Below are positions 1-64,000 of a stretch of 64,000 nucleotides of DNA, piece after piece; position 1 is the first letter of the stretch; each line of letters begins with the position of its first letter. The notes beneath the pieces were generated by a model that was given only the letters and a program-made list of their open reading frames with translations, was not told the origin of the DNA and made no database searches. The stretch comes from Tsukamurella asaccharolytica (GTDB lineage: Bacteria; Actinomycetota; Actinomycetes; Mycobacteriales; Mycobacteriaceae). Made by a program: the position numbers and the translations under genes. The stretch spans positions 1 through 64,000 of the forward strand of contig NZ_VIGW01000003.1 of the NCBI RefSeq assembly GCF_007858435.1, read 5' to 3'.

Positions 1-329
1 GTACCGGCCCCGAGCGCGCGCAGGTAGGCGTCGGCGTGCCGCACCGAGGCGATCCAGCCCTCGGCGGCGTCGGGAAGGCCCGCGGCGCCCGCGGAATCGC
101 CGGTGCCGAGGTAGTCGAAGCGGAGCGCGGCGAAGCCGTCCGCGGCGAGCAGCGCGGCGAGACGCCGCAGCCCGCGCAGCGCGTCGTACTGCTCCTTCGC
201 GAGCGGCGGCACCAGCAGCACGGTGCCCCGGACGCGGCGCGACGCGGGGAGGTGCAGCGCGCCGTACAGGGGCGCGTCCGCGGGCCCGAAGTACGTCCGC
301 TGCTCGAGCGGCGGCTCAGTCGAGTGCAT
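1..329 (-). CDS. alpha/beta hydrolase, N-terminal 109 residues (cut by window edge)
   Basis: The frame opens at an ATG and runs off the left end of the window. The visible part has the start of an alpha/beta-hydrolase fold: a first strand ending in LLVPPLAKEQYD (oxyanion-hole region) and then a second strand FAALRFDYLGTGDSAG. This is the pattern of the serine aminopeptidase-like hydrolases that often sit in exopolysaccharide loci. The nucleophile elbow lies outside the window, so activity cannot be judged. Its start overlaps the end of the upstream glycosyltransferase by 14 bases, so it is probably the last visible gene of the minus-strand glycan operon. A role in trimming or modifying a glycan or acyl group is inference from context. 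Confidence 0.75.
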   Translation of the reverse strand, partial: MHSTEPPLEQRTYFGPADAPLYGALHLPASRRVRGTVLLVPPLAKEQYDALRGLRRLAALLAADGFAALRFDYLGTGDSAGAAGLPDAAEGWIASVRHADAYLRALGAG

Positions 330-1311
330 CGATGATCTCCTTCGCCCGGTCCGCGTAGGTGTTCCGGCCCCGGGTGATCGCGGCGTGGCCGGCGGCGGCG
401 ATGCGCGCCGCGGCCGCCGGGTCGGCGCGGACCCGTGCGACGATGCCCTCGATCTCGGCCGGGTCGTCGTAGAGCAGCGCCTCCCGACCGTCGGCGAGCA
501 GCTCACCGTGCTCGACGGTCCGCGGGCCCACGAAGAGCCCGCCGGCAGCGGGGACCTCGAAGGTCCGGCAGGTGTGGGTGTCGCGGTTGTCCGAATTGAG
601 GAGCACCAGGTTCGCGTCCACCGCGCCGATCGCCCCGGAGAGCGCCGTGCCGTACTGCGGTCCGCGCACCGTCGCCCGGGTGCGCAGGAGGCCGGGCCGG
701 CGGCGCCACCCCGGCCCGGCCAGGTAGAAGTCCGGGCCGAGGCGAGCGGCCAGGTCCGTGACCAGCGCGGTCCGGTCGGGACGGGCGTTGCCGACGAACC
801 CGGCAGCGTACCGCCGGCCCGTGCGGGGGGCGACGGGCCGGTGCCAGTCGGGGTCGTAGGCGCTGCGCACGAAGACGGCGCGGCGCGCGCCCCGGGCGAG
901 CAGCTCGGGCACGTTGTGTCGCTTGGTGGTGACGATCGCGTCCCAGCCCGGCTCCGCCGCGAGGTACTCGGCGGTGGTGTTGACGGGGTTGGCGACGTCG
1001 TCGGCGCTGTAGTGCACGCGCCGTCCCGCCGGGAGGTTCAGCAGGCGCTCCTGGTCCAGGTGCACGGCGGTGTAGCAGAACAGCAGGTCGGCGCGCGCGT
1101 GGGCCTCCAGGTTCCGGTGCACCGCGTCGACGGTGCGCGGCGCGCGGCGCCCGGTGCGCTTGGCGTACCACCACGCCGCGCCGCCGCGGCGGGGGAGCGT
1201 GACCGCGGTCGTGTCGACGACGGTCACGTCGTGCCCCGCGCGACGGAAGCCCTCCGCGAGCGAGCGCGCGTTGCTGCCGTACCAGTCGTCGCCGGCGAAC
1301 AGGATCCTCAT
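316..1311 (-). CDS. CgeB-like glycosyltransferase
   Basis: The product is 331 residues with a GT-B look. It begins with the Rossmann strand MRILFAGDDWYGSNARSLAEG, and its C-terminal part matches the CgeB-type 'glycosyl transferases group 1' domain, with [16 protein letters not shown] followed by a glycogen-phosphorylase-like helix ending RNTYADRAKEII. The sugar donor cannot be read from sequence. The ATG overlaps the stop of the flippase gene by 4 bases (ATGA), so translation is coupled. An upstream in-frame extension exists but lies inside the flippase gene and is rejected. It probably adds a sugar during surface-glycan assembly on the cytoplasmic side of the membrane. Confidence 0.85.
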   Translation of the reverse strand: MRILFAGDDWYGSNARSLAEGFRRAGHDVTVVDTTAVTLPRRGGAAWWYAKRTGRRAPRTVDAVHRNLEAHARADLLFCYTAVHLDQERLLNLPAGRRVHYSADDVANPVNTTAEYLAAEPGWDAIVTTKRHNVPELLARGARRAVFVRSAYDPDWHRPVAPRTGRRYAAGFVGNARPDRTALVTDLAARLGPDFYLAGPGWRRRPGLLRTRATVRGPQYGTALSGAIGAVDANLVLLNSDNRDTHTCRTFEVPAAGGLFVGPRTVEHGELLADGREALLYDDPAEIEGIVARVRADPAAAARIAAAGHAAITRGRNTYADRAKEIIDALD

Positions 1312-2540
1312 GCCGCGCCTCCCGGCGCCGCGACCGCCGCCTCCAAGCGCCGGGCCCGCAGGACGGAAAAGAGTGCGGCCGCGGTCTGCGCCGCGACGAT
1401 CCCGATCACGACGGTCCGCGGGTCGTGCGTGCGCGCCGCCACCGCGAGCGTGACGGCGATGACCGCCGCGCCCACACCGCCGGCGAGCAGCACGCCCCGC
1501 GCGTCGCCCAGCACCGGCAGGACCGCGGTGGCGACGAAGGAGGTGACCGCGAGTCCCGGCAGCGCCCACGCCTGCATCTGCAGGAGGGGGACCGCGCCGT
1601 CGAACTCCGCGCCGAAGATCAGCGGCACCAGCCAGGGGGCGAGCGCCGTCGCGGCCGCGGCAAGCGCGGCGCCCCCGGCCGCGACCAGCGCGATGGCCCG
1701 GCGCGTGGTGGCCCAGAAGGCGTCGGTGTCGCGGCGCGCCAGCCGCGGGAGCAGGCTCACGCCGACGGCGTCGAGCAGCGAGCCCGCGGCCTGCACGGGC
1801 CGATCGCTCGCGCTGAACAGGCCGAGCGCGTGCGGAGTCAGCGTCGGCGCGAAGACCGTGGCGGCGGCGGGGCCGTACGAGGAGGAGAGCAGCCTTGCCG
1901 TGCACACGGGGCCGCCGGTCCGCAGCAGCTCGGTGGGCGGCCCGGGGCGCGCGGGCAGGCCGTGGGTCCGGAGCGTGCGCGCCCATGACCACCCGACCGC
2001 GACGAGATTTCCCGCGAGGAGGGCCGCCATCGCGGCCTCCGGCGTCCGCGCCGGCGGCAGCAGCACCAGCAGCAGAGCGAGGTAGACGACGCGGCCCGCG
2101 GTCTGTTGCACCACCACGGCCCCGAACCGGCCGGTGCCGAGCAGCACCCAGTCGTCACCGCATGCGCCGACGGATCCCACCACGAGGCCCAGCGCGCCCA
2201 TCTCGACGGCGCGCGGCACCGGCAGCGCCACCGCCAGCAGGAACAGCGCGGTGAACGCGAGGAGCGCCGCGGCGCGGAGACCGGCGTAGTCGCCCCGCAG
2301 CCGGGCGAGGCCCGGCTTCTCCGCGCGGGCCGCGACGAAGGCGGTGATGCCCAGGTCGGTGCACAGCGCCCCCACGAAGTAGGTCGCCATCGCGATCGCG
2401 AGCAGGCCCATCCCGGCGGGGCCGAGCAGCCGCGCGCAGAGCGGGATCGTGACGAGCGTGACCGCGTACTGCCCGTACCGGCCCGCCGAGACGAGGACCA
2501 CGTCCCGCAGCACCCCCGCGGAGCCGCGGAGCGGCGTCAT
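1308..2540 (-). CDS. Wzx-like polysaccharide/lipid-linked oligosaccharide flippase
   Basis: This 410-residue protein is almost entirely hydrophobic, with about twelve predicted membrane segments separated by short charged loops (for example RYGQYAVTLVTIPLCARLLG near the N-terminus). That is the layout and length of the MOP-superfamily polysaccharide exporters. The family moves undecaprenyl-linked glycan units across the plasma membrane. The ATG overlaps the upstream glycosyltransferase stop by 4 bases and the gene's own stop overlaps the next start by 4 bases, so it is translated in tight coupling with three or more glycosyltransferases. The substrate is presumably the glycan made by this cluster. 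Confidence 0.85.
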   Translation of the reverse strand: MTPLRGSAGVLRDVVLVSAGRYGQYAVTLVTIPLCARLLGPAGMGLLAIAMATYFVGALCTDLGITAFVAARAEKPGLARLRGDYAGLRAAALLAFTALFLLAVALPVPRAVEMGALGLVVGSVGACGDDWVLLGTGRFGAVVVQQTAGRVVYLALLLVLLPPARTPEAAMAALLAGNLVAVGWSWARTLRTHGLPARPGPPTELLRTGGPVCTARLLSSSYGPAAATVFAPTLTPHALGLFSASDRPVQAAGSLLDAVGVSLLPRLARRDTDAFWATTRRAIALVAAGGAALAAAATALAPWLVPLIFGAEFDGAVPLLQMQAWALPGLAVTSFVATAVLPVLGDARGVLLAGGVGAAVIAVTLAVAARTHDPRTVVIGIVAAQTAAALFSVLRARRLEAAVAAPGGAA

Positions 2541-3676
2541 CGAACGTCCCGCGCCACCCGGGCCAGGAGGGACTCCGCGATCGCCCCGGAGGTCTTGAGA
2601 TCCAGGTCGCGACCGCGGTCGGCGGCGGCCGCGCTGAGCTGCTCGCGCTGCTCCCAGTCGTCGATGAGCGTGTCGAGCGCGATCGCCAGCAGGTCCGGCC
2701 GCCGGGGCGGCACCAGCACGCCGGTCTTCCCGTCGTCGATGAGCTCCGTCGGGCCGCCGGCCCCGGCGGCGACGACCACCCGGCCCGCGGCCATGGCCTC
2801 GGCGACGACCTGCCCGAAGGGCTCGGTGAGCCGCGAGTAATGCACCACGACGTCCGCGTCCGCGGCCTCGGTGATCGGGTCCGTCACGTGCCCGGTGAAG
2901 GTCACCCGGTCCGCGATGTCCAGGCGTTCGGCGAGTTCCTCCAGTTCGGCGAGGTAGCCGTCGTCGTCGCCGAAGTGCGTGCCGCCCACGAACCGCACCT
3001 CGGGCACCGCCTCCATCTGCGCGAGCGCGCGCAGCAGCAGGTCCTGACCCTTCCACGCCGTGATCCGGCCGATCATCGCGATCTTGACGTGCTTCGGTGC
3101 GCGCTGGGGCGCGGGCGCCGGAACGGTGCTGAGGTCGACGCCCGGAGGGCACACTGCGGTGGGGCTGCCGCCGGTGGAGATGGTGCGCAGCGTGCCGCGC
3201 GAGTTCGCGAGGTAGCCGGACGCGACCATCCGGCCGAGCAGCCGCAGCGGGAAGCGCGTGCGGCCGAAGTACTCCGCGCTGACCCGGTCGTGCACCTGCC
3301 ACACCAGCGGAATACCCGTGCGGCGCGCGGCGACGGCGCCCACGAGCAGGGACTTGGTCGACTCGGCGACCACGACGTCGGCGTCGTGCGCGCGCAGCAG
3401 CGGCGCGAGGCGCCGGCCCGTGCGGTACAGATCGACCGCGCCGCGGAGCAGCGCCAACGGTCCGGCGTCGCGCCGCACCGACGACGGCCGGCCGGGGACG
3501 ACGGTGACCGGCACCTCCGCGGCCTCGAGGACGTCGGTGAGCGGGCCGGGGGCGAGCAGCATGACCGAGGCGGGCACGCCGCGCCGGCGCAGTTCCCTGG
3601 CGAGTCGGGCGAAGGCCAGCTCCGCACCCGAGGGCGCGGCGGTGTGCCCGAGGAAGACGGGACGGCGGGCCCTCAC
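2537..3676 (-). CDS. GT4-family glycosyltransferase
   Basis: The 379-residue product has the two Rossmann domains of GT-B enzymes. The donor half carries KIAMIGRITAWKGQDLLLRAL (about residue 205) and the E-x7-E signature in EPFGQVVAEAMAAGRVVV, followed by GGPTELIDDGKTGVLV. This is the standard retaining GT4 layout. The GTG start was chosen because it overlaps the preceding gene's stop by 4 bases (GTGA). Longer in-frame readings run into that gene. The family uses nucleotide sugars such as UDP-GlcNAc or GDP-mannose, and the exact donor is unknown. It is part of the minus-strand glycan operon. Confidence 0.88.
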   Translation of the reverse strand: MRARRPVFLGHTAAPSGAELAFARLARELRRRGVPASVMLLAPGPLTDVLEAAEVPVTVVPGRPSSVRRDAGPLALLRGAVDLYRTGRRLAPLLRAHDADVVVAESTKSLLVGAVAARRTGIPLVWQVHDRVSAEYFGRTRFPLRLLGRMVASGYLANSRGTLRTISTGGSPTAVCPPGVDLSTVPAPAPQRAPKHVKIAMIGRITAWKGQDLLLRALAQMEAVPEVRFVGGTHFGDDDGYLAELEELAERLDIADRVTFTGHVTDPITEAADADVVVHYSRLTEPFGQVVAEAMAAGRVVVAAGAGGPTELIDDGKTGVLVPPRRPDLLAIALDTLIDDWEQREQLSAAAADRGRDLDLKTSGAIAESLLARVARDVR

Positions 3677-4737
3677 GCGACGACCTCCCGGTACAGGGCG
3701 GCGTGCCGCGCGGCGGCGAGGTCCCACCCGAAGCGCTCGGCGTGCGCGCGGCAGGCCTGGGGGGAGGGACGCGCGCCGTCGAGCGCCGCGGCCAGCCGGT
3801 CCGCGAGCGCCTCCGCGTCGCCCGCGCCGACGACGAGGCCGGGGTCGAGGTCGCGGACGGCGTCGGGCAGGCCGCCGACGTCGGTGACCACGGGTGCCCG
3901 GCCCGACGCGAGCGACTCGAGGGCGACGAGCCCGAAGCCCTCCCAGGCGCGCGACGGGACCGCCGTCACGGTGGCGGCGGCGTATCTGCGCGCGAGGCTC
4001 GCGTCGTCGATCGTTCCCACGAAGGTCACAGTATCGGTGATCCCGAGCTCCGCTGCGCGGCCACGCAGATCGCCGCGCTGCGCGCCGTCGCCCACCACGT
4101 CGAGCCGGGCCTGCGGATGCCGCGCCAGCACCGCGGGCCACGCCTGCAACAGCACGTCGATGCCCATGCGGCGCTCGAGGCGGCGCACGCACAGCACCCG
4201 GGGCGGACCGTCGGGGACGGGCGTGGCGGTGAACCGCGCGAGGTCGACGCCGGGCGGGATCACGGCGATCGCGCCGCGATCCGCGCCGTACCGCGCGACG
4301 AGGACGTCGGCGAAGGCCCGCGAGAGAACCACGAAGCGGTCGCTCTCGCGGTAACGGGCGCGTTCGACGAGCGCCTTGACGGCGACGGCGGCGCGGCCCT
4401 CGCCCGCGGCGGCGCTCTCCTGCGCCCACGGCCCGTGGAAGTGCGTGACCAGGGCGGCGCCGCGGGGCGCGGGGCCGAACAGCGCGAAGTGCCGGTCGAG
4501 GACGGCGGTGTCCTTCGGAGCGGCTCGACGGGACGCTCGCACCCGGGCGGCCGTGCACCCGGCGTCGGCGCCCCAGCTGTGGCCCCCGGTGGCGGGTTCG
4601 CCGAAGGCCGCGGCACTGGGGGCGACGTCGTCGCGCTCGCGCAGGGCCGCGAACAGGTCCGCGAAGTAGCGGGGGAGTCCGCCGGGCGTGGTGCCCGGCC
4701 AGGTGGTCCCGGTCAGGTGGACGGGGACCGCGGTCAC
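3673..4737 (-). CDS. GT4-family glycosyltransferase
   Basis: The 354-residue product starts MTAVPVHLTGTTWPGTTPGGLPRY, with a glycine-rich acceptor-site loop. The donor domain has RVLCVRRLERRMGIDVLLQAW, a strand GTIDDASLARRYAAA, and the E-x7-E motif EGFGLVALESLASGRAPVV. It is a second GT4 enzyme, clearly different from its downstream neighbour, so the glycan needs several linkages. The GTG start overlaps the stop of the amino acid:carrier protein ligase gene by 4 bases (GTGA). This coupling places carrier-protein chemistry and glycan assembly in one transcript. The donor sugar is unknown. Confidence 0.88.
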   Translation of the reverse strand: MTAVPVHLTGTTWPGTTPGGLPRYFADLFAALRERDDVAPSAAAFGEPATGGHSWGADAGCTAARVRASRRAAPKDTAVLDRHFALFGPAPRGAALVTHFHGPWAQESAAAGEGRAAVAVKALVERARYRESDRFVVLSRAFADVLVARYGADRGAIAVIPPGVDLARFTATPVPDGPPRVLCVRRLERRMGIDVLLQAWPAVLARHPQARLDVVGDGAQRGDLRGRAAELGITDTVTFVGTIDDASLARRYAAATVTAVPSRAWEGFGLVALESLASGRAPVVTDVGGLPDAVRDLDPGLVVGAGDAEALADRLAAALDGARPSPQACRAHAERFGWDLAAARHAALYREVVA

Positions 4738-5687
4738 AGCTGCGCGTTGACGGATCCGGGCCAGGCCGCGCGGTCCAGGCCGTGCGTCGCCAGCAGCGCC
4801 AGCGCCACCCGCTCGATGCCGAAGCCGAGGCACGCGCTGTGCGCGGGCGCGCCGTCCACGGTGGTGATGTCGAACTGCACCCCGAAATGATCCCGGTGAT
4901 AGTTGCTGGACGCGACGGCGACCCCCGGCATGTCGTCGCCGTACATCGGCACGTGGAGCTCGGTCTTGAGATTCTCCGCCGACTGGTTCGCGGCCAGCAT
5001 GCGCCCGGCGCGGCCGAAGAAGGGGTCGGTCGCGGGGGTCCGCCGCACCTGGAGGCCGAGGTCGGAGAGCAGGTCGGCGGCGCGGGCGACCCAGGTGTCG
5101 CGATGCGCGACCGCGGCCCGGTCCGAGCCGACGCGGACGATCTCCCGCATGCGGAAGCTCTGCAGCCGCGCGGGATCCGCCGAGGGCTCGCGGCGGAAGC
5201 AGTGGCCGGAGACGTCGACCCAGGCACCGTCGCGGGGCAGCTGCCCGCTCAGTACGGGGTAAACCGAGTGGCAGGCCGACGGGACGAGCGCGACGTCGCT
5301 CGTGTGGAAGTGGCCGCCCCAGTCGTGGCCGGCGTCGCGGCCTGCGAGGAGGAGGCGGTGCTCGGCGTCGCCGCCGGTGTAATCCGACACCGTGGCGGCG
5401 AGCTGGGGAAAGGACGCGATGTAGTCGTTCCGGTCGAGATACTCGCGGGGCATCACCGGGGGGAAGGAGAGCACGGTGGCGGCGCCGCCGTGCACGTCGC
5501 GCACCGTCGCGCCGACGAGGGCCTCGATCGCTGCGGTCAGGTCCGCGAACGCGCCGCCGTGCCCGTACACGCCGTCCACGCCCGAGGGCAGGAGCAGGCC
5601 CGCATCGAAGAGGGAGGCACGGAACTTCTCCTGGCGCGCGTGCAGGTCAGTAAAGTCGATCGCACGGGGTGCTTCGGCCTGCGTCAT
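4734..5687 (-). CDS. amino acid--[acyl-carrier-protein] ligase (seryl-tRNA-synthetase-like)
   Basis: The 317-residue protein resembles a class II aminoacyl-tRNA synthetase catalytic core without the tRNA-binding arm. Motif 2 is FRMREIVRVG (residues 178-187) and motif 3 is CLGFGIERVALALL (286-299). Cys139, Glu182 and Cys286 match the Cys-Glu-Cys zinc site known for the Bradyrhizobium amino acid:carrier protein ligases, which adenylate a small amino acid and load it on a phosphopantetheine arm instead of tRNA. A carrier protein gene lies divergently 140 bases away, as in the known systems. The ATG used here has GGAGAAG 6 bases upstream; two farther ATG codons at 5702 and 5720 lack this. It heads a glycosyltransferase/flippase operon. 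The amino acid loaded (glycine or alanine in known enzymes) cannot be read here. Confidence 0.9.
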   Translation of the reverse strand: MTQAEAPRAIDFTDLHARQEKFRASLFDAGLLLPSGVDGVYGHGGAFADLTAAIEALVGATVRDVHGGAATVLSFPPVMPREYLDRNDYIASFPQLAATVSDYTGGDAEHRLLLAGRDAGHDWGGHFHTSDVALVPSACHSVYPVLSGQLPRDGAWVDVSGHCFRREPSADPARLQSFRMREIVRVGSDRAAVAHRDTWVARAADLLSDLGLQVRRTPATDPFFGRAGRMLAANQSAENLKTELHVPMYGDDMPGVAVASSNYHRDHFGVQFDITTVDGAPAHSACLGFGIERVALALLATHGLDRAAWPGSVNAQL

Positions 5688-5826
5688 CGGTCTCTTCTCC
5701 ATGGCTGGAACCGTTGTCACTGCAACACGTTACCAGGGCTAGGGTGTACGGAAGAGGCTTGAGAGTCGTGACTGCAAAGTCGTCTCGTGGCCGATTCGGG
5801 GTCCGGATGCGACGGAGGCGGGAGGC
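5688..5826. promoter_or_regulatory. divergent promoter region between ligase and carrier protein genes
   Basis: This gap separates two divergently read genes whose products should act together, so it probably holds both promoters. Around 5707-5729 there is a loosely symmetric stretch with AAC, TTG, CAA and GTT blocks (core TTGTCACTGCAA) that could bind a shared regulator. No regulator gene is seen nearby, and no binding protein can be named. Confidence 0.4.
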
Positions 5827-6066
5827 GTGGTGGACGAGGTGATTCGCGCGATCGTGGCGGCGCACGGCAGGTTGACCAGGCCGATCGCGGACATTGCCGG
5901 TGGTGACGATCTGTATGCGCTGGGTCTCACCTCGCACGCGGCAGTGAACATCATGCTCGCTGTCGAAGATCGATTCACTATCGAGTTCCCGGATTCGGCG
6001 ATGAACAAGACAACCTTCGGAACCTTGGATTCACTCGCGGCGACGGTCCGCGAGCTGACCGCCTGA
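5827..6066 (+). CDS. small acyl/aminoacyl carrier protein
   Basis: The 79-residue acidic helical protein has the phosphopantetheine attachment region DDLYALGLTSHAAVNIML, with Ser36 as the expected modified residue (LTSH in place of the usual DSL). Length and pattern fit free-standing carrier proteins. The divergent synthetase-like ligase is its likely loading enzyme, and the AcpS-type transferase one gene downstream its likely activator. GTG at 5827 is used; a second GTG directly follows, and GGGAGGC just upstream suits either. Only 7 bases separate it from the next glycosyltransferase gene. What the loaded amino acid is transferred to is unknown, and the free-standing condensation-domain protein in this cluster is the best candidate partner. 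Confidence 0.88.
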   Translation: MVDEVIRAIVAAHGRLTRPIADIAGGDDLYALGLTSHAAVNIMLAVEDRFTIEFPDSAMNKTTFGTLDSLAATVRELTA

Positions 6067-6073
6067 GCCGCCG

Positions 6074-7180
6074 GTGACCCGCATCGCCGTCGTCCACGAG
6101 CGGTGGACCGAACAGGGCGGCTCCGAGAACGTCGCGCGAGCCCTCGTCGACGCCTGGCCCGGCGCCCGCCTGCACGTCGCCTTCGCCGACCCGCGCGCCG
6201 TCCCCGCGGAGCTCCGCGACCGGATCGCCGTCACCGGACTCGACGCCGTGCACCGCGCACTCGGCCGCCGCTCGCACGCCCCGCTGATCCCGCTCTCCGC
6301 CGCCACGTGGCGCCGGTACCGCGCCGTCCCCGGGGCCGACGCCGTCGTCATCAGCCACCACGCCACGGCCGTCTCCGCCGCACGGTCCTGGCCCGGCGCC
6401 GCGGTGGTCGCCTACGTCCACTCGCCGGCCCGCTGGGCGTGGGCGCCCGAGCTGCGCTCGGGTGAGGCGTACGGCGCCGCCGGCCGGCTCGCCCTCGCGG
6501 CGCTCGCGGCGCGGACCCGGGCCGTCGAGACCGCCGCGGTACCCCACCTCGACGTCGTCGTCGCCAACTCGACCGCCGTCGCGCGACGCATCGAGCGCTG
6601 GTGGGGCGTCGCGGCGGAGGTGGTCGCCCCGCCGGTCGACGTCGCGCGGTTCACGCCGGACGGTGCCACTGCGGGGGACTACTTCCTGGTCGCCGGGCGG
6701 CTCGTGCCCTACCGCCGCGTGGACCTGGCGATCCGCGCCGCCCAGCGCGCCGGGGTGCGCCTCGTCGTCGCCGGCGACGGACGACACGAGGCCGCCCTGC
6801 GGCGCATCGCGGGCGCCGAGACTGTCTTCCTCGGCCGCGTCTCGGACGCGGAGATGGTGCGCCTGCAGCGCGCGGCGATCGCCACCGTCATGCCCGGCGA
6901 GGAGGATTTCGGCATCGTGCCGGTGGAGGCCATGGCGACCGGCACCCCCGTCCTCGCCCGCGCGGCGGGCGGGGCGCTCGACACCGTGATCCCCGGGCTC
7001 TCCGGGGTGCTCGTGCCCGACGGGCCGGACGAGGATTTCACGGCTGCGCTCGCCGCGGCGATGCGGGACGTGCGGCCGGCCGATTTCGACCGCGTCGCGC
7101 TCCGTGCTCACGCCGAGCGGTTCTCGGTGGCCGCCTTCCGGGACCGGATGCGCGCGATCGTCGCCGAGGCCGTCAGGTGA
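6074..7180 (+). CDS. GT4-family glycosyltransferase
   Basis: The 368-residue protein opens with RIAVVHERWTEQGGSENVA, the glycine-rich acceptor loop typical of GT4 mannosyl- or rhamnosyl-type transferases. The motif HSPARWAWAPELR lies mid-protein, the donor domain has YFLVAGRLVPYRRVDLAIRAA, and the E-x7-E region reads EDFGIVPVEAMATGTPVLA. It starts at GTG 7 bases after the carrier protein stop and its end overlaps the AcpS gene by 4 bases, so carrier protein, sugar transferase and activating enzyme form one operon. This arrangement is the strongest sign that the carrier protein serves glycan modification. The donor sugar is unknown. Confidence 0.88.
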   Translation: MTRIAVVHERWTEQGGSENVARALVDAWPGARLHVAFADPRAVPAELRDRIAVTGLDAVHRALGRRSHAPLIPLSAATWRRYRAVPGADAVVISHHATAVSAARSWPGAAVVAYVHSPARWAWAPELRSGEAYGAAGRLALAALAARTRAVETAAVPHLDVVVANSTAVARRIERWWGVAAEVVAPPVDVARFTPDGATAGDYFLVAGRLVPYRRVDLAIRAAQRAGVRLVVAGDGRHEAALRRIAGAETVFLGRVSDAEMVRLQRAAIATVMPGEEDFGIVPVEAMATGTPVLARAAGGALDTVIPGLSGVLVPDGPDEDFTAALAAAMRDVRPADFDRVALRAHAERFSVAAFRDRMRAIVAEAVR

Positions 7181-7560
7181 ACCGGGTGGGGATCGACATC
7201 GCCGAGGTGGCGCGCGTCGAGGAGTCCCTGGCGCTCTTCGGGCCACGATTCACGACGCGGGTCTTCACGTCGCGGGAGATCGACGACTGCGCCGGCGACG
7301 CACGCCGCCTGACCGCACGCTGGGCCGCGAAGGAGGCCGCGGTCAAGGCGCTGCGCCTCGGGCCAGACGTGCCGACCCCGCCCCGCGAGGCCGAGGTGGT
7401 CGGGACGCCGCACGGGCCGGAACTACGGCTGCACGGCGGCCTCGCGGCGCACGCGCGCCGGCAGGGCTGGATCCGCGCGGAACTGTCCCTCACGCACACG
7501 GACGCGTCCGCCGCCGCCGTGGTGCTCGCCGAGCTCGCGGAACCGGACCCGGGCCGTTAG
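7177..7560 (+). CDS. AcpS-type 4'-phosphopantetheinyl transferase
   Basis: The 127-residue protein has the family's two metal/CoA motifs, GIDIAEVARVEE (Asp7) and RWAAKEAAVKAL (Glu53, Lys52), and a C-terminal LSLTHTDASAAAVVLAE strand. It moves phosphopantetheine from CoA to the serine of a carrier protein. The GTG start overlaps the glycosyltransferase stop (GTGA). Its position suggests a dedicated role with the nearby carrier protein, although it could be the cell's general AcpS, and a second copy elsewhere cannot be excluded. Its stop overlaps the convergent phosphotransferase stop by 4 bases, which leaves no room for a separate terminator. Confidence 0.9.
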   Translation: MNRVGIDIAEVARVEESLALFGPRFTTRVFTSREIDDCAGDARRLTARWAAKEAAVKALRLGPDVPTPPREAEVVGTPHGPELRLHGGLAAHARRQGWIRAELSLTHTDASAAAVVLAELAEPDPGR

Positions 7561-8927
7561 CGGCCGCCGCGGCCGAAGAGCACCGTGCCCACCGAGATCA
7601 GCAGGATCTTCGTGTCGAGCCACAGGCTCCAGTTCTCGATGTAGTAGTTGTCGTACGAGGCCCGGTCCCGGATGTCGGTGTCGCCGCGCAGCCCGTGGAT
7701 CGCGGCCCAGCCGGTGAGTCCCACCATCACCCGGTGGCGGGACTGATAGGCGGGGATCTCCGCGCCGAAGCGGTTCGCGAAGTGCGGCCGTTCGGGTCGC
7801 GGGCCGACCACGGACATGTCGCCGCGCACCACGTTCCACAGCTGCGGCAGCTCGTCGATGGAATGGCGCCGTAGGAACCTGCCGAGGCGCGTGATGCGGA
7901 GCTGCTCGTCGGTCCAGTCGCGATCCGACTCCTCGTCGGGCACGGGCCGCATGGTGCGGAACTTGTAGAGCGAGAACAGGCGCCCGTCCTGCCCGACGCG
8001 CGTCTGCCGGAAGAGGATCGGCGCGTTCGGCTCCTGGATCTTGATCGCCACCGCCACCAGGAGTAGCAGCGGCGACAGCAGCACCAGGCCGAGGCTCGAG
8101 GTCAGGAGCGAGGTGACGCGCTTGACCCGCCAGTGGCTCGTACGCAGGGCCAGGCGCCGCACCAGCACCAGCGGCGTGGTGTGGATCCGGTCCATGTCCC
8201 GGTCCTGGTGCACGAACTCGTAGAGCCGCGGAACCACGTAGATCTCACAGTCGAGGGTGTCGCACTCGCGGAGCGGCTCGACGAGCGTGGCATCCCGATC
8301 GCGGGAGAACGCCACGATGACGGTGGCGATCTCCCGCTCGCGGATCAGGCCCGCCAGATCCCGCTGGCGGGGGATCACCTCCACCGGAAAGGCGGTCGCG
8401 TCGAGGGGGTCGTCATCCATCACCAGGACCGGACGCAGCCCGTACTCCGGGAACTCGATCATCGAGTGCACGAGGTCGCCGGCGACCTTGCCGCCGCCGA
8501 TCACCAGGGTTCGGCCACCGCGCTCCGGATGCCGGGCGCGGTTGCGCCGGACCGCCCCGTAGTAGAGCACCCGCACAGCGAACAACACCACCCAGCACAC
8601 CACGGCGCCGATCAGGTGGGAGTGGTCGTGCTGCCAGACCGTGATGACGCCGAGGGGTGCGAGCATCCACCCTGCGATCGCCAGCTGCGGCACCGAATCG
8701 AGGGCGCTCAGCGTGACCCGCGTGCGGTACAGCCCGAACAGGTAGAAGACGCTCACGGTGGCCGCGCCGCCGATGACGCCCTCGATCGCATGACTGAGAT
8801 GGGAGGTCGAGGAGTTGTTGGTCACCGCCAGGAACATGGAGACCACGATGAAGTCGAGGAGCGCGAGCACCCACGAGTGGCGGCGCATGCGACGGCCGCT
8901 CCCGGCGGGCGCGTCTTTCGTTGCCAT
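7557..8927 (-). CDS. polyprenyl-phosphate sugar-1-phosphate transferase (WbaP/WcaJ-like)
   Basis: The 456-residue membrane protein has four N-terminal membrane helices, a Rossmann-like middle (RTLVIGGGKVAGDLVH), one more helix, and the C-terminal bacterial sugar transferase domain with LFSLYKFRTM, IDELPQLWNVVRGDMSVVGPRPE and a membrane anchor. The family puts the first sugar phosphate on undecaprenyl phosphate and so starts a glycan repeat unit. The ATG at 8927 was chosen because GGGGAG lies 5 bases upstream; an in-frame start 17 codons earlier lacks such a site. It presumably starts the glycan on which the neighbouring glycosyltransferases act. The sugar is unknown. Confidence 0.92.
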   Translation of the reverse strand: MATKDAPAGSGRRMRRHSWVLALLDFIVVSMFLAVTNNSSTSHLSHAIEGVIGGAATVSVFYLFGLYRTRVTLSALDSVPQLAIAGWMLAPLGVITVWQHDHSHLIGAVVCWVVLFAVRVLYYGAVRRNRARHPERGGRTLVIGGGKVAGDLVHSMIEFPEYGLRPVLVMDDDPLDATAFPVEVIPRQRDLAGLIREREIATVIVAFSRDRDATLVEPLRECDTLDCEIYVVPRLYEFVHQDRDMDRIHTTPLVLVRRLALRTSHWRVKRVTSLLTSSLGLVLLSPLLLLVAVAIKIQEPNAPILFRQTRVGQDGRLFSLYKFRTMRPVPDEESDRDWTDEQLRITRLGRFLRRHSIDELPQLWNVVRGDMSVVGPRPERPHFANRFGAEIPAYQSRHRVMVGLTGWAAIHGLRGDTDIRDRASYDNYYIENWSLWLDTKILLISVGTVLFGRGGR

Positions 8928-9038
8928 GTGCTCCCCGAATATTTCCGATCGTGCTCGCGTCAGTCGAATATAGGACACCTCGGCGTGGTGGCGACAACCA
9001 GCGCTGTCCCCGCCGCCGCCGCGCGTAGGGTGAGCGGC
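8928..9038. promoter_or_regulatory. divergent promoter region, phosphotransferase / condensation protein
   Basis: The gap holds two direct CGAATAT repeats, at 8936 and 8965. The second, read on the minus strand, gives TATATT, a good -10 element for the phosphotransferase gene with a leader of about 30 bases. No promoter elements for the plus-strand gene are clear. Confidence 0.4.
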
Positions 9039-10457
9039 GTGCAGCCCCTTCCGTCCCAGGTCGCGATGCTGCAGCTCGCCGCCCAGCGCCCCGGCTCACG
9101 GGCACTGGCTGTCGACGCGGCGTGGCGCACGGACCTCCCGATCGACACGAACGCGCTGGTACGGGCGGCGACCGCTGCGCTCGACGAAACCGAGGCGGCG
9201 GCGATCGGGGTGGTGATCGACGGCGCGGCCCGCTTCGTGCCCGCCGCCCGCGCACCCGTCGGAACGGAGTCCTTCCCCTCGGAGGAGCGATTCCGGACGT
9301 GGCGCGCCGCCGGCACCCTGCCGCTCGACGGCGGGCCCCTCGTCCGCGCCACGGTCGCGCGCATCGGGGCCGCGCACGCCGTCCGCCTGCTCGCCCACCA
9401 CGCCGTGCTCGACGGCTACGCCATCGCCCGCGTCTTCCGCCGGATCGTGGAACGGCTGCGCGCCGAGGCCGACGGTGCGCCGCTGCCGTACGAGCGCCGC
9501 GGCGACCTCGGCGCGCTCGCCGCCGCGGCCGCGCCGCTCCGCCCGCCCGCGCCCTCCTTCTGGTCCGCCGCGACCGACGGCGTGGGCGAACCGGGCCGCG
9601 AGATCGGCTTCTCCGACCGCGCCGCATCGCCGGCCGACGCCCCCCGGCAGGAGCGGGCACGGATCACCGTGCCGGGCATCGCGGGCCGCCGCGCGTGGCC
9701 GGGGGAGGCCGTCGGCATCGTCGCCGCGTACACCGCCCGGCACCTCGGCGCCGACGACGCTCGCGTGGGCGTCACCGCCTCCCTGCGCCGCACCGCGCTC
9801 GAGCGGGCCACTCCCACGCAGTGGATGGCCGTCGTGCCGGCCCGCCTCGCCGTGCCACCCGGCGTCACCCCCGCGGTCCTGGCGGCCGATCTCCAGCTCT
9901 GGCTCGCCGCAGCGTCCGAGCGCATCGCCCAGGGGGAGCGGCCCGAACAGCTCCTGACCGCGGTCCCCGCCGCGTGGCGCACCGGTCGCCTGTACGGGCC
10001 CATCGTCAACGTCCTGCCGGACGTGCGGGTCGAGGGCTGGTCGCTCGACGTCACCGCGTGGGGTCCGGTCGCGGACTGCCTGATCTCGGTGTATCCCGAG
10101 CCGGGCGACGAGCTCGTCGTCGACGGCGTCTTCCACCCGGCCGGCTACGATGCCGCGCGGGCCGCGGCGCACGTGGACGCGATCGCCGCTCTGCTCGGTA
10201 GGGCACTCCGCGCGCCGCACGTCCCGGTCCCCGATGTCCCTGCGCGGCCGGTGGATCCGGACCGGATCGCGGTGCCCGGCGGGTGGGCAGTGCCCGCCCG
10301 GATCCGGGACGCGCTGATCGCCGCCGGCTTCCCCGCCGACCGGATCGAACTGCGGACGGAACCGGCGGTCACCGTCGTGCTGCACGGCGCGGTCCTCGAG
10401 CGCCTGCCGGAGGCGCGGGCGGTGCTGCCTCCCGGGGTCCGCGTCCGGTGCGGCTGA
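9039..10457 (+). CDS. free-standing condensation-domain protein
   Basis: The 472-residue protein has the active-site motif HHAVLDG (residues 120-126) of nonribosomal-peptide condensation domains and PapA-type acyltransferases, a core matching the two-lobed fold, and an extra C-terminal stretch of about 60 residues after APHVPVPDVPARP. No adenylation or carrier domain is attached. Such enzymes join a carrier-bound acyl or aminoacyl group to an amine or hydroxyl acceptor. In this locus the carrier would be the 79-residue protein and the acceptor a glycan or lipid-linked sugar; that is inference. Start: GTG with AGGG 9 bases upstream; a GTG three codons earlier is also possible. A PapA-like lipid acyltransferase is the alternative reading. 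Confidence 0.8.
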   Translation: MQPLPSQVAMLQLAAQRPGSRALAVDAAWRTDLPIDTNALVRAATAALDETEAAAIGVVIDGAARFVPAARAPVGTESFPSEERFRTWRAAGTLPLDGGPLVRATVARIGAAHAVRLLAHHAVLDGYAIARVFRRIVERLRAEADGAPLPYERRGDLGALAAAAAPLRPPAPSFWSAATDGVGEPGREIGFSDRAASPADAPRQERARITVPGIAGRRAWPGEAVGIVAAYTARHLGADDARVGVTASLRRTALERATPTQWMAVVPARLAVPPGVTPAVLAADLQLWLAAASERIAQGERPEQLLTAVPAAWRTGRLYGPIVNVLPDVRVEGWSLDVTAWGPVADCLISVYPEPGDELVVDGVFHPAGYDAARAAAHVDAIAALLGRALRAPHVPVPDVPARPVDPDRIAVPGGWAVPARIRDALIAAGFPADRIELRTEPAVTVVLHGAVLERLPEARAVLPPGVRVRCG

Positions 10458-10518
10458 GGTTTTGCCGGAATGGCACAGGAACTTGCCGTGGGCGGGCGGG
10501 GCGCGGCACCGTGGAGCC

Positions 10519-11430
10519 ATGACCGAGCACGCACGGGGACACGGACACGCGCACACCCGCCCGGACTGGGCGGCGCTCGCCGCCGAGATCGAGGCCGAGG
10601 GTGAGACCCTGCTGCCGTACGTGACGCAGGCGCTCGACGCGATCGCCGAGCGGATCGCGGCGCCCGCGACGGTGCTCGACGTGGGCTCCGGGCCGGGCGT
10701 CTTCACCGCCGCCCTCGCGGCCCGGTTCCCCACGGCCCGCGTCATCGCGGTCGACGGTGCGCCGGAGCTGCTGGACCGGGCCCGGGCGCGCGCGGCGGGC
10801 GTCGGCCACCCGGTCGAGGGGCTGCGCACCGACCTGCCCGCCGGCGTCGCCGAGCTGCCCGCCGCCGATCTCGTGTGGACCGCGCAGACCCTGCATCATC
10901 TCGGTGACCAGAGCGCCGCCGTAGGCGCCCTCGCGGGCCGGTTGAACCCGGGCGGCGTGCTGGCCGTGGCCGAGGGCGGCTTGCCCTCGCGGTTCCTCCC
11001 GCGCGACATCGGGCTCGGACGCCCGGGGCTCGCGGACCGCCTCGACGCGCTGCAGGCGGTCGGCTTCGGGGAGATGCGGGACGCGCTCGGCGGCACCGTC
11101 GACGTACCGGAGGACTGGCCCGCGCTGCTCCGGGCGGCGGGGTTGCGCGACGTGCGCGCCCGGACCTTCCTGGTGGACCGGCCCGCGCCGCTCGACGACG
11201 GGACGCGCCGCGGCGTCGCGCACCTGCTGGGCCGCTACCTGCGGATGGCCGACCGGCTCGACCCGGACGACGCCCAGGTGCTGCGCCGGCTGACCGACCC
11301 GGACGACCCGCAGGGGGTGCGACGCCGCCCCGATGTCTTCGTGCTGGCCGCACGAACGGTGTACATCGGGACGGCGCCGGGACCGTCGTCGGGGACTAGG
11401 AGATCGTCGCGACTCCGTCGCGGAAGGTGA
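10519..11430 (+). CDS. class I SAM-dependent methyltransferase
   Basis: The 303-residue protein carries the SAM-binding glycine loop VLDVGSGPGVFTAAL (about residue 55), an acidic strand end VIAVDGAPELL, and DLVWTAQTLHHL as motif III. The N-terminus is His-rich (HARGHGHAHTRPDW). The ATG lies 3 bases after a GTGGAG site. Its last 35 bases overlap the convergent LGFP lipoprotein gene. The substrate is not evident. It lies 61 bases after the condensation-domain gene and may or may not belong to that pathway. Confidence 0.85.
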   Translation: MTEHARGHGHAHTRPDWAALAAEIEAEGETLLPYVTQALDAIAERIAAPATVLDVGSGPGVFTAALAARFPTARVIAVDGAPELLDRARARAAGVGHPVEGLRTDLPAGVAELPAADLVWTAQTLHHLGDQSAAVGALAGRLNPGGVLAVAEGGLPSRFLPRDIGLGRPGLADRLDALQAVGFGEMRDALGGTVDVPEDWPALLRAAGLRDVRARTFLVDRPAPLDDGTRRGVAHLLGRYLRMADRLDPDDAQVLRRLTDPDDPQGVRRRPDVFVLAARTVYIGTAPGPSSGTRRSSRLRRGR

Positions 11431-11989
11431 TCGTCCCGTGCTGGAAGGTCTGCTTGATCCCGCCGTTCTCGGCGGACTCGTCGCTGGTGGGGTAGCCGAG
11501 CCTGCCGGATTCGTGGCCCTCGGCGCCCCACTTCTGGCCGATCACGCCGTGCACGACGTGCGCGCCCGAGGCCTCGGACCAGTAGATGGTGCCGCCCGTG
11601 AGGGTGAGGTACCTGCCCTTGCCGTCCGGCAGGGTCGCGACGGGCCCGAGCGGCGCACCGAGGTGGCCCTTCTCGTAGCCGTAGGTGGCGTACGCGGCGA
11701 TGAGCGGTCCGTCGGTCAGGGTGACCTCGGTGCCGCCGGGCGTCGCGATCGTCGTCGACGGCACGGCGGCCTTCGACTCGGAGCCCGCGCCGTTCGCTCC
11801 GGATTCCCCCGCCCCGGAGCCGTTCGTTCCGGATTCCCCCGCGCCGGAGGCAGCGTCCCCGGCGGCCGACGTCGCGGCGTCCTTCGCGTCGGTCGCGGTG
11901 TCGCCGGCGTTGTCACAGGCGGAGGCGGTCAGGGTCAGCGCGACGGCGGCGGCGACTGCACCGAGCGTCCGTGTGATCCGAGTGTTCAT
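11396..11989 (-). CDS. LGFP-repeat lipoprotein
   Basis: The 197-residue protein has a lipoprotein signal peptide ending in the lipobox LTASAC (Cys25), a Gly/Ser/Ala-rich linker, and a C-terminal domain with LGFP repeats such as GHLGAPLGPVATLPDGKGRY and GHESGRLGYPTSDES. LGFP repeats in mycolic-acid bacteria are thought to hold proteins at the arabinogalactan or mycolate layer. It is monocistronic as far as visible. The function beyond wall association is unknown. Confidence 0.88.
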   Translation of the reverse strand: MNTRITRTLGAVAAAVALTLTASACDNAGDTATDAKDAATSAAGDAASGAGESGTNGSGAGESGANGAGSESKAAVPSTTIATPGGTEVTLTDGPLIAAYATYGYEKGHLGAPLGPVATLPDGKGRYLTLTGGTIYWSEASGAHVVHGVIGQKWGAEGHESGRLGYPTSDESAENGGIKQTFQHGTITFRDGVATIS

Positions 11990-12051
11990 CAGAGCTCCCT
12001 TCGGCAGCGTGAATTGAACACCCGGAGTGTAACCACACTTCCGAGCGGATT

Positions 12052-12819
12052 TCAGCGCGGGCGCACCGTCTGGATCTGCGTCACCGTTCCGACCGGGCCG
12101 GTGCTGTCGTGAATGACGGAATGGGTCAGACCTGCGCCTTCGGGTCCGGTGGACACCCGTGTGTCGAAGCCGACGGCCCCTCCGACCGGGTCGCGGAAGA
12201 GGTGCGCCGTCAGGTCCAGATTCGGGTACGCGACCTCTTCCGGGGTGAACCGGGGCGCCATTCCGTTCGCGATATCAAATAGCCGGGCCGCCTGCGCGAT
12301 CGGCCCGGTCGGCTCGTCGAGGAGCGGGACGGCGGACTCGACCCAGTACGTCGCGCGGCCGGGGCGCACCTGGACGCGGCGGGCGCGTGCGGAGGCGATG
12401 AAGCCGCCGGGCCACGTCGCGCTGGGGTCGCATTCGGGCATCTGCTCGGCGGGCGGTATCGGTTCCAGTTCGGAGCCCGCGACCGCGCGCGTGTCGCGCC
12501 GGTCGAGCAGCCACGCCCGCAGGACGAGCCCGGCGCGGCCGCCGTGGCTCAGCACCGCCTCGACGAGTTCGATGGTGCGGCCGGGCCGCACCACCCGCAC
12601 GTCCACCTCGACGGTGTCCATCGGCAGGGTGCCGAGGATGTCGTAGGACAGGCGCGCGATCCGCAGGCCGTCGTCGCGGCGCGCGTCCCGGTCCTGCTCG
12701 ACCGCGTGGGCGAGGAGCCCCATGGGGGGAGCGATGTGCTGCTCCTCGGTGTTCCATCCGCCGGAGACGTGCTCGGTGGGACGGAACGCGGTCGCGGAGA
12801 CCCGGTCGAAGTACGGCAT
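12052..12819 (-). CDS. thioesterase family protein (double hot-dog)
   Basis: The 255-residue protein resembles the acyl-CoA thioesterase-like family with two hot-dog halves. N-terminal features are GGWNTEEQHIAPPMGLLAHAV and RIARLSYDILGTLP, and the second half has ANGMAPRFTPEEVAYPNLDLT. Mycobacteriales carry many paralogues of unknown substrate. Start: the ATG before PYFDRVSATAF; the longer in-frame reading adds an unlikely basic tail. It is probably cytoplasmic and acts on fatty acyl-CoA or related thioesters. Confidence 0.8.
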   Translation of the reverse strand: MPYFDRVSATAFRPTEHVSGGWNTEEQHIAPPMGLLAHAVEQDRDARRDDGLRIARLSYDILGTLPMDTVEVDVRVVRPGRTIELVEAVLSHGGRAGLVLRAWLLDRRDTRAVAGSELEPIPPAEQMPECDPSATWPGGFIASARARRVQVRPGRATYWVESAVPLLDEPTGPIAQAARLFDIANGMAPRFTPEEVAYPNLDLTAHLFRDPVGGAVGFDTRVSTGPEGAGLTHSVIHDSTGPVGTVTQIQTVRPR

Positions 12820-12898
12820 GGGGTGAGCGTACGCCTCCGACCGGCGTAGATCGGGCGAGGGGTTAACTCTTAATAACTGAAATTGGGTGGCGGGAAGG

Positions 12899-12937
12899 GC
12901 CGCGCCCCGCACACCGGGGTGGTGTACGGGGCGCGGC
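12899..12937 (-). terminator. stem-loop after katG
   Basis: An 11-base perfect stem (GCCGCGCCCCG with CGGGGCGCGGC) encloses a second ACACC/GGTGT stem and a short loop, directly after the katG stop. There is no clear U-run, as is common in high-GC actinobacteria. It may also end transcription from the other side. Confidence 0.7.
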
Positions 12938-12957
12938 TGCCGGCCGGAGGAAGAGGA

Positions 12958-15177
12958 TCAGGCCTTCACATCGAACCGGTCCGCGTTGGCGAGCTTGGTC
13001 CACGCTGCGACGAAGTCGCCCACGAACTTCTCGCCGGCGTCGGCGGCTCCGTAGACCTCCGCGATACCGCGGAGGATCGAGTTGGAGCCGAAGACGAGGT
13101 CGGCGCGCGTGGCCGTCCACTTCTTCTCGCCCGTCGCGCGGTCGGTGCCCACGTAGGTCGCGTCGTCGTCGGACGCCGGGGCCCACTGGACCGACATGTC
13201 GAGCAGGTTGACGAACCAATCGTTGCTCAGCGTGCCGGGGCGATCGGTGAACACGCCCGCCTCCGACCCGCCGTAGTTGTTGCCCAGTACCCGGAGGCCG
13301 CCGAGGAGCACGGTCATCTCCGGCGCGGTGAGCCCGAGCAGGTTCGCCTTCTCGACGAGGAGGTACTCCGCCGGCAGCGGCGCGCCCTTCGCGACGTAGT
13401 TGCGGAAGGCGTCGAACCGCGGCTCCAGCGCCGCGAAGGACTCGACGTCGGTGTCCTCCTGGGTCGCGTCGGTGCGGCCCGGCGTGAACGGGATCGTCAC
13501 GTCGACGCCTGCGGCCTTGGCCGCCTGCGCGACGCCGGCGTTGCCCGCGAGCACGACGACGTCGGCGAACGAGACCTTCTTGCCCGACTCGGAGTTCCAC
13601 GCGTCGGCCACGCCCTCGAGCGTGCGGATCACCTGGGCCAGCTCGTCCGGCTCGTTGACCTCCCAGCCGGCCTGCGGCTGCAGGCGCAGGCGCCCGCCGT
13701 TGGCGCCGCCGCGCTTGTCGGTGCGGCGGAACGAGGAGAACGCCGCCCACGCGGTCTTGACGAGCTGAGCGGTGGTCAGGCCGGTGGCCAGAATGCGCTC
13801 GGTGATGGCGTCGGCATCGGCCGCATCGATCGGGGCGCCCTCGGCGGCGGGGACCGGGTCCTGCCACAGGTGCTCGGTCGCGGGGACCAGCGGGCCGATG
13901 TAGCGGGAGGTCGGCCCCATGTCGCGGTGGAGCAGCTTGAACCAGGCCTTGGCGAAGGCGTCGGCGAGCTCCTGCGGGTTGTCGAGCCAGCGCTGGGTGA
14001 TGGCGCCGTAGATCGGGTCGAATCGCATGGTGAGGTCGGTCGTGAGCATCGACGGGTGCGTCTTCCCCGTGCCGAAGGCCTCGGGCACCGAGTCCGCGCC
14101 GCCACCGTCCTTGGGGCGCCACTGACTCGCACCCGCGGGGCTCTGGAACAGTTCCCATTCGTTGCCGTACAGGGTCTCGAGGAAGCTGTTGTCCCACGTG
14201 GTGGGCGTGTGCGTCCAGATGACCTCGAGGCCGCTGGTCACGGCGTCGGGGCCGACACCGGTGCCGTTGCCGCCCTTCCAGCCGAAGCCCTGCTGCTCGA
14301 TCGGCGCGGCCTCGGGCTCGGGACCGTTCTCGACGGGTCCCGCGCCGTGCGTCTTGCCGAACGTGTGACCGCCGACGATGAGGGCCGCGGTCTCCTCGTC
14401 GTTCATCGCCATGCGGCCGAAGGTCTCGCGGATGTCGGCGGCGGCGGCCAGGAAGTCCGGAACGCCCTCCGGGCCCTCGGGGTTGACGTAGATGAGACCC
14501 ATGTGGGTGGCGCCGAGCGGCTGGTCGAGCTCTCGGTTGCCGGAGAACCGGCCGTCGGAGCCGAGCCACGTGTGCTCGGGACCCCAGTAGACGTCCTCGG
14601 GCTCCGCGACGTCAGCGCGACCGAAGGCGAAACCCTCCGTGGTGAAACCCATGTCCTCGAGGGCGACGTTGCCCGCGAACACGATCAGGTCGGCCCAGGA
14701 CAGCTTGCGGCCGTACTTCTGCTTCACCGGCCACAGCAGGCGGCGCGCCTTGTCCAGGCTGACGTTGTCGGGCCAGCTGTTGAGGGGGGCGAAGCGCTGC
14801 AGGCCCGCACCACCGCCGCCGCGCCCGTCCGTGGTGCGGTAGGTACCCGCGGAGTGCCACGCCATGCGGATGAACAGGGGGCCGTAGTGGCCGAAGTCGG
14901 CGGGCCACCAGTCCTGCGACTCGTGCATGACGGCGACGACATCGGCGCGGACGGCGTTCACGTCGAGCGTGGCGACCTCGGCCGCGTAGTCGAAGTCGGC
15001 ACCCAGGGGGTCACCTTCGGCGGGGTTGTTGGCGAGCACCTTCAGGTTGATCTCGTCGGGCCACCAGTCGCGGTTGCCACCGCCGGCCACGGGCGGGCGC
15101 AGTGAGCCGTGGGCGACAGGGCAACCGCCGCTTCCGCTCGTCTGTTCCTGGGGGGAGGTGGTCTGATCCTCGGACAC
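12958..15177 (-). CDS. katG: catalase-peroxidase
   Basis: The 739-residue protein is full length for KatG. It shows the distal haem side [10 protein letters not shown] (Trp and His), the adduct Tyr in [11 protein letters not shown], and the proximal His in [14 protein letters not shown]-terminal half repeats the fold without haem, as usual. It breaks down hydrogen peroxide and acts as a peroxidase. In mycobacteria KatG activates isoniazid, and the serine matching position 315 of the tuberculosis enzyme is present ([10 protein letters not shown]). Start: GTG with GAGAGG 6 bases upstream; upstream in-frame codons have no such site. No furA gene precedes it, unlike in many mycobacteria. Confidence 0.97.
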
Positions 15178-15279
15178 GGCGTTCCTCTCGGTACGGATGT
15201 GTGTACGGCTGGTGAAGCGGGGCGGCCGGGCTGGCGCCGCACCGTCCACTCTACGTCCGAGAGGCGACGGTTTCCAGGT

Positions 15280-15300
15280 TTTCTGGAATTACTCTAGAAA
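15280..15300. promoter_or_regulatory. imperfect palindrome upstream of katG
   Basis: Arms TTTCTGGA and TCTAGAAA (one mismatch) flank a 5-base spacer about 105 bases before the katG start. It is AT-rich against its surroundings. It could be an operator for a peroxide or iron regulator such as a Fur-type protein. A second, weaker inverted repeat (CCTATCG/CGGTAGG) lies near 15323-15339. The binding protein is inference only. Confidence 0.4.
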
Positions 15301-15404
15301 TACCGGAAAGTCGAGGTGAGGTGCCCTATCGGTGCGGTAGGAATGCCTTATCGGTCGGCTTCGCCCGGCGCTCCCACGCGGAGCCCTGGCGACGCCGAAC
15401 CGGC

Positions 15405-16688
15405 TCATCCACGCCGCCGCGGAAACGCAGCGGTGATGGCGTCGAGGAGCGCGGGGTAGCGCTTCGCCTCGGGGTGGCTGCCGGGCTTGCCGCTCGACAC
15501 GACGGCGGCCGCCAGGTCCCGCTCCGGGTCGGCCCACATCGCGATCTCGGTCAATCCGGTGTGGCCGAAAGCGGCGGGCGCGTGCCGCCCGAACGGGCCG
15601 AACCGCTCCGAACCGAGCATGTATCCCGTGCCCCACCGGAGCGGCGCGCCGCCGGTGGCGAAATCGGGTCGCAGGCGCCGTGCCTGCCGGGTCGCCGCCG
15701 CAAGGGTCTCCGGCTCCAGCACGCGGACCCCGTCGAGCTCGCCGCCGCGGCGCAGGATCTCCGCGAACCGCGACAACTCCTGCGCGGTCGAGACCAAGTT
15801 GGAGGAGGGCACGATGCCGGTGAGGAACTGCGGCGAGTTCGACATCGGCACGATCTGCTGCATGGTGCCGCCCACGACCTTGCGGAAGGCGGCCTCGACC
15901 GCGGGCGGCGCGGGCTTACCCGTCGCGTAGCTCAGTCCGACGGCGGGGAGATCCTGTGGCGCGACGCCGAAGTTGGTCCAGCGGAAGCCCAGCGGCTCGA
16001 GGATCTCGGTTCCGGCGATCTCGCGGATCGTCCGACCGGTGGCGGCCAGCACCAGCTCGCGGACCAGCGGCCCCCAGGTGAGCGCGTGGTAGAAGTGCAG
16101 CCGGCCGGGGGAGTAGACCGGCTTGATGCCGGCGAGCATCGCCCGCGTGTACTCGCTGTCCTCGGACCGCGTGAGGTCGGGGCGCGGACCGGTGTTGATG
16201 GGGATGCCGGCGCTGTGGGTCAGGACGTGCCGCACCGTGACCCGGTCCTTGCCGTCGCTGGTGAACTCCGGCATGTAGTCGGCGACCCGCGCCTCGAGAT
16301 CGAGGTCGCCCCGCTCGATGAGCCGATGCAGGACGGTGACCGCCACACCCTTCGCCGTGGAGTACGTGCAGAACGGCGTGTCGACGGTGACGGGCACGGG
16401 TTCCGCCGCGTCGTCCCTATTCGAGGGGAGCTCGGGACCGTTGCCGCGGGCATGGCCGACGGCCCGGTTGAGCACGACGCGGCCGCGGTGCCGCAGGCAC
16501 ACCTGGATCGCGGGCTGCATGCCCGCCGCGTACCAGGACCGCGCCGCGAGCCAGATCCGCTCCATCGCGCGCGGGTCCACCCCGGTGTGGTCCTCCGCGC
16601 CGATGTCGGTGACCGCGTCCAGGTCGCGCGGGACGCCGATGCGGCCCTCCTCGGGTGCGGGGGCCGCCGGCACGGTGTCGCTGCTCAC
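15405..16688 (-). CDS. serine hydrolase of the beta-lactamase fold (class C / EstB-like)
   Basis: The 427-residue protein has the SxxK motif STAK in PFCTYSTAKGVAV (about residue 111), a Tyr-containing second motif HFYHALTWG in the position of YxN, and the HxG-type motif FGHTGLTE near the C-terminus. The family includes esterases, DD-peptidases and beta-lactamases; mycobacteria have many esterase-like members. No signal peptide is seen, so a cytoplasmic esterase is more likely than a drug-resistance enzyme. It starts at GTG. katG follows 227 bases downstream on the same strand, and that gap has its own operator-like palindrome, so separate transcription is likely. Confidence 0.85.
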   Translation of the reverse strand: MSSDTVPAAPAPEEGRIGVPRDLDAVTDIGAEDHTGVDPRAMERIWLAARSWYAAGMQPAIQVCLRHRGRVVLNRAVGHARGNGPELPSNRDDAAEPVPVTVDTPFCTYSTAKGVAVTVLHRLIERGDLDLEARVADYMPEFTSDGKDRVTVRHVLTHSAGIPINTGPRPDLTRSEDSEYTRAMLAGIKPVYSPGRLHFYHALTWGPLVRELVLAATGRTIREIAGTEILEPLGFRWTNFGVAPQDLPAVGLSYATGKPAPPAVEAAFRKVVGGTMQQIVPMSNSPQFLTGIVPSSNLVSTAQELSRFAEILRRGGELDGVRVLEPETLAAATRQARRLRPDFATGGAPLRWGTGYMLGSERFGPFGRHAPAAFGHTGLTEIAMWADPERDLAAAVVSSGKPGSHPEAKRYPALLDAITAAFPRRRG

Positions 16689-16716
16689 GGGACGAGCCTA
16701 CGGATAGATTGGCGCG

Positions 16717-17441
16717 GTGACGCGCGCCAGCACCTCCCTCAAGCTCGCTTACGCGGCCCTCGCCGCGGTCGACGCCGCGCTGTCGGCCTCGCCGAAGCCC
16801 GCCCACCACCGTGCGCGCCGGATCACCAAGCCGCTGCTCCTGCCGACCCTCGCCGCGTCCTTCGCGACCGACCCGCGCGGCGCTCCCCGCTGCGGCGCAG
16901 CACCCTCGCGGGGCAGGCCGCGGGCTGGGCGGGCGACGTGGCGCTCCTCGGCGACGAACCGCGGCACTTCGCGCTGGGGGCGAGCGCCTTCGCCACCGGT
17001 CACGCCGCGTACATCACCGGACTGCTGGCACAGCGGGACCCGCGGGCCTCGCTCGTGGGGCCCGCCGCCGTCGGCGCCGCCTGGGCCGTCGGCGCACCGC
17101 GGACGCTGCTCGCCGCGTACCGCGCCGCGCCCGCGCTCGCGCCGGTGCTGGCCGGATACTCCGCGCTGCTCAGCGGCACCGCCGCGGCGGCGACGGTGCT
17201 CGGCCCGCAGGTTCCCGCCGGGGCGCGCCGCGCGACCCTCGCCGGCGCCGGCCTGTTCCTGGTGAGTGATGCGATCCTCGGCCTGCGTAAGTTCGTCCTC
17301 GCCGACCCTCCGGTGTGGACGGAGGGCGCCGTCATGGCCACCTACACCGGTGCCCAGTTCCTGCTCGCGGAGGGCGCCGCGCGCGCCGGGGCCGGAGCCC
17401 CCGTCATCGTGTCAGCGCCGGGGAGGGGTGTCGGCGGCTGA
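16717..17441 (+). pseudogene. YhhN-family lysoplasmalogenase, split by a one-base frameshift
   Basis: The N-terminal part (LKLAYAALAAVDAAL, KPLLLPTLAASFATDPRG) continues in a different frame as LAGQAAGWAGDVALLGDEPRHFALGASAF and then several membrane helices to the stop. Together they make about 241 residues, the usual size of YhhN-type membrane enzymes that cleave the vinyl ether of lysoplasmalogens. The frame is lost at a C-run (16885-16888); one more C would restore GAPPLRRSTLAG. This is a recent mutation, a slippery phase switch or a base-calling error. If the sequence is right, the product is inactive after residue 57. Confidence 0.75.
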
Positions 17442-17458
17442 CGCCCCGCACGCGCAGG

Positions 17459-18406
17459 TCAGTGTGCGGCGGAGGTCCGGCCGCGCAGCTTGCCGATCAC
17501 CTGCACGATCGCGACGACCACGGCGCCCACCGCCAGACCGAACAGCGCGGAGCCGAGGGTATTGGCGATCCAGCCGATCACGGAGCCGATGGAGGGGATC
17601 AGGTCGGCCGCCCAGGTCTCGAAGTGGTGCACCACGGAGTAGGGCCACTGCCACCCCAGCTCGTCCAGCCCGACGAGCAGGATGTGCCCGCCCACCCAGC
17701 ACATGGCGACGATGCCGACGTTCGCGAGCACGCTGAGCACCCCGGGCATCGCCTTGACCAGCGCGGTGCCGACCTTGCGGCTGAACTCCGACGGGCGCTG
17801 GGCGAGCGCGAGCCCCACGTCGTCCATCTTCACGATCGCCGCCACCACTCCGTACACCAGCGCGGTGATGAGGATCGCCACCACGACGAGGATCACCGCC
17901 CGGGACCAGATCGTCTCGCTCGCGATCTCGTTCATCGCGATCACCATGATCTCCGCCGAGAGAATGAAGTCGGTGCGGATCGCGCCGGCCACCACGGTGT
18001 CCTCGTCCACCTCGCGAGGGGAGGACGACGGTGCGGCGGGCTCGGCGTGGCCGCTGATCTTCTCCCAGATCTTCTCGGCACCCTCGTAGCAGAGGTACGT
18101 GCCGCCGAGCATGAGGATCGGCGTCAGGGCCCACGGGGCGAGCCAGCTCAGCAGCAGGATGGCGGGAAGGATGAAGACCAGCTTGTTGCGCAGTGAGCCC
18201 TTGGCGATGCGCGCGACGATGCTCAGCTCGCGCTCGGGCTTGATGCCCTGCACGTAGCGGGGCGTGACGGCGGTGTCGTCCACGACCACGCCCGCGGCCT
18301 TGACGCTCGCGCGGCCGGCGGCGGCGGCCACGTCGTCGACCGACGCCGCGGCGAGCCGCGCGAGAGCGGCGATGTCGTCGAGCAGGGCAGCGAGTCCTCC
18401 GGCCAT
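17459..18406 (-). CDS. DUF808 (YedI-type) membrane protein
   Basis: The 315-residue protein begins MAGGLAALLDDIAALARLAA, the standard start of the DUF808 family, and has several membrane helices, with NKLVFILPAILLLSWL, a conserved YEGAEKIWEKISG loop, and EIMVIAMNEIASETIWSRAVIL. The family is widespread and of unknown function; a transport or envelope role is guessed. The ATG was chosen for its match to family N-termini, and a GTG or ATG nine codons earlier is less likely. It is read convergently with the broken YhhN gene, 17 bases apart. Confidence 0.85.
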   Translation of the reverse strand: MAGGLAALLDDIAALARLAAASVDDVAAAAGRASVKAAGVVVDDTAVTPRYVQGIKPERELSIVARIAKGSLRNKLVFILPAILLLSWLAPWALTPILMLGGTYLCYEGAEKIWEKISGHAEPAAPSSSPREVDEDTVVAGAIRTDFILSAEIMVIAMNEIASETIWSRAVILVVVAILITALVYGVVAAIVKMDDVGLALAQRPSEFSRKVGTALVKAMPGVLSVLANVGIVAMCWVGGHILLVGLDELGWQWPYSVVHHFETWAADLIPSIGSVIGWIANTLGSALFGLAVGAVVVAIVQVIGKLRGRTSAAH

Positions 18407-18562
18407 GGCGACAGCGTAATCGGCGCCGGGCACCTGCGTTTGCCGGACTGCCGTCGCGGGTCATCGGCGTGGGGGAGAATAATGGGGGAACCGTTACATG
18501 GAGACTGACAGAGCAGTTCGTAAGAGTCGACCGACCACGACTTTCGGGAGAAGCAAACACTA

Positions 18563-20800
18563 ATGAGTGCGCAGCAGCAGACCATCATCTACACGCTGAC
18601 CGACGAGGCCCCACTTCTTGCCACCGCGTCGTTCCTGCCGATCATCCGCGCCTTCGCCGGGCCCGCCGGCATCGACGTGCAGACGAGCGACATCTCGGTG
18701 GCGGCGCGCATTCTGGCTACCTTCCCCGAGCGTCTGACCGACGAGCAGAAGGTGCCGGACAACCTCGCAGCACTCGGCGAGCTGACGCTCGATCCGTCCG
18801 CGAACATCATCAAGCTCCCGAACATCAGCGCCTCGGTGCCGCAGCTGTTGGCCGCGATCGCGGAGCTCCAGGGCAAGGGCTACGACATCCCCGACCTGCC
18901 GTCGGAGCCCAAGACCGACGAGGAGCGCGATATCGCGACGCGCTACTCGACGATCCTCGGCAGCGCGGTGAACCCGGTCCTGCGCCAGGGCAACTCGGAC
19001 CGCCGCGCCCCGCGCGCGGTCAAGGAGTACGCCCGCAAGAACCCGCACAGCATGGGCGAGTGGTCGATGGCCTCCCGCAGCCACGTCGCGCACATGAAGC
19101 ACGGCGACTTCTACCACGGCGAGAAGTCGACGACGCTCGACCGCGAGCGCGACCTGCGGATGGAGCTCGTCACCGCCGACGGCCAGATCCACGTGCTCAA
19201 GAAGAGCGTCAAGCTCGGCGCGGGCGACGTCATGGACTCCATGTTCATGAGCAAGAAGGCGCTGCTCGAGTTCTACGAGGAGCAGATGCAGGACGCCTAC
19301 GAGACCGGCGTCATGTTCTCGCTGCACGTCAAGGCCACCATGATGAAGGTCTCCCATCCCATCGTCTTCGGTCACGCGGTGAAGGTCTTCTACAAGGACG
19401 CCTTCGCCAAGCACCAGGAGCTGTTCGACGAGCTCGGCGTGAACGTCAACAACGGCCTGGGCGACCTCTACGACAAGATCGCCACGCTGCCGGCCAGCAA
19501 GCACGAGGAGATCGTCAAGGATCTGCACGCCTGTCACGAGCACCGCCCGGAGCTGGCGATGGTCGACTCGGCCCGGGGCATCTCGAACTTCCATTCGCCG
19601 TCCGACGTGATCGTCGACGCCTCGATGCCCGCGATGATCCGCGCCGGCGGGCAGATGTACGGCGCCGACGGCCGCCCCAAGGACACCAAGGCCGTGATGC
19701 CGGAGTCCACCTTCGCGCGGATCTACCAGGAGATCATCAACTTCTGCAAGACCAACGGCGCCTTCGATCCGCGGACCATGGGCACCGTGCCGAACGTGGG
19801 CCTCATGGCGCAGAAGGCGGAGGAGTACGGCAGCCACGACAAGACCTTCGAGGTCCCCGCGGCCGGCACCGCCAACATCGTCGACAACGCGACCGGCGAG
19901 GTGATCCTGTCGCAGGAGGTCGAGGAGGGCGACATCTGGCGCATGTGCACGGTCAAGGACGCACCGATCCGCGATTGGATCAAGCTGGCCGTCACCCGCG
20001 CCCGCAACTCGGGGATGCCCGTGCTGTTCTGGCTCGATCCGTACCGCCCGCACGAGAACGAGCTGATCAAGGCCGTGAAGGCGGAGTTGAAGAACTACGA
20101 CACCGAGGGTCTCGACATCCAGATCATGTCGCAGGTCCGCGCCATGCGGTACACGCTGGAGCGCGCGATGCGCGGTCTGGACACCATCGCCGCGACCGGC
20201 AACATCCTCCGCGACTACCTCACCGACCTGTTCCCGATTCTGGAGCTGGGCACCTCGGCGAAGATGCTGTCGATCGTCCCGCTGATGGCGGGTGGCGGCA
20301 TGTACGAGACGGGCGCCGGCGGCTCGGCACCGAAGCACGTCAAGCAGCTCACCGAGGAGAACCACCTCCGGTGGGACTCGCTGGGCGAGTTCCTCGCACT
20401 CGCGGTGAGCCTCGAGGAGACGGGCATCAAGAACGACAATGCGGCCGCCAAGGTCCTGGCGACCACCCTGGACGCCGCCACCGGAAAGCTGCTCGAGAAC
20501 AACAAGGCCCCGTCGCGCAGCACGGGGGAGCTCGACAACCGGGGCAGCCAGTTCTACCTCGCGCTCTACTGGGCGCAGGAGCTGGCCGCGCAGACCGAGA
20601 GCCCGGAGCTGGCGGCGAAGTTCGCACCGCTGGCGAAGGCGCTCACCGAGCACGAGTCCACCATCGTGGAGGAGCTGCGTGCGGTCCAGGGCGAGCCGGC
20701 CGACATCGGCGGCTACTACTACCCGGACCCCGAGAAGATGGCGAAGGTGATGCGTCCCAGCGCGACCTTCAACGCGGACCTGGAGCTGCTCGACTCCTGA
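18563..20800 (+). CDS. icd: NADP-dependent isocitrate dehydrogenase, monomeric type
   Basis: The 745-residue protein matches the large monomeric isocitrate dehydrogenases, starting [20 protein letters not shown], with the substrate-binding stretch [20 protein letters not shown] (about residue 142) and the NADP-region features [16 protein letters not shown] and [21 protein letters not shown]. It converts isocitrate to 2-oxoglutarate in the TCA cycle and supplies NADPH. It is full length. GGGAGAAG lies 9 bases before the ATG. It is a single-gene unit followed by a hairpin. Mycobacteriales often carry this form (Icd2), sometimes beside a dimeric enzyme. Confidence 0.97.
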
Positions 20801-20811
20801 TCGACCCGCTG

Positions 20812-20848
20812 GCACGGGCATCGTCGAGCATCTCGGCGGTGCCCGTGC
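20812..20848 (+). terminator. stem-loop after icd
   Basis: Perfect 9-base arms GCACGGGCA and TGCCCGTGC are separated by 19 bases, 11 bases after the icd stop. No U-run follows. It is also positioned to end the convergent lipase transcript. Confidence 0.55.
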
Positions 20849-20893
20849 GGCGCCAGGCGCCCGGCGGACGGGCCGCGCACGACCGTCAGGCGA

Positions 20894-22096
20894 TCACTCC
20901 TCGGTCTGCATGACCCGCGCGAGGAAGGCGGCGGCGTCGTCGGCGGCCGCGTACACGGCGCCGATGTGGTCGGTCGGGTAGAGCCTCAGCGTGACCGGCT
21001 GGCGGTGCATCGCGAGCGCCGCGGCGAGGGAGAGGCCGGACGGCAGGGGCACGTCGATGTCTGTGAGGCCGTGGCCGAGGAAGATCGGCCGGTCGTACCC
21101 CTCGGTCGGCGTGCCCATGTACGCGTGCAGGGCGTCGTAGACCCCCGGGACGGAGCGCAGCGGCGCGGTGACCCACGTGCTGATCTTCGCGCCCCGCACC
21201 GCCTCGCGGATGTCGTAGAGGCTCAGCCGCGCGGCGAGGTCGACGGCCCGCCGGCCCTCGTCGCTGAGCAGCGCGTCGATCCCGAGGTCGGGGCGGGCGT
21301 CGCTGAACCCGGCGAGGATGTACGCGGTGTAGACGTTGGTCAGGGGCGGCAGCACCACGGGCGGGAAGGAGGGCCGCAGGAACTGCACGACGCCCTCGAT
21401 GTTCGCGGGGGTGCCGGTCGCGACGGTCCCGCGCAGGTCGAGGTCGTAGTCCGCCCCGAACTCGGCGGCGTAGCGCGCGCCGTTCATCGCCGCCCCCGCG
21501 CCCTGGGACTGCCCGACGAGGGCCCACCGTCGGGCCAGCGGAAGCCCGAGCCGGCGCGCGGCCTGCACCGAGTCGATGAGGTTGTGCGCCTCGACCTTGC
21601 CGTTCAGGTAGCTCATCAGGCCGGGGGTACCCATGCCGGCGTAGTCGGTCGCGACCACGGCGTACCCGTGCCGCAGCCAGTGCCCGAGATAGAACTGCTG
21701 CCGTTCGGGCTGGGGCTGGGCCGACGGGGTCGCCTCGTCGGACAGGCCGACGGTGCCGTGCGCCCACGCGACCACGGGCCATCCGCCGTCGGGGGCGTCT
21801 CCGGCGGGCAGGAACAGCGAGGCCGTGCTGACCGCGGGCCCGTGCTGGTTGGTGGTCGCGTACAGGAACCGGAAGGCGCTCGCGGCGTCGGCGAGGCCCA
21901 GTCCCGCGGCGAGCGGCACCCGGTCGATCGGCGTGCCCGGGGGCAGCTCGGGGCCCGCGTACTCGCGCGCGTCGAGGCCCGACCAGTTCGGTGGCCCGAG
22001 GGGCTCGACGGTATCCGGCGTGGCGAGCCCGCGGAACAGGACGGCGGCGCGGTGCGACAGCGTGCGCGGGAGCGCGGTCAACGAGGTGATCGGCAC
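20894..22096 (-). CDS. lipase-family alpha/beta hydrolase (secretory lipase type)
   Basis: The 400-residue protein has the nucleophile elbow VGQSQGAGAA (GxSxG), WAHGTVGLSDEATPS before it, and GHGLTDIDVPLPSG followed by DHIGAVY as the likely Asp and His regions. It matches the secretory lipase family common in mycolic-acid bacteria. No clear signal peptide is present with the GTG start used, so it may act inside the cell. It follows the MFS transporter gene by 26 bases on the same strand and is probably co-transcribed. The substrate (lipid ester or drug ester) is unknown. Confidence 0.85.
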   Translation of the reverse strand: MPITSLTALPRTLSHRAAVLFRGLATPDTVEPLGPPNWSGLDAREYAGPELPPGTPIDRVPLAAGLGLADAASAFRFLYATTNQHGPAVSTASLFLPAGDAPDGGWPVVAWAHGTVGLSDEATPSAQPQPERQQFYLGHWLRHGYAVVATDYAGMGTPGLMSYLNGKVEAHNLIDSVQAARRLGLPLARRWALVGQSQGAGAAMNGARYAAEFGADYDLDLRGTVATGTPANIEGVVQFLRPSFPPVVLPPLTNVYTAYILAGFSDARPDLGIDALLSDEGRRAVDLAARLSLYDIREAVRGAKISTWVTAPLRSVPGVYDALHAYMGTPTEGYDRPIFLGHGLTDIDVPLPSGLSLAAALAMHRQPVTLRLYPTDHIGAVYAAADDAAAFLARVMQTEE

Positions 22097-22122
22097 TCTG
22101 TCAACGTAACAGCCGCCGCACG

Positions 22123-23481
22123 TCAGGGCTGTGTTCGTCGTCTCGGGATGGCGAGCGAGCAGACCACGGCGAGCGCACACACCCCGAGGCTGAGGAGGAT
22201 CGTCGCCTCGTAGGCCCCGGCGGACGGGGTCCGGACGGTACCGTCGGCCGTCGCGGTCACCACGGTCGCGCCCGTGAGGATCATGCCGACGACGGCGGTC
22301 GCCATCGACGTGCCCACCGAGCGCATGAGGGCGTTCACGCCGTTGGCCTCGCCGGTCTGGGCGACCGGGACCACCGACATGATGAGCGCGGGCATGGCGG
22401 AATAGGCGATGCCGAGGCCGGCGCCGACCAGGGCGCTGGCAGCGAGGACCCACTGCCACGTGATGTTCCAGGGGCCGCCGAGCCCGGCCAGGAGTACCAG
22501 ATAGCCGCCCGCGATCACCACCCCGCCGATGGCCAGCGAGAGCCGGGCGCCGTGCCGGTCGGTGATCCAGGAACTGACGTAGGAGAAGGCGAACATCACC
22601 AGGCCGCTGGGCATGAGTACGAGACTCGCGGGGACCATGTCGAGGCCGAGCCCGGCAGGTGCCTGATCGGGCGCCATGAGCAACTGGATCGGCATCATCT
22701 GCATCGCGTAGAACACGAATCCGGTGGCGACGGAGGCGATGTTGGTCAGCAGGATCGGACGGCTGACCAGTGTGTCGACGTCGATGAGCGCGTTCGGGGT
22801 GCGGCGCTCGTAGCGCCACCACGCGATCGCCGACACCACGAAGGCGGCGAACAGGCCGAGGGTCCAGGGGCTCGTCCAGCCCCAATCCGATGCCTTCGAC
22901 AGGGGGAGCAGGACGAAGGTCAGGACCGCCGTGAGGCCGACGGTGCCGACGGCGTCGAAGCGCCCACCCGCCTCGTACGGCCCCTCGGGGACGAACCGCA
23001 GGATGGCGATGCCGCAGGCGAGGGCGGCGAGGGCGCAGATCCAGAACAGCGCGTGCCAGCTGACGTGACGCGCGATAGTGGCGGCGAAGGGCAGGCCGAG
23101 GGCGCCGCCCACCCCGAGCGAGGCACTCATCGCGCCGACCGCGGAACCGAGCTGCCGGGCGGGGACGATGTCGCGCAGAATGCTGATGCCGACCGCGATC
23201 GCGCCGATTCCGAGGCCCTGCAGTCCGCGCCCGATCAGGAACGGCAGCAGCGAGGTGGAGACCGCGCACACGGCGGAACCGCAGGCCACCGCTGCCATGT
23301 TGCCGAGGAGGACCCGCCTCTTACCGAACATGTCCCCGAGGCGCCCCGCGATCGGGGTACCGACAGCACCCACGAGGAGCGTGATCGTGAGCGTCCACGA
23401 CGCGTTGCTGGGGGTGGTGTCGAGCAATGCGGGGAGCTGCGGAATCAACGGGACGATGATGGTCTGCATGAGCGCGACCAC
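22123..23481 (-). CDS. DHA2-type MFS transporter (drug exporter family)
   Basis: The protein has 13-14 predicted membrane helices, motif A GRLGDMFGKRRVLLGN between helices 2 and 3, and a motif C-like GVGGALGLPFAATIA, as in proton-driven exporters of the EmrB/QacA class. The first conventional start (GTG) cuts helix 1 in half. In the same frame, reading back to a CTG at 23535 adds LSETSPRAAVAVLCAAGI and makes a complete helix 1, with GAAGG 9 bases upstream of that CTG. The true start is therefore probably the CTG. A lipase-like gene follows 26 bases later and may act on the same compound class. Confidence 0.9.
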   Translation of the reverse strand: MVALMQTIIVPLIPQLPALLDTTPSNASWTLTITLLVGAVGTPIAGRLGDMFGKRRVLLGNMAAVACGSAVCAVSTSLLPFLIGRGLQGLGIGAIAVGISILRDIVPARQLGSAVGAMSASLGVGGALGLPFAATIARHVSWHALFWICALAALACGIAILRFVPEGPYEAGGRFDAVGTVGLTAVLTFVLLPLSKASDWGWTSPWTLGLFAAFVVSAIAWWRYERRTPNALIDVDTLVSRPILLTNIASVATGFVFYAMQMMPIQLLMAPDQAPAGLGLDMVPASLVLMPSGLVMFAFSYVSSWITDRHGARLSLAIGGVVIAGGYLVLLAGLGGPWNITWQWVLAASALVGAGLGIAYSAMPALIMSVVPVAQTGEANGVNALMRSVGTSMATAVVGMILTGATVVTATADGTVRTPSAGAYEATILLSLGVCALAVVCSLAIPRRRTQP

Positions 23482-23672
23482 GATCCCGGCGGCGCACAGG
23501 ACGGCGACGGCGGCGCGGGGGGATGTCTCGGACAGGGCTGTGCCTTCGTGATCGACGGTGAGCAGGTAGCAATCCTAACAACGAGGAGCCCCGGGGCGGC
23601 CCGTCGATCAGGTCGGGCGCCGTGCCCGTCCGGTCCGGGACGGCGCGCTCATCCGGTTCGGCGCACAGCCGC

Positions 23673-24551
23673 TCACGACGCGGTGGTCGGCGGGTACCGG
23701 TAGAAGCCCTCGCCGGTCTTCACGCCGAGCTTGCCGGCGTCGACGTACTCGTGCAGCAGGCGGCGCGGCCCCTCGGGCAGGTGCGGGTTCTCGGCCGCGT
23801 AGTGGTCCTCGATGTCCAGCACCACGTCCAGGCCCACGTTGTCCATCATCTGGAAGGGCCCGGCGGGCAGGTGCCAGTTGATCCGGAACATGCCGTCGAC
23901 GTCTTCGGGCCGCGCGACGCCCTCGGCGACGACGGCCAGCGACTCGCGCTTGATCGCCGCCCACACCCGGTTGAAGATGAAGCCCGTGCTCTCACGGCGC
24001 GCCTCGAACGGGTGCACGTCGAATTCGGGCAACACCTCCAGCAGGGTGTCCAGCACGGCGCGGGAGGTCTCGCCGTCCGACATCACGTCGGCGGCGTTCG
24101 AGATCGGCGGCATGTAGAAGTGCAGGTTGCAGAAGCGGGTGCGGTCGCTGATCCGCTCGCTCATGAGGCGCGAGGCGTAGGACGACGAGTTCGTCGTGAG
24201 GATCGCGTCCGACGGCGCCGCACTGTCGATCTCGCCCCACAGCGGGATCTTGATGTCGAGGCGCTCGGGGACGGCCTCGACGACGAGCCACGCACCGTCG
24301 AGCGCTGCGGACAGGTCGTCGTGCGCGGTCGCGGTCCCGGCCTCACCGGATCCGCGCTGGTCGAGGAGGCCGGGAAGGGAACTGGTCACGAAGTCCACCG
24401 CGGCGCGCGCCTGGTCGGCGTTCGAGTCGTGGATCCGGACCTCGCCGCCGCGGCTCGCGAACATGAGCGCGATCCGGCGGCCGAGCGTCCCGGCCCCGAT
24501 CACGGCGACGGGGCGGCGGCGGATGTCGTCGAAGGTGAAGGTAGTGGTCAT
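23673..24551 (-). CDS. 3-hydroxyacyl-CoA dehydrogenase family protein
   Basis: The 292-residue protein has an NAD-binding loop VAVIGAGTLGRRIALMFASRGG (residues 15-36), the middle NSSSYASRLMS, the region HFYMPPISNAADVM, and a C-terminal helical domain ending in LGVKTGEGFYRYP. This is the size of single-function dehydrogenases of beta-oxidation or butanoate type. The catalytic loop reads HFYMPP where classic enzymes have HFFNPP, so the substrate may not be a plain acyl-CoA. The beta-propeller gene lies 26 bases upstream on the same strand, which suggests a shared catabolic operon. Confidence 0.87.
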   Translation of the reverse strand: MTTTFTFDDIRRRPVAVIGAGTLGRRIALMFASRGGEVRIHDSNADQARAAVDFVTSSLPGLLDQRGSGEAGTATAHDDLSAALDGAWLVVEAVPERLDIKIPLWGEIDSAAPSDAILTTNSSSYASRLMSERISDRTRFCNLHFYMPPISNAADVMSDGETSRAVLDTLLEVLPEFDVHPFEARRESTGFIFNRVWAAIKRESLAVVAEGVARPEDVDGMFRINWHLPAGPFQMMDNVGLDVVLDIEDHYAAENPHLPEGPRRLLHEYVDAGKLGVKTGEGFYRYPPTTAS

Positions 24552-24577
24552 GTCGACTCCGTTTCTCAGTGCGATTT

Positions 24578-25492
24578 TCAGTGCGGTTCGGCGCCGGTCC
24601 GGAGGCCGACGATGCCGGATACGGGCGCTCCGAGGTCGACGAGGATCTCGGGCTCGCCGCCGTCGAGCGGTACACGCCAGATGCGACCGCCCAGGTCGGA
24701 GACGTAGGCGAGACCCGCGGCCGCGTCGACCGCCAGACCGATGGCCTCGGCGAAGCCGCGCGCGAGGATCTCGGGCGCGCCGCCCGTGGCGCCCGCCGCC
24801 GGCAGCGAAGCCCGGTTGAGCGAGTTGCCGTCGGGGGCGGCGCCGCGGTCCGTCCAGTACAGGGTGTCGCCCACGATCTCGAGGTCGATCGGTTCGGGCA
24901 GTCCGTCCCACAGGGTCTCGATGTCGGGGCGGTCCTCGGGGGTCGCGCCCGCGGGGAGCTCGAGTCCGGCGCGGAGGATCCGGCCCCGGCCGCCTTTCGC
25001 GGGCCCCTTCTGCGTCCAGTAGAGGTGGCCGCGCGCGGGATCGACCGCGACACCGACGCACTCGGCCAGGCGGTCGGGTGCGGGGGCGTTGACGACGAGG
25101 TCGCGCAGGCCGGAACCGTCGGTCCCGACGGAGCTGACGCGGCAGCCCTCCCGGTCGCCCCAGTAGAGCCTCCCGGCCCCGTCCGACGCGAGCTGCTTGC
25201 CCGTGGTCATTGCACCCGGGGCGACGAGGTCGCGCCGGTCCGTGCCGTCGAGCAGGATCGAGTGGAGGCCGCCGGTGCGTGCGGAGTAGTCGAGGGCCGC
25301 CTCGCCCTCGCGATCCGGGTCCCAGGACGGCAGGCCCATCGTGGTCCAGTAGATCCGCCCGTTCTCCACGACGACGCCGTCGGGGGAGGACCCGGCCGCG
25401 TCGGTGTGGATCGTGCGCACCGCGCCGTCGGGGAGGGCCACGTGGAGGATGGTTCCGCTCTGGATTCCGAGAGCCACAATTGCTTCGAACAT
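24578..25492 (-). CDS. six-bladed beta-propeller (YWTD/SMP-30-like) protein
   Basis: The 304-residue protein holds repeated blade motifs of the YWTD type: GRIYWTTMGLPSWDPD, GRLYWGDREGCRVSS, GHLYWTQKGPAKGG, TLYWTDRGAAPDGN and AYVSDLGGRIWRVP. No signal peptide is visible, so it is likely cytoplasmic. Proteins of this shape include gluconolactonases and strictosidine-synthase-like lyases, and the activity here is unknown. It starts at an ATG 119 bases from the divergent 5-oxoprolinase gene and is followed closely by the hydroxyacyl-CoA dehydrogenase gene. Confidence 0.8.
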   Translation of the reverse strand: MFEAIVALGIQSGTILHVALPDGAVRTIHTDAAGSSPDGVVVENGRIYWTTMGLPSWDPDREGEAALDYSARTGGLHSILLDGTDRRDLVAPGAMTTGKQLASDGAGRLYWGDREGCRVSSVGTDGSGLRDLVVNAPAPDRLAECVGVAVDPARGHLYWTQKGPAKGGRGRILRAGLELPAGATPEDRPDIETLWDGLPEPIDLEIVGDTLYWTDRGAAPDGNSLNRASLPAAGATGGAPEILARGFAEAIGLAVDAAAGLAYVSDLGGRIWRVPLDGGEPEILVDLGAPVSGIVGLRTGAEPH

Positions 25493-25611
25493 GTAACTTA
25501 TTCTACGGCGGTGGAGCTCCGCCGACTCGGCGGCGCAGTGTGATCTTCGAGACTGTCTGCGCGTTGAGCATCCTCTCCCGGCGCGGAGGCGGTAGTGATC
25601 GAGCGGTGTCG

Positions 25612-27162
25612 ATGACCCCGAACGATGTGCGGCGCCACGGCGCCCGCGCCGTGCGGGTCCGCGTGGATCCCGGCGCCGTCGAGGCGCTCCGGGCACAGCT
25701 CGCAGCAGAGCCGGTGCGGGGACAGCGGGAGCTCGTCGCCGGGGGCGAGACGGTCACCGTCCTGTTCGACACGCCCCGGTCGGCCGCGGACGGCGAGCGC
25801 ACGCTCAGTGCGATGGCGGTCCCGGAACCGGTCGCCGCGCACGGTCCGCTGGTCGAGATCGGCGTCGTCTACGCCGGGGAGGACCTGAGCGAGGTCGCCC
25901 GGCAGCTCGGAACGGACGAGTCCGGTGTCGTGCGGATGCATACCGAGCGTGCCTGGTCCGTCGGATTCCTCGGGTTCGCACCCGGCTTCGCATACCTCCG
26001 GTCGACGGAGGCGGGTCCCGAGATCGCGCGCCGGACCTCGCCCCGCGTGCGCGTCCCCGCCGGCGCCGTCGGGTTGGCGGGGGAGTACAGCGCGGTCTAC
26101 CCGCGCACTTCGCCAGGCGGGTGGCAGCTGATCGGCCGCACCGACGCCGAGCTGTGGTCGCTCGACCGGGATCCGCCCGCCGTTCTCGTGCCGGGCGCGC
26201 GCGTGCGATTCCTCGCCGTCCGCGAGCGCCTCGTGGTCCCCGTCGTGCCCGAGCAGAGCCCCGCCGTCTCGCCCCCGGAACGAGGCCTCGCCGTGCGCGA
26301 GACGGGGTTGCAGAGCCTCGTCGAGGACCTCGGCCGTCCTGGATACGCTGCCATCGGGGTCACCCGGTCGGGCGCCGCCGATCGCGGCGCCCTGCGGCAG
26401 GCCAACCGGCTGGTGGGCAATCCGGCGGGGGCGGCGGGGATCGAGAACCTCGGAGGCGGTCTGGAACTCGTCGCTGCGGGGGAGCAGGTGGTCGCCGTGA
26501 CCGGCGCCTACGCACCGCTCGTCGTCGAGGCGCCGGACGGGCGCCGGCGCACCGTCGAACCAGGGCGTCCGTTCGCGCTCGACGACGGTGACCTCCTCGA
26601 GGTCGGCCCTGTGACCGCGGGTCTACGCGTCGTGATCGCCGTGCGCGGCGGCGTCGACGTCCCGCCCGTGCTCGGCAGCCGCAGCACGGACACCCTCGCC
26701 CACCTCGGCCCCGCCCCGATCGCCGCCGGCGACGTGCTGCCCGTCGGACGCGCGCCGCGGACCGCCGTCGGGGAGACCGAGGCCGTGCCCGTCGCGCCCG
26801 ACGGAGCTCGCCCGACGGTGCTCGACGTGACGCCGGGGCCGGACGCACAGCTCTTCCCGGACGGGGTCTGGGAGCACCTGCTCGACGCGCCGTGGGAGGT
26901 CACGCCGAACAGTGATCGCGTCGGCGTGCGGCTCACGGGCGTTCCCCTCGGGCGGCCCGAGGGCGAGGTGCAGAGCCAGGCGCTGGTGCCCGGCGCGATC
27001 CAGGTGCCGCCGTCCGGCGAACCGGTCGTCTTCGGCGTCGACCACCCGACGACCGGCGGCTACCCCGTGCTCGCCGTGGTCGCGGAGCATCATCTGGACC
27101 GGCTGGCTCAGCTGCCGCTCGGGTCGTCCGTGCGGTTCGCGGCCCGTACGAACTGCCCGTGA
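25612..27162 (+). CDS. fused 5-oxoprolinase subunits B and C (KipI-KipA type)
   Basis: The 516-residue protein joins two known subunits. Residues 1 to about 215 match PxpB/KipI (GFLGFAPGFAYLRSTE; RVRVPAGAVGLAGEYSAVYP; SPGGWQLIGRT). Residues 225-516 match PxpC/KipA (TGLQSLVEDLGRPGYAAIGV; SGAADRGALRQANRLVGNP). With PxpA (not seen here) the family hydrolyses 5-oxoproline to glutamate with ATP; related proteins are annotated as allophanate hydrolase subunits. The ATG is used; a GTG two codons earlier is possible, and neither has a strong ribosome-binding site. Its end overlaps the convergent DUF998 gene by 55 bases. Confidence 0.9.
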   Translation: MTPNDVRRHGARAVRVRVDPGAVEALRAQLAAEPVRGQRELVAGGETVTVLFDTPRSAADGERTLSAMAVPEPVAAHGPLVEIGVVYAGEDLSEVARQLGTDESGVVRMHTERAWSVGFLGFAPGFAYLRSTEAGPEIARRTSPRVRVPAGAVGLAGEYSAVYPRTSPGGWQLIGRTDAELWSLDRDPPAVLVPGARVRFLAVRERLVVPVVPEQSPAVSPPERGLAVRETGLQSLVEDLGRPGYAAIGVTRSGAADRGALRQANRLVGNPAGAAGIENLGGGLELVAAGEQVVAVTGAYAPLVVEAPDGRRRTVEPGRPFALDDGDLLEVGPVTAGLRVVIAVRGGVDVPPVLGSRSTDTLAHLGPAPIAAGDVLPVGRAPRTAVGETEAVPVAPDGARPTVLDVTPGPDAQLFPDGVWEHLLDAPWEVTPNSDRVGVRLTGVPLGRPEGEVQSQALVPGAIQVPPSGEPVVFGVDHPTTGGYPVLAVVAEHHLDRLAQLPLGSSVRFAARTNCP

Positions 27163-27896
27163 GGGAGGCCGGGGGATCGTGTGGAGGCTGCGACCGCCAC
27201 CAGGACGACTCCGAGGACGCAGCGCCACCAGAGGAACGGGTCGATCGCGGCCCGCTCCGTGCCACCCGCGCCGAGCGGGTTCGCCCACGGGATGACCAGC
27301 GCGGCGATGCCGGAGACCGCGAAGCAGGCGGCGGTGAAGACTGCGAGCCGCGGGCGCGAGCGGATCAGCAGTAGGAAGGCCAGGGCCATCAGGGCCATTC
27401 CGGTCACGTGCTCGACGTATGCCGCGATGGGGTGGATGATGACGCGGGCCCGGGGTCCGTCGGGGAACTCGCCGGCGCTTCCGGGAAAGAGTCCCACGCA
27501 CGCCAGCGCGACGCCGTTGATCGTGGCGAGCACGAGGGCGACGGTGCCCCAGCGCCGCGGCAGGAGCGGGCGCACCGCGAACGCCGCCGCGATGCCGAGC
27601 ACACCGACAGCCACGAACGCCCAGTTCATCGCCGGATGCCAGGGGGAGCAGACGAACCGGTCCGCGACGGCGAGGCCCCCGTCGCGATGGAGGTCGCCGA
27701 GGCATTCCGGCACGCCCAGGTCGCTGATCATGTTCCCGGTCCAGCTGTACGGTCGCGGCCAGCGCGTCGCGACGATCAGACCCACGACGAAGTACAGCGC
27801 AGTGCCGGAGAGGAGCGCGCCGGCGAGGGCGGCGCGGCGCCTGCCCAGAGCGGCGACGGGCCGGGTCTGGGGGAGAGCTTCGATCTTTAGCCGCAT
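27108..27896 (-). CDS. DUF998 family membrane protein
   Basis: The 262-residue protein has about six membrane helices and the DUF998 pattern SWTGNMISDLGVPECLGD after helix 1 and CSPWHPAMNWAFVAVG before helix 3. The family is of unknown function and common in actinobacteria. The 3' end overlaps the 5-oxoprolinase gene on the other strand by 55 bases. The basic N-terminus (RLKIEALPQTRPVAALGRRR) suits a membrane protein with the N-terminus inside. Confidence 0.8.
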   Translation of the reverse strand: MRLKIEALPQTRPVAALGRRRAALAGALLSGTALYFVVGLIVATRWPRPYSWTGNMISDLGVPECLGDLHRDGGLAVADRFVCSPWHPAMNWAFVAVGVLGIAAAFAVRPLLPRRWGTVALVLATINGVALACVGLFPGSAGEFPDGPRARVIIHPIAAYVEHVTGMALMALAFLLLIRSRPRLAVFTAACFAVSGIAALVIPWANPLGAGGTERAAIDPFLWWRCVLGVVLVAVAASTRSPGLPHGQFVRAANRTDDPSGS

Positions 27897-28030
27897 TCAC
27901 CATTTGTAGCGGATGGGACGCGCCGAGCGCTGTGGTGCCCATCTCGCTCGGACGGTATTCCTGTGCGGCCGATGCAATCGCGATGAGCCGATCAATTCCT
28001 TCGCTCACGGTCTGCGATCACGATGTGTCG

Positions 28031-29473
28031 GTGACCACCACCCCCACCGACCGCCGGGCGGAGCGAGTCTTCGACTCCCTCGCGGATGCCGTCGGGGACA
28101 CTCCACTCGTACGCCTGCGGGCCGTGTCGGCGCGCGACGACGTGCAGATCTGGGCGAAACTGGAGTACCTCAACCCCGGCGGCAGCAGCAAGGACCGCGC
28201 CGCTGCGGCGATGATTCTCGATGCTGAGAGGCGGGGCCTACTCCGTCCGGGCGGCACTATCGTCGAGGGGACGTCCGGCAACACGGGAATAGCCCTAGCC
28301 CAGTTCGGTGCGGCACGCGGGTACCGCACGGTCGTGGTCGCCCCCGACAAGACGTCGGAGGAGAAGCTCGCGATCCTCCGCGCACACGGCGCCGAGGTCG
28401 TGATCGCACCCAGCGGCGTGCCGGCCGACCATCCCGACTACGTCCGTAATCAGGCACGGCGCATCGCCGACTCGATCGACGGTGGCTGGCTCACCGGCCA
28501 GTACGACAATCCGGCCAATCCGGCGGCGCACGAGGCCACCACCGGTCCGGAGATCTGGCGCCAAACAGCGGGCACCGTCACGCATCTCGTGGCCGGCATC
28601 GGTACGGGCGGCACCATCACGGGCACCGGGCGATTCCTCAAGGCTCAGGGCGCCGTCACCGTGATCGGCGCCGAACCCGAGGGCTCGAACTACTCGCTCC
28701 CTCGCTCGGCCGAGCCGCACGCCGAGGGCGAACACGCCTGGTACATCGAGGCGGTGGGCCACTTCCGGCACCCGCGCAGCCCCGTCGACGACTGGCCGGA
28801 TTCGTACGACGCCGGCGTCATCGACGCCATCGAGGTGATTCCCGACGCCACCGCTCTGGCGACCCTGCACCACGTGGCCCGCCACGAGGGGCTGCTGGTG
28901 GGGGGATCGTCGGGGACCGCCCTCGCGGCGGCCGCACGCGTCGCCGAGACCGCCGCCCCCGGAGCGGTGATCGTCGCGGTGCTCCCCGACTCGGGACGTG
29001 CCTACCTCAGCAAGTACTTCTCGCCGGATTGGCTTGCGCGGTGGGGCTTCGACGACCTCACGGCGAAGCCCACAGGCGTTCCGCTCCCACGGATTCCCAC
29101 TCTGTCCGTATCGCTCACCGTCGGCGAAGCGATCCATCGATGGCCCGACGGATACGACTCCGCGCTCGTGACGCTGCGGACGGGCCCGCGCACCGTTGCC
29201 GCCGAGGTGGCGGGTTCGGTGCGCCGGTCGGCACTCAACGACGCCGATCCGAACGATCCGATCGAACGGCACGTTCGGCGAGCCCTCGTCGCGGGGCGAC
29301 GCGAGTCGTTGGACGTCGCGCGTTCGCGGTTGGCGTCCATCGGGCCCGAGCCGGAGGACCTCGTCGCGCTCTCCGATCGCGGCTTCGTCGACACCGTCGT
29401 GAAATGGCGCGACTTCACCCACCACGCCGATTCGCACCCACAGCTGGAACACCGAGAGGACCGCCGACGATGA
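28031..29473 (+). CDS. cystathionine beta-synthase / cysteine synthase-like PLP enzyme
   Basis: The 480-residue protein begins with the fold-type II core GDTPLVRL, the PLP lysine in GGSSKDRAAAAM, the phosphate-binding loop VEGTSGNTGIAL and the GIGTGGTITGTGRFLK motif. After the catalytic domain (about residue 330) comes a C-terminal part of about 130 residues in the place of CBS domains, though only weakly alike. The reaction is likely beta-replacement on serine or O-acetylserine with a sulfur nucleophile. GTG at 28031 fits family N-termini; an ATG at 27983 would add 16 residues. The stop overlaps the transporter gene start by 4 bases, which ties it to the ABC importer. Confidence 0.85.
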   Translation: MTTTPTDRRAERVFDSLADAVGDTPLVRLRAVSARDDVQIWAKLEYLNPGGSSKDRAAAAMILDAERRGLLRPGGTIVEGTSGNTGIALAQFGAARGYRTVVVAPDKTSEEKLAILRAHGAEVVIAPSGVPADHPDYVRNQARRIADSIDGGWLTGQYDNPANPAAHEATTGPEIWRQTAGTVTHLVAGIGTGGTITGTGRFLKAQGAVTVIGAEPEGSNYSLPRSAEPHAEGEHAWYIEAVGHFRHPRSPVDDWPDSYDAGVIDAIEVIPDATALATLHHVARHEGLLVGGSSGTALAAAARVAETAAPGAVIVAVLPDSGRAYLSKYFSPDWLARWGFDDLTAKPTGVPLPRIPTLSVSLTVGEAIHRWPDGYDSALVTLRTGPRTVAAEVAGSVRRSALNDADPNDPIERHVRRALVAGRRESLDVARSRLASIGPEPEDLVALSDRGFVDTVVKWRDFTHHADSHPQLEHREDRRR

Positions 29474-30636
29474 GCGACGACCACACACCCGAGAACACAC
29501 CCGAGGCCACGAACGCACCACGGCACGATCCTCCGGCCGGCACGCCGGAGGCCGGCAGTGTTCTGCCCAGTGGCGCCGTCGTCGGTGGCACGGGGACCAT
29601 CGGCCCCGAACCGCAGCAGCGCGGCCCGTCGCGACGGAGCCTGCTGATCGGCGGCGGCCTCGCCGCTGCCGCCGTCGTGGCGGGAGGGGTGGGCCTGTTC
29701 GCTGCACGCGACCGTGGCCCGACGACCACCTCGTCCGCGGGCAAGCTCCGCATCGCGTACGGCGGTGACGTCTGCGAGGCTGCGCTGTTCGCCGCCTACG
29801 AGAAGGGCTTCTTCCGCGATGCGGGGCTCGACGTGGAGATCGTCAAAACCGCCACCGGCGAGGACACCCACCCCGCCGTGGGCTCGGGCAAATACGTGGC
29901 CGCGCCGGGGATCTTCTTCTCCTGGCTCAAGCCGATCGAGCAGGGGGTCAACGTCAAGTTGGTCGCGGGCCTGCACGAGGGCTGCCTGCGTCTGGTGGTG
30001 CCGAGGAACGGGCCGATCACGTCAGTACAGCAGTTGCGCGGCAAGCGGATCGGCGTCTCCGGCCTGCAGTCCTCGGCCCTGAACTTCTTCTCTCTCGACC
30101 TGCTCGACGCCGGCATCGTCCCCTCGCCCGAGGCCAGGCAGGTCGAATGGGTCGTCATCGAGAACGATCTGCTCCCGAAGGCTCTTCTGGAAGGAAAGGT
30201 CGATGCCATTGCCGCCTCCGACCCGGTGGCGTTGCTGGCCACGCTCGAAGGCCGAGCGGTGGAGCTGACGAACAACCGCCAGGGGGTCAACGCACAGCAG
30301 TACTGCTGCGCGACGGCCCTCAACGGCGACTTCGTCCGCGACTACCCGGAGGAGGGCCGCAAGCTGGTCACCGCGTGGGCGGAGGGCAGCCGGTGGGTGG
30401 GCAGCAACATCGAGGAGGCCGCGCAGATCGAGGTCGACAAGAAGTACGTCGCCGGTACGGTCGAGCAGATCGTCCCGATCCTCAAGACGTACGGCTACAA
30501 CCCGAGTGCGAAATCTTTACGCGCCGCTCTGGTTCCGGGCATCCAGAAGTTCGCCGGGACCGGCTTCCTCGACCGACGCACCAGCCCCGAGGAGTTGGCC
30601 GACAAGGTGTACGCCGATCTGGGGCTCGGCTGGTGA
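29470..30636 (+). CDS. ABC transporter substrate-binding protein (SsuA/NMT1-like)
   Basis: The 388-residue protein has a long Pro/Thr-rich cytoplasmic lead, then a twin-arginine-like signal (SRRSLLIGGGLAAAAVVAGG, about residues 55-74) and no lipobox cysteine. The mature part is a type II binding protein: LRIAYGGDVCEAALFAAYEKG, QLRGKRIGVSGLQSSALNFF, and VEWVVIENDLLPKALLEGKVDAI. It resembles sulfonate, nitrate or thiamine-precursor binders. Unusual cysteines lie near the presumed binding cleft (GDVCEAA, HEGCLRL, QYCCATA) and could hold a metal or a thiol. The ATG overlaps the upstream stop (ATGA). Confidence 0.87.
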   Translation: MSDDHTPENTPEATNAPRHDPPAGTPEAGSVLPSGAVVGGTGTIGPEPQQRGPSRRSLLIGGGLAAAAVVAGGVGLFAARDRGPTTTSSAGKLRIAYGGDVCEAALFAAYEKGFFRDAGLDVEIVKTATGEDTHPAVGSGKYVAAPGIFFSWLKPIEQGVNVKLVAGLHEGCLRLVVPRNGPITSVQQLRGKRIGVSGLQSSALNFFSLDLLDAGIVPSPEARQVEWVVIENDLLPKALLEGKVDAIAASDPVALLATLEGRAVELTNNRQGVNAQQYCCATALNGDFVRDYPEEGRKLVTAWAEGSRWVGSNIEEAAQIEVDKKYVAGTVEQIVPILKTYGYNPSAKSLRAALVPGIQKFAGTGFLDRRTSPEELADKVYADLGLGW

Positions 30637-31676
30637 CCGACCAGCTGACCGCCACGGCGCCGGCCCCGGCTTCCGCCGCGGACGACGAGGTACGCGCCGC
30701 GCTCGACCGTCGCGCTGCGGCACCGCCCCGCGTTCCGCTGTGGGGCACGGCCTCCGCCGGCGCCTGGATCGTGGCGGCAGTGCTGGTCTTGGCGGTGCCG
30801 GACACGACCCGCTTCCGGGTGGACGCGACCACCGCGTTCGGCATCGTCCTCGCGGTGGTAGCGGCCGTGATCGCCGTAGCCGCGGCCGTTTCGCTGCAGA
30901 GCGAGCGTACCCGCTCCGCCCTCAGTCGCAGGCTGCCGTGGGCGATCGCCGGCGCGGTCTGGATCGTGGTTTGGGAACTCTCGACGGCCAAGTCGGGCTG
31001 GCTGGCGCCGCCGTACTTCGCCGCACCGCAACAACTCCTGTACGAGGCGTTCAACGACCGCGGCATTCTGGCGCGGAGCCTGGGCAGCTCCCTGGTGCTC
31101 CTGGCCACGGGCTTCCTGATCGGTCTGATCGTGGGCATCGCCACCGGCGTTCTCATCGGTTGGAGCGAACGCGCCGACTACTGGGTGCATCCGGCACTGC
31201 TGTACCTCGGTCCGGTGCCCGCGATCGCGTGGATCCCGATCGTGTTCGTCGCGGCGCCCACCAGTTTCCTCGGCGCGGTGTTCCTCATCGCCCTTACCGT
31301 GTGGTTCCCGGTGACGCTACTGACCCGTGCGGGAGTCGTATCCACGCCCCGAGCCTTCTATGACGTGGCGCAGACCCTCGGCGCCGACACCCGTTTCCTG
31401 GTGACCCGGATCAGCCTGCCGTCGGCGCTGCCGAGCATCTTCACCGGTGCCTTCATGGGACTGGGTATGTCGTTCGCGACGCTGACCGTGGCGGAGAACT
31501 TCGGGGTGAACGCCGGGCTCGGCTGGTACATCAACTGGAAGAAGGGCTGGAGCGCGTATCCGGCCATGTATGCGGCGATCCTGATCATGGTGTTGTTCTG
31601 CGGCGGTCTGCTGATAGCGCTGCTGAGGACCCGCGATCGCGTCTTGCGCTGGCAGAAGGACTTGACACGATGGTAG
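30633..31676 (+). CDS. ABC transporter permease (SsuC-like)
   Basis: The 347-residue protein has an extra N-terminal pair of membrane helices, then the standard permease core of about six helices with the EAA-loop region VAQTLGADTRFLVTRISLPSALPSIF, which contacts the ATPase. It starts at a GTG overlapping the binding-protein stop (GTGA). With its neighbours it makes one importer. The two additional N-terminal helices are not typical for SsuC and could serve a partner protein. Confidence 0.88.
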   Translation: MTDQLTATAPAPASAADDEVRAALDRRAAAPPRVPLWGTASAGAWIVAAVLVLAVPDTTRFRVDATTAFGIVLAVVAAVIAVAAAVSLQSERTRSALSRRLPWAIAGAVWIVVWELSTAKSGWLAPPYFAAPQQLLYEAFNDRGILARSLGSSLVLLATGFLIGLIVGIATGVLIGWSERADYWVHPALLYLGPVPAIAWIPIVFVAAPTSFLGAVFLIALTVWFPVTLLTRAGVVSTPRAFYDVAQTLGADTRFLVTRISLPSALPSIFTGAFMGLGMSFATLTVAENFGVNAGLGWYINWKKGWSAYPAMYAAILIMVLFCGGLLIALLRTRDRVLRWQKDLTRW

Positions 31677-32425
31677 CGGCACTCGACATCCTCTCCGTGA
31701 CCCACGGCTACCGTACGGGCAGGACCGATCTCACGGTTCTCGACGACGTCTCACTCTCGGCGCGGCCCGGTGAGTTCGTCGCACTCCTCGGACCGTCGGG
31801 TTCCGGGAAATCGACGCTGCTTCGGCTGATCGCCGGACTGGAGCTGCCGTTGGTCGGGTCGGTGTTCGTGGACGGAGAGCCCGTTCGGGGGCCGCACCCG
31901 TCGCGCGCGCTCATGTTCCAGGACCCGACGCTGCTGCCGTGGCGCACGGTCCGCCAGAACGTGGAACTCGGCCCTGACGCTCGGCATAGCGCCGACCCCG
32001 AGGGTGTGTCCGCGGCGCTGGATCGCGTCGGGCTCGCAGACTTCGCCGACGCCCTTCCTGCCCGCCTGTCGGGCGGGATGGCGCAGCGGGCCGCGCTGGC
32101 ACGGGCACTGGTCGGCGCGCCGAGCCTGCTCCTTCTCGACGAGCCGCTCGGGAAGCTCGACGCGCTGACCCGCTCCCTCCTGCAATCCGAGCTCGAATCC
32201 GTTTGGCAGCACAACGGATTCACCACGATCCTGGTGACCCACGACGTGGATGAGGCGTTGCGCCTGGCGCAGCGGATCGTGGTCTTCGGACCTCGCCCGG
32301 CTCGCGTGATCGCGGAGTTCGACAATCCGCTCCCTCGTCCCCGTGTCTTCGATCATCCGGACTTCCTTGCCCTGCGCCGCCGTGTGATCGATGCACTCTC
32401 CCTCACAACAACGGAAGCCTCATGA
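31670..32425 (+). CDS. ABC transporter ATP-binding protein (SsuB/TauB-like)
   Basis: The 251-residue ATPase shows Walker A GPSGSGKST, the Q-loop MFQDPTLLPWRTV, signature LSGGMAQR, Walker B LLLLDEP and the H-loop VTHDVDEAL. It is closest in layout to the nitrate/sulfonate/taurine importers and powers the adjoining permease. Its start overlaps the permease end by 7 bases and its stop overlaps the YcnI-like gene by 4 bases. Confidence 0.92.
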   Translation: MVAALDILSVTHGYRTGRTDLTVLDDVSLSARPGEFVALLGPSGSGKSTLLRLIAGLELPLVGSVFVDGEPVRGPHPSRALMFQDPTLLPWRTVRQNVELGPDARHSADPEGVSAALDRVGLADFADALPARLSGGMAQRAALARALVGAPSLLLLDEPLGKLDALTRSLLQSELESVWQHNGFTTILVTHDVDEALRLAQRIVVFGPRPARVIAEFDNPLPRPRVFDHPDFLALRRRVIDALSLTTTEAS

Positions 32426-33114
32426 ACCCCCGCACTCGCCTTCTCGCCGTCATGCTCCTGGCGCTCTTCCCGCTGGCTCTCGCCCCCTACGCCGGCGCGC
32501 ACATCACGGTCTCGGCCCCCGGAGCCGTAGCGGGGCGACCCGCCACGATCGAGGTACGGGTTCCGACTGAATCCGGCACCGCCTCAACGGTCACCGTGCG
32601 CATCCAACTACCCGCCGAATTGGCGGGCGGAGCGACGGCCACCGCTCCGGCGGGGTGGCGCGTCGAACGATCCGACGTCACGGTCACCTGGATCGCCACT
32701 GCGGGCGGCGCTCCGGCACACCAGGCCGCCGTGTTCACCGTCGCGGTCGACCGCCTCCCGGCGGGAACGTTCCACTTCCCGGCCGTTCAGACGTACTCCG
32801 ACGGCACCGTCGCGTCCTGGACCGAGCGCGGTGCCCCCGGACTGGAACTGGAACACCCCGCACCGACCCTCACCGTCGGCGGACCGGCCGACGCGGGCCA
32901 GCCCACACCGGCGGCAAACCCCACGACGACGGTGACGGCGACGGCGTCTGCTGGGTCGCCGGCGGCGTCACCAACTGCGACACCGGCCGCGTCACCGACT
33001 GCGGCGCAGACGGACGAGGCGAGCAGCGGAACACTCTGGTGGGTAGTGGGTGCCGTCGCGATCCTGGTCGCCGCGATCGGCGTGGCCGTAGCCATCCGAC
33101 GCAGGAGGAACTGA
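32422..33114 (+). CDS. YcnI-like (DUF1775) copper-associated envelope protein
   Basis: The 230-residue protein has a signal peptide ending ALAPYAGA, followed at once by His (HITVSAPGAVAGRPATIEVRVPTE). In YcnI this mature N-terminal His is a copper ligand. The domain continues with TAPAGWRVERSDVTVTWIA and HFPAVQTYSDGTVASWTERG. A Thr/Ala/Pro linker leads to a single membrane helix (LWWVVGAVAILVAAIGVAVA) and a basic RRRRN tail inside. YcnI-type proteins are thought to bind Cu(II) outside the membrane and often sit beside CopCD, as here. The ATG overlaps the ATPase stop (ATGA). Confidence 0.87.
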   Translation: MNPRTRLLAVMLLALFPLALAPYAGAHITVSAPGAVAGRPATIEVRVPTESGTASTVTVRIQLPAELAGGATATAPAGWRVERSDVTVTWIATAGGAPAHQAAVFTVAVDRLPAGTFHFPAVQTYSDGTVASWTERGAPGLELEHPAPTLTVGGPADAGQPTPAANPTTTVTATASAGSPAASPTATPAASPTAAQTDEASSGTLWWVVGAVAILVAAIGVAVAIRRRRN

Positions 33115-33115
33115 C

Positions 33116-34585
33116 CTGCATCGCCTGGCCCGCCTGGTCGCCGTACTGGGGACCGCATTCGTGCTCGTGGTCGTGAACGCTCCGAGCGCCTTCGCGCACG
33201 CCTACCTCGTATCGTCGAACCCGGCGCACGGCAGCGTGCTCGATCGCGCCCCGGCGCAGGTGGAGGTCACCTTCAGCGAGGACATCAGCCTGCCGAACGG
33301 GTCGGCCGTCGCGGTGCGCGTGGCCGACCGCGACCTGGCCGAGGCCCCGTCGGTGAACGGTTCTCGATTGACCATCCCGATCCGGGACGGCGGGACCGGC
33401 GTCTACCTGGTGACCTGGCGGATCATTTCGAGCGATTCCCACTCGATCTCGGGGTCGATACAGTTCGGCGTCGGCGTCGGCGTCTCCGCGAGCAGCCTGG
33501 ACGCAGCGCCGCCGGAGGACGTGGTCGAGCCGGTCCGGCCCTGGGAGGTACTCGCTCGAATTCTCGGTTACGTGGGGCTCGTCGGCGTCGCGATCGCGGC
33601 GATCAGGGCAGTCGGGCGCACCGGGATCCTGCTGTCTTCCGCCGCGCTGGTGACCTCCGCGGCGATCCGCTTCGGTGCCGACGTTGCGACACGCGGCGAA
33701 CTGGTCTTCGCTACCGGGGTCGGCGCGGGTGCCGGTCTCACTGTGGTGGCAGCGCTCATCTCGGCGGTCCTGCCGGCGTCGACGGGTGCGCGCACGTCCG
33801 CGCTCCGGTGGGCGGCCGTTGCCATCGCCGCACTCGGGGTCGTCGCCGGCGGACACGCCTGGCCTGGCGGCGTACCGTCGCTGGCGATCGGGTGGGCGCA
33901 CGCCTTCGCTGCCGCGGTGTGGTTCGCAGCGGTGGCCGCGACCCTACTGGGCGGCCCGCCTCGGAGAACCACGGCATTCGCCGCGGTCGCGATCGGGACC
34001 TTGATTCTGACCGGCGTCGCGCAGAGCATCGACCGCGTCCACTGGTGGGACGCGCTCACCCAGACCGATTACGGGCGACTGGTCCTGATCAAGGTCGCTC
34101 TAGCCGCTTTCGCCATCGCGCTCGGTGGGATCGCGGCTCGACGACGCGCGGCCGGACGACCGACGGCGCTCGAATCAGCCGTTCTGGCGACGGCGTTCGG
34201 GGTGGCGGGCGTGCTGGCGTCGACGCCTATCGCGGCCGCCGTCTTCCACCCCGTCGCCCGGGTGGAAGCGGAGGCCGGTCCGTACTCACTGACCGTCGAC
34301 GTCGAACCCGCGCGAATCGGTCCGCAGCGATGGAAGGTGGTGATCCGGCCGGGGGAGGGCGCGCAGGCGCAGGTCCGCTCCCTTCAGGCCGTGCTCGCCG
34401 ACGGAACGCGTGTGGACTTCCCGATCAGAGTGCCCGGTTCGGCACCGCCCGGCGCCGTGCCGGAGACGACGTTCATCGGCCGTACCTCGATCTCCGAGGC
34501 GTCGACGACAGAAGAGGGGCGGCTCATCCTGGAGGTCGACGCGTTCACGAGCTACGTGGCCAGGATCGCCGTGCCACTCGGATAG
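33116..34585 (+). CDS. CopC-CopD fusion, copper-binding and copper-transport membrane protein
   Basis: Read from a CTG at 33116 the protein has 489 residues and a clean signal peptide (HRLARLVAVLGTAFVLVVV then APSAFA) that leaves His as the first mature residue (HAYLVSSNPAHGSVLDRAP), the copper-binding N-terminus of CopC. ISSDSHSISGSIQFGV holds the other conserved Asp/His. Eight or nine membrane helices of CopD follow, then an extracellular C-terminal beta domain. A strong GGAGGAA lies 6 bases before this CTG. The first GTG (33161) would remove the charged start of the signal peptide. The pair binds Cu(II) outside and passes it through the membrane. The stop codon lies within a TetR-type operator. 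Confidence 0.88.
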   Translation: MHRLARLVAVLGTAFVLVVVNAPSAFAHAYLVSSNPAHGSVLDRAPAQVEVTFSEDISLPNGSAVAVRVADRDLAEAPSVNGSRLTIPIRDGGTGVYLVTWRIISSDSHSISGSIQFGVGVGVSASSLDAAPPEDVVEPVRPWEVLARILGYVGLVGVAIAAIRAVGRTGILLSSAALVTSAAIRFGADVATRGELVFATGVGAGAGLTVVAALISAVLPASTGARTSALRWAAVAIAALGVVAGGHAWPGGVPSLAIGWAHAFAAAVWFAAVAATLLGGPPRRTTAFAAVAIGTLILTGVAQSIDRVHWWDALTQTDYGRLVLIKVALAAFAIALGGIAARRRAAGRPTALESAVLATAFGVAGVLASTPIAAAVFHPVARVEAEAGPYSLTVDVEPARIGPQRWKVVIRPGEGAQAQVRSLQAVLADGTRVDFPIRVPGSAPPGAVPETTFIGRTSISEASTTEEGRLILEVDAFTSYVARIAVPLG

Positions 34586-34603
34586 ACTAGTACGACTGGT
34601 CTA
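34583..34603. promoter_or_regulatory. orphan TetR-type operator palindrome
   Basis: Arms TAGACTAGT and ACTGGTCTA (one mismatch) flank ACG. This is the look of operators bound by TetR regulators of MFS exporters. No TetR gene or intact MFS gene follows; only an MFS tail survives at 35122-35262. The site is probably left over from a lost regulator-exporter pair. It overlaps the copCD stop codon. Confidence 0.55.
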
Positions 34604-34840
34604 TTCAGAGCCCCGGCCGCCCGGCCGCACGGAGGAAGCGGGCGGAGACGCCCCAGGTCGTAGCCGTGCTACAGCGAGCTGAGCGGATCTCGTGCGCGAG
34701 GAGAGCCGCAGGGGATCATGCATCCAGTGCAATTATGACGGTTCCATATGTCATAATGTAGATTATCGGCGAATCGTGGGAGGTCCGGTCGGCCTAGGTC
34801 GATGCCGAGGTTCTTCTCGGTTGTCCGTTCTCGCTCTTCA

Positions 34841-35067
34841 TGACGCATTCTCGGTCGAGTTGACGCATCCGCGTGGTCGCTCTCAACTTCTTGACGCATC
34901 TGGTGTGTAGATCTCAGATTGGTGACGTAGCCACCACCGGCGTGTCCACACGGCTGTGAGGGTCGTTTGATCTACGTGCGATGCATACAGGTGCTGCCAG
35001 GCCCCGACCTCTCTGGTTTGATGCGTGCCCGGACCCGCAATCCGCGATTCTGTCACTGTGACGTATT
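34841..35067 (+). repeat. array of TGACGYA motifs with partial 31-base period
   Basis: TGACGCAT occurs at 34841, 34861 and 34892, TGACGTAG at 34923 and TGACGTAT at 35059. The steps from 34861 to 34892 and from 34892 to 34923 are both exactly 31 bases. Several short repeats near one end are typical of IS21-family termini, so this could be a transposon end whose genes are gone; a multi-site regulator target is the alternative. No istA or istB fragment is seen. Confidence 0.5.
35043..35063 (+). repeat. island-flanking direct repeat, left copy
   Basis: This 21-base sequence recurs with one mismatch at 39143-39163 in the same direction. It contains TGTCACTGTGACG, itself an inverted repeat (GTCAC-T-GTGAC). 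The bases upstream of the two copies are also loosely alike (CTCTCTGGTTTG and CTCCCTGGTTGG). The copies are about 4.1 kb apart. Confidence 0.65.
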
Positions 35068-35121
35068 TTCAGTCAGAGGGGTTCCGCGTTCGCCATGCAG
35101 TTCGGTGTCGGCCCGCTGTGC

Positions 35122-35262
35122 TCAGGCCTTCGCCAACTGCACGCCCGTCGGCATGAACTGGCGTCCAGGAAGGGCGACTAGTCCGGCGAGGGCGGCTGCG
35201 AAGCAGAGAACGGCGACTACGACACAGGCGGTCGTCAGGCCGGCGAGGAACGACTCGCGCAC
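35122..35262 (-). pseudogene. C-terminal remnant of an MFS (EmrB/QacA-like) transporter
   Basis: The frame encodes VRESFLAGLTTACVVVAVLC followed by FAAALAGLVALPGRQF and a short hydrophilic end, the last membrane helix and tail typical of DHA2 exporters. Only about 46 codons are left. It lies in the same frame directly after the stop of the dehalogenase-like gene, so a recombination joint must fall at about 35265. Together with the orphan TetR operator it suggests a lost exporter locus. Confidence 0.65.
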
Positions 35263-35265
35263 GGG

Positions 35266-36153
35266 TCACGACTGGTCCTGGAGGTGCCAGTTGCGGATCG
35301 CAGCTGCGAAGTCGGTGGGAGCGTCGGATTGGGCGTACAGGCCAGCGCCGTCAATGGTGACGGTTTGCCGGTCACGGAAGGTCGATTCGAGGCGCTTGAG
35401 TTCGTTATGCCGGAAGACCCAGCTTGCTCCGCCCCACACGATCAGGGTTGGAAGGTGGTCAACTTCGCCGAGCCGGGATTCGATGTCGGTGAAGAAGCCC
35501 CGGCTGGCGATGATGCGGCTGGGGAGGATCGCAGAAGCTTGCCGGCGCTGCGGAGTAGCTTGCGCTTGGCGATAGTGCGCCATCTCGGCCGGTGATGGTT
35601 TCCGTCGGTGATGGCCCATGGGAATGAAGGTGTTCACGACGAGATCGACATGGCGCGCGAGCAGGCGGAGGGGGCTTGCGCCGCCGATTCGGGAGAATCC
35701 CTCGAAGTAGAGATCGCCGTTCGTCGGCCACGCCCAGGTGTTGGTCAGCACTAGCCGATCGAAGGTGCCTGGCCGGCGCTGGGTAACGGCCAGGCCGATG
35801 GGTCCGCCCCAGTCCTGTCCGACGAGCGTGGCCCCGCTAATGTCGAGTGCGTCGACGAACGAACCGATAACGTCCGTGTGCTCTTCGGGCAGATAGTGGT
35901 AGCCAGGAGCGGCGGTGGACAGGCCGAAGCCGGGGTAGTCGACCGCGATGCAGCGGAACGCGCTACTCAGGTCGCGGATTACGTCCCGCCAGAGGAACGA
36001 CCAGGTCGGATTCCCGTGGAGCATCAGCAAGGTTGGCCCGCTCCCCTCGTCGATGTAGTGCACCGTGTGGCCGTCAAGGTCCACGAAGCGACTCGTGAAC
36101 GGAAACAGTTCGTCGTCGACCCAGCGGGGCCGCTCTGCTGTTGACATGGGCAT
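35266..36153 (-). CDS. haloalkane-dehalogenase-like alpha/beta hydrolase with degenerate catalytic site
   Basis: The 295-residue protein has the dehalogenase features HGNPTWSFLW (oxyanion and halide residues) and the Asp nucleophile in VGQDWGGPIG. The strand LIVWGGASWVF has Ser where the family's acid Asp normally lies, and the C-terminal IDGAGLYAQSDAP has Leu where the catalytic His (GxHxxQ-D) belongs. Hydrolysis of the covalent intermediate would then be blocked. Start: ATG at 36153 with GGAGAGG 3 bases upstream; ATG codons at 36147 and 36165 are alternatives. It is divergent from an HxlR regulator, which probably controls it. The true function is unknown; it might be a binding or sequestering protein, or decaying. 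Confidence 0.8.
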   Translation of the reverse strand: MPMSTAERPRWVDDELFPFTSRFVDLDGHTVHYIDEGSGPTLLMLHGNPTWSFLWRDVIRDLSSAFRCIAVDYPGFGLSTAAPGYHYLPEEHTDVIGSFVDALDISGATLVGQDWGGPIGLAVTQRRPGTFDRLVLTNTWAWPTNGDLYFEGFSRIGGASPLRLLARHVDLVVNTFIPMGHHRRKPSPAEMAHYRQAQATPQRRQASAILPSRIIASRGFFTDIESRLGEVDHLPTLIVWGGASWVFRHNELKRLESTFRDRQTVTIDGAGLYAQSDAPTDFAAAIRNWHLQDQS

Positions 36154-36173
36154 GGTCCTCTCCATCAGGTAGG

Positions 36174-36208
36174 CTTGAGATTTTCAAGTCATTCTAGGAA
36201 AGTCAAGT
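36174..36208. promoter_or_regulatory. candidate HxlR operator between divergent genes
   Basis: CTTGA and TCAAG form an inverted repeat with a 5-base spacer (36174-36188), and TCAAGT recurs at 36203, 19 bases after its first copy. The site lies between the dehalogenase-like gene and the HxlR gene, where an autoregulating repressor would bind. Confidence 0.5.
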
Positions 36209-36842
36209 GATAGGTATGAGTCGAAGCTACGGGCACTACTGCGGTCTCGCGCGCGCCTTGGACGTGATCGGTGACCGCTGGAATCTGCTGATCGTGCGGC
36301 AGCTGCTCGTGGGCGAGGCTCGATACCGCGAGCTCGCCGATGGTCTGCCCGGGATCGCCAGCAACCTGCTGTCGGACCGTCTGCGGGACTTGGAGACGGC
36401 AGGGGTGATCGAACGTCGCCCTGCACCCACGGGCAACGCTGTGGTGTACGCACTAACGGCGTGGGGGGCCGAACTTCGAGGGCCGATCGAGGGCCTGATT
36501 CGATGGTCGGCACCGCTCATGGTGCGTGGACCGGAAGGGGATCCGTTCCTGCCGGACTGGCTCGCTGTCGCGCTACCAGCGTTGCTGAACCGAACGAGGC
36601 CTGCCGGAGACGCCTACCCGACAATCGGGATCGAGCTAAATCAGGTTATGTTCCAGGTGGAAGCAGGAACAGAGGGCTGGGAGGTTGCGCGCCACGACGG
36701 CCGTCCTCTCGCTGCAGTCCTACGCACCGATCCCCCGATCATTCTCGGCATCGCAGCTGGAATGCTTAGCATCGAAGACCTCCGTGAGGCCGTCGGAATC
36801 GAAGGAGACGAAACAGCGCTCCGTCAGGTCCTTTCACGGTGA
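36207..36842 (+). CDS. HxlR-family winged-helix transcriptional regulator
   Basis: The 211-residue protein begins with the HxlR domain: SRSYGHYCGLARALDVIGDRW (with the family's near-N-terminal Cys), then LLIVRQLLVGEARYRELADG and the recognition helix in GIASNLLSDRLRDLETAGVI. A C-terminal domain of about 100 residues, as in longer family members, may bind a ligand. GTG at 36207 has AGGAAAG 5 bases upstream; the ATG three codons later is the alternative. It is divergent from the dehalogenase-like gene and is its likely regulator. Confidence 0.88.
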   Translation: MIGMSRSYGHYCGLARALDVIGDRWNLLIVRQLLVGEARYRELADGLPGIASNLLSDRLRDLETAGVIERRPAPTGNAVVYALTAWGAELRGPIEGLIRWSAPLMVRGPEGDPFLPDWLAVALPALLNRTRPAGDAYPTIGIELNQVMFQVEAGTEGWEVARHDGRPLAAVLRTDPPIILGIAAGMLSIEDLREAVGIEGDETALRQVLSR

Positions 36843-37153
36843 ATCGGGAGATGTCCGACCCCCGCTAAAGCCTATCCAGTATTCCGTCAGGACCACCGCG
36901 CGAGGCGGCGCGTAATGCTCTCGGCCTGGCCTTTGGCATAGTGGTGCCCCGTCGAAAACTGCATGGGTAGCCATGTCCACCATGTTATCCACGTGAGTCC
37001 ATCGCTTCACCAGGTCTGTCAGCTGGAGATGATCCCCGAGCATGTAGCGAACAGGACCGTCAGCGGCAGCTTGCCGACGAGCACTTAACTAGCGCATGTC
37101 AAAAGGCCTGTCATTGTCGCGCGATGGCCACACCAAGGCCTCACGGCGTGGAA
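36843..37153. other. gap without recognisable genes
   Basis: A 69-codon minus-strand frame (36834-37043) is open but shows no family features and overlaps the regulator's end. Codon use is unlike a real gene here. Nothing else is seen. The stretch may be further mobile-element debris. Confidence 0.4.
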
Positions 37154-37762
37154 CTAACGAGCGCCATAAACGTCGACCGTATGCGGTATTATTCGCGCAA
37201 CTTCAAAACCTGCCCCGATATAGCACGGTGATACGACCGTAAAAATCAATGCCGGTCTTGCGGGCGCCAATTTGATCGAGTAGTTGTAGGAGTTTTCCCA
37301 GCGAAGGAAGTATCCGTCGACAGTCGGGGTAGTTTTCGACCGCTCCGGTGTTTGCGGGCGAACTTGTGTGAGGAATTCCTGATCAGAAGACACCGCAGTC
37401 CCTCCCGTAGACTGCCCGTACTCAACAATCCTCTTCATCGTGTCGCGAGGATTTGCTGCTTCAACAATCCATGTGGCGTCAATCGCAATGACGTCGTCTC
37501 GGGAATCGGAGCATCGCGTCTTACTCATTTCAATTCCAGGATAGCTGTAGGCAACTATTGACATATCGCGCGGTTCGCGGATTGGGTTCGCGATACCGGC
37601 GGCAGATCTGAGGACATTCTCCGACTGGCGCAGAATTCCCCATTGCGCAGAGACGTCGTCGAGTGGCGCAAGACTCGAAGATTCGCGAGACTCGCACCCC
37701 GTTGTCAGCACAGAAACTGTGATGACTAAGATCGCGGCTATCCAGTGGGAGATCCTATTCAT
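37154..37762 (-). CDS. hypothetical lipoprotein
   Basis: The 202-residue protein has a signal peptide and lipobox (ISHWIAAILVITVSVLTTGC), a polar mature part with VIAIDATWIVEAANPRDTMKRI, and paired cysteines (TRCSDS; SPCYIGAGF) that could form a disulfide. No family is recognised. It is AT-richer than the flanks. The ATG has AAGGA 7 bases upstream. A remnant of a DUF1023-type hydrolase lies 126 bases upstream on the same strand. In related bacteria such hydrolases often have a small lipoprotein gene behind them, so an immunity or partner role is possible but unproven. Confidence 0.7.
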   Translation of the reverse strand: MNRISHWIAAILVITVSVLTTGCESRESSSLAPLDDVSAQWGILRQSENVLRSAAGIANPIREPRDMSIVAYSYPGIEMSKTRCSDSRDDVIAIDATWIVEAANPRDTMKRIVEYGQSTGGTAVSSDQEFLTQVRPQTPERSKTTPTVDGYFLRWENSYNYSIKLAPARPALIFTVVSPCYIGAGFEVARIIPHTVDVYGAR

Positions 37763-37887
37763 ACGACCATCCTTCATCCTTCTAAGAGGTTATCCAACTG
37801 GGTCGCTACTCGGCTTACCTAGGTAATACTACTCAGTTCGACGCACCAGACCTTGTCTGAGCGGGCAATCGAACCGCGAAATCGATT

Positions 37888-38055
37888 CTACTTCCCAGCG
37901 ATTACCTTAGCTATTCCTTCAAGCGCAGGATTTCCTTCCGACCAGTAGCTCGAATGGGCGTCAACTCCCCAGTCGGAAGGGAGCCACGAACTGTCGTTGG
38001 CCGGCCCCGGCGCGGCGGGAATCACCGCTGCACCGAATTCAGGCGCTGTCACGGG
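37888..38055 (-). pseudogene. C-terminal remnant of a DUF1023-type alpha/beta hydrolase
   Basis: The frame encodes VTAPEFGAAVIPAAPGPAND and then LPSDWGVDAHSSYWSEGNPAL to a GIAKVIAGK end. This matches the C-terminus of the large DUF1023-type hydrolases of actinobacteria, which end in a HS(S/D)Y(W/F)..G..AL motif. The upstream part turns into an unrelated Arg/Pro-rich reading at about 38055, so the gene is cut off there. The upper boundary is estimated. Confidence 0.55.
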
Positions 38056-38114
38056 AAACGACGCACAATTACCCCATCGATCCGAACGATCCGAAACCGC
38101 CGGTTCCAGTCGCC

Positions 38115-38492
38115 GTGGCGATACAGAGGCAGGTGGACGCAGCAGTCGCACAGGCTCGTGCCAGATCACGCGAAACCGGCCAGGCGGTGAGGATCAGTCA
38201 GAACTCCGGCTGGGATTCCGCCGCTGGCGCTGACGGAGATTTGGTGCACTCGCTTGGCCGGTTCCAGGTGTCGACAGCCACGGTGGTCGATATGAAGCCG
38301 GATGGGTCCTACACATTGACGTATCGGCCTGACTTCGCTGACGTCTACGACTTCACGGGCACCTTGCCAAACAACACCCCTGAAAATGTCGTCTCGAATC
38401 AAGTCGCCGGCCAGGCAGACATGGGCTGGGCCAGACCATTCTTGATAACCGGTTCGGGCACCCCCGTTCAGCAGAGCGGTCGCGTACAATAG
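38115..38492 (+). CDS. hypothetical protein, possibly a C-terminal cassette
   Basis: The 125-residue protein has two parts: a helical, Arg/Ala-rich start (IQRQVDAAVAQARARSRETG) and a beta-rich end (VVDMKPDGSYTLTYRPDF, VYDFTGTLPNNTPENVVSN, MGWARPFLITGSG). No signal peptide is present. The protein-like reading continues upstream for about 18 codons (NYPIDPNDPKPPVPVAVA) without a start codon, so it may be the tail of a longer protein lost at the joint near 38055. A lipoprotein gene begins 4 bases after its stop. The pair resembles a secreted-protein tail with a cognate lipoprotein. Confidence 0.55.
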   Translation: MAIQRQVDAAVAQARARSRETGQAVRISQNSGWDSAAGADGDLVHSLGRFQVSTATVVDMKPDGSYTLTYRPDFADVYDFTGTLPNNTPENVVSNQVAGQADMGWARPFLITGSGTPVQQSGRVQ

Positions 38493-38496
38493 AGGT

Positions 38497-39069
38497 ATGA
38501 CTTTCAAGGCGTCGGCAACTTGCCGAAGTGCTCGTCGGAGAATGGTTTCGAGCGGTCTTCTGGCGCTTTCCGGTGCTGCAGTGGTCGTGAGCGGGTGCAG
38601 CATGGATCCGACCGTGAGCGGGTCAGAAGCCACCGGTGCCAGCGATACCTCCACGATCAAGAAGGTTGAGGAACGCATCGGGACCGCGATCCCGAACACC
38701 GCCGGCATCAGGATTGCCTCATCGGCTCGGTCGTCTGTGGCGATGACCGCACCGGATGAGACGTACTCGGCGACCATCGAGGGTAACGAGCAGGCGGTCA
38801 GCGAGTTCGTGTCGCAGGTCGCGCCACCGGCGACCCAGCGGGTGACGGTCGAGAGCCGATGTTCCGCATCGACGAGCGCACCGGCGGAGCCGCGCGTCGA
38901 TGCGGTCGAACAGGGGCGGGCGCGCAATATCGTCGCGAACTTGGACAAGGTGAACAAGGTCGAGCGGTGCGCTCCGGTCGACGTGCTGTTCCTGCCGCGC
39001 GCGCCGCGCCAGTCCTATGCGGCGATCTACCACCAGGGCCCGAGGGCGATCATCGCGCTCAGCATCTAG
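38497..39069 (+). CDS. hypothetical lipoprotein
   Basis: The 190-residue protein has a signal peptide with the lipobox VVVSGC (about residue 33) and a mature part with no known family: TIKKVEERIGTAIPNTAGI, DETYSATIEGNEQAVSEFVS and a Cys pair (ESRCSAS; VERCAPV) probably joined by a disulfide. Only 4 bases separate it from the upstream hypothetical gene, so the two are co-translated. By analogy with toxin/immunity or hydrolase/lipoprotein pairs it may neutralise or assist the upstream product. Confidence 0.65.
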   Translation: MTFKASATCRSARRRMVSSGLLALSGAAVVVSGCSMDPTVSGSEATGASDTSTIKKVEERIGTAIPNTAGIRIASSARSSVAMTAPDETYSATIEGNEQAVSEFVSQVAPPATQRVTVESRCSASTSAPAEPRVDAVEQGRARNIVANLDKVNKVERCAPVDVLFLPRAPRQSYAAIYHQGPRAIIALSI

Positions 39070-39142
39070 GGATTGCCAGGCGAGTGTGGCGGGCGACGAG
39101 ACGATTCTGTTGTGCTGGCCTCCCTGGTTGGCCGCAGCACCG

Positions 39143-39163
39143 CGCGATTATGTCACTGTGACG
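39143..39163 (+). repeat. island-flanking direct repeat, right copy
   Basis: Same orientation as the copy at 35043-35063, with a single C/A difference in 21 bases. The two copies bracket the hydrolase/HxlR/lipoprotein block, and sequence to the right returns to high G+C. Confidence 0.65.
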
Positions 39164-39273
39164 AATTGCGAGCGAGTTCTCCCGTTGCATCACACACGGT
39201 CCAATGATTCCGTCACGGAGGCGAATCTGAAAACCGCTGGTGCCGACACTGGTGTGTCGGCCAGGGTGACGGT

Positions 39274-39777
39274 ATGCCTACCGAGCCCGCCGTGGAGATC
39301 CGAGACGCCGTCATCGAGGATTGGACGTCGATCTGGCCCTTTTTCGCCGCGATCGTCGAGGATCAAGAGACCTATCCCTACGACCCGGGCATGACTAGCC
39401 AGCAGGCTCGCGAGCTGTGGTTCGGCGGCGTTCTCGATCGCACGATCGTGGCCCTGGTGGACGGACGTATTGTCGGCACCGCAAAGATGGGCGCCAATCG
39501 CGCCGGCCCCGGCGATCACATCGCGACCGGCAGCTTCATGGTCGATACCTCCTGCCGGTCAATGGGCATCGGTCGCCGACTGGGTGAGGAACTCATCGCC
39601 TGGGCGGCCCGCGCCGGCTTCTACGGCATTCAGTTCAACGCCGTGGTCGAGACCAACGAAGCCGCCGTGCACCTGTGGCGTTCCCTCGGTTTCCAGAGCG
39701 TAGGCGTCGTACCTGACACTCACCGCTCCCCGACCCACGGTCTGGTCGGGACGCACGTGATGTTTCGCCGGCTGTGA
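39274..39777 (+). CDS. GNAT-family N-acetyltransferase
   Basis: The 167-residue protein has the GNAT fold: an N-terminal strand VEIRDAVIEDWTSIWPFF, the acetyl-CoA loop CRSMGIGRRLGEELIAWA (R/Q-x-x-G-x-G/A), and QFNAVVETNEAAVHLWRSLGF as motif B. It is close in pattern to phosphinothricin/L-amino acid acetyltransferases of the PAT type. The substrate is unknown. The ATG used is the first that keeps the N-terminal strand. Confidence 0.87.
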   Translation: MPTEPAVEIRDAVIEDWTSIWPFFAAIVEDQETYPYDPGMTSQQARELWFGGVLDRTIVALVDGRIVGTAKMGANRAGPGDHIATGSFMVDTSCRSMGIGRRLGEELIAWAARAGFYGIQFNAVVETNEAAVHLWRSLGFQSVGVVPDTHRSPTHGLVGTHVMFRRL

Positions 39778-39804
39778 GCGGTGGAGTGCGACGACTCCGA
39801 TCAC

Positions 39805-40245
39805 CTAGACGCGAACGCTGCCGGCGGCGACGCCCCATCCTCCAGGCAGGGTGACCTGGACCGAGACCTGGCCTGCACCAGTGTTCGCCACGAAGACGCT
39901 CGCGTTGTCGCCGTTGACGCGCCCGGAGAGGTGGGTGGTGTGGTTCTGCCACGTCAGAACCCGTCCTGGCAGGGGAAACCCGCTGGCCACGCACGGCGCC
40001 GTGGGGCCGGCGAGACCACCCTGTACGCAGGACGGCGCGACCCGGATCGTGCCGGGCGCTGTGACGGCACCCGCGTAGGAAGCCTTCGGGAACGGCATGG
40101 GGTCACCGAAATTGGGCGTGGTCACCGAACCCACCAAGGTGAACGTGGTCGCGGCGGACGCAGGACCTCCGCCGGCGACGACGATGGCTCCGGCGGCCGC
40201 GATAGTCGCTGCAACAACGGTCAGGGGCTTACGGGTGAGACGCAT
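39805..40245 (-). CDS. small secreted protein of unknown function
   Basis: The 146-residue protein has a strong Sec signal peptide (RLTRKPLTVVAATIAAAGAI, cleavage after GGGPASA) and a mature part of about 110 residues rich in Gly, Val, Thr and Pro, with two Cys (VAPSCVQGG; TAPCVASGF) probably forming a disulfide. Strands such as VLTWQNHTTHLSGRVNG and VSVQVTLPGGWG suggest a small beta-sandwich. No known family is recognised. Confidence 0.75.
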   Translation of the reverse strand: MRLTRKPLTVVAATIAAAGAIVVAGGGPASAATTFTLVGSVTTPNFGDPMPFPKASYAGAVTAPGTIRVAPSCVQGGLAGPTAPCVASGFPLPGRVLTWQNHTTHLSGRVNGDNASVFVANTGAGQVSVQVTLPGGWGVAAGSVRV

Positions 40246-40335
40246 GTGAACCTTCCCTCGGAGGACAGAGCGACTGTTGATTAGAAACGCTTCCTTTGCT
40301 TATTCGCGGAGCGCGTCAGACCCGTTACGCGTCGG

Positions 40336-41166
40336 CTAGGAGACGTGCGCCGCGCCGGTCGCTCCCGTCGCCGACCATCTGCCGTCCCTGCGCTGGACAT
40401 GAATCGGGTGCTCGAACGCCCGCGACACGGTCTCGGAGGTGAGGACCCGGTCGACGTCACCCGATGCGACACGGCGCCCGTCGGCGAGGACGAAGGCGTG
40501 CGTCGTCGACGTGGGCAGTTCCTCCAGGTGATGGGTGACCAGGACGGTCGCCAGGTCGGGGTGGACGTTCCTCAGGCCGGCGAGCACGCCGAGGAGGATT
40601 TCGCGCGCAGCCAGGTCGAGTCCGGTCGTCGGCTCGTCCAACAGCAGCAGGCGCGGCTCGGTGATCAGAGCCCGCGCGATGAGAGCGCGACCACGCTCCC
40701 CCTGCGACAGCACCGACCATTCCCGTCCGGCGCGGCCGAGCAGACCGAGCGTGGCGAGCAGGTCGTCGGCGAGCTCCGATTGCTCCGCTGTCGGAACCCA
40801 CCGCCTCGACAGGTCGGAGGAAGCGTGGAGGCCGGTCAGGACGACCTCGCGGATCGACAGGTGCGGTTCGATGCGGGTGCGCGGGTCGACGTGGCCGATC
40901 GTGCTGCGCAGCCATCGCATGTCGACGCGACCCAGCTGATGCCCGAGAACGTGCACGGTTCCGATCGTGGGGTGCAGTCGCGCCCCGCAGAGCGCGAGGA
41001 TCGTCGATTTGCCGGCGCCGTTGGGGCCCAGCAGTGCCCACTGCTCCCCCCGCTTGACGTCCAGCTCGATGGCCTCGACGAGGGCGCGTCCCTGACGGAT
41101 CACTGCGACGTCGTGCAGGGCGAGCACGCTGTCGCTGTGGTTGCGCTCGCTGTCGTCGGCGTTCAT
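40336..41166 (-). CDS. stand-alone ABC transporter ATP-binding protein
   Basis: The 276-residue ATPase has Walker A GPNGAGKST, signature LSQGERGRAL, Walker B LLLLDEPTTG and the H-loop VTHHLEEL. No permease gene is adjacent. Its C-terminal stretch (VSRAFEHPIHVQRRDGRW) resembles the ModF/YlmA group of free-standing ATPases that take part in metal or molybdate handling or in regulation. The partner is unknown. The 238-base gap upstream contains no gene. Confidence 0.85.
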   Translation of the reverse strand: MNADDSERNHSDSVLALHDVAVIRQGRALVEAIELDVKRGEQWALLGPNGAGKSTILALCGARLHPTIGTVHVLGHQLGRVDMRWLRSTIGHVDPRTRIEPHLSIREVVLTGLHASSDLSRRWVPTAEQSELADDLLATLGLLGRAGREWSVLSQGERGRALIARALITEPRLLLLDEPTTGLDLAAREILLGVLAGLRNVHPDLATVLVTHHLEELPTSTTHAFVLADGRRVASGDVDRVLTSETVSRAFEHPIHVQRRDGRWSATGATGAAHVS

Positions 41167-41404
41167 GTATCACTCCACATCTGTCACCGGCCCGGAAGGT
41201 CACCTCGGGTGAGAAGCGGCGTAACGCACCTCCCTCCCCCGCCTCGACAGCTTCGGTCGCATCTCCTCCGGTGTCAACGCGCACGATCCAGCGGAAATGT
41301 CCGAATGGCGACTATTGCAATAGCAACTCGCATTCTCCTATTCTTGGACCGCACGGTGCACTGCGAATGAATGGGGAATTCGTTCGCGTGAGCAAGGAGG
41401 GTTC

Positions 41405-41818
41405 ATGGGTAGGCATACGCGGGAAGATGTCGTGACCGCTCCGCATGTCGACGTCTCACTCGAGGAAACGGTGCAATTCGCACTGCCGGGGCTCGACCTC
41501 GCCCGACCGACCTCCGCGTTGGCCAGTTCCGATACGCGCCAGATGGCCATAGATTCAATTTCACGCATGATCGATTTGATCGACATGATTGATAGTGCGC
41601 CTGATCAGCGTGCCACCCGCCGGGCCGCGCATCGCGGTGCTCTCATCAACTTTCGTCAGATCGCTACGGCCGGAAACCGATTCGCGCACGCCGCTGCCAC
41701 ACGCATGCGGAACCCCGGAGTCGGGCGGCATCGGCTCACAGGAGAATCCGTCGGCGACACGCCGTCATCGGCACGCAACATTAACCACCGATGGTCAGAT
41801 AACGCTATTGTTAACACC
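41405..41818 (+). other. in-frame 5' extension or leader reading with strong ribosome-binding site
   Basis: A strong AAGGAGGG lies 3 bases before the ATG at 41405. The frame stays open and runs in phase into the next gene, which would make a 300-residue product. The first 60 codons look protein-like (LEETVQFALPGLDLARP, SISRMIDLIDMIDSA). The next 75 are Arg/Ala/His-rich and look non-coding. Either the following gene is longer than its conserved part, or this marks a decayed small gene. Confidence 0.4.
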
Positions 41819-42307
41819 ATGACCAATGAAGAGCTTTCCGTCCTCAAGCGCGCGCAAGAACTCGTTCGCAAGCACGATGAGGAAGTCCGTGCCCAGCGGG
41901 TCGAGCGTGAAGGCCGCGTTCGCCAGACGGGCTCGTTGATCGCCACCTACAGCGCCGACTGTGCGCTCCGCCTCGCGGAGCTGCTGGACTTCTCCACGAA
42001 GGACGGCCCCGCCGACAAGATCAAGTGGCAGCTGTCCGCGTCCGGCGAGAAGCTGATCTCGTTCAATCCCGAGGACAACGACCTCATGGTCGACATGCAC
42101 CGGATGCCGATGCTGGTCACCAACGTCGAGGGTTACACGGTCGGCGTGCAGCACCTGCTCGGCACCGACGTCTACGCCTTCGGTCTCACCGACGGCCAGG
42201 ACAACTGGAGCGGATTCGAGGATCTCGAGGGTTTCGGTCGCGCGACCCTCACCCCGGGGAACCGCTACAAGTGGAGCGAGGTCTCGCTCTCCCAGTACAA
42301 CGAGTGA
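41819..42307 (+). CDS. conserved hypothetical protein
   Basis: The 162-residue protein begins with a charged helix (ELSVLKRAQELVRKHDEEVR) and then an alpha/beta domain: YSADCALRLAELLDFSTKDG, KIKWQLSASGEKLISFNPED, MHRMPMLVTNVEGYTVGVQ and a C-terminal GNRYKWSEVSLSQ. No signal peptide and no known family are recognised. The ATG has no ribosome-binding site; it follows an AT-rich stretch (TAACGCTATTGTTAAC) that may hold a promoter. A good terminator follows, so this is a single-gene unit. Confidence 0.7.
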   Translation: MTNEELSVLKRAQELVRKHDEEVRAQRVEREGRVRQTGSLIATYSADCALRLAELLDFSTKDGPADKIKWQLSASGEKLISFNPEDNDLMVDMHRMPMLVTNVEGYTVGVQHLLGTDVYAFGLTDGQDNWSGFEDLEGFGRATLTPGNRYKWSEVSLSQYNE

Positions 42308-42325
42308 CACCTCCCCCCTCCGTCG

Positions 42326-42355
42326 AGCCGGGCGCGCCTGCGGGCGCGCTCGGCT
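42326..42355 (+). terminator. intrinsic terminator
   Basis: Arms AGCCG-g-GCGCGC and GCGCGC-t-CGGCT flank a short loop, followed by TTTCTT. It ends the hypothetical gene and separates it from the UvrA-like gene. Confidence 0.8.
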
Positions 42356-42421
42356 TTCTTCTGTGACGGGCCCGCGCCGGTACTCTGGTGCGGTTGCCGC
42401 ACGAGGTCACCAGGAGCGTCC

Positions 42422-44788
42422 ATGCCGCAGTCCTTCCCGCACGCCGCCGACAGCCACGAGAGGATCCGCGTCCACGGGGCGCGCGAGAACAACCTCAAGA
42501 ACGTCAGCATCGAACTGCCCAAACGCCGCCTCACGGTGTTCACGGGCGTCTCCGGATCGGGAAAGAGTTCGTTGGTCTTCGGGACCATCGCCGCGGAGTC
42601 GCAGCGGCTCATCAACGAGACCTACAGCGCTTTCGTTCAGGGTTTCATGCCCACGCTCGCGCGGCCCGACGTCGACGTCCTCGACGGCCTGACGACGGCC
42701 ATCATCGTCGGCCAGGAGCGGATGGGTTCGGACCCGCGGTCCACCGTGGGGACCGCGACCGACGCCAATGCCATGCTGCGGATCCTGTTCAGCAGGCTCG
42801 GCGAGCCGCACATCGGTTCGCCGCAGGCCTACTCCTTCAACGTGGCCTCGGTCAGCGGGGCCGGCGCGGTCAAGCACGACAAGGGCGGGCGCGAAGTCAA
42901 GGAGAAGGTCAGTTTCAGCATCACCGGCGGCATGTGTCCGCGGTGCGAGGGCCGGGGCAGCGTCACGGACATCGATCTCACCGCCCTCTACGACGACACC
43001 AAGTCGCTCGACGACGGCCCGTTCACCATTCCCGGCTACAGCATGGACGGCTGGCAGGGCCGGATCTACCGCGGCAGCGGATTCTTCGACACCGCGAAGC
43101 CCATCGCGAAGTACACCAAGCGCGAGCTGAACGACCTGCTCTACAAGGAGCCGACCAAGATCAAGGTCGAGGGGATCAACCTCACCTACGAGGGCATCAT
43201 CCCCAAGATCCAGCAGTCCTTCCTCGCCAAGGACGTCGATGCCATGCAGCCGCACATCCGCGCCTTCGTCGAGCGCGCCGTCACCTTCAGCGTCTGCCCC
43301 GACTGCGACGGCACGCGGCTCTCCGAGCTCGCCCGGTCCTCGACGATCAACGGCACGTCCATCGCCGACTGTTGCTCCATGCAGATCGACGAGCTCGCGG
43401 ACTGGATCCGCACCGTCGACGACCCGTCCGTCGCCCCGCTCGTCGAGGGCCTCCAGCAGACCCTCGACTCGTTCGTCGAGATCGGGCTCGGCTACCTCTC
43501 CCTCGACCGCCCCGCCGGGACGCTATCGGGCGGCGAGGCGCAGCGCACCAAGATGATCCGGCACCTCAACAGCTCTCTGACCGACATCACCTACGTCTTC
43601 GACGAGCCGACCATCGGGCTGCACCCGCACGACATCGCCCGCATGAACGACCTGCTGCTGCGCCTGCGCGACAAGGGCAACACGGTCCTCGTCGTCGAGC
43701 ACAAGCCCGAAGCCATCGCGATCGCCGACCACGTCGTGGACCTCGGCCCACGGGCGGGGACCGGCGGCGGCCAGATCGTCTTCGAGGGCACCGTCGACGG
43801 CCTGCGGGGCGCCGACACGCTGACCGGGCGGCACCTCGACGACCGGGCGCTCCTCAAGGACGGGGTGCGGGCACCGTCGGGCGTGCTCGAGGTGCGCGGC
43901 GCGACCGAGCACAACCTGCGGGACGTCGACGTCGACGTCCCGCTCGGCGTACTCGTGGTGGTGACCGGTGTCGCCGGCTCGGGCAAGAGCTCGCTCATCC
44001 ACGGCTCGATCAGCCCTCGCGAGGGGGTGGTCACCGTCGACCAGACGCCGATCAAGGGCAGCCGGCGCAGCAACCCCGCCACCTACACGGGGCTGTTGGA
44101 CCCCATTCGTAAGGCCTTCGCCAAGGCCAACGGCGTCAAGCCGGCGCTGTTCAGCGCGAACTCCGAGGGCGCGTGCCCCGCCTGCAACGGCGCGGGCGTG
44201 ATCTACACCGATCTCGGCATCATGGCGGGCGTCTCGACCACCTGTGTGGAGTGCGAGGGCCGACGGTTCCAGGCGGCCGTGCTCGAGTACCACTTCGGTG
44301 GGAGGAACATCAGCGAAGTGCTGGCCATGCCCGTCGCGGAGGCGCTGGAGTTCTTCGGCGCGGGTGAGGCGAAGATCCCCGCCGCTCACAAGATCCTCGG
44401 GCACCTGAACGACGTCGGCCTGGGCTACGTCGTGCTGGGGCAGCCGCTGACCACACTGTCGGGCGGCGAGCGTCAACGGCTCAAGCTCGCCACGCACATG
44501 GGCGATAAGGGCGGCGTGCTCGTCCTCGACGAGCCCACCACGGGCCTGCACCTGGCCGATGTCGAGCAGCTCCTGGGGCTGCTCGACCGCCTCGTCGACG
44601 GCGGCAAGTCGGTCATCGTCATCGAGCATCATCAGGCGGTGATGGCGCACGGCGACTGGATCATCGACATCGGGCCCGGTGCCGGGCACGACGGTGGCCG
44701 GGTCGTCTTCGCGGGGACCCCGTCGGACCTGGTCGCGGCGCGCGGCACGCTGACCGGCGAGCACCTCGCCGCGTACGTGGGTGCCTGA
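42422..44788 (+). CDS. UvrA-like ATPase (UvrA2 / drug-resistance type)
   Basis: The 788-residue protein has two ABC ATPase halves. The first has Walker A GVSGSGKSSLVFG and signature LSGGEAQR; the second has GVAGSGKSSLIHG and LSGGERQR with VLVLDEPTTGLH. Zinc-finger cysteines appear as CPRCEGRGS, CPDCDGTR, CPACNGAG and CVECEGRR. At about 790 residues it lacks the UvrB-binding insertion of the 950-residue UvrA, as in UvrA2/DrrC-like proteins linked to tolerance of DNA-binding drugs. It is not the main excision-repair UvrA. It starts at an ATG 66 bases after a terminator and is probably monocistronic. Confidence 0.88.
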   Translation: MPQSFPHAADSHERIRVHGARENNLKNVSIELPKRRLTVFTGVSGSGKSSLVFGTIAAESQRLINETYSAFVQGFMPTLARPDVDVLDGLTTAIIVGQERMGSDPRSTVGTATDANAMLRILFSRLGEPHIGSPQAYSFNVASVSGAGAVKHDKGGREVKEKVSFSITGGMCPRCEGRGSVTDIDLTALYDDTKSLDDGPFTIPGYSMDGWQGRIYRGSGFFDTAKPIAKYTKRELNDLLYKEPTKIKVEGINLTYEGIIPKIQQSFLAKDVDAMQPHIRAFVERAVTFSVCPDCDGTRLSELARSSTINGTSIADCCSMQIDELADWIRTVDDPSVAPLVEGLQQTLDSFVEIGLGYLSLDRPAGTLSGGEAQRTKMIRHLNSSLTDITYVFDEPTIGLHPHDIARMNDLLLRLRDKGNTVLVVEHKPEAIAIADHVVDLGPRAGTGGGQIVFEGTVDGLRGADTLTGRHLDDRALLKDGVRAPSGVLEVRGATEHNLRDVDVDVPLGVLVVVTGVAGSGKSSLIHGSISPREGVVTVDQTPIKGSRRSNPATYTGLLDPIRKAFAKANGVKPALFSANSEGACPACNGAGVIYTDLGIMAGVSTTCVECEGRRFQAAVLEYHFGGRNISEVLAMPVAEALEFFGAGEAKIPAAHKILGHLNDVGLGYVVLGQPLTTLSGGERQRLKLATHMGDKGGVLVLDEPTTGLHLADVEQLLGLLDRLVDGGKSVIVIEHHQAVMAHGDWIIDIGPGAGHDGGRVVFAGTPSDLVAARGTLTGEHLAAYVGA

Positions 44789-44829
44789 CGGTGCCGGGTC
44801 CCTCAGGTTCGTCGCCTACCATCGCTGAC

Positions 44830-45417
44830 GTGTCCACCACTGAGACTGCCGTGCCGACCACCGAGAGTCGTCGCACCACCGGAATCCTGCTTCTCGTGAC
44901 CGGGGTGCTGGGGCTGTTGGCCTCGGCGATGCTGACCATCGACAAGATCAAGCTCCTCGAGGATCCGAACTTCGTTCCCGGGTGCAGCTTCGACCCGACG
45001 ATCTCGTGCGGCTCGGTGATGCAGTCCTGGCAGGGCTCGGTCTTCGGATTCCCCAACCCGCTGATCGGTATCGCGTCGTTCTCGGTGGTGATCGTCGCCG
45101 GCGTCCTCGCGCTGGGCGGTGTCGCACTCCCCCGCTGGTTCTGGGCCGGGCTCGCGATCGGCGCCGCCGCCGGCATCGCGCTGGTGATCTTCCTGATCTT
45201 CTCCAGCCTGTTCGTGATCCATGCCCTGTGCCTGTGGTGCATGCTCGTCTGGACGATCATGCCCATCGTGCTCGCCACCGCCGTCGCCGCCGTGCTCGGC
45301 CCGAAGGCCACCCTGCCGGTCAAGCAGGGGCTCGCCACCCTGGTGCTGCTCTGGTACATCGTCGTGATCAGCCTGATCGTGGTGCAGTTCTGGGACTACT
45401 GGAGCAGCAAGTTCTAG
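44830..45417 (+). CDS. vitamin K epoxide reductase (VKOR) family protein
   Basis: The 195-residue protein has four or five membrane helices, an outer-loop cysteine pair in PGCSFDPTISCGSVM, a Ser/Thr-rich start, and the active-site CxxC in IHALCLWCMLVW. Bacterial VKORs re-oxidise a DsbA-like protein with quinone and so drive disulfide formation outside the membrane; actinobacteria use this in place of DsbB. No DsbA gene is adjacent. GTG at 44830 is used because TACCAT at 44816-44821 would place the transcript start at about this codon (leaderless); a GTG 13 codons earlier is the alternative. Confidence 0.9.
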   Translation: MSTTETAVPTTESRRTTGILLLVTGVLGLLASAMLTIDKIKLLEDPNFVPGCSFDPTISCGSVMQSWQGSVFGFPNPLIGIASFSVVIVAGVLALGGVALPRWFWAGLAIGAAAGIALVIFLIFSSLFVIHALCLWCMLVWTIMPIVLATAVAAVLGPKATLPVKQGLATLVLLWYIVVISLIVVQFWDYWSSKF

Positions 45418-45418
45418 C

Positions 45419-46666
45419 TCAGTGCCAGGTGTCCTCCAGCATCCGCGGCTTGCACGCCTGGTAGGCGCCGAAGCCGAGGACGACGAGGCAGCCGAACAGC
45501 ATCAGGAACGGCGCGATCCACCCGCGGGTCGCCTCGTGCAGCAAGCCGAAGCCCAGCGGGCCCGCGCACGCCGCGAGGTAGCCCACGCCCTGCATGAAGC
45601 CGGACAGCGAGGCGGACCCGGCGCCCGTGCGGGTCCGCAGGTTCACCAGGGTCAGCGCCATCGGGAAGGTCGTCGGACCCAGTCCCAGCGTGATCACCCA
45701 CACCCACGTCAGCGTCATCGGCGCGAACATCAGGCCCAGGAAGCCCACCACGAAGCAGCCGAGGAACAGGACCACCAGCGGGAAGGGGTTCTCCATCCGG
45801 GCGCAGAGGCTGGGAACGATCAACGTCGCGACGAAGCCGACACCCGAGAAGAGCGCGACCATGTTGCCGCCGAGAGCAGCGCTGCCGCCGGAGTCCGAGA
45901 GGATCGTCGGGATCCACGTGAACATCGCGTAGGTGTTCAGCGAGGTCATGCCAAACATCGCAGCCGCGCCCCACGCGAGCGGCGAGCGCCAGACGCGTCC
46001 CCGCTCGGCCGGCGTTTCGGCGTCGGGCTCCCCCGTCACGTCCCGCACGTCGTGTCCCCGCCGGGCCAGGACGATGCCGAGCCAGGGCAGGAACGCGGCG
46101 ATCGGGATGATCGCCCAGATCGCGAGCGAGACGCGCCAGCCGTAGGCCTCGGAGACCGGGACCGCGGTGAGCGCGGGCACCATGGTGCCGAGCTGGACGC
46201 AGGTGAGGTACGCGGTGCTGAGCACCGCGACGTTGTCCGAGAAGTAGCGCTTGACCAGCGGCGGCAGCACGACGTTGCCCACGCCCATGCCGATCAGCGC
46301 GAGGCACGAGAAGCCCAGGAGGCCGAGCGTGCCGCCCATCAGGGGGCGCACGCCGATGCCGATCGCCGTCGCGGCGACGGCCAGCAGGGTCGTGCGCTCG
46401 AGGCCGATCCTGTTGGTCAGGAACGGCGTCAGGATGCCGGCCGCGGCGAACATGGCGGTGGGCAGCATGCCGAAGACGCCGATGACCGTGGCGCCGAAGT
46501 GGAGGTCCTCGCTGATCTGCGTGAGCAGCGGCGTCAGCGACGTGACGGCGGTCCGCAGGGACAGCGCGAACAGCACGATCGCGAGCAGGACGAGCAGTCG
46601 GCCCTGCATCACGGATCGCACCATCTTCTGATCGGTCTCCGGCGCGTCGGTCGCGATGCTGGTCAT
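45419..46666 (-). CDS. MFS transporter, CynX/NimT (cyanate permease-like) type
   Basis: The 415-residue protein has 12 predicted membrane helices, starting LLVLLAIVLFALSLRTAVTSL, with LRTAVTS..P, the CynX-type first-helix pattern, and GIGVRPLMGG and GMGVGNVVLPPLVKRYF in the first half. The family includes cyanate, glucarate-like and 2-nitroimidazole transporters. The ATG has AAGGAG 6 bases upstream; a GTG two codons earlier is rejected. It is divergent from a GntR regulator 74 bases away. The substrate is unknown. Confidence 0.88.
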   Translation of the reverse strand: MTSIATDAPETDQKMVRSVMQGRLLVLLAIVLFALSLRTAVTSLTPLLTQISEDLHFGATVIGVFGMLPTAMFAAAGILTPFLTNRIGLERTTLLAVAATAIGIGVRPLMGGTLGLLGFSCLALIGMGVGNVVLPPLVKRYFSDNVAVLSTAYLTCVQLGTMVPALTAVPVSEAYGWRVSLAIWAIIPIAAFLPWLGIVLARRGHDVRDVTGEPDAETPAERGRVWRSPLAWGAAAMFGMTSLNTYAMFTWIPTILSDSGGSAALGGNMVALFSGVGFVATLIVPSLCARMENPFPLVVLFLGCFVVGFLGLMFAPMTLTWVWVITLGLGPTTFPMALTLVNLRTRTGAGSASLSGFMQGVGYLAACAGPLGFGLLHEATRGWIAPFLMLFGCLVVLGFGAYQACKPRMLEDTWH

Positions 46667-46713
46667 TCGCACTCCTTACAGTCGACACGAATCATAGGAT
46701 GAATGGATGTATG

Positions 46714-46725
46714 TCAGCAAGCTGA
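46714..46725. promoter_or_regulatory. candidate GntR operator
   Basis: TCAGC and GCTGA form a perfect inverted repeat with a 2-base spacer in the 74-base gap between the transporter and the GntR gene, 15 bases before the regulator's start. An autoregulatory site is likely. Confidence 0.45.
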
Positions 46726-46740
46726 TTCCGCCCGGATAAG

Positions 46741-47427
46741 ATGGCCGTGATGCAGCCGGTACGTAGGCAGACCCTGATAGCGCAGGTCACAGAACAGCTC
46801 CGCGGCGAGATCGCCAGCGGGCGATGGCCCGTGGGTGGCCGGATCCCTACCGAGACGGAGCTCCGCGAGCTCACCGGCACCTCGCGCAACACCGTCCGGG
46901 AGGCTGTACAGGCGCTGGTGCACGCCGGGATGCTCGAACGCCGGCAGGGGTCCGGCACCTACGTGCTCTCCGCGTGCGCCACCTCCACGCTCGGCGATTA
47001 CTTCTCCACCGCGCGGGATACCGATCTGCTCGAGCTCCGGGAGGCGCTTGAGGTGACCGCCGCCGGACTCGCCGCCGAGCGCCGTGACGACGAGGACATC
47101 GCGGAACTGCGGCGCCTGCTGGCGACCCGGAACGCGCTCTGGTCCCCCGAACAGGTCGAGCCCGGCGCCGAGCGCGAGGCGGTCACGGCCGACCTGGCCA
47201 TGCACCGTGGGGTGGTCGCCGCTAGCCACAACGCCATCTATCTCGAGTTCTACGACTCGCTCGTGCCCGTCTTGCAGGAGCACCTCCAGGAGTTCCCGGT
47301 GGGCTTCGCCACCTCGTACGAGTGCGCGCACAACGCCGTGATCGAGGCCGTCGCCGCCGGGAACGCGTCCGCAGCCCGCGCCGCCGCGCGCGAACTGCTC
47401 GCCGAGGTGCGCCTCCGCGAGCGCTGA
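46741..47427 (+). CDS. GntR-family (FadR/FCD type) transcriptional regulator
   Basis: The 228-residue protein has the GntR winged helix (LIAQVTEQLRGEIASGRWPV, RIPTETELRELTGTSRNTVREAVQAL, MLERRQGSGTYVL) and a helical FCD ligand domain with its metal-type His/Asp residues (DLAMHRGVVAASHN; YECAHNAVIEAV). It probably senses a carboxylate and controls the divergent CynX-like transporter. The ATG at 46741 is followed by a second ATG two codons later. Confidence 0.9.
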   Translation: MAVMQPVRRQTLIAQVTEQLRGEIASGRWPVGGRIPTETELRELTGTSRNTVREAVQALVHAGMLERRQGSGTYVLSACATSTLGDYFSTARDTDLLELREALEVTAAGLAAERRDDEDIAELRRLLATRNALWSPEQVEPGAEREAVTADLAMHRGVVAASHNAIYLEFYDSLVPVLQEHLQEFPVGFATSYECAHNAVIEAVAAGNASAARAAARELLAEVRLRER

Positions 47428-47430
47428 CTG

Positions 47431-47450
47431 ATACCCCCTTGGGGTATGCT
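47431..47450. promoter_or_regulatory. copper-type operator overlapping a -10 element
   Basis: ATACCCC and GGGGTAT form a perfect inverted repeat around CTT, the pattern of CsoR/RicR-type copper operators in actinobacteria. TATGCT (47445-47450), which overlaps the right arm, is a -10 candidate placed 6 bases before the next gene's GTG. The transcript would start at the start codon. Repressor binding would cover the -10. Confidence 0.7.
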
Positions 47451-47456
47451 TCGCAC

Positions 47457-47882
47457 GTGCAGCCGATGCGGAGCGGATGGCCGGCGATCTCCACGATCGT
47501 CGTCGTGGCGTTCGCCGTCGTCCTCATGCACCTGGGCGTGCCACCCATGGCGATGCCGACCGCGGCGTCCGCGCCGGGCACGACGACGCATCACGGCGCG
47601 CCGCACGAGGCGACGACCGCCCGACCCGCCGCGGCACACGCGGCGGAGCGCGACGCGTCGCCGCAGAAGCAGACCGTCGACGCCGTGCATCACCACGACG
47701 CGCACGACTGCGCCGGCACCGTCGTCGTGCACAAGGCGGTCGGCGCGCCGTCGCTCGTCGCGGTGCTCCCCGTGCCCGACGGTGCGCCGGGCGCCACCCC
47801 GGCCGACCGCGCGGCGGTCGCCCGCGGTCCCCCGCCGTGGACGGTGCTCGCCCTCTCGCAACTCTGCCTGCTCCGCGTCTGA
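47457..47882 (+). CDS. DUF6153-like small membrane/envelope protein
   Basis: The 141-residue protein has one N-terminal membrane segment (WPAISTIVVVAFAVVLMHLG), a His-rich middle (HHGAPHEATTARP, AVHHHDAHDC) and a short hydrophobic end (WTVLALSQLCLLRV). The histidines and methionines suit metal binding outside the membrane. It resembles the DUF6153 group often found beside DUF305 genes. It starts at GTG, probably without a leader, under a copper-type operator. A copper-response role is inferred from operator and neighbour. Confidence 0.75.
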   Translation: MQPMRSGWPAISTIVVVAFAVVLMHLGVPPMAMPTAASAPGTTTHHGAPHEATTARPAAAHAAERDASPQKQTVDAVHHHDAHDCAGTVVVHKAVGAPSLVAVLPVPDGAPGATPADRAAVARGPPPWTVLALSQLCLLRV

Positions 47883-47965
47883 TGGACGCCCGCGCGCGGC
47901 CCTGTGCCGCGGCGCGACGAAGCGAACCATCACATCGATCACCCGAGCAGATTCGAGGAACCACC

Positions 47966-48598
47966 ATGACTACCCATCGCATTCGCATCGCCACCATCCT
48001 GTCCGCGGTTGCCGCCGGCGCGACCCTCTTCGCCGCGTGCGGCACCGACGCATCCTCGGGCGGCGCCCCGTCGAGCTCGGGCCAGGCCGGCGCCGCGGCG
48101 CACGCCGGTCACGGCGGCGGCGCATCCGCTTCGTCGAGTGCCGCAGCGAGGGCGGACTTCAACGACTCCGATGTCGAGTTCGCGACGATGATGTACCCGC
48201 ATCACGCGCAGGCCGTCGAGATGGCGGCGTTGGTCGAAGGTAAGGGCGCGCGACCGGAGGTCGTCGCACTCGCCGCCGAGATCCAGCGGGCGCAGCAACC
48301 CGAGATGGATGCCTTCGCCCGACTGCTCGCGCAGTGGGGCGAGCCCGCGCCGAGCGCGTCGATGGAGCACACCATGGACGGGATGATGACGACGGACCAG
48401 ATGCAGCAATTGGGCACCCTCCGCGGTGCCGCCTTCGACCGCGAGTGGCTGGTGATGATGATCGCCCACCATCGGGGCGCCGTCGCTATGGCCGATACCG
48501 AGCTGGCGAAGGGCGTCAACCCGGAGACCCGGGAACTCGCCGCGCAGATCAGGAGCGGTCAGCAGGCGGAGATCGCCCGCATGGAGAAGCTCCTGTAG
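47966..48598 (+). CDS. DUF305 (CopM-like) lipoprotein
   Basis: The 210-residue protein has a lipoprotein signal with lipobox LFAAC (Cys25), a Gly/Ser/His linker (AHAGHGGG), and the DUF305 domain with paired Met/His clusters: FATMMYPHHAQAVEMA, MDGMMTTDQM and LVMMIAHHRGAVAMA. DUF305 proteins such as CopM bind copper or silver in the periplasm. It lies 83 bases after the His-rich DUF6153-like gene and is probably on the same copper-induced transcript. GAGGAA precedes the ATG by 5 bases. Confidence 0.9.
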   Translation: MTTHRIRIATILSAVAAGATLFAACGTDASSGGAPSSSGQAGAAAHAGHGGGASASSSAAARADFNDSDVEFATMMYPHHAQAVEMAALVEGKGARPEVVALAAEIQRAQQPEMDAFARLLAQWGEPAPSASMEHTMDGMMTTDQMQQLGTLRGAAFDREWLVMMIAHHRGAVAMADTELAKGVNPETRELAAQIRSGQQAEIARMEKLL

Positions 48599-48781
48599 TC
48601 CGTTCGGAGGAATTCGCGGCCAGGCGGGCAATACGGTCGAGCGGCGGCCGTATGCTCGCCTGGGCCCCGATCCGAGTTGGTCACACTGTCGGATCGGACG
48701 AAGTCTCTCCATAGGAGCGAATTCCGGGCACAATCAGCACGCACCGACAACCACGTCATTGCTTCAAGAAGGTGAGCACCC

Positions 48782-50155
48782 ATGACATCGAGGCATGCAG
48801 TCCGCACGCCCCGGCCGATCGCACTGGCGGTCGCCGGCACAGGACTCGCGGGCGTGCTCGCGCTGACGGGTGGCGGCGCGGACTTCCTCGCGCAGGTCGC
48901 TGCCAAGACGATCATCGTCGTCGGCGGGGCCAGCGACCCGACCGGCAAGGACCAGTGGGCCCGCATCGGCCGCGACTACAGCGGTCCTCCGCCGGTCTTC
49001 GTCCAGTATCCCGCCGTCTTCGGTGTCGGCTTTCCAGGACTCGCCCTCAGCAGCGACTTCCAGCACACCTACGCCCAGTCGAACGACATCGGCGCCGCCG
49101 CCACCGTCGACGCGATCACCGCTGCCAAGGCCGACCCGGACGAGGAAGTCGTGATCTACACGATCTCGCAGGGCTCCGACGTCGTCAGCCTCGCGGTGCT
49201 CCGATACGGACAGGACAATCCCCGGCCGTCCGACGGCTCGGCGAAGCTGACCGTCATCGAGCAGGGCAGTCCGAGCTACATCCGTTCCGGCGTGTGGAAC
49301 GTGATCCCCGCGGGTATCCCCGGTCTCCACAACGGGCCCGTCCGCAACAACGGCGCGTCCGGCGCGACGGTGGTCAGCGTCTGCGTGAAGGGCGACTACG
49401 GCTGCGGGATGGGCGTCAATCCTCTCATCGCCGCGTTCTACCTCCCCCCGGGCTTCCTCATGCACGGCGCCGTGTACACCGCGGAGAACATCGGCCGCTA
49501 CTCCCCCACCGACGGTGAGCCGTTCACTCCGGGATCGACCCCGGAGGCGCCCGTCAGTACCCGCACCGAGACCCGCAACGGCAACACCGTCACCGTCGAC
49601 ACCTACGCGAACGGCACCGTCAAGCGGACGTGGACCGAGGACAACACGACGTGGGTCTCGATCGACACGGGCGAGAACCCATGGGGATGGATGCTGCGCC
49701 GCAACGGTATCGACGTTCCGAAGGAGTTCGACCAGGTCCTGAACACGCTGGTCCCGGTACCCGAGCCCGGCGATTCGGGCCTCGTCCCCCGGCTGCCCGT
49801 CGCGCCGTCGTTCGACCCGTCCCCTGCGCTCGCCCGGCACGGTACCGACCGGCCCGACGCGGTCACCGTCGCGCAGCTGGCTGCGCGGGAGGAGCGGCAG
49901 ACGGCGCAGCCGCCCGCCGTGCGGGACGACCCGCTGCCGCAGGAACCGACTGTCCCGGAACCTGCTCCGACGGCCACTCCCGCGCCGGCGGGGCCCGCCG
50001 CCCCGGCGGCCGCGGAACCGGAGGCCGCGGAACCGGCGAGCCAGGCTCTCACGGTGCCGTCCGAGCGGATCGAGCCGGAGCAGGCGCCCGCGACCGGCGG
50101 GCCCGCGGCGGCCGAGGCGGCCGAGGCGGCCGAGGCGCCGGCGCCCGCTGCCTAG
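48782..50155 (+). CDS. PE-PPE-domain secreted serine hydrolase
   Basis: The 457-residue protein has a signal peptide (PIALAVAGTGLAGVLALTGG), then a PE-PPE-type alpha/beta-hydrolase domain with the nucleophile elbow VIYTISQGSDVVSLAVL and a VCVKGDYGCGMGVNPLI segment, and ends in a long Pro/Ala/Glu-rich tail of about 120 residues with AAEAAEAAEA repeats. In mycobacteria this domain follows PE or PPE leaders and has esterase activity; here it stands alone with its own signal. It probably acts on lipids in the envelope. The stop overlaps the convergent alcohol dehydrogenase by 4 bases. Confidence 0.87.
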   Translation: MTSRHAVRTPRPIALAVAGTGLAGVLALTGGGADFLAQVAAKTIIVVGGASDPTGKDQWARIGRDYSGPPPVFVQYPAVFGVGFPGLALSSDFQHTYAQSNDIGAAATVDAITAAKADPDEEVVIYTISQGSDVVSLAVLRYGQDNPRPSDGSAKLTVIEQGSPSYIRSGVWNVIPAGIPGLHNGPVRNNGASGATVVSVCVKGDYGCGMGVNPLIAAFYLPPGFLMHGAVYTAENIGRYSPTDGEPFTPGSTPEAPVSTRTETRNGNTVTVDTYANGTVKRTWTEDNTTWVSIDTGENPWGWMLRRNGIDVPKEFDQVLNTLVPVPEPGDSGLVPRLPVAPSFDPSPALARHGTDRPDAVTVAQLAAREERQTAQPPAVRDDPLPQEPTVPEPAPTATPAPAGPAAPAAAEPEAAEPASQALTVPSERIEPEQAPATGGPAAAEAAEAAEAPAPAA

Positions 50156-51309
50156 CCGAAGACCTCGTCGTAGAGCGCGGCGATCTCGGCGGCGTCGGGC
50201 ACTCGCGGGTTGTTGCCCGGGGAGCCCGACGCGAGCGCCTGCTCGGCCATGAGCGGCGTCAGCTCGTCCCACCGCGCCCGGTCGATGCCGTAGTCCCGCG
50301 GCGTCGGTACTGCAAGGTCGGCGCAGAGCTGCTCGACGGCCCCGACGAGAGCGCGCGCGAGCGTGTCGTCGGAGTCCCCTGCCAGGCCGTACGCGCGGGC
50401 GCAGTCGGCGTAGCGCGACGGTGCCGACCCCACGGAGAAGCGCATCACCGCGGGCAGCAGCATCGCGTTCGAGAGGCCGTGCGCCACCTGGAAGTGCGCG
50501 CCGATCGGACGGCTCATGCCGTGCACCAGCGCGACCGAGCTGTTGGAGAAGGCGACGCCGGCCTGCGTGGCGGCGAGCATCATCGCCTCCCGGGCCGGGT
50601 GGTCGGCACCGTCGGCGACGACGGTCCGGAGGTTCGCCGCGATCGTGGCGATCGCGGTGAGGGCGAAGCCGTCGGCGAACGGGTTGGCCTTGCGGCTGAC
50701 GTACGCCTCGATGGCGTGGGTCAGGGCGTCGACGCCCGTGTCCGCGGTGAGGCGGGCGGGCATCGAGAGGGTGAGCTCGTAGTCGACGACCGCAGCCACC
50801 GGGAGGAAGGCCGGCCCGGGGCACAGCATCTTCTCGTCGCTCGCGCTGTCGGTGATGATGCTGAACTGCGTTGCCTCGCTGCCGCTCCCCGCCGTCGTGG
50901 GGATCGCGACCACCGGGAGCGCCGGTCCGACGGTCACCGTCGGCGCCTTGTACTCGCGCATGGTCCCGCCGCCCACAGCGAGGACCGCGAGCGCCTTCGC
51001 CGTGTCCATTGGGCTGCCGCCGCCGAGCCCGATCACGCAGTCCGCGCCGTGCTCGCGGACCACGGAGAGGCCGGGGGCGAGCGAGTCGGTGGTCGGGTCG
51101 GGCACCGTCCCGTCGAAGACGGCGACCTCGCAGCCCGCGTCGGTCAGCGCCGCCACCAGCCGCGCGACGGTGCCCTGCGCGGACAGGAAGGCGTCCGTCA
51201 CGACCACGGGCCGGGCGAACCCGAGATCCGTGACCAGGCGGCCGGAGTCGGCGAGCGCGCCGCCTCCGATCACGAGCCGACGGGGAAGGCCGATCCGGGC
51301 TGCAGTCAT
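50152..51309 (-). CDS. iron-containing alcohol dehydrogenase family protein
   Basis: The 385-residue protein has the group III features: the NAD loop GLGGGSPMDTAKALAVL (about residue 95), AIPTTAGSGSEATQFSII, and the metal site in VVDYELT (Asp), DALTHAIEAYVS (His) and SVALVHGMSRPIGAHF with VAHGLSNAMLLP (His). Full length. The family oxidises or reduces small alcohols and aldehydes such as butanol, lactaldehyde or maleylacetate. It is apparently monocistronic, and the substrate is unknown. Confidence 0.92.
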   Translation of the reverse strand: MTAARIGLPRRLVIGGGALADSGRLVTDLGFARPVVVTDAFLSAQGTVARLVAALTDAGCEVAVFDGTVPDPTTDSLAPGLSVVREHGADCVIGLGGGSPMDTAKALAVLAVGGGTMREYKAPTVTVGPALPVVAIPTTAGSGSEATQFSIITDSASDEKMLCPGPAFLPVAAVVDYELTLSMPARLTADTGVDALTHAIEAYVSRKANPFADGFALTAIATIAANLRTVVADGADHPAREAMMLAATQAGVAFSNSSVALVHGMSRPIGAHFQVAHGLSNAMLLPAVMRFSVGSAPSRYADCARAYGLAGDSDDTLARALVGAVEQLCADLAVPTPRDYGIDRARWDELTPLMAEQALASGSPGNNPRVPDAAEIAALYDEVFG

Positions 51310-51449
51310 GCCCTGAACGTACCCAGAGTCCCACCGTCGCCGCGGCGCTCTCGACGACGCAGTTCGCCGGCAGCGGCGCGTCGAACCCGATCCGCGCCTC
51401 GGTGGGTAAGCTCCTCGGCACCGATGGACATCGCCCGAGGAGGCCGCGA

Positions 51450-51968
51450 GTGATCGCACGATTCGCAGACAGGACGCCCCGCATCGCCGAGACGGCGTGG
51501 GTGGCGGAGACGGCCACCGTCGTGGGCGACGTGGAGCTCGGGCCGGGCGTGGGAGTGTTCTACAGCGCCGTGGTGCGCGGCGACACCACGCCGATCGTCA
51601 TCGGCGAGAACAGCAACGTCCAGGACGGAGTGGCGATGCACGCGGACCCCGGCTTCCCGCTGACCGTGGGTGAGCGGGTGTCCATCGGCCACAACGCGGT
51701 GGTGCACGGCTGCACCGTCGGCGACGACGTGCTCATCGGCATGGGTGCGGTCGTCCTCAACGGGGCGGTCATCGGCGCCGGCAGCCTGATCGCCGCGAAC
51801 GCGCTCGTTCCCCAGGGGATGGAGGTGCCGCCGGGGTCGATGGTCGCCGGAGTGCCGGCCAAGGTGCGGCGCGAGCTGTCCGACGAGGAGCGTGCCGGGA
51901 TCACCGCGAACGCCGCCGGCTACCAGTTCCTGACGCAGGCGCACGCGACGCAGACCGGGCCGGCGTAG
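51450..51968 (+). CDS. gamma-carbonic-anhydrase-like hexapeptide-repeat protein
   Basis: The 172-residue protein is a left-handed beta-helix with hexapeptide repeats (AETAWVAETATVVGDVELGP; SIGHNAVVHGCTVGDDVLIGMGAV) and the three zinc-type His of gamma-carbonic anhydrases (AMHAD, GHNAVVHG). The end GVPAKVRRELSDEE is family-typical. Enzymatic carbonic anhydrase activity is not assured in this subgroup (PaaY/CaiE-like). GAGGAGG lies 6 bases before the GTG. Confidence 0.9.
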   Translation: MIARFADRTPRIAETAWVAETATVVGDVELGPGVGVFYSAVVRGDTTPIVIGENSNVQDGVAMHADPGFPLTVGERVSIGHNAVVHGCTVGDDVLIGMGAVVLNGAVIGAGSLIAANALVPQGMEVPPGSMVAGVPAKVRRELSDEERAGITANAAGYQFLTQAHATQTGPA

Positions 51969-51983
51969 CGCCGGCCCAGCGAC

Positions 51984-52469
51984 TCAGAGCCCGGACCACA
52001 CCATCGACGCGCCCGAGTGCCCGGCGGCGATGACGCCCCACACGCACGCGACGGCGATCACCGTCGATGCCACGCCCAGCACGACGGTGCCCGCGCGACC
52101 GGAGAGCACCGTCGCCGCGGACACCCGGGACGCGACCGCCGTGCTCGATCCGGCCCACACCAGGACCGCCACGACGAGCAGGCCCAGCGACCACAGGAAG
52201 GTCGCGTTCCCCTGGGTGGCGTGACCCGCGATCTGCTGACGCATGCCCTCCATCGAGGGACGCTGTTCCAGCCTCTCGCCCGATTCCTTCGCGAGATAGC
52301 ACGCGACCGCCGCGACCAGCGCGAACACGGGGAGCCCGACGCCCAGGCGGGTGCGCGCGGCGGGCCACCACGCGGCAAGGACGAGCGCGAGGGCGGCCAG
52401 GGGCAGCAGGACCACCGCGGCGTGGACCAACAGCGGATGACTCGGAAGTCCGGCGATCTCGGTGAGCAC
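51984..52469 (-). CDS. DUF2231-like integral membrane protein
   Basis: The 161-residue protein starts LTEIAGLPSHPLLVHAAVV, with His residues in a PxHPxLVH pattern typical of DUF2231, and has four membrane helices. The GTG was chosen because the longer reading adds a Cys-rich, unlikely start. The 17-base gap to the divergent Rieske gene suggests that the two are expressed from a shared control region. DUF2231 proteins are suspected haem or electron-transport partners, which would fit the Rieske neighbour; this is inference. Confidence 0.8.
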   Translation of the reverse strand: MLTEIAGLPSHPLLVHAAVVLLPLAALALVLAAWWPAARTRLGVGLPVFALVAAVACYLAKESGERLEQRPSMEGMRQQIAGHATQGNATFLWSLGLLVVAVLVWAGSSTAVASRVSAATVLSGRAGTVVLGVASTVIAVACVWGVIAAGHSGASMVWSGL

Positions 52470-52486
52470 GCAACAATAGTGGCAGA

Positions 52487-52963
52487 GTGGACACTGTGAC
52501 GCAGACAACCCAGCCAAGCTTCTGTCCGACGCGGCGCGCGGTCCTCGCCGCCCTTCCCGGTATCGCGATCCTGCCCGTCGCGGTGGCCTGTGGAACGACC
52601 TCGAACACCGGCGACACCTCGTCGGGGTCCCCTTCGACGAACGGCACGTCCGCCGGCGGCGCCGCGGCGGGCGGTGGCGCGCGGATCCCGGTCGCCCAGG
52701 TGCCCGTCGGCAACGCCGTGGTGATCGCGGGTGCCAAGCCCTACGTGGTGGCCCAGCCCACCGACGGAACGTTCGTCGCCTTCGACGCGGCGTGCACGCA
52801 CCAGGGCACCGTCGTGGGGGCGCAGGACGGCCTCACGCTCCAGTGCCCCGCGCACGGGAGCAGGTTCAACGGGGGCACGGGCGCCGTCGAACAGGGGCCC
52901 GCGACGGCACCGCTCGCCCCGGCACCCGTGCGGCGGGACGGGGAGGAACTCGTCGTCGGGTGA
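52487..52963 (+). CDS. Rieske [2Fe-2S] lipoprotein
   Basis: The 158-residue protein has a Tat-like, lipoprotein-type signal (PTRRAVLAALPGIAILPVAV then the lipobox Cys), a Gly/Ser/Thr linker, and a compact Rieske domain with ligands CTH (AACTHQGTVV) and CPAH (LQCPAHGSRF). It should be an electron carrier on the outer face of the membrane. GTG at 52487 or 52496 may be used. It is divergent from a DUF2231-like gene, so the two may form a small redox module. Confidence 0.9.
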   Translation: MDTVTQTTQPSFCPTRRAVLAALPGIAILPVAVACGTTSNTGDTSSGSPSTNGTSAGGAAAGGGARIPVAQVPVGNAVVIAGAKPYVVAQPTDGTFVAFDAACTHQGTVVGAQDGLTLQCPAHGSRFNGGTGAVEQGPATAPLAPAPVRRDGEELVVG

Positions 52964-53081
52964 TACCCCTGATAGAGATGGACCGTGAAGCTACCGCGTT
53001 GTAACATGGCGAGACGTTATTGAATCGGTCTCAGTAGGCAGCCACCGCGGGACCGTCACCACTTCAACGAGGAGGCTCCCC

Positions 53082-54566
53082 GTGGCCAATCCCGAGGCGA
53101 TCTACAAGGACGTGCTCATCGTGGGCGCCGGTCTCGCCGGTATCGATACCGCCTACCGCGTCTCCAACGAGGTGCCGCAGTTCAGCTATGCGGTCCTCGA
53201 GCAGCGCGCCGAGATGGGCGGCACCTGGGATCTGTTCAAGTACCCCGGTATCCGGTCCGACTCCGACATCTTCAGCCTGAGTTACCCGTTCCTGCCCTGG
53301 AAGGGCACGAACCGCCTCGCCAGCGGCCCCGAGATCAAGGCCTACATCGAAGAGGCCGCCGCGAAGTTCGGCATCGACAAGAACATCAGCTTCAACACGA
53401 GGGTCGGCACCGTCGATTTCGACTCGCGCACCGACCTGTGGACCGTCACCGCCGAGCGCGACGGCGCGCAGGTCGTCTACCAGTCGCGGTTCCTCGTGGC
53501 CTGCACCGGCTACTACAACTACGAGGCCGGTTACGAGCCGCCCTTCCCCGGCATCGATCAGTTCCAGGGGCAGGTCGTGCACCCGCAGCACTGGCCCGAG
53601 GATCTGGACTACCATGGCAAGAAGGTCGTGGTCATCGGTTCGGGCGCCACCGCCATCACCCTGATCCCCGCGATGGCCGACGACGTCGAGCACATCACGA
53701 TGCTGCAGCGCTCCCCCACCTACGTGCTGCCGGTCCCCAACGCCGATCCGCTCACCAAGTTCGGGGCGAAGGTTCTCCCGGCCACGGTCGCGCACAACCT
53801 CACCCGCAACGTCAACGCCGTGATCAACGTCGGCCAGTACGTGCTCGCGCGCTCCTTCCCGAAGGCGTCCCGCAAGTTCCTGCGCAAGCTCAACCAGGCC
53901 ATGCTGCCCAAGGGCTACGACGTGGACGTTCACTTCAAGCCCAAGTACGAGCCCTGGGACCAGCGCCTGTGCGTCGTTCCCAACGGCGACCTGTTCACGA
54001 CGATCAAGCGCGGTAAGGCCGAGGTGGTCACCGACACCATCGACACCTTCACCGCGACCGGTATCCGCCTGACCTCGGGCCGCGAGCTCGAGGCGGACAT
54101 CGTCATCACGGCGACGGGACTGCAACTGCTCGCCTTCGGCGGCGTCGAGGTCAACGTCGACGGGGCCCCGATCAAGCCCAACGACAAGTTCGCGTTCAAC
54201 GGCTACATGCTCGAGGGCGTGCCGAACTTCGCATTCATCATCGGCTACACCAACAACTCGTGGACGCTGCGCGCCGACATCTCGGCCCGCGGCATCGCGC
54301 GCCTCCTCAACCACATGGTGGTCAAGGGCTACACGCACGTCGAGCCCGAGGTCGGCGGCGCGGTGCTCACCGAGCACCCGGCGCTCGACCTGAGCTCCGG
54401 CTACGTGCAACGCTCGCCCGACGCGATGCCCAAGGCCGCGACGGAGCAGCCGTGGATGATCCGGCACAACTTCGTGCTGGACTCGCTCGACTACCAGCGG
54501 TCGCGGGTGGACGCGCCCGAGCTGAAGTTCGGCACCGTCGCAGCGCCGTCGAAGACCGGCGTCTGA
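53082..54566 (+). CDS. FAD-dependent Baeyer-Villiger monooxygenase (EthA-like)
   Basis: The 494-residue protein has the FAD loop VGAGLAGIDTAYR, GGTWDLFKYPGIRSDSDI, the Baeyer-Villiger signature FQGQVVHPQHWP (about residue 163), and the NADPH loop VVVIGSGATAITLIPAM. It is close in pattern and length to mycobacterial EthA, which oxidises ketones and activates ethionamide-type prodrugs. The usual divergent EthR repressor gene is not present. An ATG-like GTG start follows GAGGAGG by 7 bases. A strong terminator ends the transcript. Confidence 0.92.
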   Translation: MANPEAIYKDVLIVGAGLAGIDTAYRVSNEVPQFSYAVLEQRAEMGGTWDLFKYPGIRSDSDIFSLSYPFLPWKGTNRLASGPEIKAYIEEAAAKFGIDKNISFNTRVGTVDFDSRTDLWTVTAERDGAQVVYQSRFLVACTGYYNYEAGYEPPFPGIDQFQGQVVHPQHWPEDLDYHGKKVVVIGSGATAITLIPAMADDVEHITMLQRSPTYVLPVPNADPLTKFGAKVLPATVAHNLTRNVNAVINVGQYVLARSFPKASRKFLRKLNQAMLPKGYDVDVHFKPKYEPWDQRLCVVPNGDLFTTIKRGKAEVVTDTIDTFTATGIRLTSGRELEADIVITATGLQLLAFGGVEVNVDGAPIKPNDKFAFNGYMLEGVPNFAFIIGYTNNSWTLRADISARGIARLLNHMVVKGYTHVEPEVGGAVLTEHPALDLSSGYVQRSPDAMPKAATEQPWMIRHNFVLDSLDYQRSRVDAPELKFGTVAAPSKTGV

Positions 54567-54582
54567 CCACTCCCTGAACGGA

Positions 54583-54616
54583 CGAACCCGCCCCGGACAG
54601 ATCCGGGGCGGGTTCG
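54583..54616. terminator. strong stem-loop between ethA-like and transpeptidase genes
   Basis: Perfect 14-base arms (CGAACCCGCCCCGG and CCGGGGCGGGTTCG) with a 6-base loop, followed by CGTTTC. It lies between convergent genes and can serve both. Confidence 0.85.
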
Positions 54617-54628
54617 CGTTTCAGGCGC

Positions 54629-55270
54629 TCAGGAGCCGGGGGTGTACTGCCCGCCGACGGTGTTGCGCACGACGATCGGCGAACCGATCGGGAAGTTGTC
54701 GTAGAAGTACTTGCCGTTGGCCGTGCTCACGTTGAGGCAGCCGTGGCTGACGTTGGAGACGCCCTGCTGGTTCACCGACCACGGGGCGGCGTGCACGAAG
54801 ATGCCGCTCCACGACATGCGCGTGGCGTACTCGACGTAGGTGCGGTAGCCCTCCGGGGAGTCGACCGGGACGCCGTACGTGGACGAATCCATGTACATGT
54901 CGCGCTTCTTCTCCATCGTGTAGTACGTGCCGTTCGGCGTGGGGTGCTTGTTGGTGCCGAAGGACGTGGGCATCGTCTTGACGACCTCGCCGTTGTGCCA
55001 GATGGTGATCTGCTTGGTGTTGTCGTCCGCGAGGGCCACCCAGCCCGTCTTGGTGGCGACGGGCGGCTGGGGCGAGGCGGCGGGGGTCTCGCTGGTCTCG
55101 GTGTCGCCGGACGGCGTCGACGGCTCCGTCGGGCGCGACGGGGTGGTGGGCGCGGCGCCCGCGACGGCCGCGGAGGCCGTGGCCGCGACGATCGCCGCTG
55201 CCGCGCCCGCGCCGAGGCGCGCGAAGCCGCGGCGGCTGACGCCGGTGGGCCCGAGGTTCGGGTCAGTCAT
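54629..55270 (-). CDS. L,D-transpeptidase (YkuD domain), secreted
   Basis: The 213-residue protein has a Tat-type signal (SRRGFARLGAGAAAAIVAAT), a Pro/Thr/Ser linker and a YkuD domain with the catalytic motif HAAPWSVNQQGVSNVSHGCL, which holds His and the Cys of the SHGC box. It makes 3-3 cross-links in peptidoglycan, abundant in Mycobacteriales. Unlike the large mycobacterial LdtMt2 type it lacks the immunoglobulin-like domains and has a direct linker. Confidence 0.92.
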   Translation of the reverse strand: MTDPNLGPTGVSRRGFARLGAGAAAAIVAATASAAVAGAAPTTPSRPTEPSTPSGDTETSETPAASPQPPVATKTGWVALADDNTKQITIWHNGEVVKTMPTSFGTNKHPTPNGTYYTMEKKRDMYMDSSTYGVPVDSPEGYRTYVEYATRMSWSGIFVHAAPWSVNQQGVSNVSHGCLNVSTANGKYFYDNFPIGSPIVVRNTVGGQYTPGS

Positions 55271-55308
55271 CGTTGTTCCTCCTGCGGTATCAAGCTTTGC
55301 GCACGATT

Positions 55309-55941
55309 CTACGGGTCGAGGGTCTCAAATGAAGAAATCACTGAACCGGAGCTGAGGATCACACCAGTTCCGTTAAGCATCCAGTGGGCCAAAAAACTCG
55401 CCCACCACCTGCCGGTTCTCCGGGTAAGGGCGTCCATCAGGGCGCCGAAAACCGCGGTGACGACGATTGTGGGAAATACCGGATCCTGACCGCTCCGCGC
55501 CGCACCGACGTGCCACAGCCCGAACGCCAGCGGCCCCACCGCGGAGCCGACCCGCCGGCCGAACGCCGCCTCCAGCGACGGGGTGAGCGCCCCGCGGAAG
55601 AGCACCTCCTCCGGCAGCGCGGTGCCGAGCGGGATGTCCACGAGCACCCACTTCCCCCGGTTCGACGGTGCCTCCCTCCGCACGGGCCGTACCAGGGCCA
55701 GCCCGGCGGTGGCGAGTGCTCCCCCGGCGACGACGCCGGCCGCGGTCGGCACGCGGGTCGACCGGGCGAGCGCGGCGTCGGCCGTGCAGAACGCCAGGGC
55801 CGCCGCCGAGCGGGCGTCCCGGTTCCAGTCGAATCGCGTCGCGAGCCGCGGGAGGACCGCATTCGACCACGCCAGGGCTGCCCCCGCCGCGAGCGCGGGC
55901 GCGCCCCGCCGCATCCGATCCACCCGCTTCGCCCCGGTCAC
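55309..55941 (-). CDS. CPBP-family intramembrane metalloprotease (Abi/Rce1-like)
   Basis: The 210-residue membrane protein carries the three family motifs: EEVLFRG (EExxxR), FGLWHVG (FxxxH) and HWMLNG (HxxxN/B). These residues form the metalloprotease site within the membrane. Roles range from prenyl-protein processing to bacteriocin self-immunity, and the role here is unknown. It starts at GTG 13 bases after the lipoprotein hydrolase stop and is probably co-transcribed with it. Confidence 0.9.
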   Translation of the reverse strand: MTGAKRVDRMRRGAPALAAGAALAWSNAVLPRLATRFDWNRDARSAAALAFCTADAALARSTRVPTAAGVVAGGALATAGLALVRPVRREAPSNRGKWVLVDIPLGTALPEEVLFRGALTPSLEAAFGRRVGSAVGPLAFGLWHVGAARSGQDPVFPTIVVTAVFGALMDALTRRTGRWWASFLAHWMLNGTGVILSSGSVISSFETLDP

Positions 55942-55954
55942 TGCGTTGCCCGCG

Positions 55955-56767
55955 TCACTGCATCGCCACCCACGAGCCCAGCGAGCGGTACAGCGAGGCG
56001 GAGAAGGGCAGGTCGCTCCCGTAACGCGCCGGATCGCGCGAGGTGTCCTCCTGCAGCGCGTGGCTGACCCCGCGGAGGCGCACGTAATTGACGTGGGTGC
56101 CGGTCAGGACGTCGGCGAGGCCCTGCGTGGCCGAGCAGTCGACGGCGACGTCCGCGTCTGAGCAGGTCACGATGTTGTGCTTCTGCGGCGGCAGCGTCAT
56201 CGCGGTCTGCAGCACGTCGGGCGTCCCGTCGGGCAGGCCCGTCAGCACCGGCTCGATGAGGGCCATCGGCAGCGGCGCGCGGCCGGTGCCACCCGTCGCG
56301 AGCGCGAGCACCTGGGGCGTCGCCGTGCCGTGGCCGACGGCGAGCAGCCGGTCGTCGCCCAGGCCCGCGCGTGCGGCGAGGGTCGTCAGGCCCTTACCGG
56401 CCCGGTCCAGCAGCGCCGCGTAGCCCGGGGTGCCGGACGGTGCGCCGTCGAACCGGAGCGAGGCCACGCCCTGCTGGGCGAGCATCACCGAGAGCTCGCG
56501 CCCGGCGATCTGCCCGGCGCGGTCCGGTCCGGTGAGGATCAGCGCGGCGCGCAGCCGCTGCGGGTTGCTCGGCGAGACATAGGTCGCCGCGCCGGCGTCG
56601 CCGGGGACCTGCACCATCGACTCGTTCCAGTTCGCCGGCAGCGCCGCCGGCGCGGGCGGCGCGGGTTCCAGCGAGATCACGGGCGTCGGCTTGTCCGAGG
56701 CGCAGGACGCGACGGCGAGCAGCATCGCGACGATCACCGCGGCGAACCGCGTCCGGGCGTGGGTCAT
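55955..56767 (-). CDS. alpha/beta-hydrolase-like lipoprotein
   Basis: The 270-residue protein has a lipoprotein signal ending in the lipobox LAVASC (Cys22) and an alpha/beta-hydrolase-like domain: RAALILTGPDRAGQIAGRE, GVASLRFDGAPSGTPGYAAL and the elbow LLAVGHGTATPQ, where Gly replaces the usual nucleophile Ser (GHGTA). The late His may be in VRLRGVSHALQ. The missing nucleophile suggests a non-catalytic protein or a different active site. GAGAGGGAAC precedes the ATG. It is followed by the CPBP protease gene. Confidence 0.8.
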   Translation of the reverse strand: MTHARTRFAAVIVAMLLAVASCASDKPTPVISLEPAPPAPAALPANWNESMVQVPGDAGAATYVSPSNPQRLRAALILTGPDRAGQIAGRELSVMLAQQGVASLRFDGAPSGTPGYAALLDRAGKGLTTLAARAGLGDDRLLAVGHGTATPQVLALATGGTGRAPLPMALIEPVLTGLPDGTPDVLQTAMTLPPQKHNIVTCSDADVAVDCSATQGLADVLTGTHVNYVRLRGVSHALQEDTSRDPARYGSDLPFSASLYRSLGSWVAMQ

Positions 56768-56798
56768 CGGAGTTCCCTCTCGTGGTTCGGCGCGGGGG

Positions 56799-57134
56799 TC
56801 AGCGCAGGCGTTCGGCGGCGCGCGCGGTCTCGACGAGCCGATCCGCGAGCTCGACGAGTTCGTCCTGGCCTGCGCCCTCGGCGATCGCGGTGCGCACGTC
56901 CTCCGCTGCGCATCGCACCTCGAACATACGCTCCCCGACCGCCTCGGCCTCGTCCGCGGTGAGCACCACCGAGTCCGCGGGCAGCGATGTCCCGGCGACG
57001 GCGTTGCGGGCCTCGTAGGCGCGCTGCCGGCACGACCGGCGGCAGTACTTGCGCGTGCGGCCCGGCCCCTCGGAGACCACCTCGCGCCCGCACCACGCAC
57101 ACGCGGCGGACCTGCGACGGCGTGCGGTGGTCAT
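56799..57134 (-). CDS. small zinc-ribbon-like protein next to rbpA
   Basis: The 111-residue protein begins with a basic stretch and a four-cysteine zinc knuckle (CAWCGREV and KYCRRSCRQRAYEARN), followed by an acidic helix (ELVELADRLVETARAAERL). The start ATG was chosen to keep the knuckle near the N-terminus, and longer readings are Arg/Pro-rich. A similar gene lies beside rbpA in mycobacteria. Nucleic-acid or RNA polymerase contact is a guess. Confidence 0.82.
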   Translation of the reverse strand: MTTARRRRSAACAWCGREVVSEGPGRTRKYCRRSCRQRAYEARNAVAGTSLPADSVVLTADEAEAVGERMFEVRCAAEDVRTAIAEGAGQDELVELADRLVETARAAERLR

Positions 57135-57199
57135 GCTCCGCAGTCTAATGAACCGGGTAGACTGGGAATGTTCGGCGTAGGCGAGAGGTTGGGAGAAGC

Positions 57200-57535
57200 A
57201 TGGCAGATCGAGTTCTACGGGGCAGCCGCCTGGGCGCGGTGAGCTATGAGACGGATCGGGACCACGACCTCGCTCCGCGCCGGGTGGCGCGGTACCGCAC
57301 GGACAACGGTGAGGAGTTCGACGTCCCGTTCGCGGATGACGCGGAGATCCCCGGCACCTGGCTGTGCAAGAACGGGCTCGAGGGCACCCTGATCGACGGG
57401 GTCGCACCCGAGGAGAAGAAGGCCAAGCCGCCGCGTACGCACTGGGACATGCTCCTGGAGCGGCGGTCCGAGGGTGAGCTCGAGGAGCTCCTCAAGGAGC
57501 GGCTGGACCTGCTCAAGGCGCGGCGCGGTAAGTAG
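57200..57535 (+). CDS. rbpA: RNA polymerase-binding protein RbpA
   Basis: The 111-residue protein matches RbpA: MADRVLRGSRLGAVSYETDR, the core CKNGLEGTLIDG, and the sigma-interaction helix THWDMLLERRSEGELEELLK. RbpA binds RNA polymerase near sigma A, helps open promoters, and in mycobacteria influences rifampicin tolerance. GGGAGAAG precedes the ATG by a few bases. It lies divergent from the zinc-ribbon gene and convergent to ppm1, as in Mycobacterium. Confidence 0.96.
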   Translation: MADRVLRGSRLGAVSYETDRDHDLAPRRVARYRTDNGEEFDVPFADDAEIPGTWLCKNGLEGTLIDGVAPEEKKAKPPRTHWDMLLERRSEGELEELLKERLDLLKARRGK

Positions 57536-57559
57536 ACGCGAGGTTCGTCCGACGAACAC

Positions 57560-57589
57560 GAAGGGCCCCGGAGTGATCCGGGGCCCTTC
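57560..57589. terminator. stem-loop between rbpA and ppm1
   Basis: Perfect 13-base arms GAAGGGCCCCGGA and TCCGGGGCCCTTC with the loop GTGA. It lies between convergent genes and can stop transcripts from both sides. Confidence 0.85.
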
Positions 57590-57604
57590 GGCGTTCCCGA
57601 GGTC

Positions 57605-58363
57605 CTAGGTGGAGAGGCGCTTCTGCAGCTTGCGCTTGCGAGCCTGGAAACCCCACTTCGGCACCAGGGTGGCCGCCTCCTTGAAGATGGAGCCGCTCAT
57701 CTTCGAATCGCCGATGACGCGCTCGGTGAAGGTGATGGGCACCTCGACGACGGTGAAGCCGGCTTGCACAGCACGCCACGTGAGGTCGATCTGGAAGCTG
57801 TAGCCCAGCGATTCCACCTCGTCGAGCCCCAGGCCCTCGAGGGCCTCCCGGCGGAAGGCCTTGTAGCCGCCGGTGATGTCGCGGATTCGGGTGCCGAGCA
57901 TGACCTGGCTGTACAGGTTTCCACCGCGCGAGATCAGCTGGCGCGAGAGCGGCCAGTTCACGGTCTTCCCGCCCGAGACGTAGCGCGATCCGATCACCAG
58001 GTCGGCGCCCGCGTCGATCGCGGCGAGGTGGCGCTCCAGCTGCTCCGGGGCGTGCGAGCCGTCGGCGTCCATCTCCACGATCACGCGGTAGTCGCGCTCG
58101 AGGGCCCACGTGAAGCCCGCGATGTAGGCGCCGCCGAGGCCGTTCTTCTCGGCCCGGTGCAGGACGTGGATCCGCGGGTCCTCCGCCGCCATCGAGTCGG
58201 CGAGGTCGCCGGTCCCGTCCGGGCTGTTGTCATCGACCACAAGCACGTCGACGGCGGGCTGCGCGCGATGCAGCCGGCCCACGATGAGCGGCAGGTTCTC
58301 CAGCTCGTTGTACGTGGGGATGATCACCAGCGTCTTCGACGACGGCGCTGACGTCTCACTCAT
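57605..58363 (-). CDS. ppm1: polyprenol monophosphomannose synthase
   Basis: The 252-residue protein is a GT2 enzyme: [48 protein letters not shown] (the metal-binding DxD-type site) and [13 protein letters not shown]. It makes polyprenyl-phosphate mannose, the donor for lipoarabinomannan, PIM and protein mannosylation. In M. tuberculosis the Ppm1 and Lnt activities are one polypeptide; here they are separate genes with a 4-base overlap. The ATG overlaps the lnt stop (ATGA). Confidence 0.95.
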
Positions 58364-59895
58364 GCGGGTTCCTCGGTCCGGGGGCGGGGCGCGAACAGAC
58401 CTCCATCGTGCCTTATCGCGATCGCGATTCCGCAGAGGGTGGCCACGAGCAACGCGACCTCGCCCCACACTCCCAGCCGGGCGGCGGGGGTGAGGCCATC
58501 GCGCAGGCGGATCGTCTCGACCAGGTGGTCGTTGGTCCAGATGCGCGTCTGCCGGGTCACCTCCCCGTCGGGCCTGACCAGTGCGCTCACCCCGGTCGTG
58601 GCCGCGACCACGACATCGCGATCGAGCTCGACGGCCCGCACCCGGGACATGCCGAGCTGCTGGTAGGTCATGCCGGTGCGGCCGAAGGTGGCGTTGTTCG
58701 TCGGCACGGTCAGCACCTGCGCCCCGTTCTCGACGGATCCGCGCAGCGAGCGGTCGAAGGCCACCTCGTAACAGGTCGCGACCCCGAGCGGGATCCCGTT
58801 CGGCCGCACCGTGCCGGTCCCGGTGCCGGGGGTGAAATTGTTCGCCAGGTCCACGTAGTCGCTGAACAGGCGGAAGAACTCGCGCATCGGCATGGTCTCG
58901 CCGAAGGGCTGCAGGATCGCCTTGTCGTGCCGTTCCAGCGGTCCCGTGGCGTCGATCAGGATCATGCTGTTGTAGTAGCGGCCGGTGCCGTCGTAGTGCA
59001 CCGTGCCGACCAGGATCGGCGCGCGCACGTCGGCGGCGGCGGCGCGCATGCGGGCGGCGACGTCCGGATCGCGCTCCGGCGAGACGTCCGAGGAGTTCTC
59101 CGGCCAGATCACCACGTCGGGCTGCCGCTGCCGGCCCGCCCGCACCTCCTCGGCGAGCCGGTGCGTCTCGCCCAGGTGGTTGCTGAGCACCGCCTCGCGC
59201 TGCGTCGCCTGGTCCCAGCGCTGTTCCGGGACGTTGCCCTGGATCGCCGCGATGGTCACCGTCCGGCCCTCCGACGGTGCGCCGACGAACGGCCACGCCG
59301 CCGCCGCGGCGATCGCCACCAGGGCCGCCGCGGCCGCGGGCAGCAGGTAGGTCCGACGGTCCGCGCGCCGGTACGCCGCCACCCCCGCCGCGGCGAGACA
59401 GGCGCCGAGCAGGGCCACGGCGAAGGACAGCCCGGGCGCCCCGACGTACCGGGCGAGCGCCAGCAGCGGACCGTCGGCCTGGCTGAACGCGAGCCTCCCC
59501 CACGGGAAGCCGCCGAAGGGGAAGGAGGCGCGCGCCCACTCGGTCACGCAGAACGCCGCCGCGACCCACACGGGCCCGCCCGGGGCGCGGGCCACGCGCG
59601 TCGCGAGGAGACCGAAGGCGCCGTAGTAGAGGGCGCACGTGATGCCGAGGCCGATCCACGGCAGCGCGCCCACCATGGAGTCGATCCACTTGAGCAGCGG
59701 CACGAACAGGCCGAGCCCGGCGAGGAAGCCGTACAGGAAGCCGCCGCGCAGGGTGACCCGCTCGGGCACCGTGAGCACGGCGACGAGCACCGCGATGCCG
59801 ATCGGCGCGAGCCACCACAGGCCCGCGGGCGGAAAGGAGAAGAACATCGCGACGCCGGCGAGCAGTGCGGCTCCCCCGCGGACCAGGAGCTTCAC
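58360..59895 (-). CDS. lnt: apolipoprotein N-acyltransferase
   Basis: The 511-residue protein has about seven N-terminal membrane helices, a nitrilase-like domain beginning [17 protein letters not shown], the catalytic acid/lysine region ([22 protein letters not shown]) and the catalytic Cys in [13 protein letters not shown], then a final helix. It adds the third acyl chain to lipoproteins, of which this window encodes several. Start: GTG overlapping the amidohydrolase stop (GTGA). It is separate from ppm1, unlike the fused mycobacterial protein. Confidence 0.94.
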
Positions 59896-61454
59896 GCCGC
59901 GAACACCGTTCGCCCGTCGACCACGGTGCGCAGGCAGCGCGGCAGGCGCGCGCCGGGCGCGAGGTCGGGTAGGGGGGCGACGCCGGCGCGGGGGTCGGTC
60001 GACCAGCGCTGCACCGCGTCCGACGGCGCGCGGACCACCAGTTCGTCGGCGTCCCAGACCGCGTAGGTCGCGGGGGCGCCGGGGACCAGCGTCCCCGCGA
60101 TGCCGTCGCGGACGCCCCCGGCCCGCCAGGCCCCGCGGGTGGCGGCGGCGAAGGCAGCGCGCGGCGAGACGGCGCTCCCGGGCGTGCGGTGGTGGACCGC
60201 GGCGCGCAGGGTGGCCCAGGGATCCAGCGGGGTCACCGGCGAATCGGACGAGAAGGCGAGCGGTACCGCGTTCTTGGCGAGCAGCGCGAAGTCGTTGAGA
60301 GTCGCGGCACGTTCGGTGCCGAGGCGGCGGGAGTACATCCCGTCGGATCCTCCCCACAGGTCGTCGAACCGCGGCTGCATCGAGGCGTGCACGCCCCAGT
60401 CGCCGAGCTTCGCGGCCTGGTCCGGCGTGACCATCTCGGCGTGTTCGATCCGGTGCCCGCAGGACGCGACGCGCGGCCCGCCGAAGTCGTCGACGGCCGC
60501 CGCGAAGGCGTCGACCACCCGGGCGACCGCGGCGTCGCCGATGGCGTGGAAACCGGCCTGGATCCGGGCGCGGGTGCAGGCCAGGACGTGCGCGGTCACG
60601 GTCTCCTGGTCGAGGTACTCCACGCCGCTCGACGGTGCGTCCGCGTACGGGGCGTGCAGCAGCGCGGTGCGGCTCCCCAGCGAGCCGTCGACGAAGAGGT
60701 CGCCGCCCAGCCCGTCGGCCCCGGTCCGGTAGATGATCGCGCGGGCGTCGTCGGCGTCGCGGGCCGCCTCGCCCCAGTAGCGGCGCACCCGGACCCCGTG
60801 GGTGAGGGCGCCGAGGAGGGCGAAGTCGCGCTCCCCCGCGATGTCGGGGCCACCGCACTCGTGCACGGCGGCGATCCCCGCGGCGGCCGCCGCGTCGAGG
60901 GCCCCGTTCTGGGCGGCGGTGATCTGCGCGTCGGTGAGCGAGGCCAGCGCCGCCGCGCGGACGGCGTGGTGCGCGGTGCCGGTGAGGGGACCGTCGGGCG
61001 AGAAGCCGTCGAGGTCGGCCAAACCGGGGACCAGGCCGCGGAGCGCGGTGCTGGCCTGAGCGGAGTGCTCATCGACGCGGGCCGCGTAGATCACGCGATT
61101 CTCGTCGAGGTCGGTGCGTTGCAGCGGACGCTCCCATGTGGTGTCATCCCAGCCGCGCGCGATCACCGTCCGTCCGGGCGCGGCGGCCACCGCGGCGCGG
61201 ACGGCGTCGCGCCCGCCCGCGAGGTCCGGGGCGATCAGCGCGAGACCGGTCGCGGTCAGGTGCACATGGGGGTCGACGAAGGCGGGCGCGAGGAACGCCC
61301 CGTCGAGGTCGGTGACCTGTGCGTCCGGGTGCAGGGCGCGCGCGGCGCGGTCCTCGCCGATCCAGCTGATCAGCCCGTTCTCGACGGCGATCGCGGTGGC
61401 GGTGGTGGACGTGGGCGTGTAGATCCGCCCGCCGACGAGTAGTTCGGTGGTCAC
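59892..61454 (-). CDS. amidohydrolase family protein (YtcJ-like)
   Basis: The 520-residue protein has the amidohydrolase_3 features: the first metal pair in DPHVHLTA, a HECGG strand, [34 protein letters not shown], the [14 protein letters not shown] motif and the metal Asp in [13 protein letters not shown]. Members hydrolyse unknown C-N or ester bonds in varied small molecules. It lies in a run of overlapping genes with lnt and ppm1, though no functional link is obvious. It starts at GTG. Confidence 0.9.
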
Positions 61455-61472
61455 GGAGGTTCAGTCTGCCAA

Positions 61473-62000
61473 CTACGGGGCGGGCGGCAACTCGCGGTAC
61501 CCGGGGCGCGGTCCCGGGCCGCCGACGTCGACCACGGGCTCGGCCGAAGTGCGCTGATCGGTGACCACGTCACCGTCGACGACGGTGCCGAAGCCGCGCG
61601 GCCGGCCCGCGAGCACGGTCACCAGGCCCGACTCCTCGACGAAGGCGGCGACACGCTTGGCGCCGACGTACGCGACCGCGGGCCGGACCAGTGCGCGGAC
61701 CGGCTTGACCAACAGGAGCAGGCCGAGCACGGTGCTCACCACGCCGGGCACGGCGAGCAGGAAGACGGCGGCCGCGAGTATCGCGGTGTCCATGAGCGCG
61801 GGGCCCGCGGACCGCTGCCCGTCGAGCGCCTGCCCGAGGTCGCGGAGCACGCCCGCGGCGGTGCGCCGCAGCATGAACACGCCGAGTACGGTGGCGCCGA
61901 TCATGGCGAGCACCGCCCAGCCGAAGCCGAGCCAGGACACCAGCCCGGCGAACGCCGCGATCTCCACGACGATGTAGGTCAGGAACGCGAAGAGCTTCAT
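61473..62000 (-). CDS. fxsA: FxsA family membrane protein
   Basis: The 175-residue protein begins MKLFAFLTYIVVEIAAFAGL, with three or four membrane helices and the GVFMLRRTAAGVLRDLGQAL and PGVVSTVLGLLLLVKPVRALV patterns of FxsA. A longer hydrophilic C-terminal tail, rich in Gly and Pro, extends past the usual length. FxsA in E. coli suppresses F-exclusion of phage T7, and its cell role is unknown. In mycobacteria it also sits next to ppm1. It is 18 bases from the amidohydrolase gene on the same strand. Confidence 0.88.
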   Translation of the reverse strand: MKLFAFLTYIVVEIAAFAGLVSWLGFGWAVLAMIGATVLGVFMLRRTAAGVLRDLGQALDGQRSAGPALMDTAILAAAVFLLAVPGVVSTVLGLLLLVKPVRALVRPAVAYVGAKRVAAFVEESGLVTVLAGRPRGFGTVVDGDVVTDQRTSAEPVVDVGGPGPRPGYRELPPAP

Positions 62001-62045
62001 ACCCCCACAACGGGCGAAGCGGGCGAAAAGTTCCCCGCCCCCGGC

Positions 62046-62106
62046 GATTGAACGACGTTATGGAGAGGAAACCCGCAGGTCGCGCTCTCCATAACGTCGT
62101 TCAATC
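62046..62106. repeat. perfect 22-base inverted repeat
   Basis: Two exactly complementary 22-base arms (62046-62067 and 62085-62106) are separated by 17 bases, ending 4 bases before the cobN stop on one side. The arms are only about half G+C, unlike the GC-rich terminators elsewhere in the window, and no U-run follows. It may be a terminator, an RNA-processing hairpin, or a trace of a mobile element. Confidence 0.75.
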
Positions 62107-62109
62107 GAG

Positions 62110-64000
62110 TCAGCGGTCCTCGAGGTCGCCTTCGGTGTCGAGGTAGGCCTGCTGGAGGGCGGCGAGGAGCTCCGGGTCCGGCTCCTTCCACAGCTCGCGC
62201 TGGGAGGCCTCGAGCAGGCGCTCGGCGATGCCGTGCAGGGCCCACGGATTCGACTCCTCCATGAACTTCCGGTTCTCGGGGTCGAGGACGTAGTTCTCGG
62301 TGAGCTTCTCGTACATCCAGTCGGCCATCACGCCGGCGGTGGCGTCGAAGCCGAAGAGGTAGTCCACGGTCGCGGCCATCTCGAAGGCGCCCTTGTAGCC
62401 GTGCCGGCGCATCGCCGCCATCCAGCGCGGGTTCACGACGCGGGCGCGGAAGACCCGGTTGGTCTCCTCGCTCAGGGTGCGGGTGCGCACCGAGTCCGGA
62501 CGGGTCGAGTCGCCGACGTAGGCCTCGGGATCGGTGCCCGTGAGGTGGCGGACCGTCGCGACCATGCCGCCGTGGTACTGGAAGTAGTCGTCCGAGTCGG
62601 CGATGTCGTGCTCGCGGGTGTCGATGTTCTTCGCGGCGACGTTGATCCGCCGGTACGCGGACCGCATGTCGTCCGCGGCGGGCGCACCGTCGAGCCCGCG
62701 GCCGTAGGCGTAGCCGCACCATGCGGTGTAGACCTCCGCGAGGTCGGCGTCGCTGCGCCAGTTCTTCGAGTCGATGAGCTGCAGCAGGCCGGCGCCGTAG
62801 GTGCCGGGCTTGGAGCCGAAGACGCGGGTCGTCGCCCGACGGGCGTCCCCGTGCTCGGCCAGGGCCGCGCGCGTGTGCGCGGCGACGTAGTTGGACTCGT
62901 CCGGCTCGTCGAGCTGCGCGACCAGCTGGACGGCATCGTCGAGCATGGCCACGACGTGCGGGAAGGCGTCGCGGAAGAAGCCGGAGATGCGGACGGTCAC
63001 GTCGATGCGCGGGCGGCCCAGCTCCTGCAGGCCGATGACCTCCAGGCCGGAGACGCGGCGCGACTGCTCGTCCCACACCGGCGTCACGCCCAGGAGGGCC
63101 AGGACCTCCGCGATGTCGTCGCCCGCGGTCCGCATGGCCGAGGTGCCCCACACCGACAGCCCGACGGAGCGCGGGTACTCGCCGTGCTCGCCGAAGTACC
63201 GCGAGACCAGCGAGGCGGCCAACTCCTGACCCGTCGCCCACGCGAGCCGCGAGGGCACGGCTTTGGGATCGACGGAGTAGAAGTTGCGGCCCGTGGGCAG
63301 CACGTTGACCAGGCCGCGCAGCGGCGAGCCCGACGGTCCGGCGGGCACGAATCCGCCGGCCAGCGCGCGGAGCACGTGATCGATCTCGTCGCCGGTGCGG
63401 CGCAGCCGCGGCACGATCTCGGTCGCCGCGAAGTCGAGGATCTTCGCCACGGCCGGCTCGTCGGTGAGGCCCGCCATGGCCGACGGTGCCCACTCGGCGG
63501 CCGCCGCGGCGGCGACGAGCTCGCGGGCGCGGGCCTCGAACTCGTCGGTCCGCGCGCGCGATTCGGGCCCGCCCACCGAGCCCTCCTCGAGGCCGAGCGC
63601 TTCGCGCAGGCCGGGCGTGTGCACGGCGCCCGCCCACATCTGTTTGGCGCGCAGCATCGCGAGCACGAGATCGGTCTCGGCCTCGCCCGACGGTGCGGCG
63701 CCCAGGATGTGCAGGCCGTCGCGGATCTGGACGTCCTTGATCTCGCAGAGCCAGCCGTCGACGTGCAGGATCATGTCGTCGAAGGCGTCCTCGTCGGGCT
63801 GGTCGGTCAGGCCCAGGTCGTGGTCGAGCTTCGCCGCCTGCAGCAGCGTCCAGATCTGCTGGCGGATCATGGGCAGCTTCGCCGGGTCCAGGCTCTGCAC
63901 GTTGGCGTACTCGTCGAGGTGCTGCTCGAGGCGGGCGATGTCGCCGTAGCTTTCGGCGCGGGCCATCGGCGGGATGAGGTGGTCGACGAGCACCGCGTGG
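62110..64000 (-). CDS. cobN: cobaltochelatase subunit CobN, C-terminal part (cut by window edge)
   Basis: About 630 C-terminal residues are visible. They match the large CobN/ChlH-type chelatase subunit: DPKAVPSRLAWATGQELAAS, YPRSVGLSVWGTSAMRTAGDD, QELGRPRIDVTVRISGFFRD, FGSKPGTYGAGLLQLIDSKN, VYTAWCGYAYGRGLDG and MAAMRRHGYKGAFEM. CobN inserts cobalt into hydrogenobyrinate diamide in aerobic B12 synthesis. The frame stays open to the window end. Its promoter, and any cobalamin riboswitch, would be outside. Confidence 0.95.
   Translation of the reverse strand, partial: HAVLVDHLIPPMARAESYGDIARLEQHLDEYANVQSLDPAKLPMIRQQIWTLLQAAKLDHDLGLTDQPDEDAFDDMILHVDGWLCEIKDVQIRDGLHILGAAPSGEAETDLVLAMLRAKQMWAGAVHTPGLREALGLEEGSVGGPESRARTDEFEARARELVAAAAAAEWAPSAMAGLTDEPAVAKILDFAATEIVPRLRRTGDEIDHVLRALAGGFVPAGPSGSPLRGLVNVLPTGRNFYSVDPKAVPSRLAWATGQELAASLVSRYFGEHGEYPRSVGLSVWGTSAMRTAGDDIAEVLALLGVTPVWDEQSRRVSGLEVIGLQELGRPRIDVTVRISGFFRDAFPHVVAMLDDAVQLVAQLDEPDESNYVAAHTRAALAEHGDARRATTRVFGSKPGTYGAGLLQLIDSKNWRSDADLAEVYTAWCGYAYGRGLDGAPAADDMRSAYRRINVAAKNIDTREHDIADSDDYFQYHGGMVATVRHLTGTDPEAYVGDSTRPDSVRTRTLSEETNRVFRARVVNPRWMAAMRRHGYKGAFEMAATVDYLFGFDATAGVMADWMYEKLTENYVLDPENRKFMEESNPWALHGIAERLLEASQRELWKEPDPELLAALQQAYLDTEGDLEDR

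What the first reader, a model, noticed from the sequence alone, without database searches (positions are those of the whole stretch)
4734..10457. Carrier-protein-dependent aminoacylation module embedded in a glycan assembly locus
The sequence shows a seryl-tRNA-synthetase-like ligase with class II motifs 2 and 3 and the Cys-Glu-Cys zinc site, a divergent 79-residue carrier protein, an AcpS-type transferase one gene on, a free-standing condensation-domain protein with HHxxxDG, four glycosyltransferases, a flippase and a polyprenyl sugar phosphotransferase. Known amino acid:carrier protein ligases load glycine or alanine on small carrier proteins, but the next step of the pathway has been unclear. 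Here the 4-base overlaps tie the ligase to glycosyltransferases and the carrier protein to another glycosyltransferase and AcpS. The inference is a pathway that activates an amino acid, moves it by the condensation enzyme onto a lipid-linked sugar, and flips the product out: an aminoacylated surface glycan.
Basis: partly seen in the sequence, partly recalled or inferred. Interest (0 to 1): 0.88.

Follow-up and report, generated by a model that had tools for sequence, protein, structure and literature searches.

The report
Carrier-protein amino-acid module in glycan locus
A Tsukamurella surface-sugar gene cluster carries its own enzyme and carrier protein for activating an amino acid, plus a leftover piece of a peptide-making machine, which suggests that the cell decorates an exported sugar with an amino acid.

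Summary
[quoted passage not shown] In 9 of 10 ligase genomes that I chose, one of only 1-3 PST genes lies 35-3041 bases from the ligase; in a wider public set PST is near in 10 of 59 loci. The general idea is not new: a 2010 note in proof (PMC2922099) predicted that this system attaches an amino acid to a cell-surface sugar. New here is the variant. The usual acyl-CoA-dehydrogenase-like and DUF1839 genes are missing from the locus, DUF1839 from the whole genome. Instead, in 13 of 16 Tsukamurella genomes, a C protein lies 1.5-4.5 kb from a ligase. It resembles NRPS starter C domains more than PapA and probably keeps a vestige of an adenylation domain. Which enzyme moves the aminoacyl group, and whether the C protein uses it as donor or acceptor, is unresolved. 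No activity was tested.

The parts
1..329 (-). ABH2: N-terminal part of a tandem alpha/beta-hydrolase, cut by the contig start (another part is on contig C1)
   Evidence: frame scores 137 bits with the ABH2 profile; matched by its Tsukamurella orthologue, second part at G000:C1:102023-103216. The C-terminal half carries Cys-Asp-His in relatives. Start read from the sequence.
316..1311 (-). GT_a, glycosyltransferase (Glyco_trans_1_2)
   Evidence: PF13524 79 bits
1308..2540 (-). flippase of the Wzx type (Polysacc_synt)
   Evidence: PF13440 39 and PF01943 36 bits, both over cut-off (searched in a longer frame)
2537..3676 (-). GT_b, GT4-type glycosyltransferase
   Evidence: PF00534 112 bits
3673..4737 (-). 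GT_c, GT4-type glycosyltransferase; overlaps the ligase by 4 bases
   Evidence: PF00534 118 bits (searched in a longer frame)
4734..5702 (-). amino acid:carrier-protein ligase (SerRS-like, class II)
   Evidence: NF005479 394 bits, cut-off 357; PDB 4h2w/3mey; alignment
5827..6066 (+). aminoacyl carrier protein, 79 aa
   Evidence: NF005480 92.9 bits, cut-off 72; 4h2w_C and Atu2571
6074..7180 (+). GT_d, GT4-type glycosyltransferase
   Evidence: PF00534 84 bits
7177..7560 (+). AcpS-type phosphopantetheinyl transferase; overlaps GT_d by 4 bases
   Evidence: PF01648 54 bits; TIGR00556 61 bits, cut-off 45
7557..8927 (-). polyprenyl-phosphate sugar phosphotransferase (PST; EPS_sugtrans type)
   Evidence: TIGR03025 360 bits, cut-off 296; PF02397 213 bits
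9030..10457 (+). Free-standing condensation-domain protein with a C-terminal part (about residues 412-475) that is a probable remnant of an adenylation-domain small lobe; start codon uncertain
   Evidence: profile to NRPS C domains, model and fold comparison, HxxxDG in 15 of 15 other loci, dN/dS about 0.3

Best explanation
This is a carrier-protein-dependent aminoacylation arm of a polyprenyl-linked glycan pathway, in a form peculiar to Tsukamurella. AcpS puts phosphopantetheine on the 79-residue carrier. The SerRS-like ligase adenylates a small amino acid (glycine or alanine by analogy) and loads it on the carrier. PST and four glycosyltransferases build a short glycan on polyprenyl phosphate, and the flippase exports it. 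Before export the carrier-bound aminoacyl group, or an N-acylated form of it made by the C protein, is passed to the glycan. The two candidate transferases are the C protein and the tandem alpha/beta-hydrolase ABH2 with its conserved Cys-Asp-His. They stand where most other aa:CP ligase loci have an acyl-CoA-dehydrogenase-like protein and often DUF1839 (papain-like). Shown here: gene identities, linkage, conservation and the absence of DUF1839. Inferred: amino-acid identity, acceptor, transferase and order of steps.
For: Ligase and carrier pass their family models. PST lies 35-3041 bases from the ligase in 9 of 10 genomes that I chose, each with only 1-3 PST genes; chance is about 0.5% per genome at most, although the genomes are related and nine of them are Tsukamurella or one other genus. 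GT_c-GT_b-flippase-GT_a, in this order and on the ligase's strand, also lie by the ligase in Rhodococcoides (45-57% identity), with GH2 and DUF1839 in between and ACAD on the other side; GT_d, AcpS and PST recur in a Williamsia ligase locus (49-60%). So the glycan genes stay while the transfer genes change. C protein: orthologue in 13 of 16 Tsukamurella genomes, each 1.5-4.5 kb from a ligase. The one Tsukamurella genome with an unbroken ligase but no C orthologue (G306) has DUF1839, ACAD and GH2 at its ligase. Two Tsukamurella locus types whose ligases are 52% identical share eight genes (ligase, carrier, GT_d, C protein, GT_c, GT_b, flippase, GT_a); the sub-blocks carrier-GT_d and GT_c-GT_b-flippase-GT_a keep their order, but the whole is arranged differently. 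ABH2 follows GT_a directly in 8 of 8 window-type loci that run on past GT_a, and lies 2.0-2.4 kb beyond it in L140 of the other type. Beyond ABH2 none of the 7 genes searched in the window genome is a glycan gene.
Against: No product, acceptor or activity is known. Twelve of 59 well-flanked public loci show neither glycan-assembly genes nor the GH2-like gene within about 10 kb, and PST is near in only 10 of 59, although glycosyltransferases were sought only as relatives of those in the window and of three related clusters. Two of these loci with a whole ligase (L060, L091) have none of DUF1839, ABH2 or a C protein within reach. In G238 and G309 the module is split over two loci, one with a remnant or no carrier. 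The C protein evolves faster than its neighbours: 28% identity between locus types against 46-65% for the others. The locus has no polymerase; Wzy_C genes of this genome lie on other contigs, so the glycan's fate is unknown.
Confidence: 0.5

Rival explanations
1. The C protein is a starter-type C domain in trans: it condenses an acyl group (acyl-CoA or acyl-ACP) with the amino group of the aminoacyl-carrier protein, giving an N-acyl-aminoacyl thioester. ABH2 then hands this to the glycan. Ligase, carrier and C protein would be a split NRPS initiation module with a class II synthetase in place of the A domain.
Confidence: 0.25
2. ABH2 alone transfers the aminoacyl group, as it would have to in the Mycobacterium short loci, and the C protein is a bystander or acts on another pathway.
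For: Six Mycobacterium-type short loci (L032, L033, L034, L036, L067, L068; L033 and L067 are one genome) have ligase, carrier, AcpS, PST, ABH2 and glycosyltransferases but no C protein or DUF1839. The ABH2 Cys-Asp-His is invariant in 22 of 22 aligned; a GxC[SAT]G plus DH pattern is in 60 of 64, and two of the other four keep the Cys in a variant box.
Against: 13 of 13 C orthologues are linked to a ligase, under purifying selection against two relatives, with HxxxDG kept. ABH2 is absent within about 10 kb in 20 of 59 well-flanked loci, so it is not universal. Its nearest solved relatives in the lists are hydrolases, esterases, lipases and thioesterases, none a known glycan transferase.
Confidence: 0.15
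3. The module makes a soluble or lipid-borne aminoacyl metabolite and merely neighbours glycan genes.
For: Ligase loci without recognised glycan-assembly genes are common: 37 of 59, of which 25 have a GH2-like gene. C domains usually make small amides (recalled).
Against: PST linkage in 9 of 10 chosen genomes and the shared glycosyltransferase-flippase block in Tsukamurella and Rhodococcoides. Four-base overlaps of ligase with GT_c and of GT_d with AcpS.
Confidence: 0.1

Closest known systems
Amino acid:carrier protein ligase systems (Bll0957, Atu2573 with carrier Atu2571)
   Same: Same ligase family above the curated cut-off and same carrier family; carrier most like the one co-crystallised with the ligase
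   Different: The common order carrier-ACAD-ligase, often with DUF1839 and a GH2-like gene, is broken: no ACAD and no DUF1839 in the locus, no DUF1839 in the genome; a C protein is present instead
2010 prediction of a SerRS-based surface-sugar aminoacylation (PMC2922099, note added in proofs)
   Same: Amino acid activated by the SerRS-like enzyme on an ACP and ligated to a cell-surface sugar
   Different: That note predicts the tightly linked uncharacterised ORF (Atu2574 type) as the amide ligase; I take this to be DUF1839 from gene order (inference). It is absent here, where a C protein and ABH2 are found
NRPS starter condensation domains (ObiF1, CDA-C1, RzmA) and free-standing VibH
   Same: Sequence profile, fold, HxxxDG
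   Different: Free-standing, A domain reduced to a probable remnant, carrier and amino-acid activation supplied in trans by a class II synthetase homologue
D-alanylation of teichoic acids (Dlt; recalled)
   Same: A carrier-bound amino acid destined for a surface polymer
   Different: No DltA-type A domain or DltB match in the proteins searched; the carrier reaches only 18 bits against the DltC model, cut-off 68
Butirosin BtrH-type acyl transfer from ACP to aminoglycoside
   Same: Acyl group moved from a carrier to a sugar; papain-like fold as assigned to DUF1839 (PMC10318531, passages)
   Different: No DUF1839 or BtrH-type match in the Tsukamurella locus proteins searched

Membership tests
amino acid:carrier protein ligase | curated family model above cut-off | tested here: met
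   NF005479 394 bits against 357
amino acid:carrier protein ligase | class II motifs 2 and 3 and Cys-Glu-Cys site | tested here: met
   alignment; zinc role of these residues recalled
amino acid:carrier protein ligase | no N-terminal tRNA-binding domain | tested here: met
   322 aa; the match to the archaeal-type SerRS model covers query 138-320 on model 312-503 of 518
amino acid:carrier protein ligase | cognate carrier protein encoded nearby | tested here: met
amino acid:carrier protein ligase | adenylates Gly/Ala and loads the carrier, not tRNA | not testable with these tools
   needs an enzyme assay
canonical aa:CP operon (carrier-ACAD-ligase-DUF1839) | acyl-CoA-dehydrogenase-like gene next to the ligase | tested here: not met
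   absent in the window; present in 53 of 59 well-flanked named loci
canonical aa:CP operon (carrier-ACAD-ligase-DUF1839) | DUF1839 gene | tested here: not met
   no PF08893 match in G000
NRPS condensation domain superfamily | HHxxxDG catalytic motif | tested here: met
   HHAVLDG; HxxxDG in 15 of 15 other loci, three of them with DH in place of HH
NRPS condensation domain superfamily | profile and fold similarity to C domains | tested here: met
   the model has mean pLDDT 62.6 only
PapA-type acyltransferase | closest relatives are PapA proteins | tested here: inconclusive
Wzx/Wzy-type glycan locus | PST, glycosyltransferases and flippase | tested here: met
Wzx/Wzy-type glycan locus | polymerase (Wzy) in the locus | tested here: not met
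   the two Wzy_C matches of G000 lie on contigs C6 and C11, not on C31 or C1; in two Mycobacterium genomes the one match lies by the ligase
Dlt D-alanylation | DltA/DltB/DltC set | tested here: not met
   carrier 18 bits against DltC cut-off 68; no DltA or DltB match among the window proteins searched

The most novel reading that the evidence does not exclude
An NRPS initiation module has been taken apart and rewired for glycan decoration: its A domain decayed to a remnant lobe, a class II aminoacyl-tRNA-synthetase homologue now charges a stand-alone carrier, and the surviving C domain (with the Cys alpha/beta-hydrolase ABH2 as off-loading transferase) puts an aminoacyl or N-acyl-aminoacyl group on a polyprenyl-linked surface glycan, replacing the DUF1839 papain-like route of other bacteria.
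Probability: 0.3. Interest if true: 0.8.

Novelty: new variant of a known kind. Interest (0 to 1): 0.6.

Why it matters
[quoted passage not shown] The Tsukamurella locus is compact, has one defined set of glycan genes and lacks the usual extra enzymes, so it makes the question 'which sugar, which transferase' testable with a few deletions. If true, it would join synthetase-type amino-acid activation, an NRPS relic and glycan assembly in one pathway, and it would name a cysteine alpha/beta-hydrolase family as a candidate carrier-to-sugar transferase.

Tried and rejected
PapA-type lipid acyltransferase: not favoured; the C-protein profile finds NRPS C domains and no PapA chain, and PapA5 is lower in structure. 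Regular C-protein partnership across Mycobacteriales: rejected (only four candidates per genome were scored there). Carrier/GT_d overlap: there is a 7-base gap. A DUF1839 copy elsewhere in the genome: none found. Pfam alone misses the window C protein (E 0.14). The adenylation remnant by sequence alone is inconclusive (E 0.11). The six-row alignment seems to misplace the C-terminal part. tRNA genes and Rfam families in the window: none at the tools' thresholds. In VIA-align fewer than a fifth of the rows cover residues beyond 407, so the fold of the last 65 residues rests on six multi-domain entries. The ABH2 C-terminal part of the window genome has no Pfam match at E 0.001.

Literature: searches were made in open PubMed Central text. 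I saw listings, passages of PMC10318531, PMC2922099, PMC9437257 and PMC10888616, section 17 of PMC2922099 and section 12 of PMC9437257. PMC2922099 and PMC10318531 propose a glycan role; nothing else that I saw does. The 2010 and 2013 ligase papers (Mocibob) were not opened and are known to me only through citations and recall.

Counts: rows left out are L053, L143 and loci without a whole ligase from the tree (under 240 aa matched), and 21 of 80 named loci from the 59-locus count because a flank was under 9 kb. The broken frames of L053/L143 may be sequence errors, since KatG and the thioesterase beside them are broken too. L097 and L099 are short or cut stretches, so their lack of genes is not firm.

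Mended after a check of the calls: I had first written that the two Tsukamurella locus types keep one gene order; they share genes and sub-blocks, not the whole order.


Full report
What is there. The window starts at the end of a contig of a Tsukamurella genome (G000:C31; T. sputi and T. conjunctivitidis have ligases 89% identical). From left to right: an alpha/beta-hydrolase gene cut by the contig start (1-329, -), GT_a, a flippase, GT_b, GT_c and the aa:CP ligase (316-5702, all -); the carrier protein, GT_d and AcpS (5827-7560, +); the sugar phosphotransferase PST (7557-8927, -); and the C protein (9030-10457, +). Further right lie a methyltransferase, an LGFP-repeat protein, a thioesterase and KatG. 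The ligase passes its curated model (394 against 357 bits) and is closest in the PDB to the solved aa:CP ligase. The carrier passes its own model (92.9 against 72) and is closest to the aminoacyl carrier protein solved with that ligase. The 4-base overlaps are real for ligase/GT_c and GT_d/AcpS; the carrier and GT_d are 7 bases apart.

Neighbourhoods. One scan of public genomes kept the 80 best of 546 confirmed ligase loci, the pattern limit having been reached. Of the 59 with more than 9 kb on each side, a carrier gene is present in 59, an acyl-CoA-dehydrogenase-like gene (ACAD) in 53, DUF1839 in 40, a GH2-like glycosidase in 40, ABH2 in 39, AcpS in 22, a relative of the glycosyltransferases sought in 19, PST in 10 and the C protein in 1. 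Assembly genes (PST, glycosyltransferase, flippase or Wzy) occur in 22, the GH2-like gene alone in 25, neither in 12. The common order is carrier-ACAD-ligase, often with DUF1839, GH2 and ABH2. The window belongs to a short form without ACAD, DUF1839 and GH2, found in Tsukamurella, in several Mycobacterium and in two other loci, of which one (L097) is on a short contig. PF08893 (DUF1839) has no match in the window genome, nor in 6 of 7 other genomes tested; G067 has one. In the ligase tree (112 rows, some of them the same genome twice; quick method) the window sits in a clade of 15 Tsukamurella rows (SH-aLRT 100). A second Tsukamurella type of 3 rows also has 100. The Mycobacterium short forms lie among long forms elsewhere, so on this tree the short form arose more than once.

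Coupling to the glycan. I chose ten ligase genomes (five Tsukamurella, four of one other genus that includes Mycobacterium sp. GA-0227b, and G067); they have only 1-3 PST genes each. In 9 of them one lies 35-3041 bases from the ligase; G067 is the exception at 20 kb. Chance would be about 0.5% per genome at most, though the genomes are related. In the wider public set PST is near in 10 of 59 only. The genes GT_c-GT_b-flippase-GT_a have the same order, on the ligase's strand, in the window, in the second Tsukamurella type (52-65% identity) and in Rhodococcoides (45-57%), where GH2 and DUF1839 lie between them and the ligase. GT_d, AcpS and PST recur in a Williamsia ligase locus (49-60%). So the glycan genes persist while the amino-acid-handling genes change. 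This is the strongest argument that the module serves the glycan.

ABH2. The gene cut at the window start has its other part on contig C1. Its family is a tandem alpha/beta-hydrolase like the exosortase-A-associated hydrolases 1 and 2, below those models' cut-offs. At the N-terminal elbow 18 of 22 aligned sequences have Arg and 4 Gly, none Ser or Cys. The C-terminal half has Cys420, Asp527 and His560 in 22 of 22. A GxC[SAT]G plus DH pattern is found in 60 of 64 long copies; of the other four, two keep the Cys, one is cut and one (L035) lacks it. The model is good (mean pLDDT 85.7) and resembles esterases, lipases and some thioesterases. A cysteine nucleophile suits thioester-to-acceptor transfer, but that is inference.

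Borders. Beyond ABH2 seven genes searched in the window genome are ordinary (DUF4407, flotillin-like, MarR, flavodoxin, antiporter, dehydrogenase, amino acid permease). The locus has no Wzy_C gene; the two in this genome lie on contigs C6 and C11, which also hold the other two PST genes, while in two Mycobacterium genomes the single Wzy_C gene lies about 8-9 kb from the ligase. The Tsukamurella product may therefore be a short oligosaccharide, or use a polymerase from elsewhere.

Mechanism. The ligase role on the carrier follows from family membership. That the aminoacyl group goes to the glycan follows from linkage. The transferring enzyme is open: the C protein could take the aminoacyl-carrier as donor (as VibH takes an aryl carrier, recalled) or as acceptor (as starter C domains do, recalled), with ABH2 off-loading the product.

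Prior art. [quoted passage not shown] PMC10318531 (passages) places DUF1839 in the papain-like fold and suggests glycan processing at the cell wall. PMC9437257 (passages and section 12) says the role is unknown. The Tsukamurella variant, its C protein and the ABH2 triad are not in anything I saw in searches.

Noticed in passing
L037 and L141 (genomes G238 and G309): These genomes carry two ligase loci. The one at the KatG-side site keeps PST and ligase but shows only a carrier remnant (L037) or no carrier hit (L141), and no AcpS, C protein or glycosyltransferase relatives; carrier, GTs and C protein sit with a second ligase elsewhere (L038, L140).
   Followed up: partly
L047-L050: A divergent ligase group in other families of the order forms its own clade (SH-aLRT 100) with different conserved neighbours, a weak carrier-like frame about 2 kb away in three of four, and no ACAD, DUF1839, ABH2 or PST hit within reach; possibly another pathway.
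   Followed up: no
L038:7818-9469: A glutathionylspermidine-synthase-like ATP-grasp gene and a DUF350 membrane gene end a few bases before the second-type Tsukamurella ligase; L078 has clustered counterparts.
   Followed up: no
L144:1-6441: A Tsukamurella-assigned contig carries the long-form operon (GH2, DUF1839, carrier, ACAD, ligase, ABH2); its ligase groups with Gordonia asplenii (SH-aLRT 86), so it may be misbinned or transferred.
   Followed up: partly
L032 and related loci L033, L034, L067, L068: Mycobacterium short-form loci hold a Wzy_C protein (Pfam run on L032) and a conserved protein of about 320 aa (c18) without a Pfam match beside the glycan genes.
   Followed up: partly
window 5827-6066: The carrier also matches the cispentacin carrier AmcB model weakly (23.6 bits, cut-off 80) and the PDB entry 6m01 putative ACP (E 4e-7).
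   Followed up: no
window about 31670-42307: Several gene candidates here have lower third-position GC (0.77-0.87) than most of the window, perhaps a younger region.
   Followed up: no
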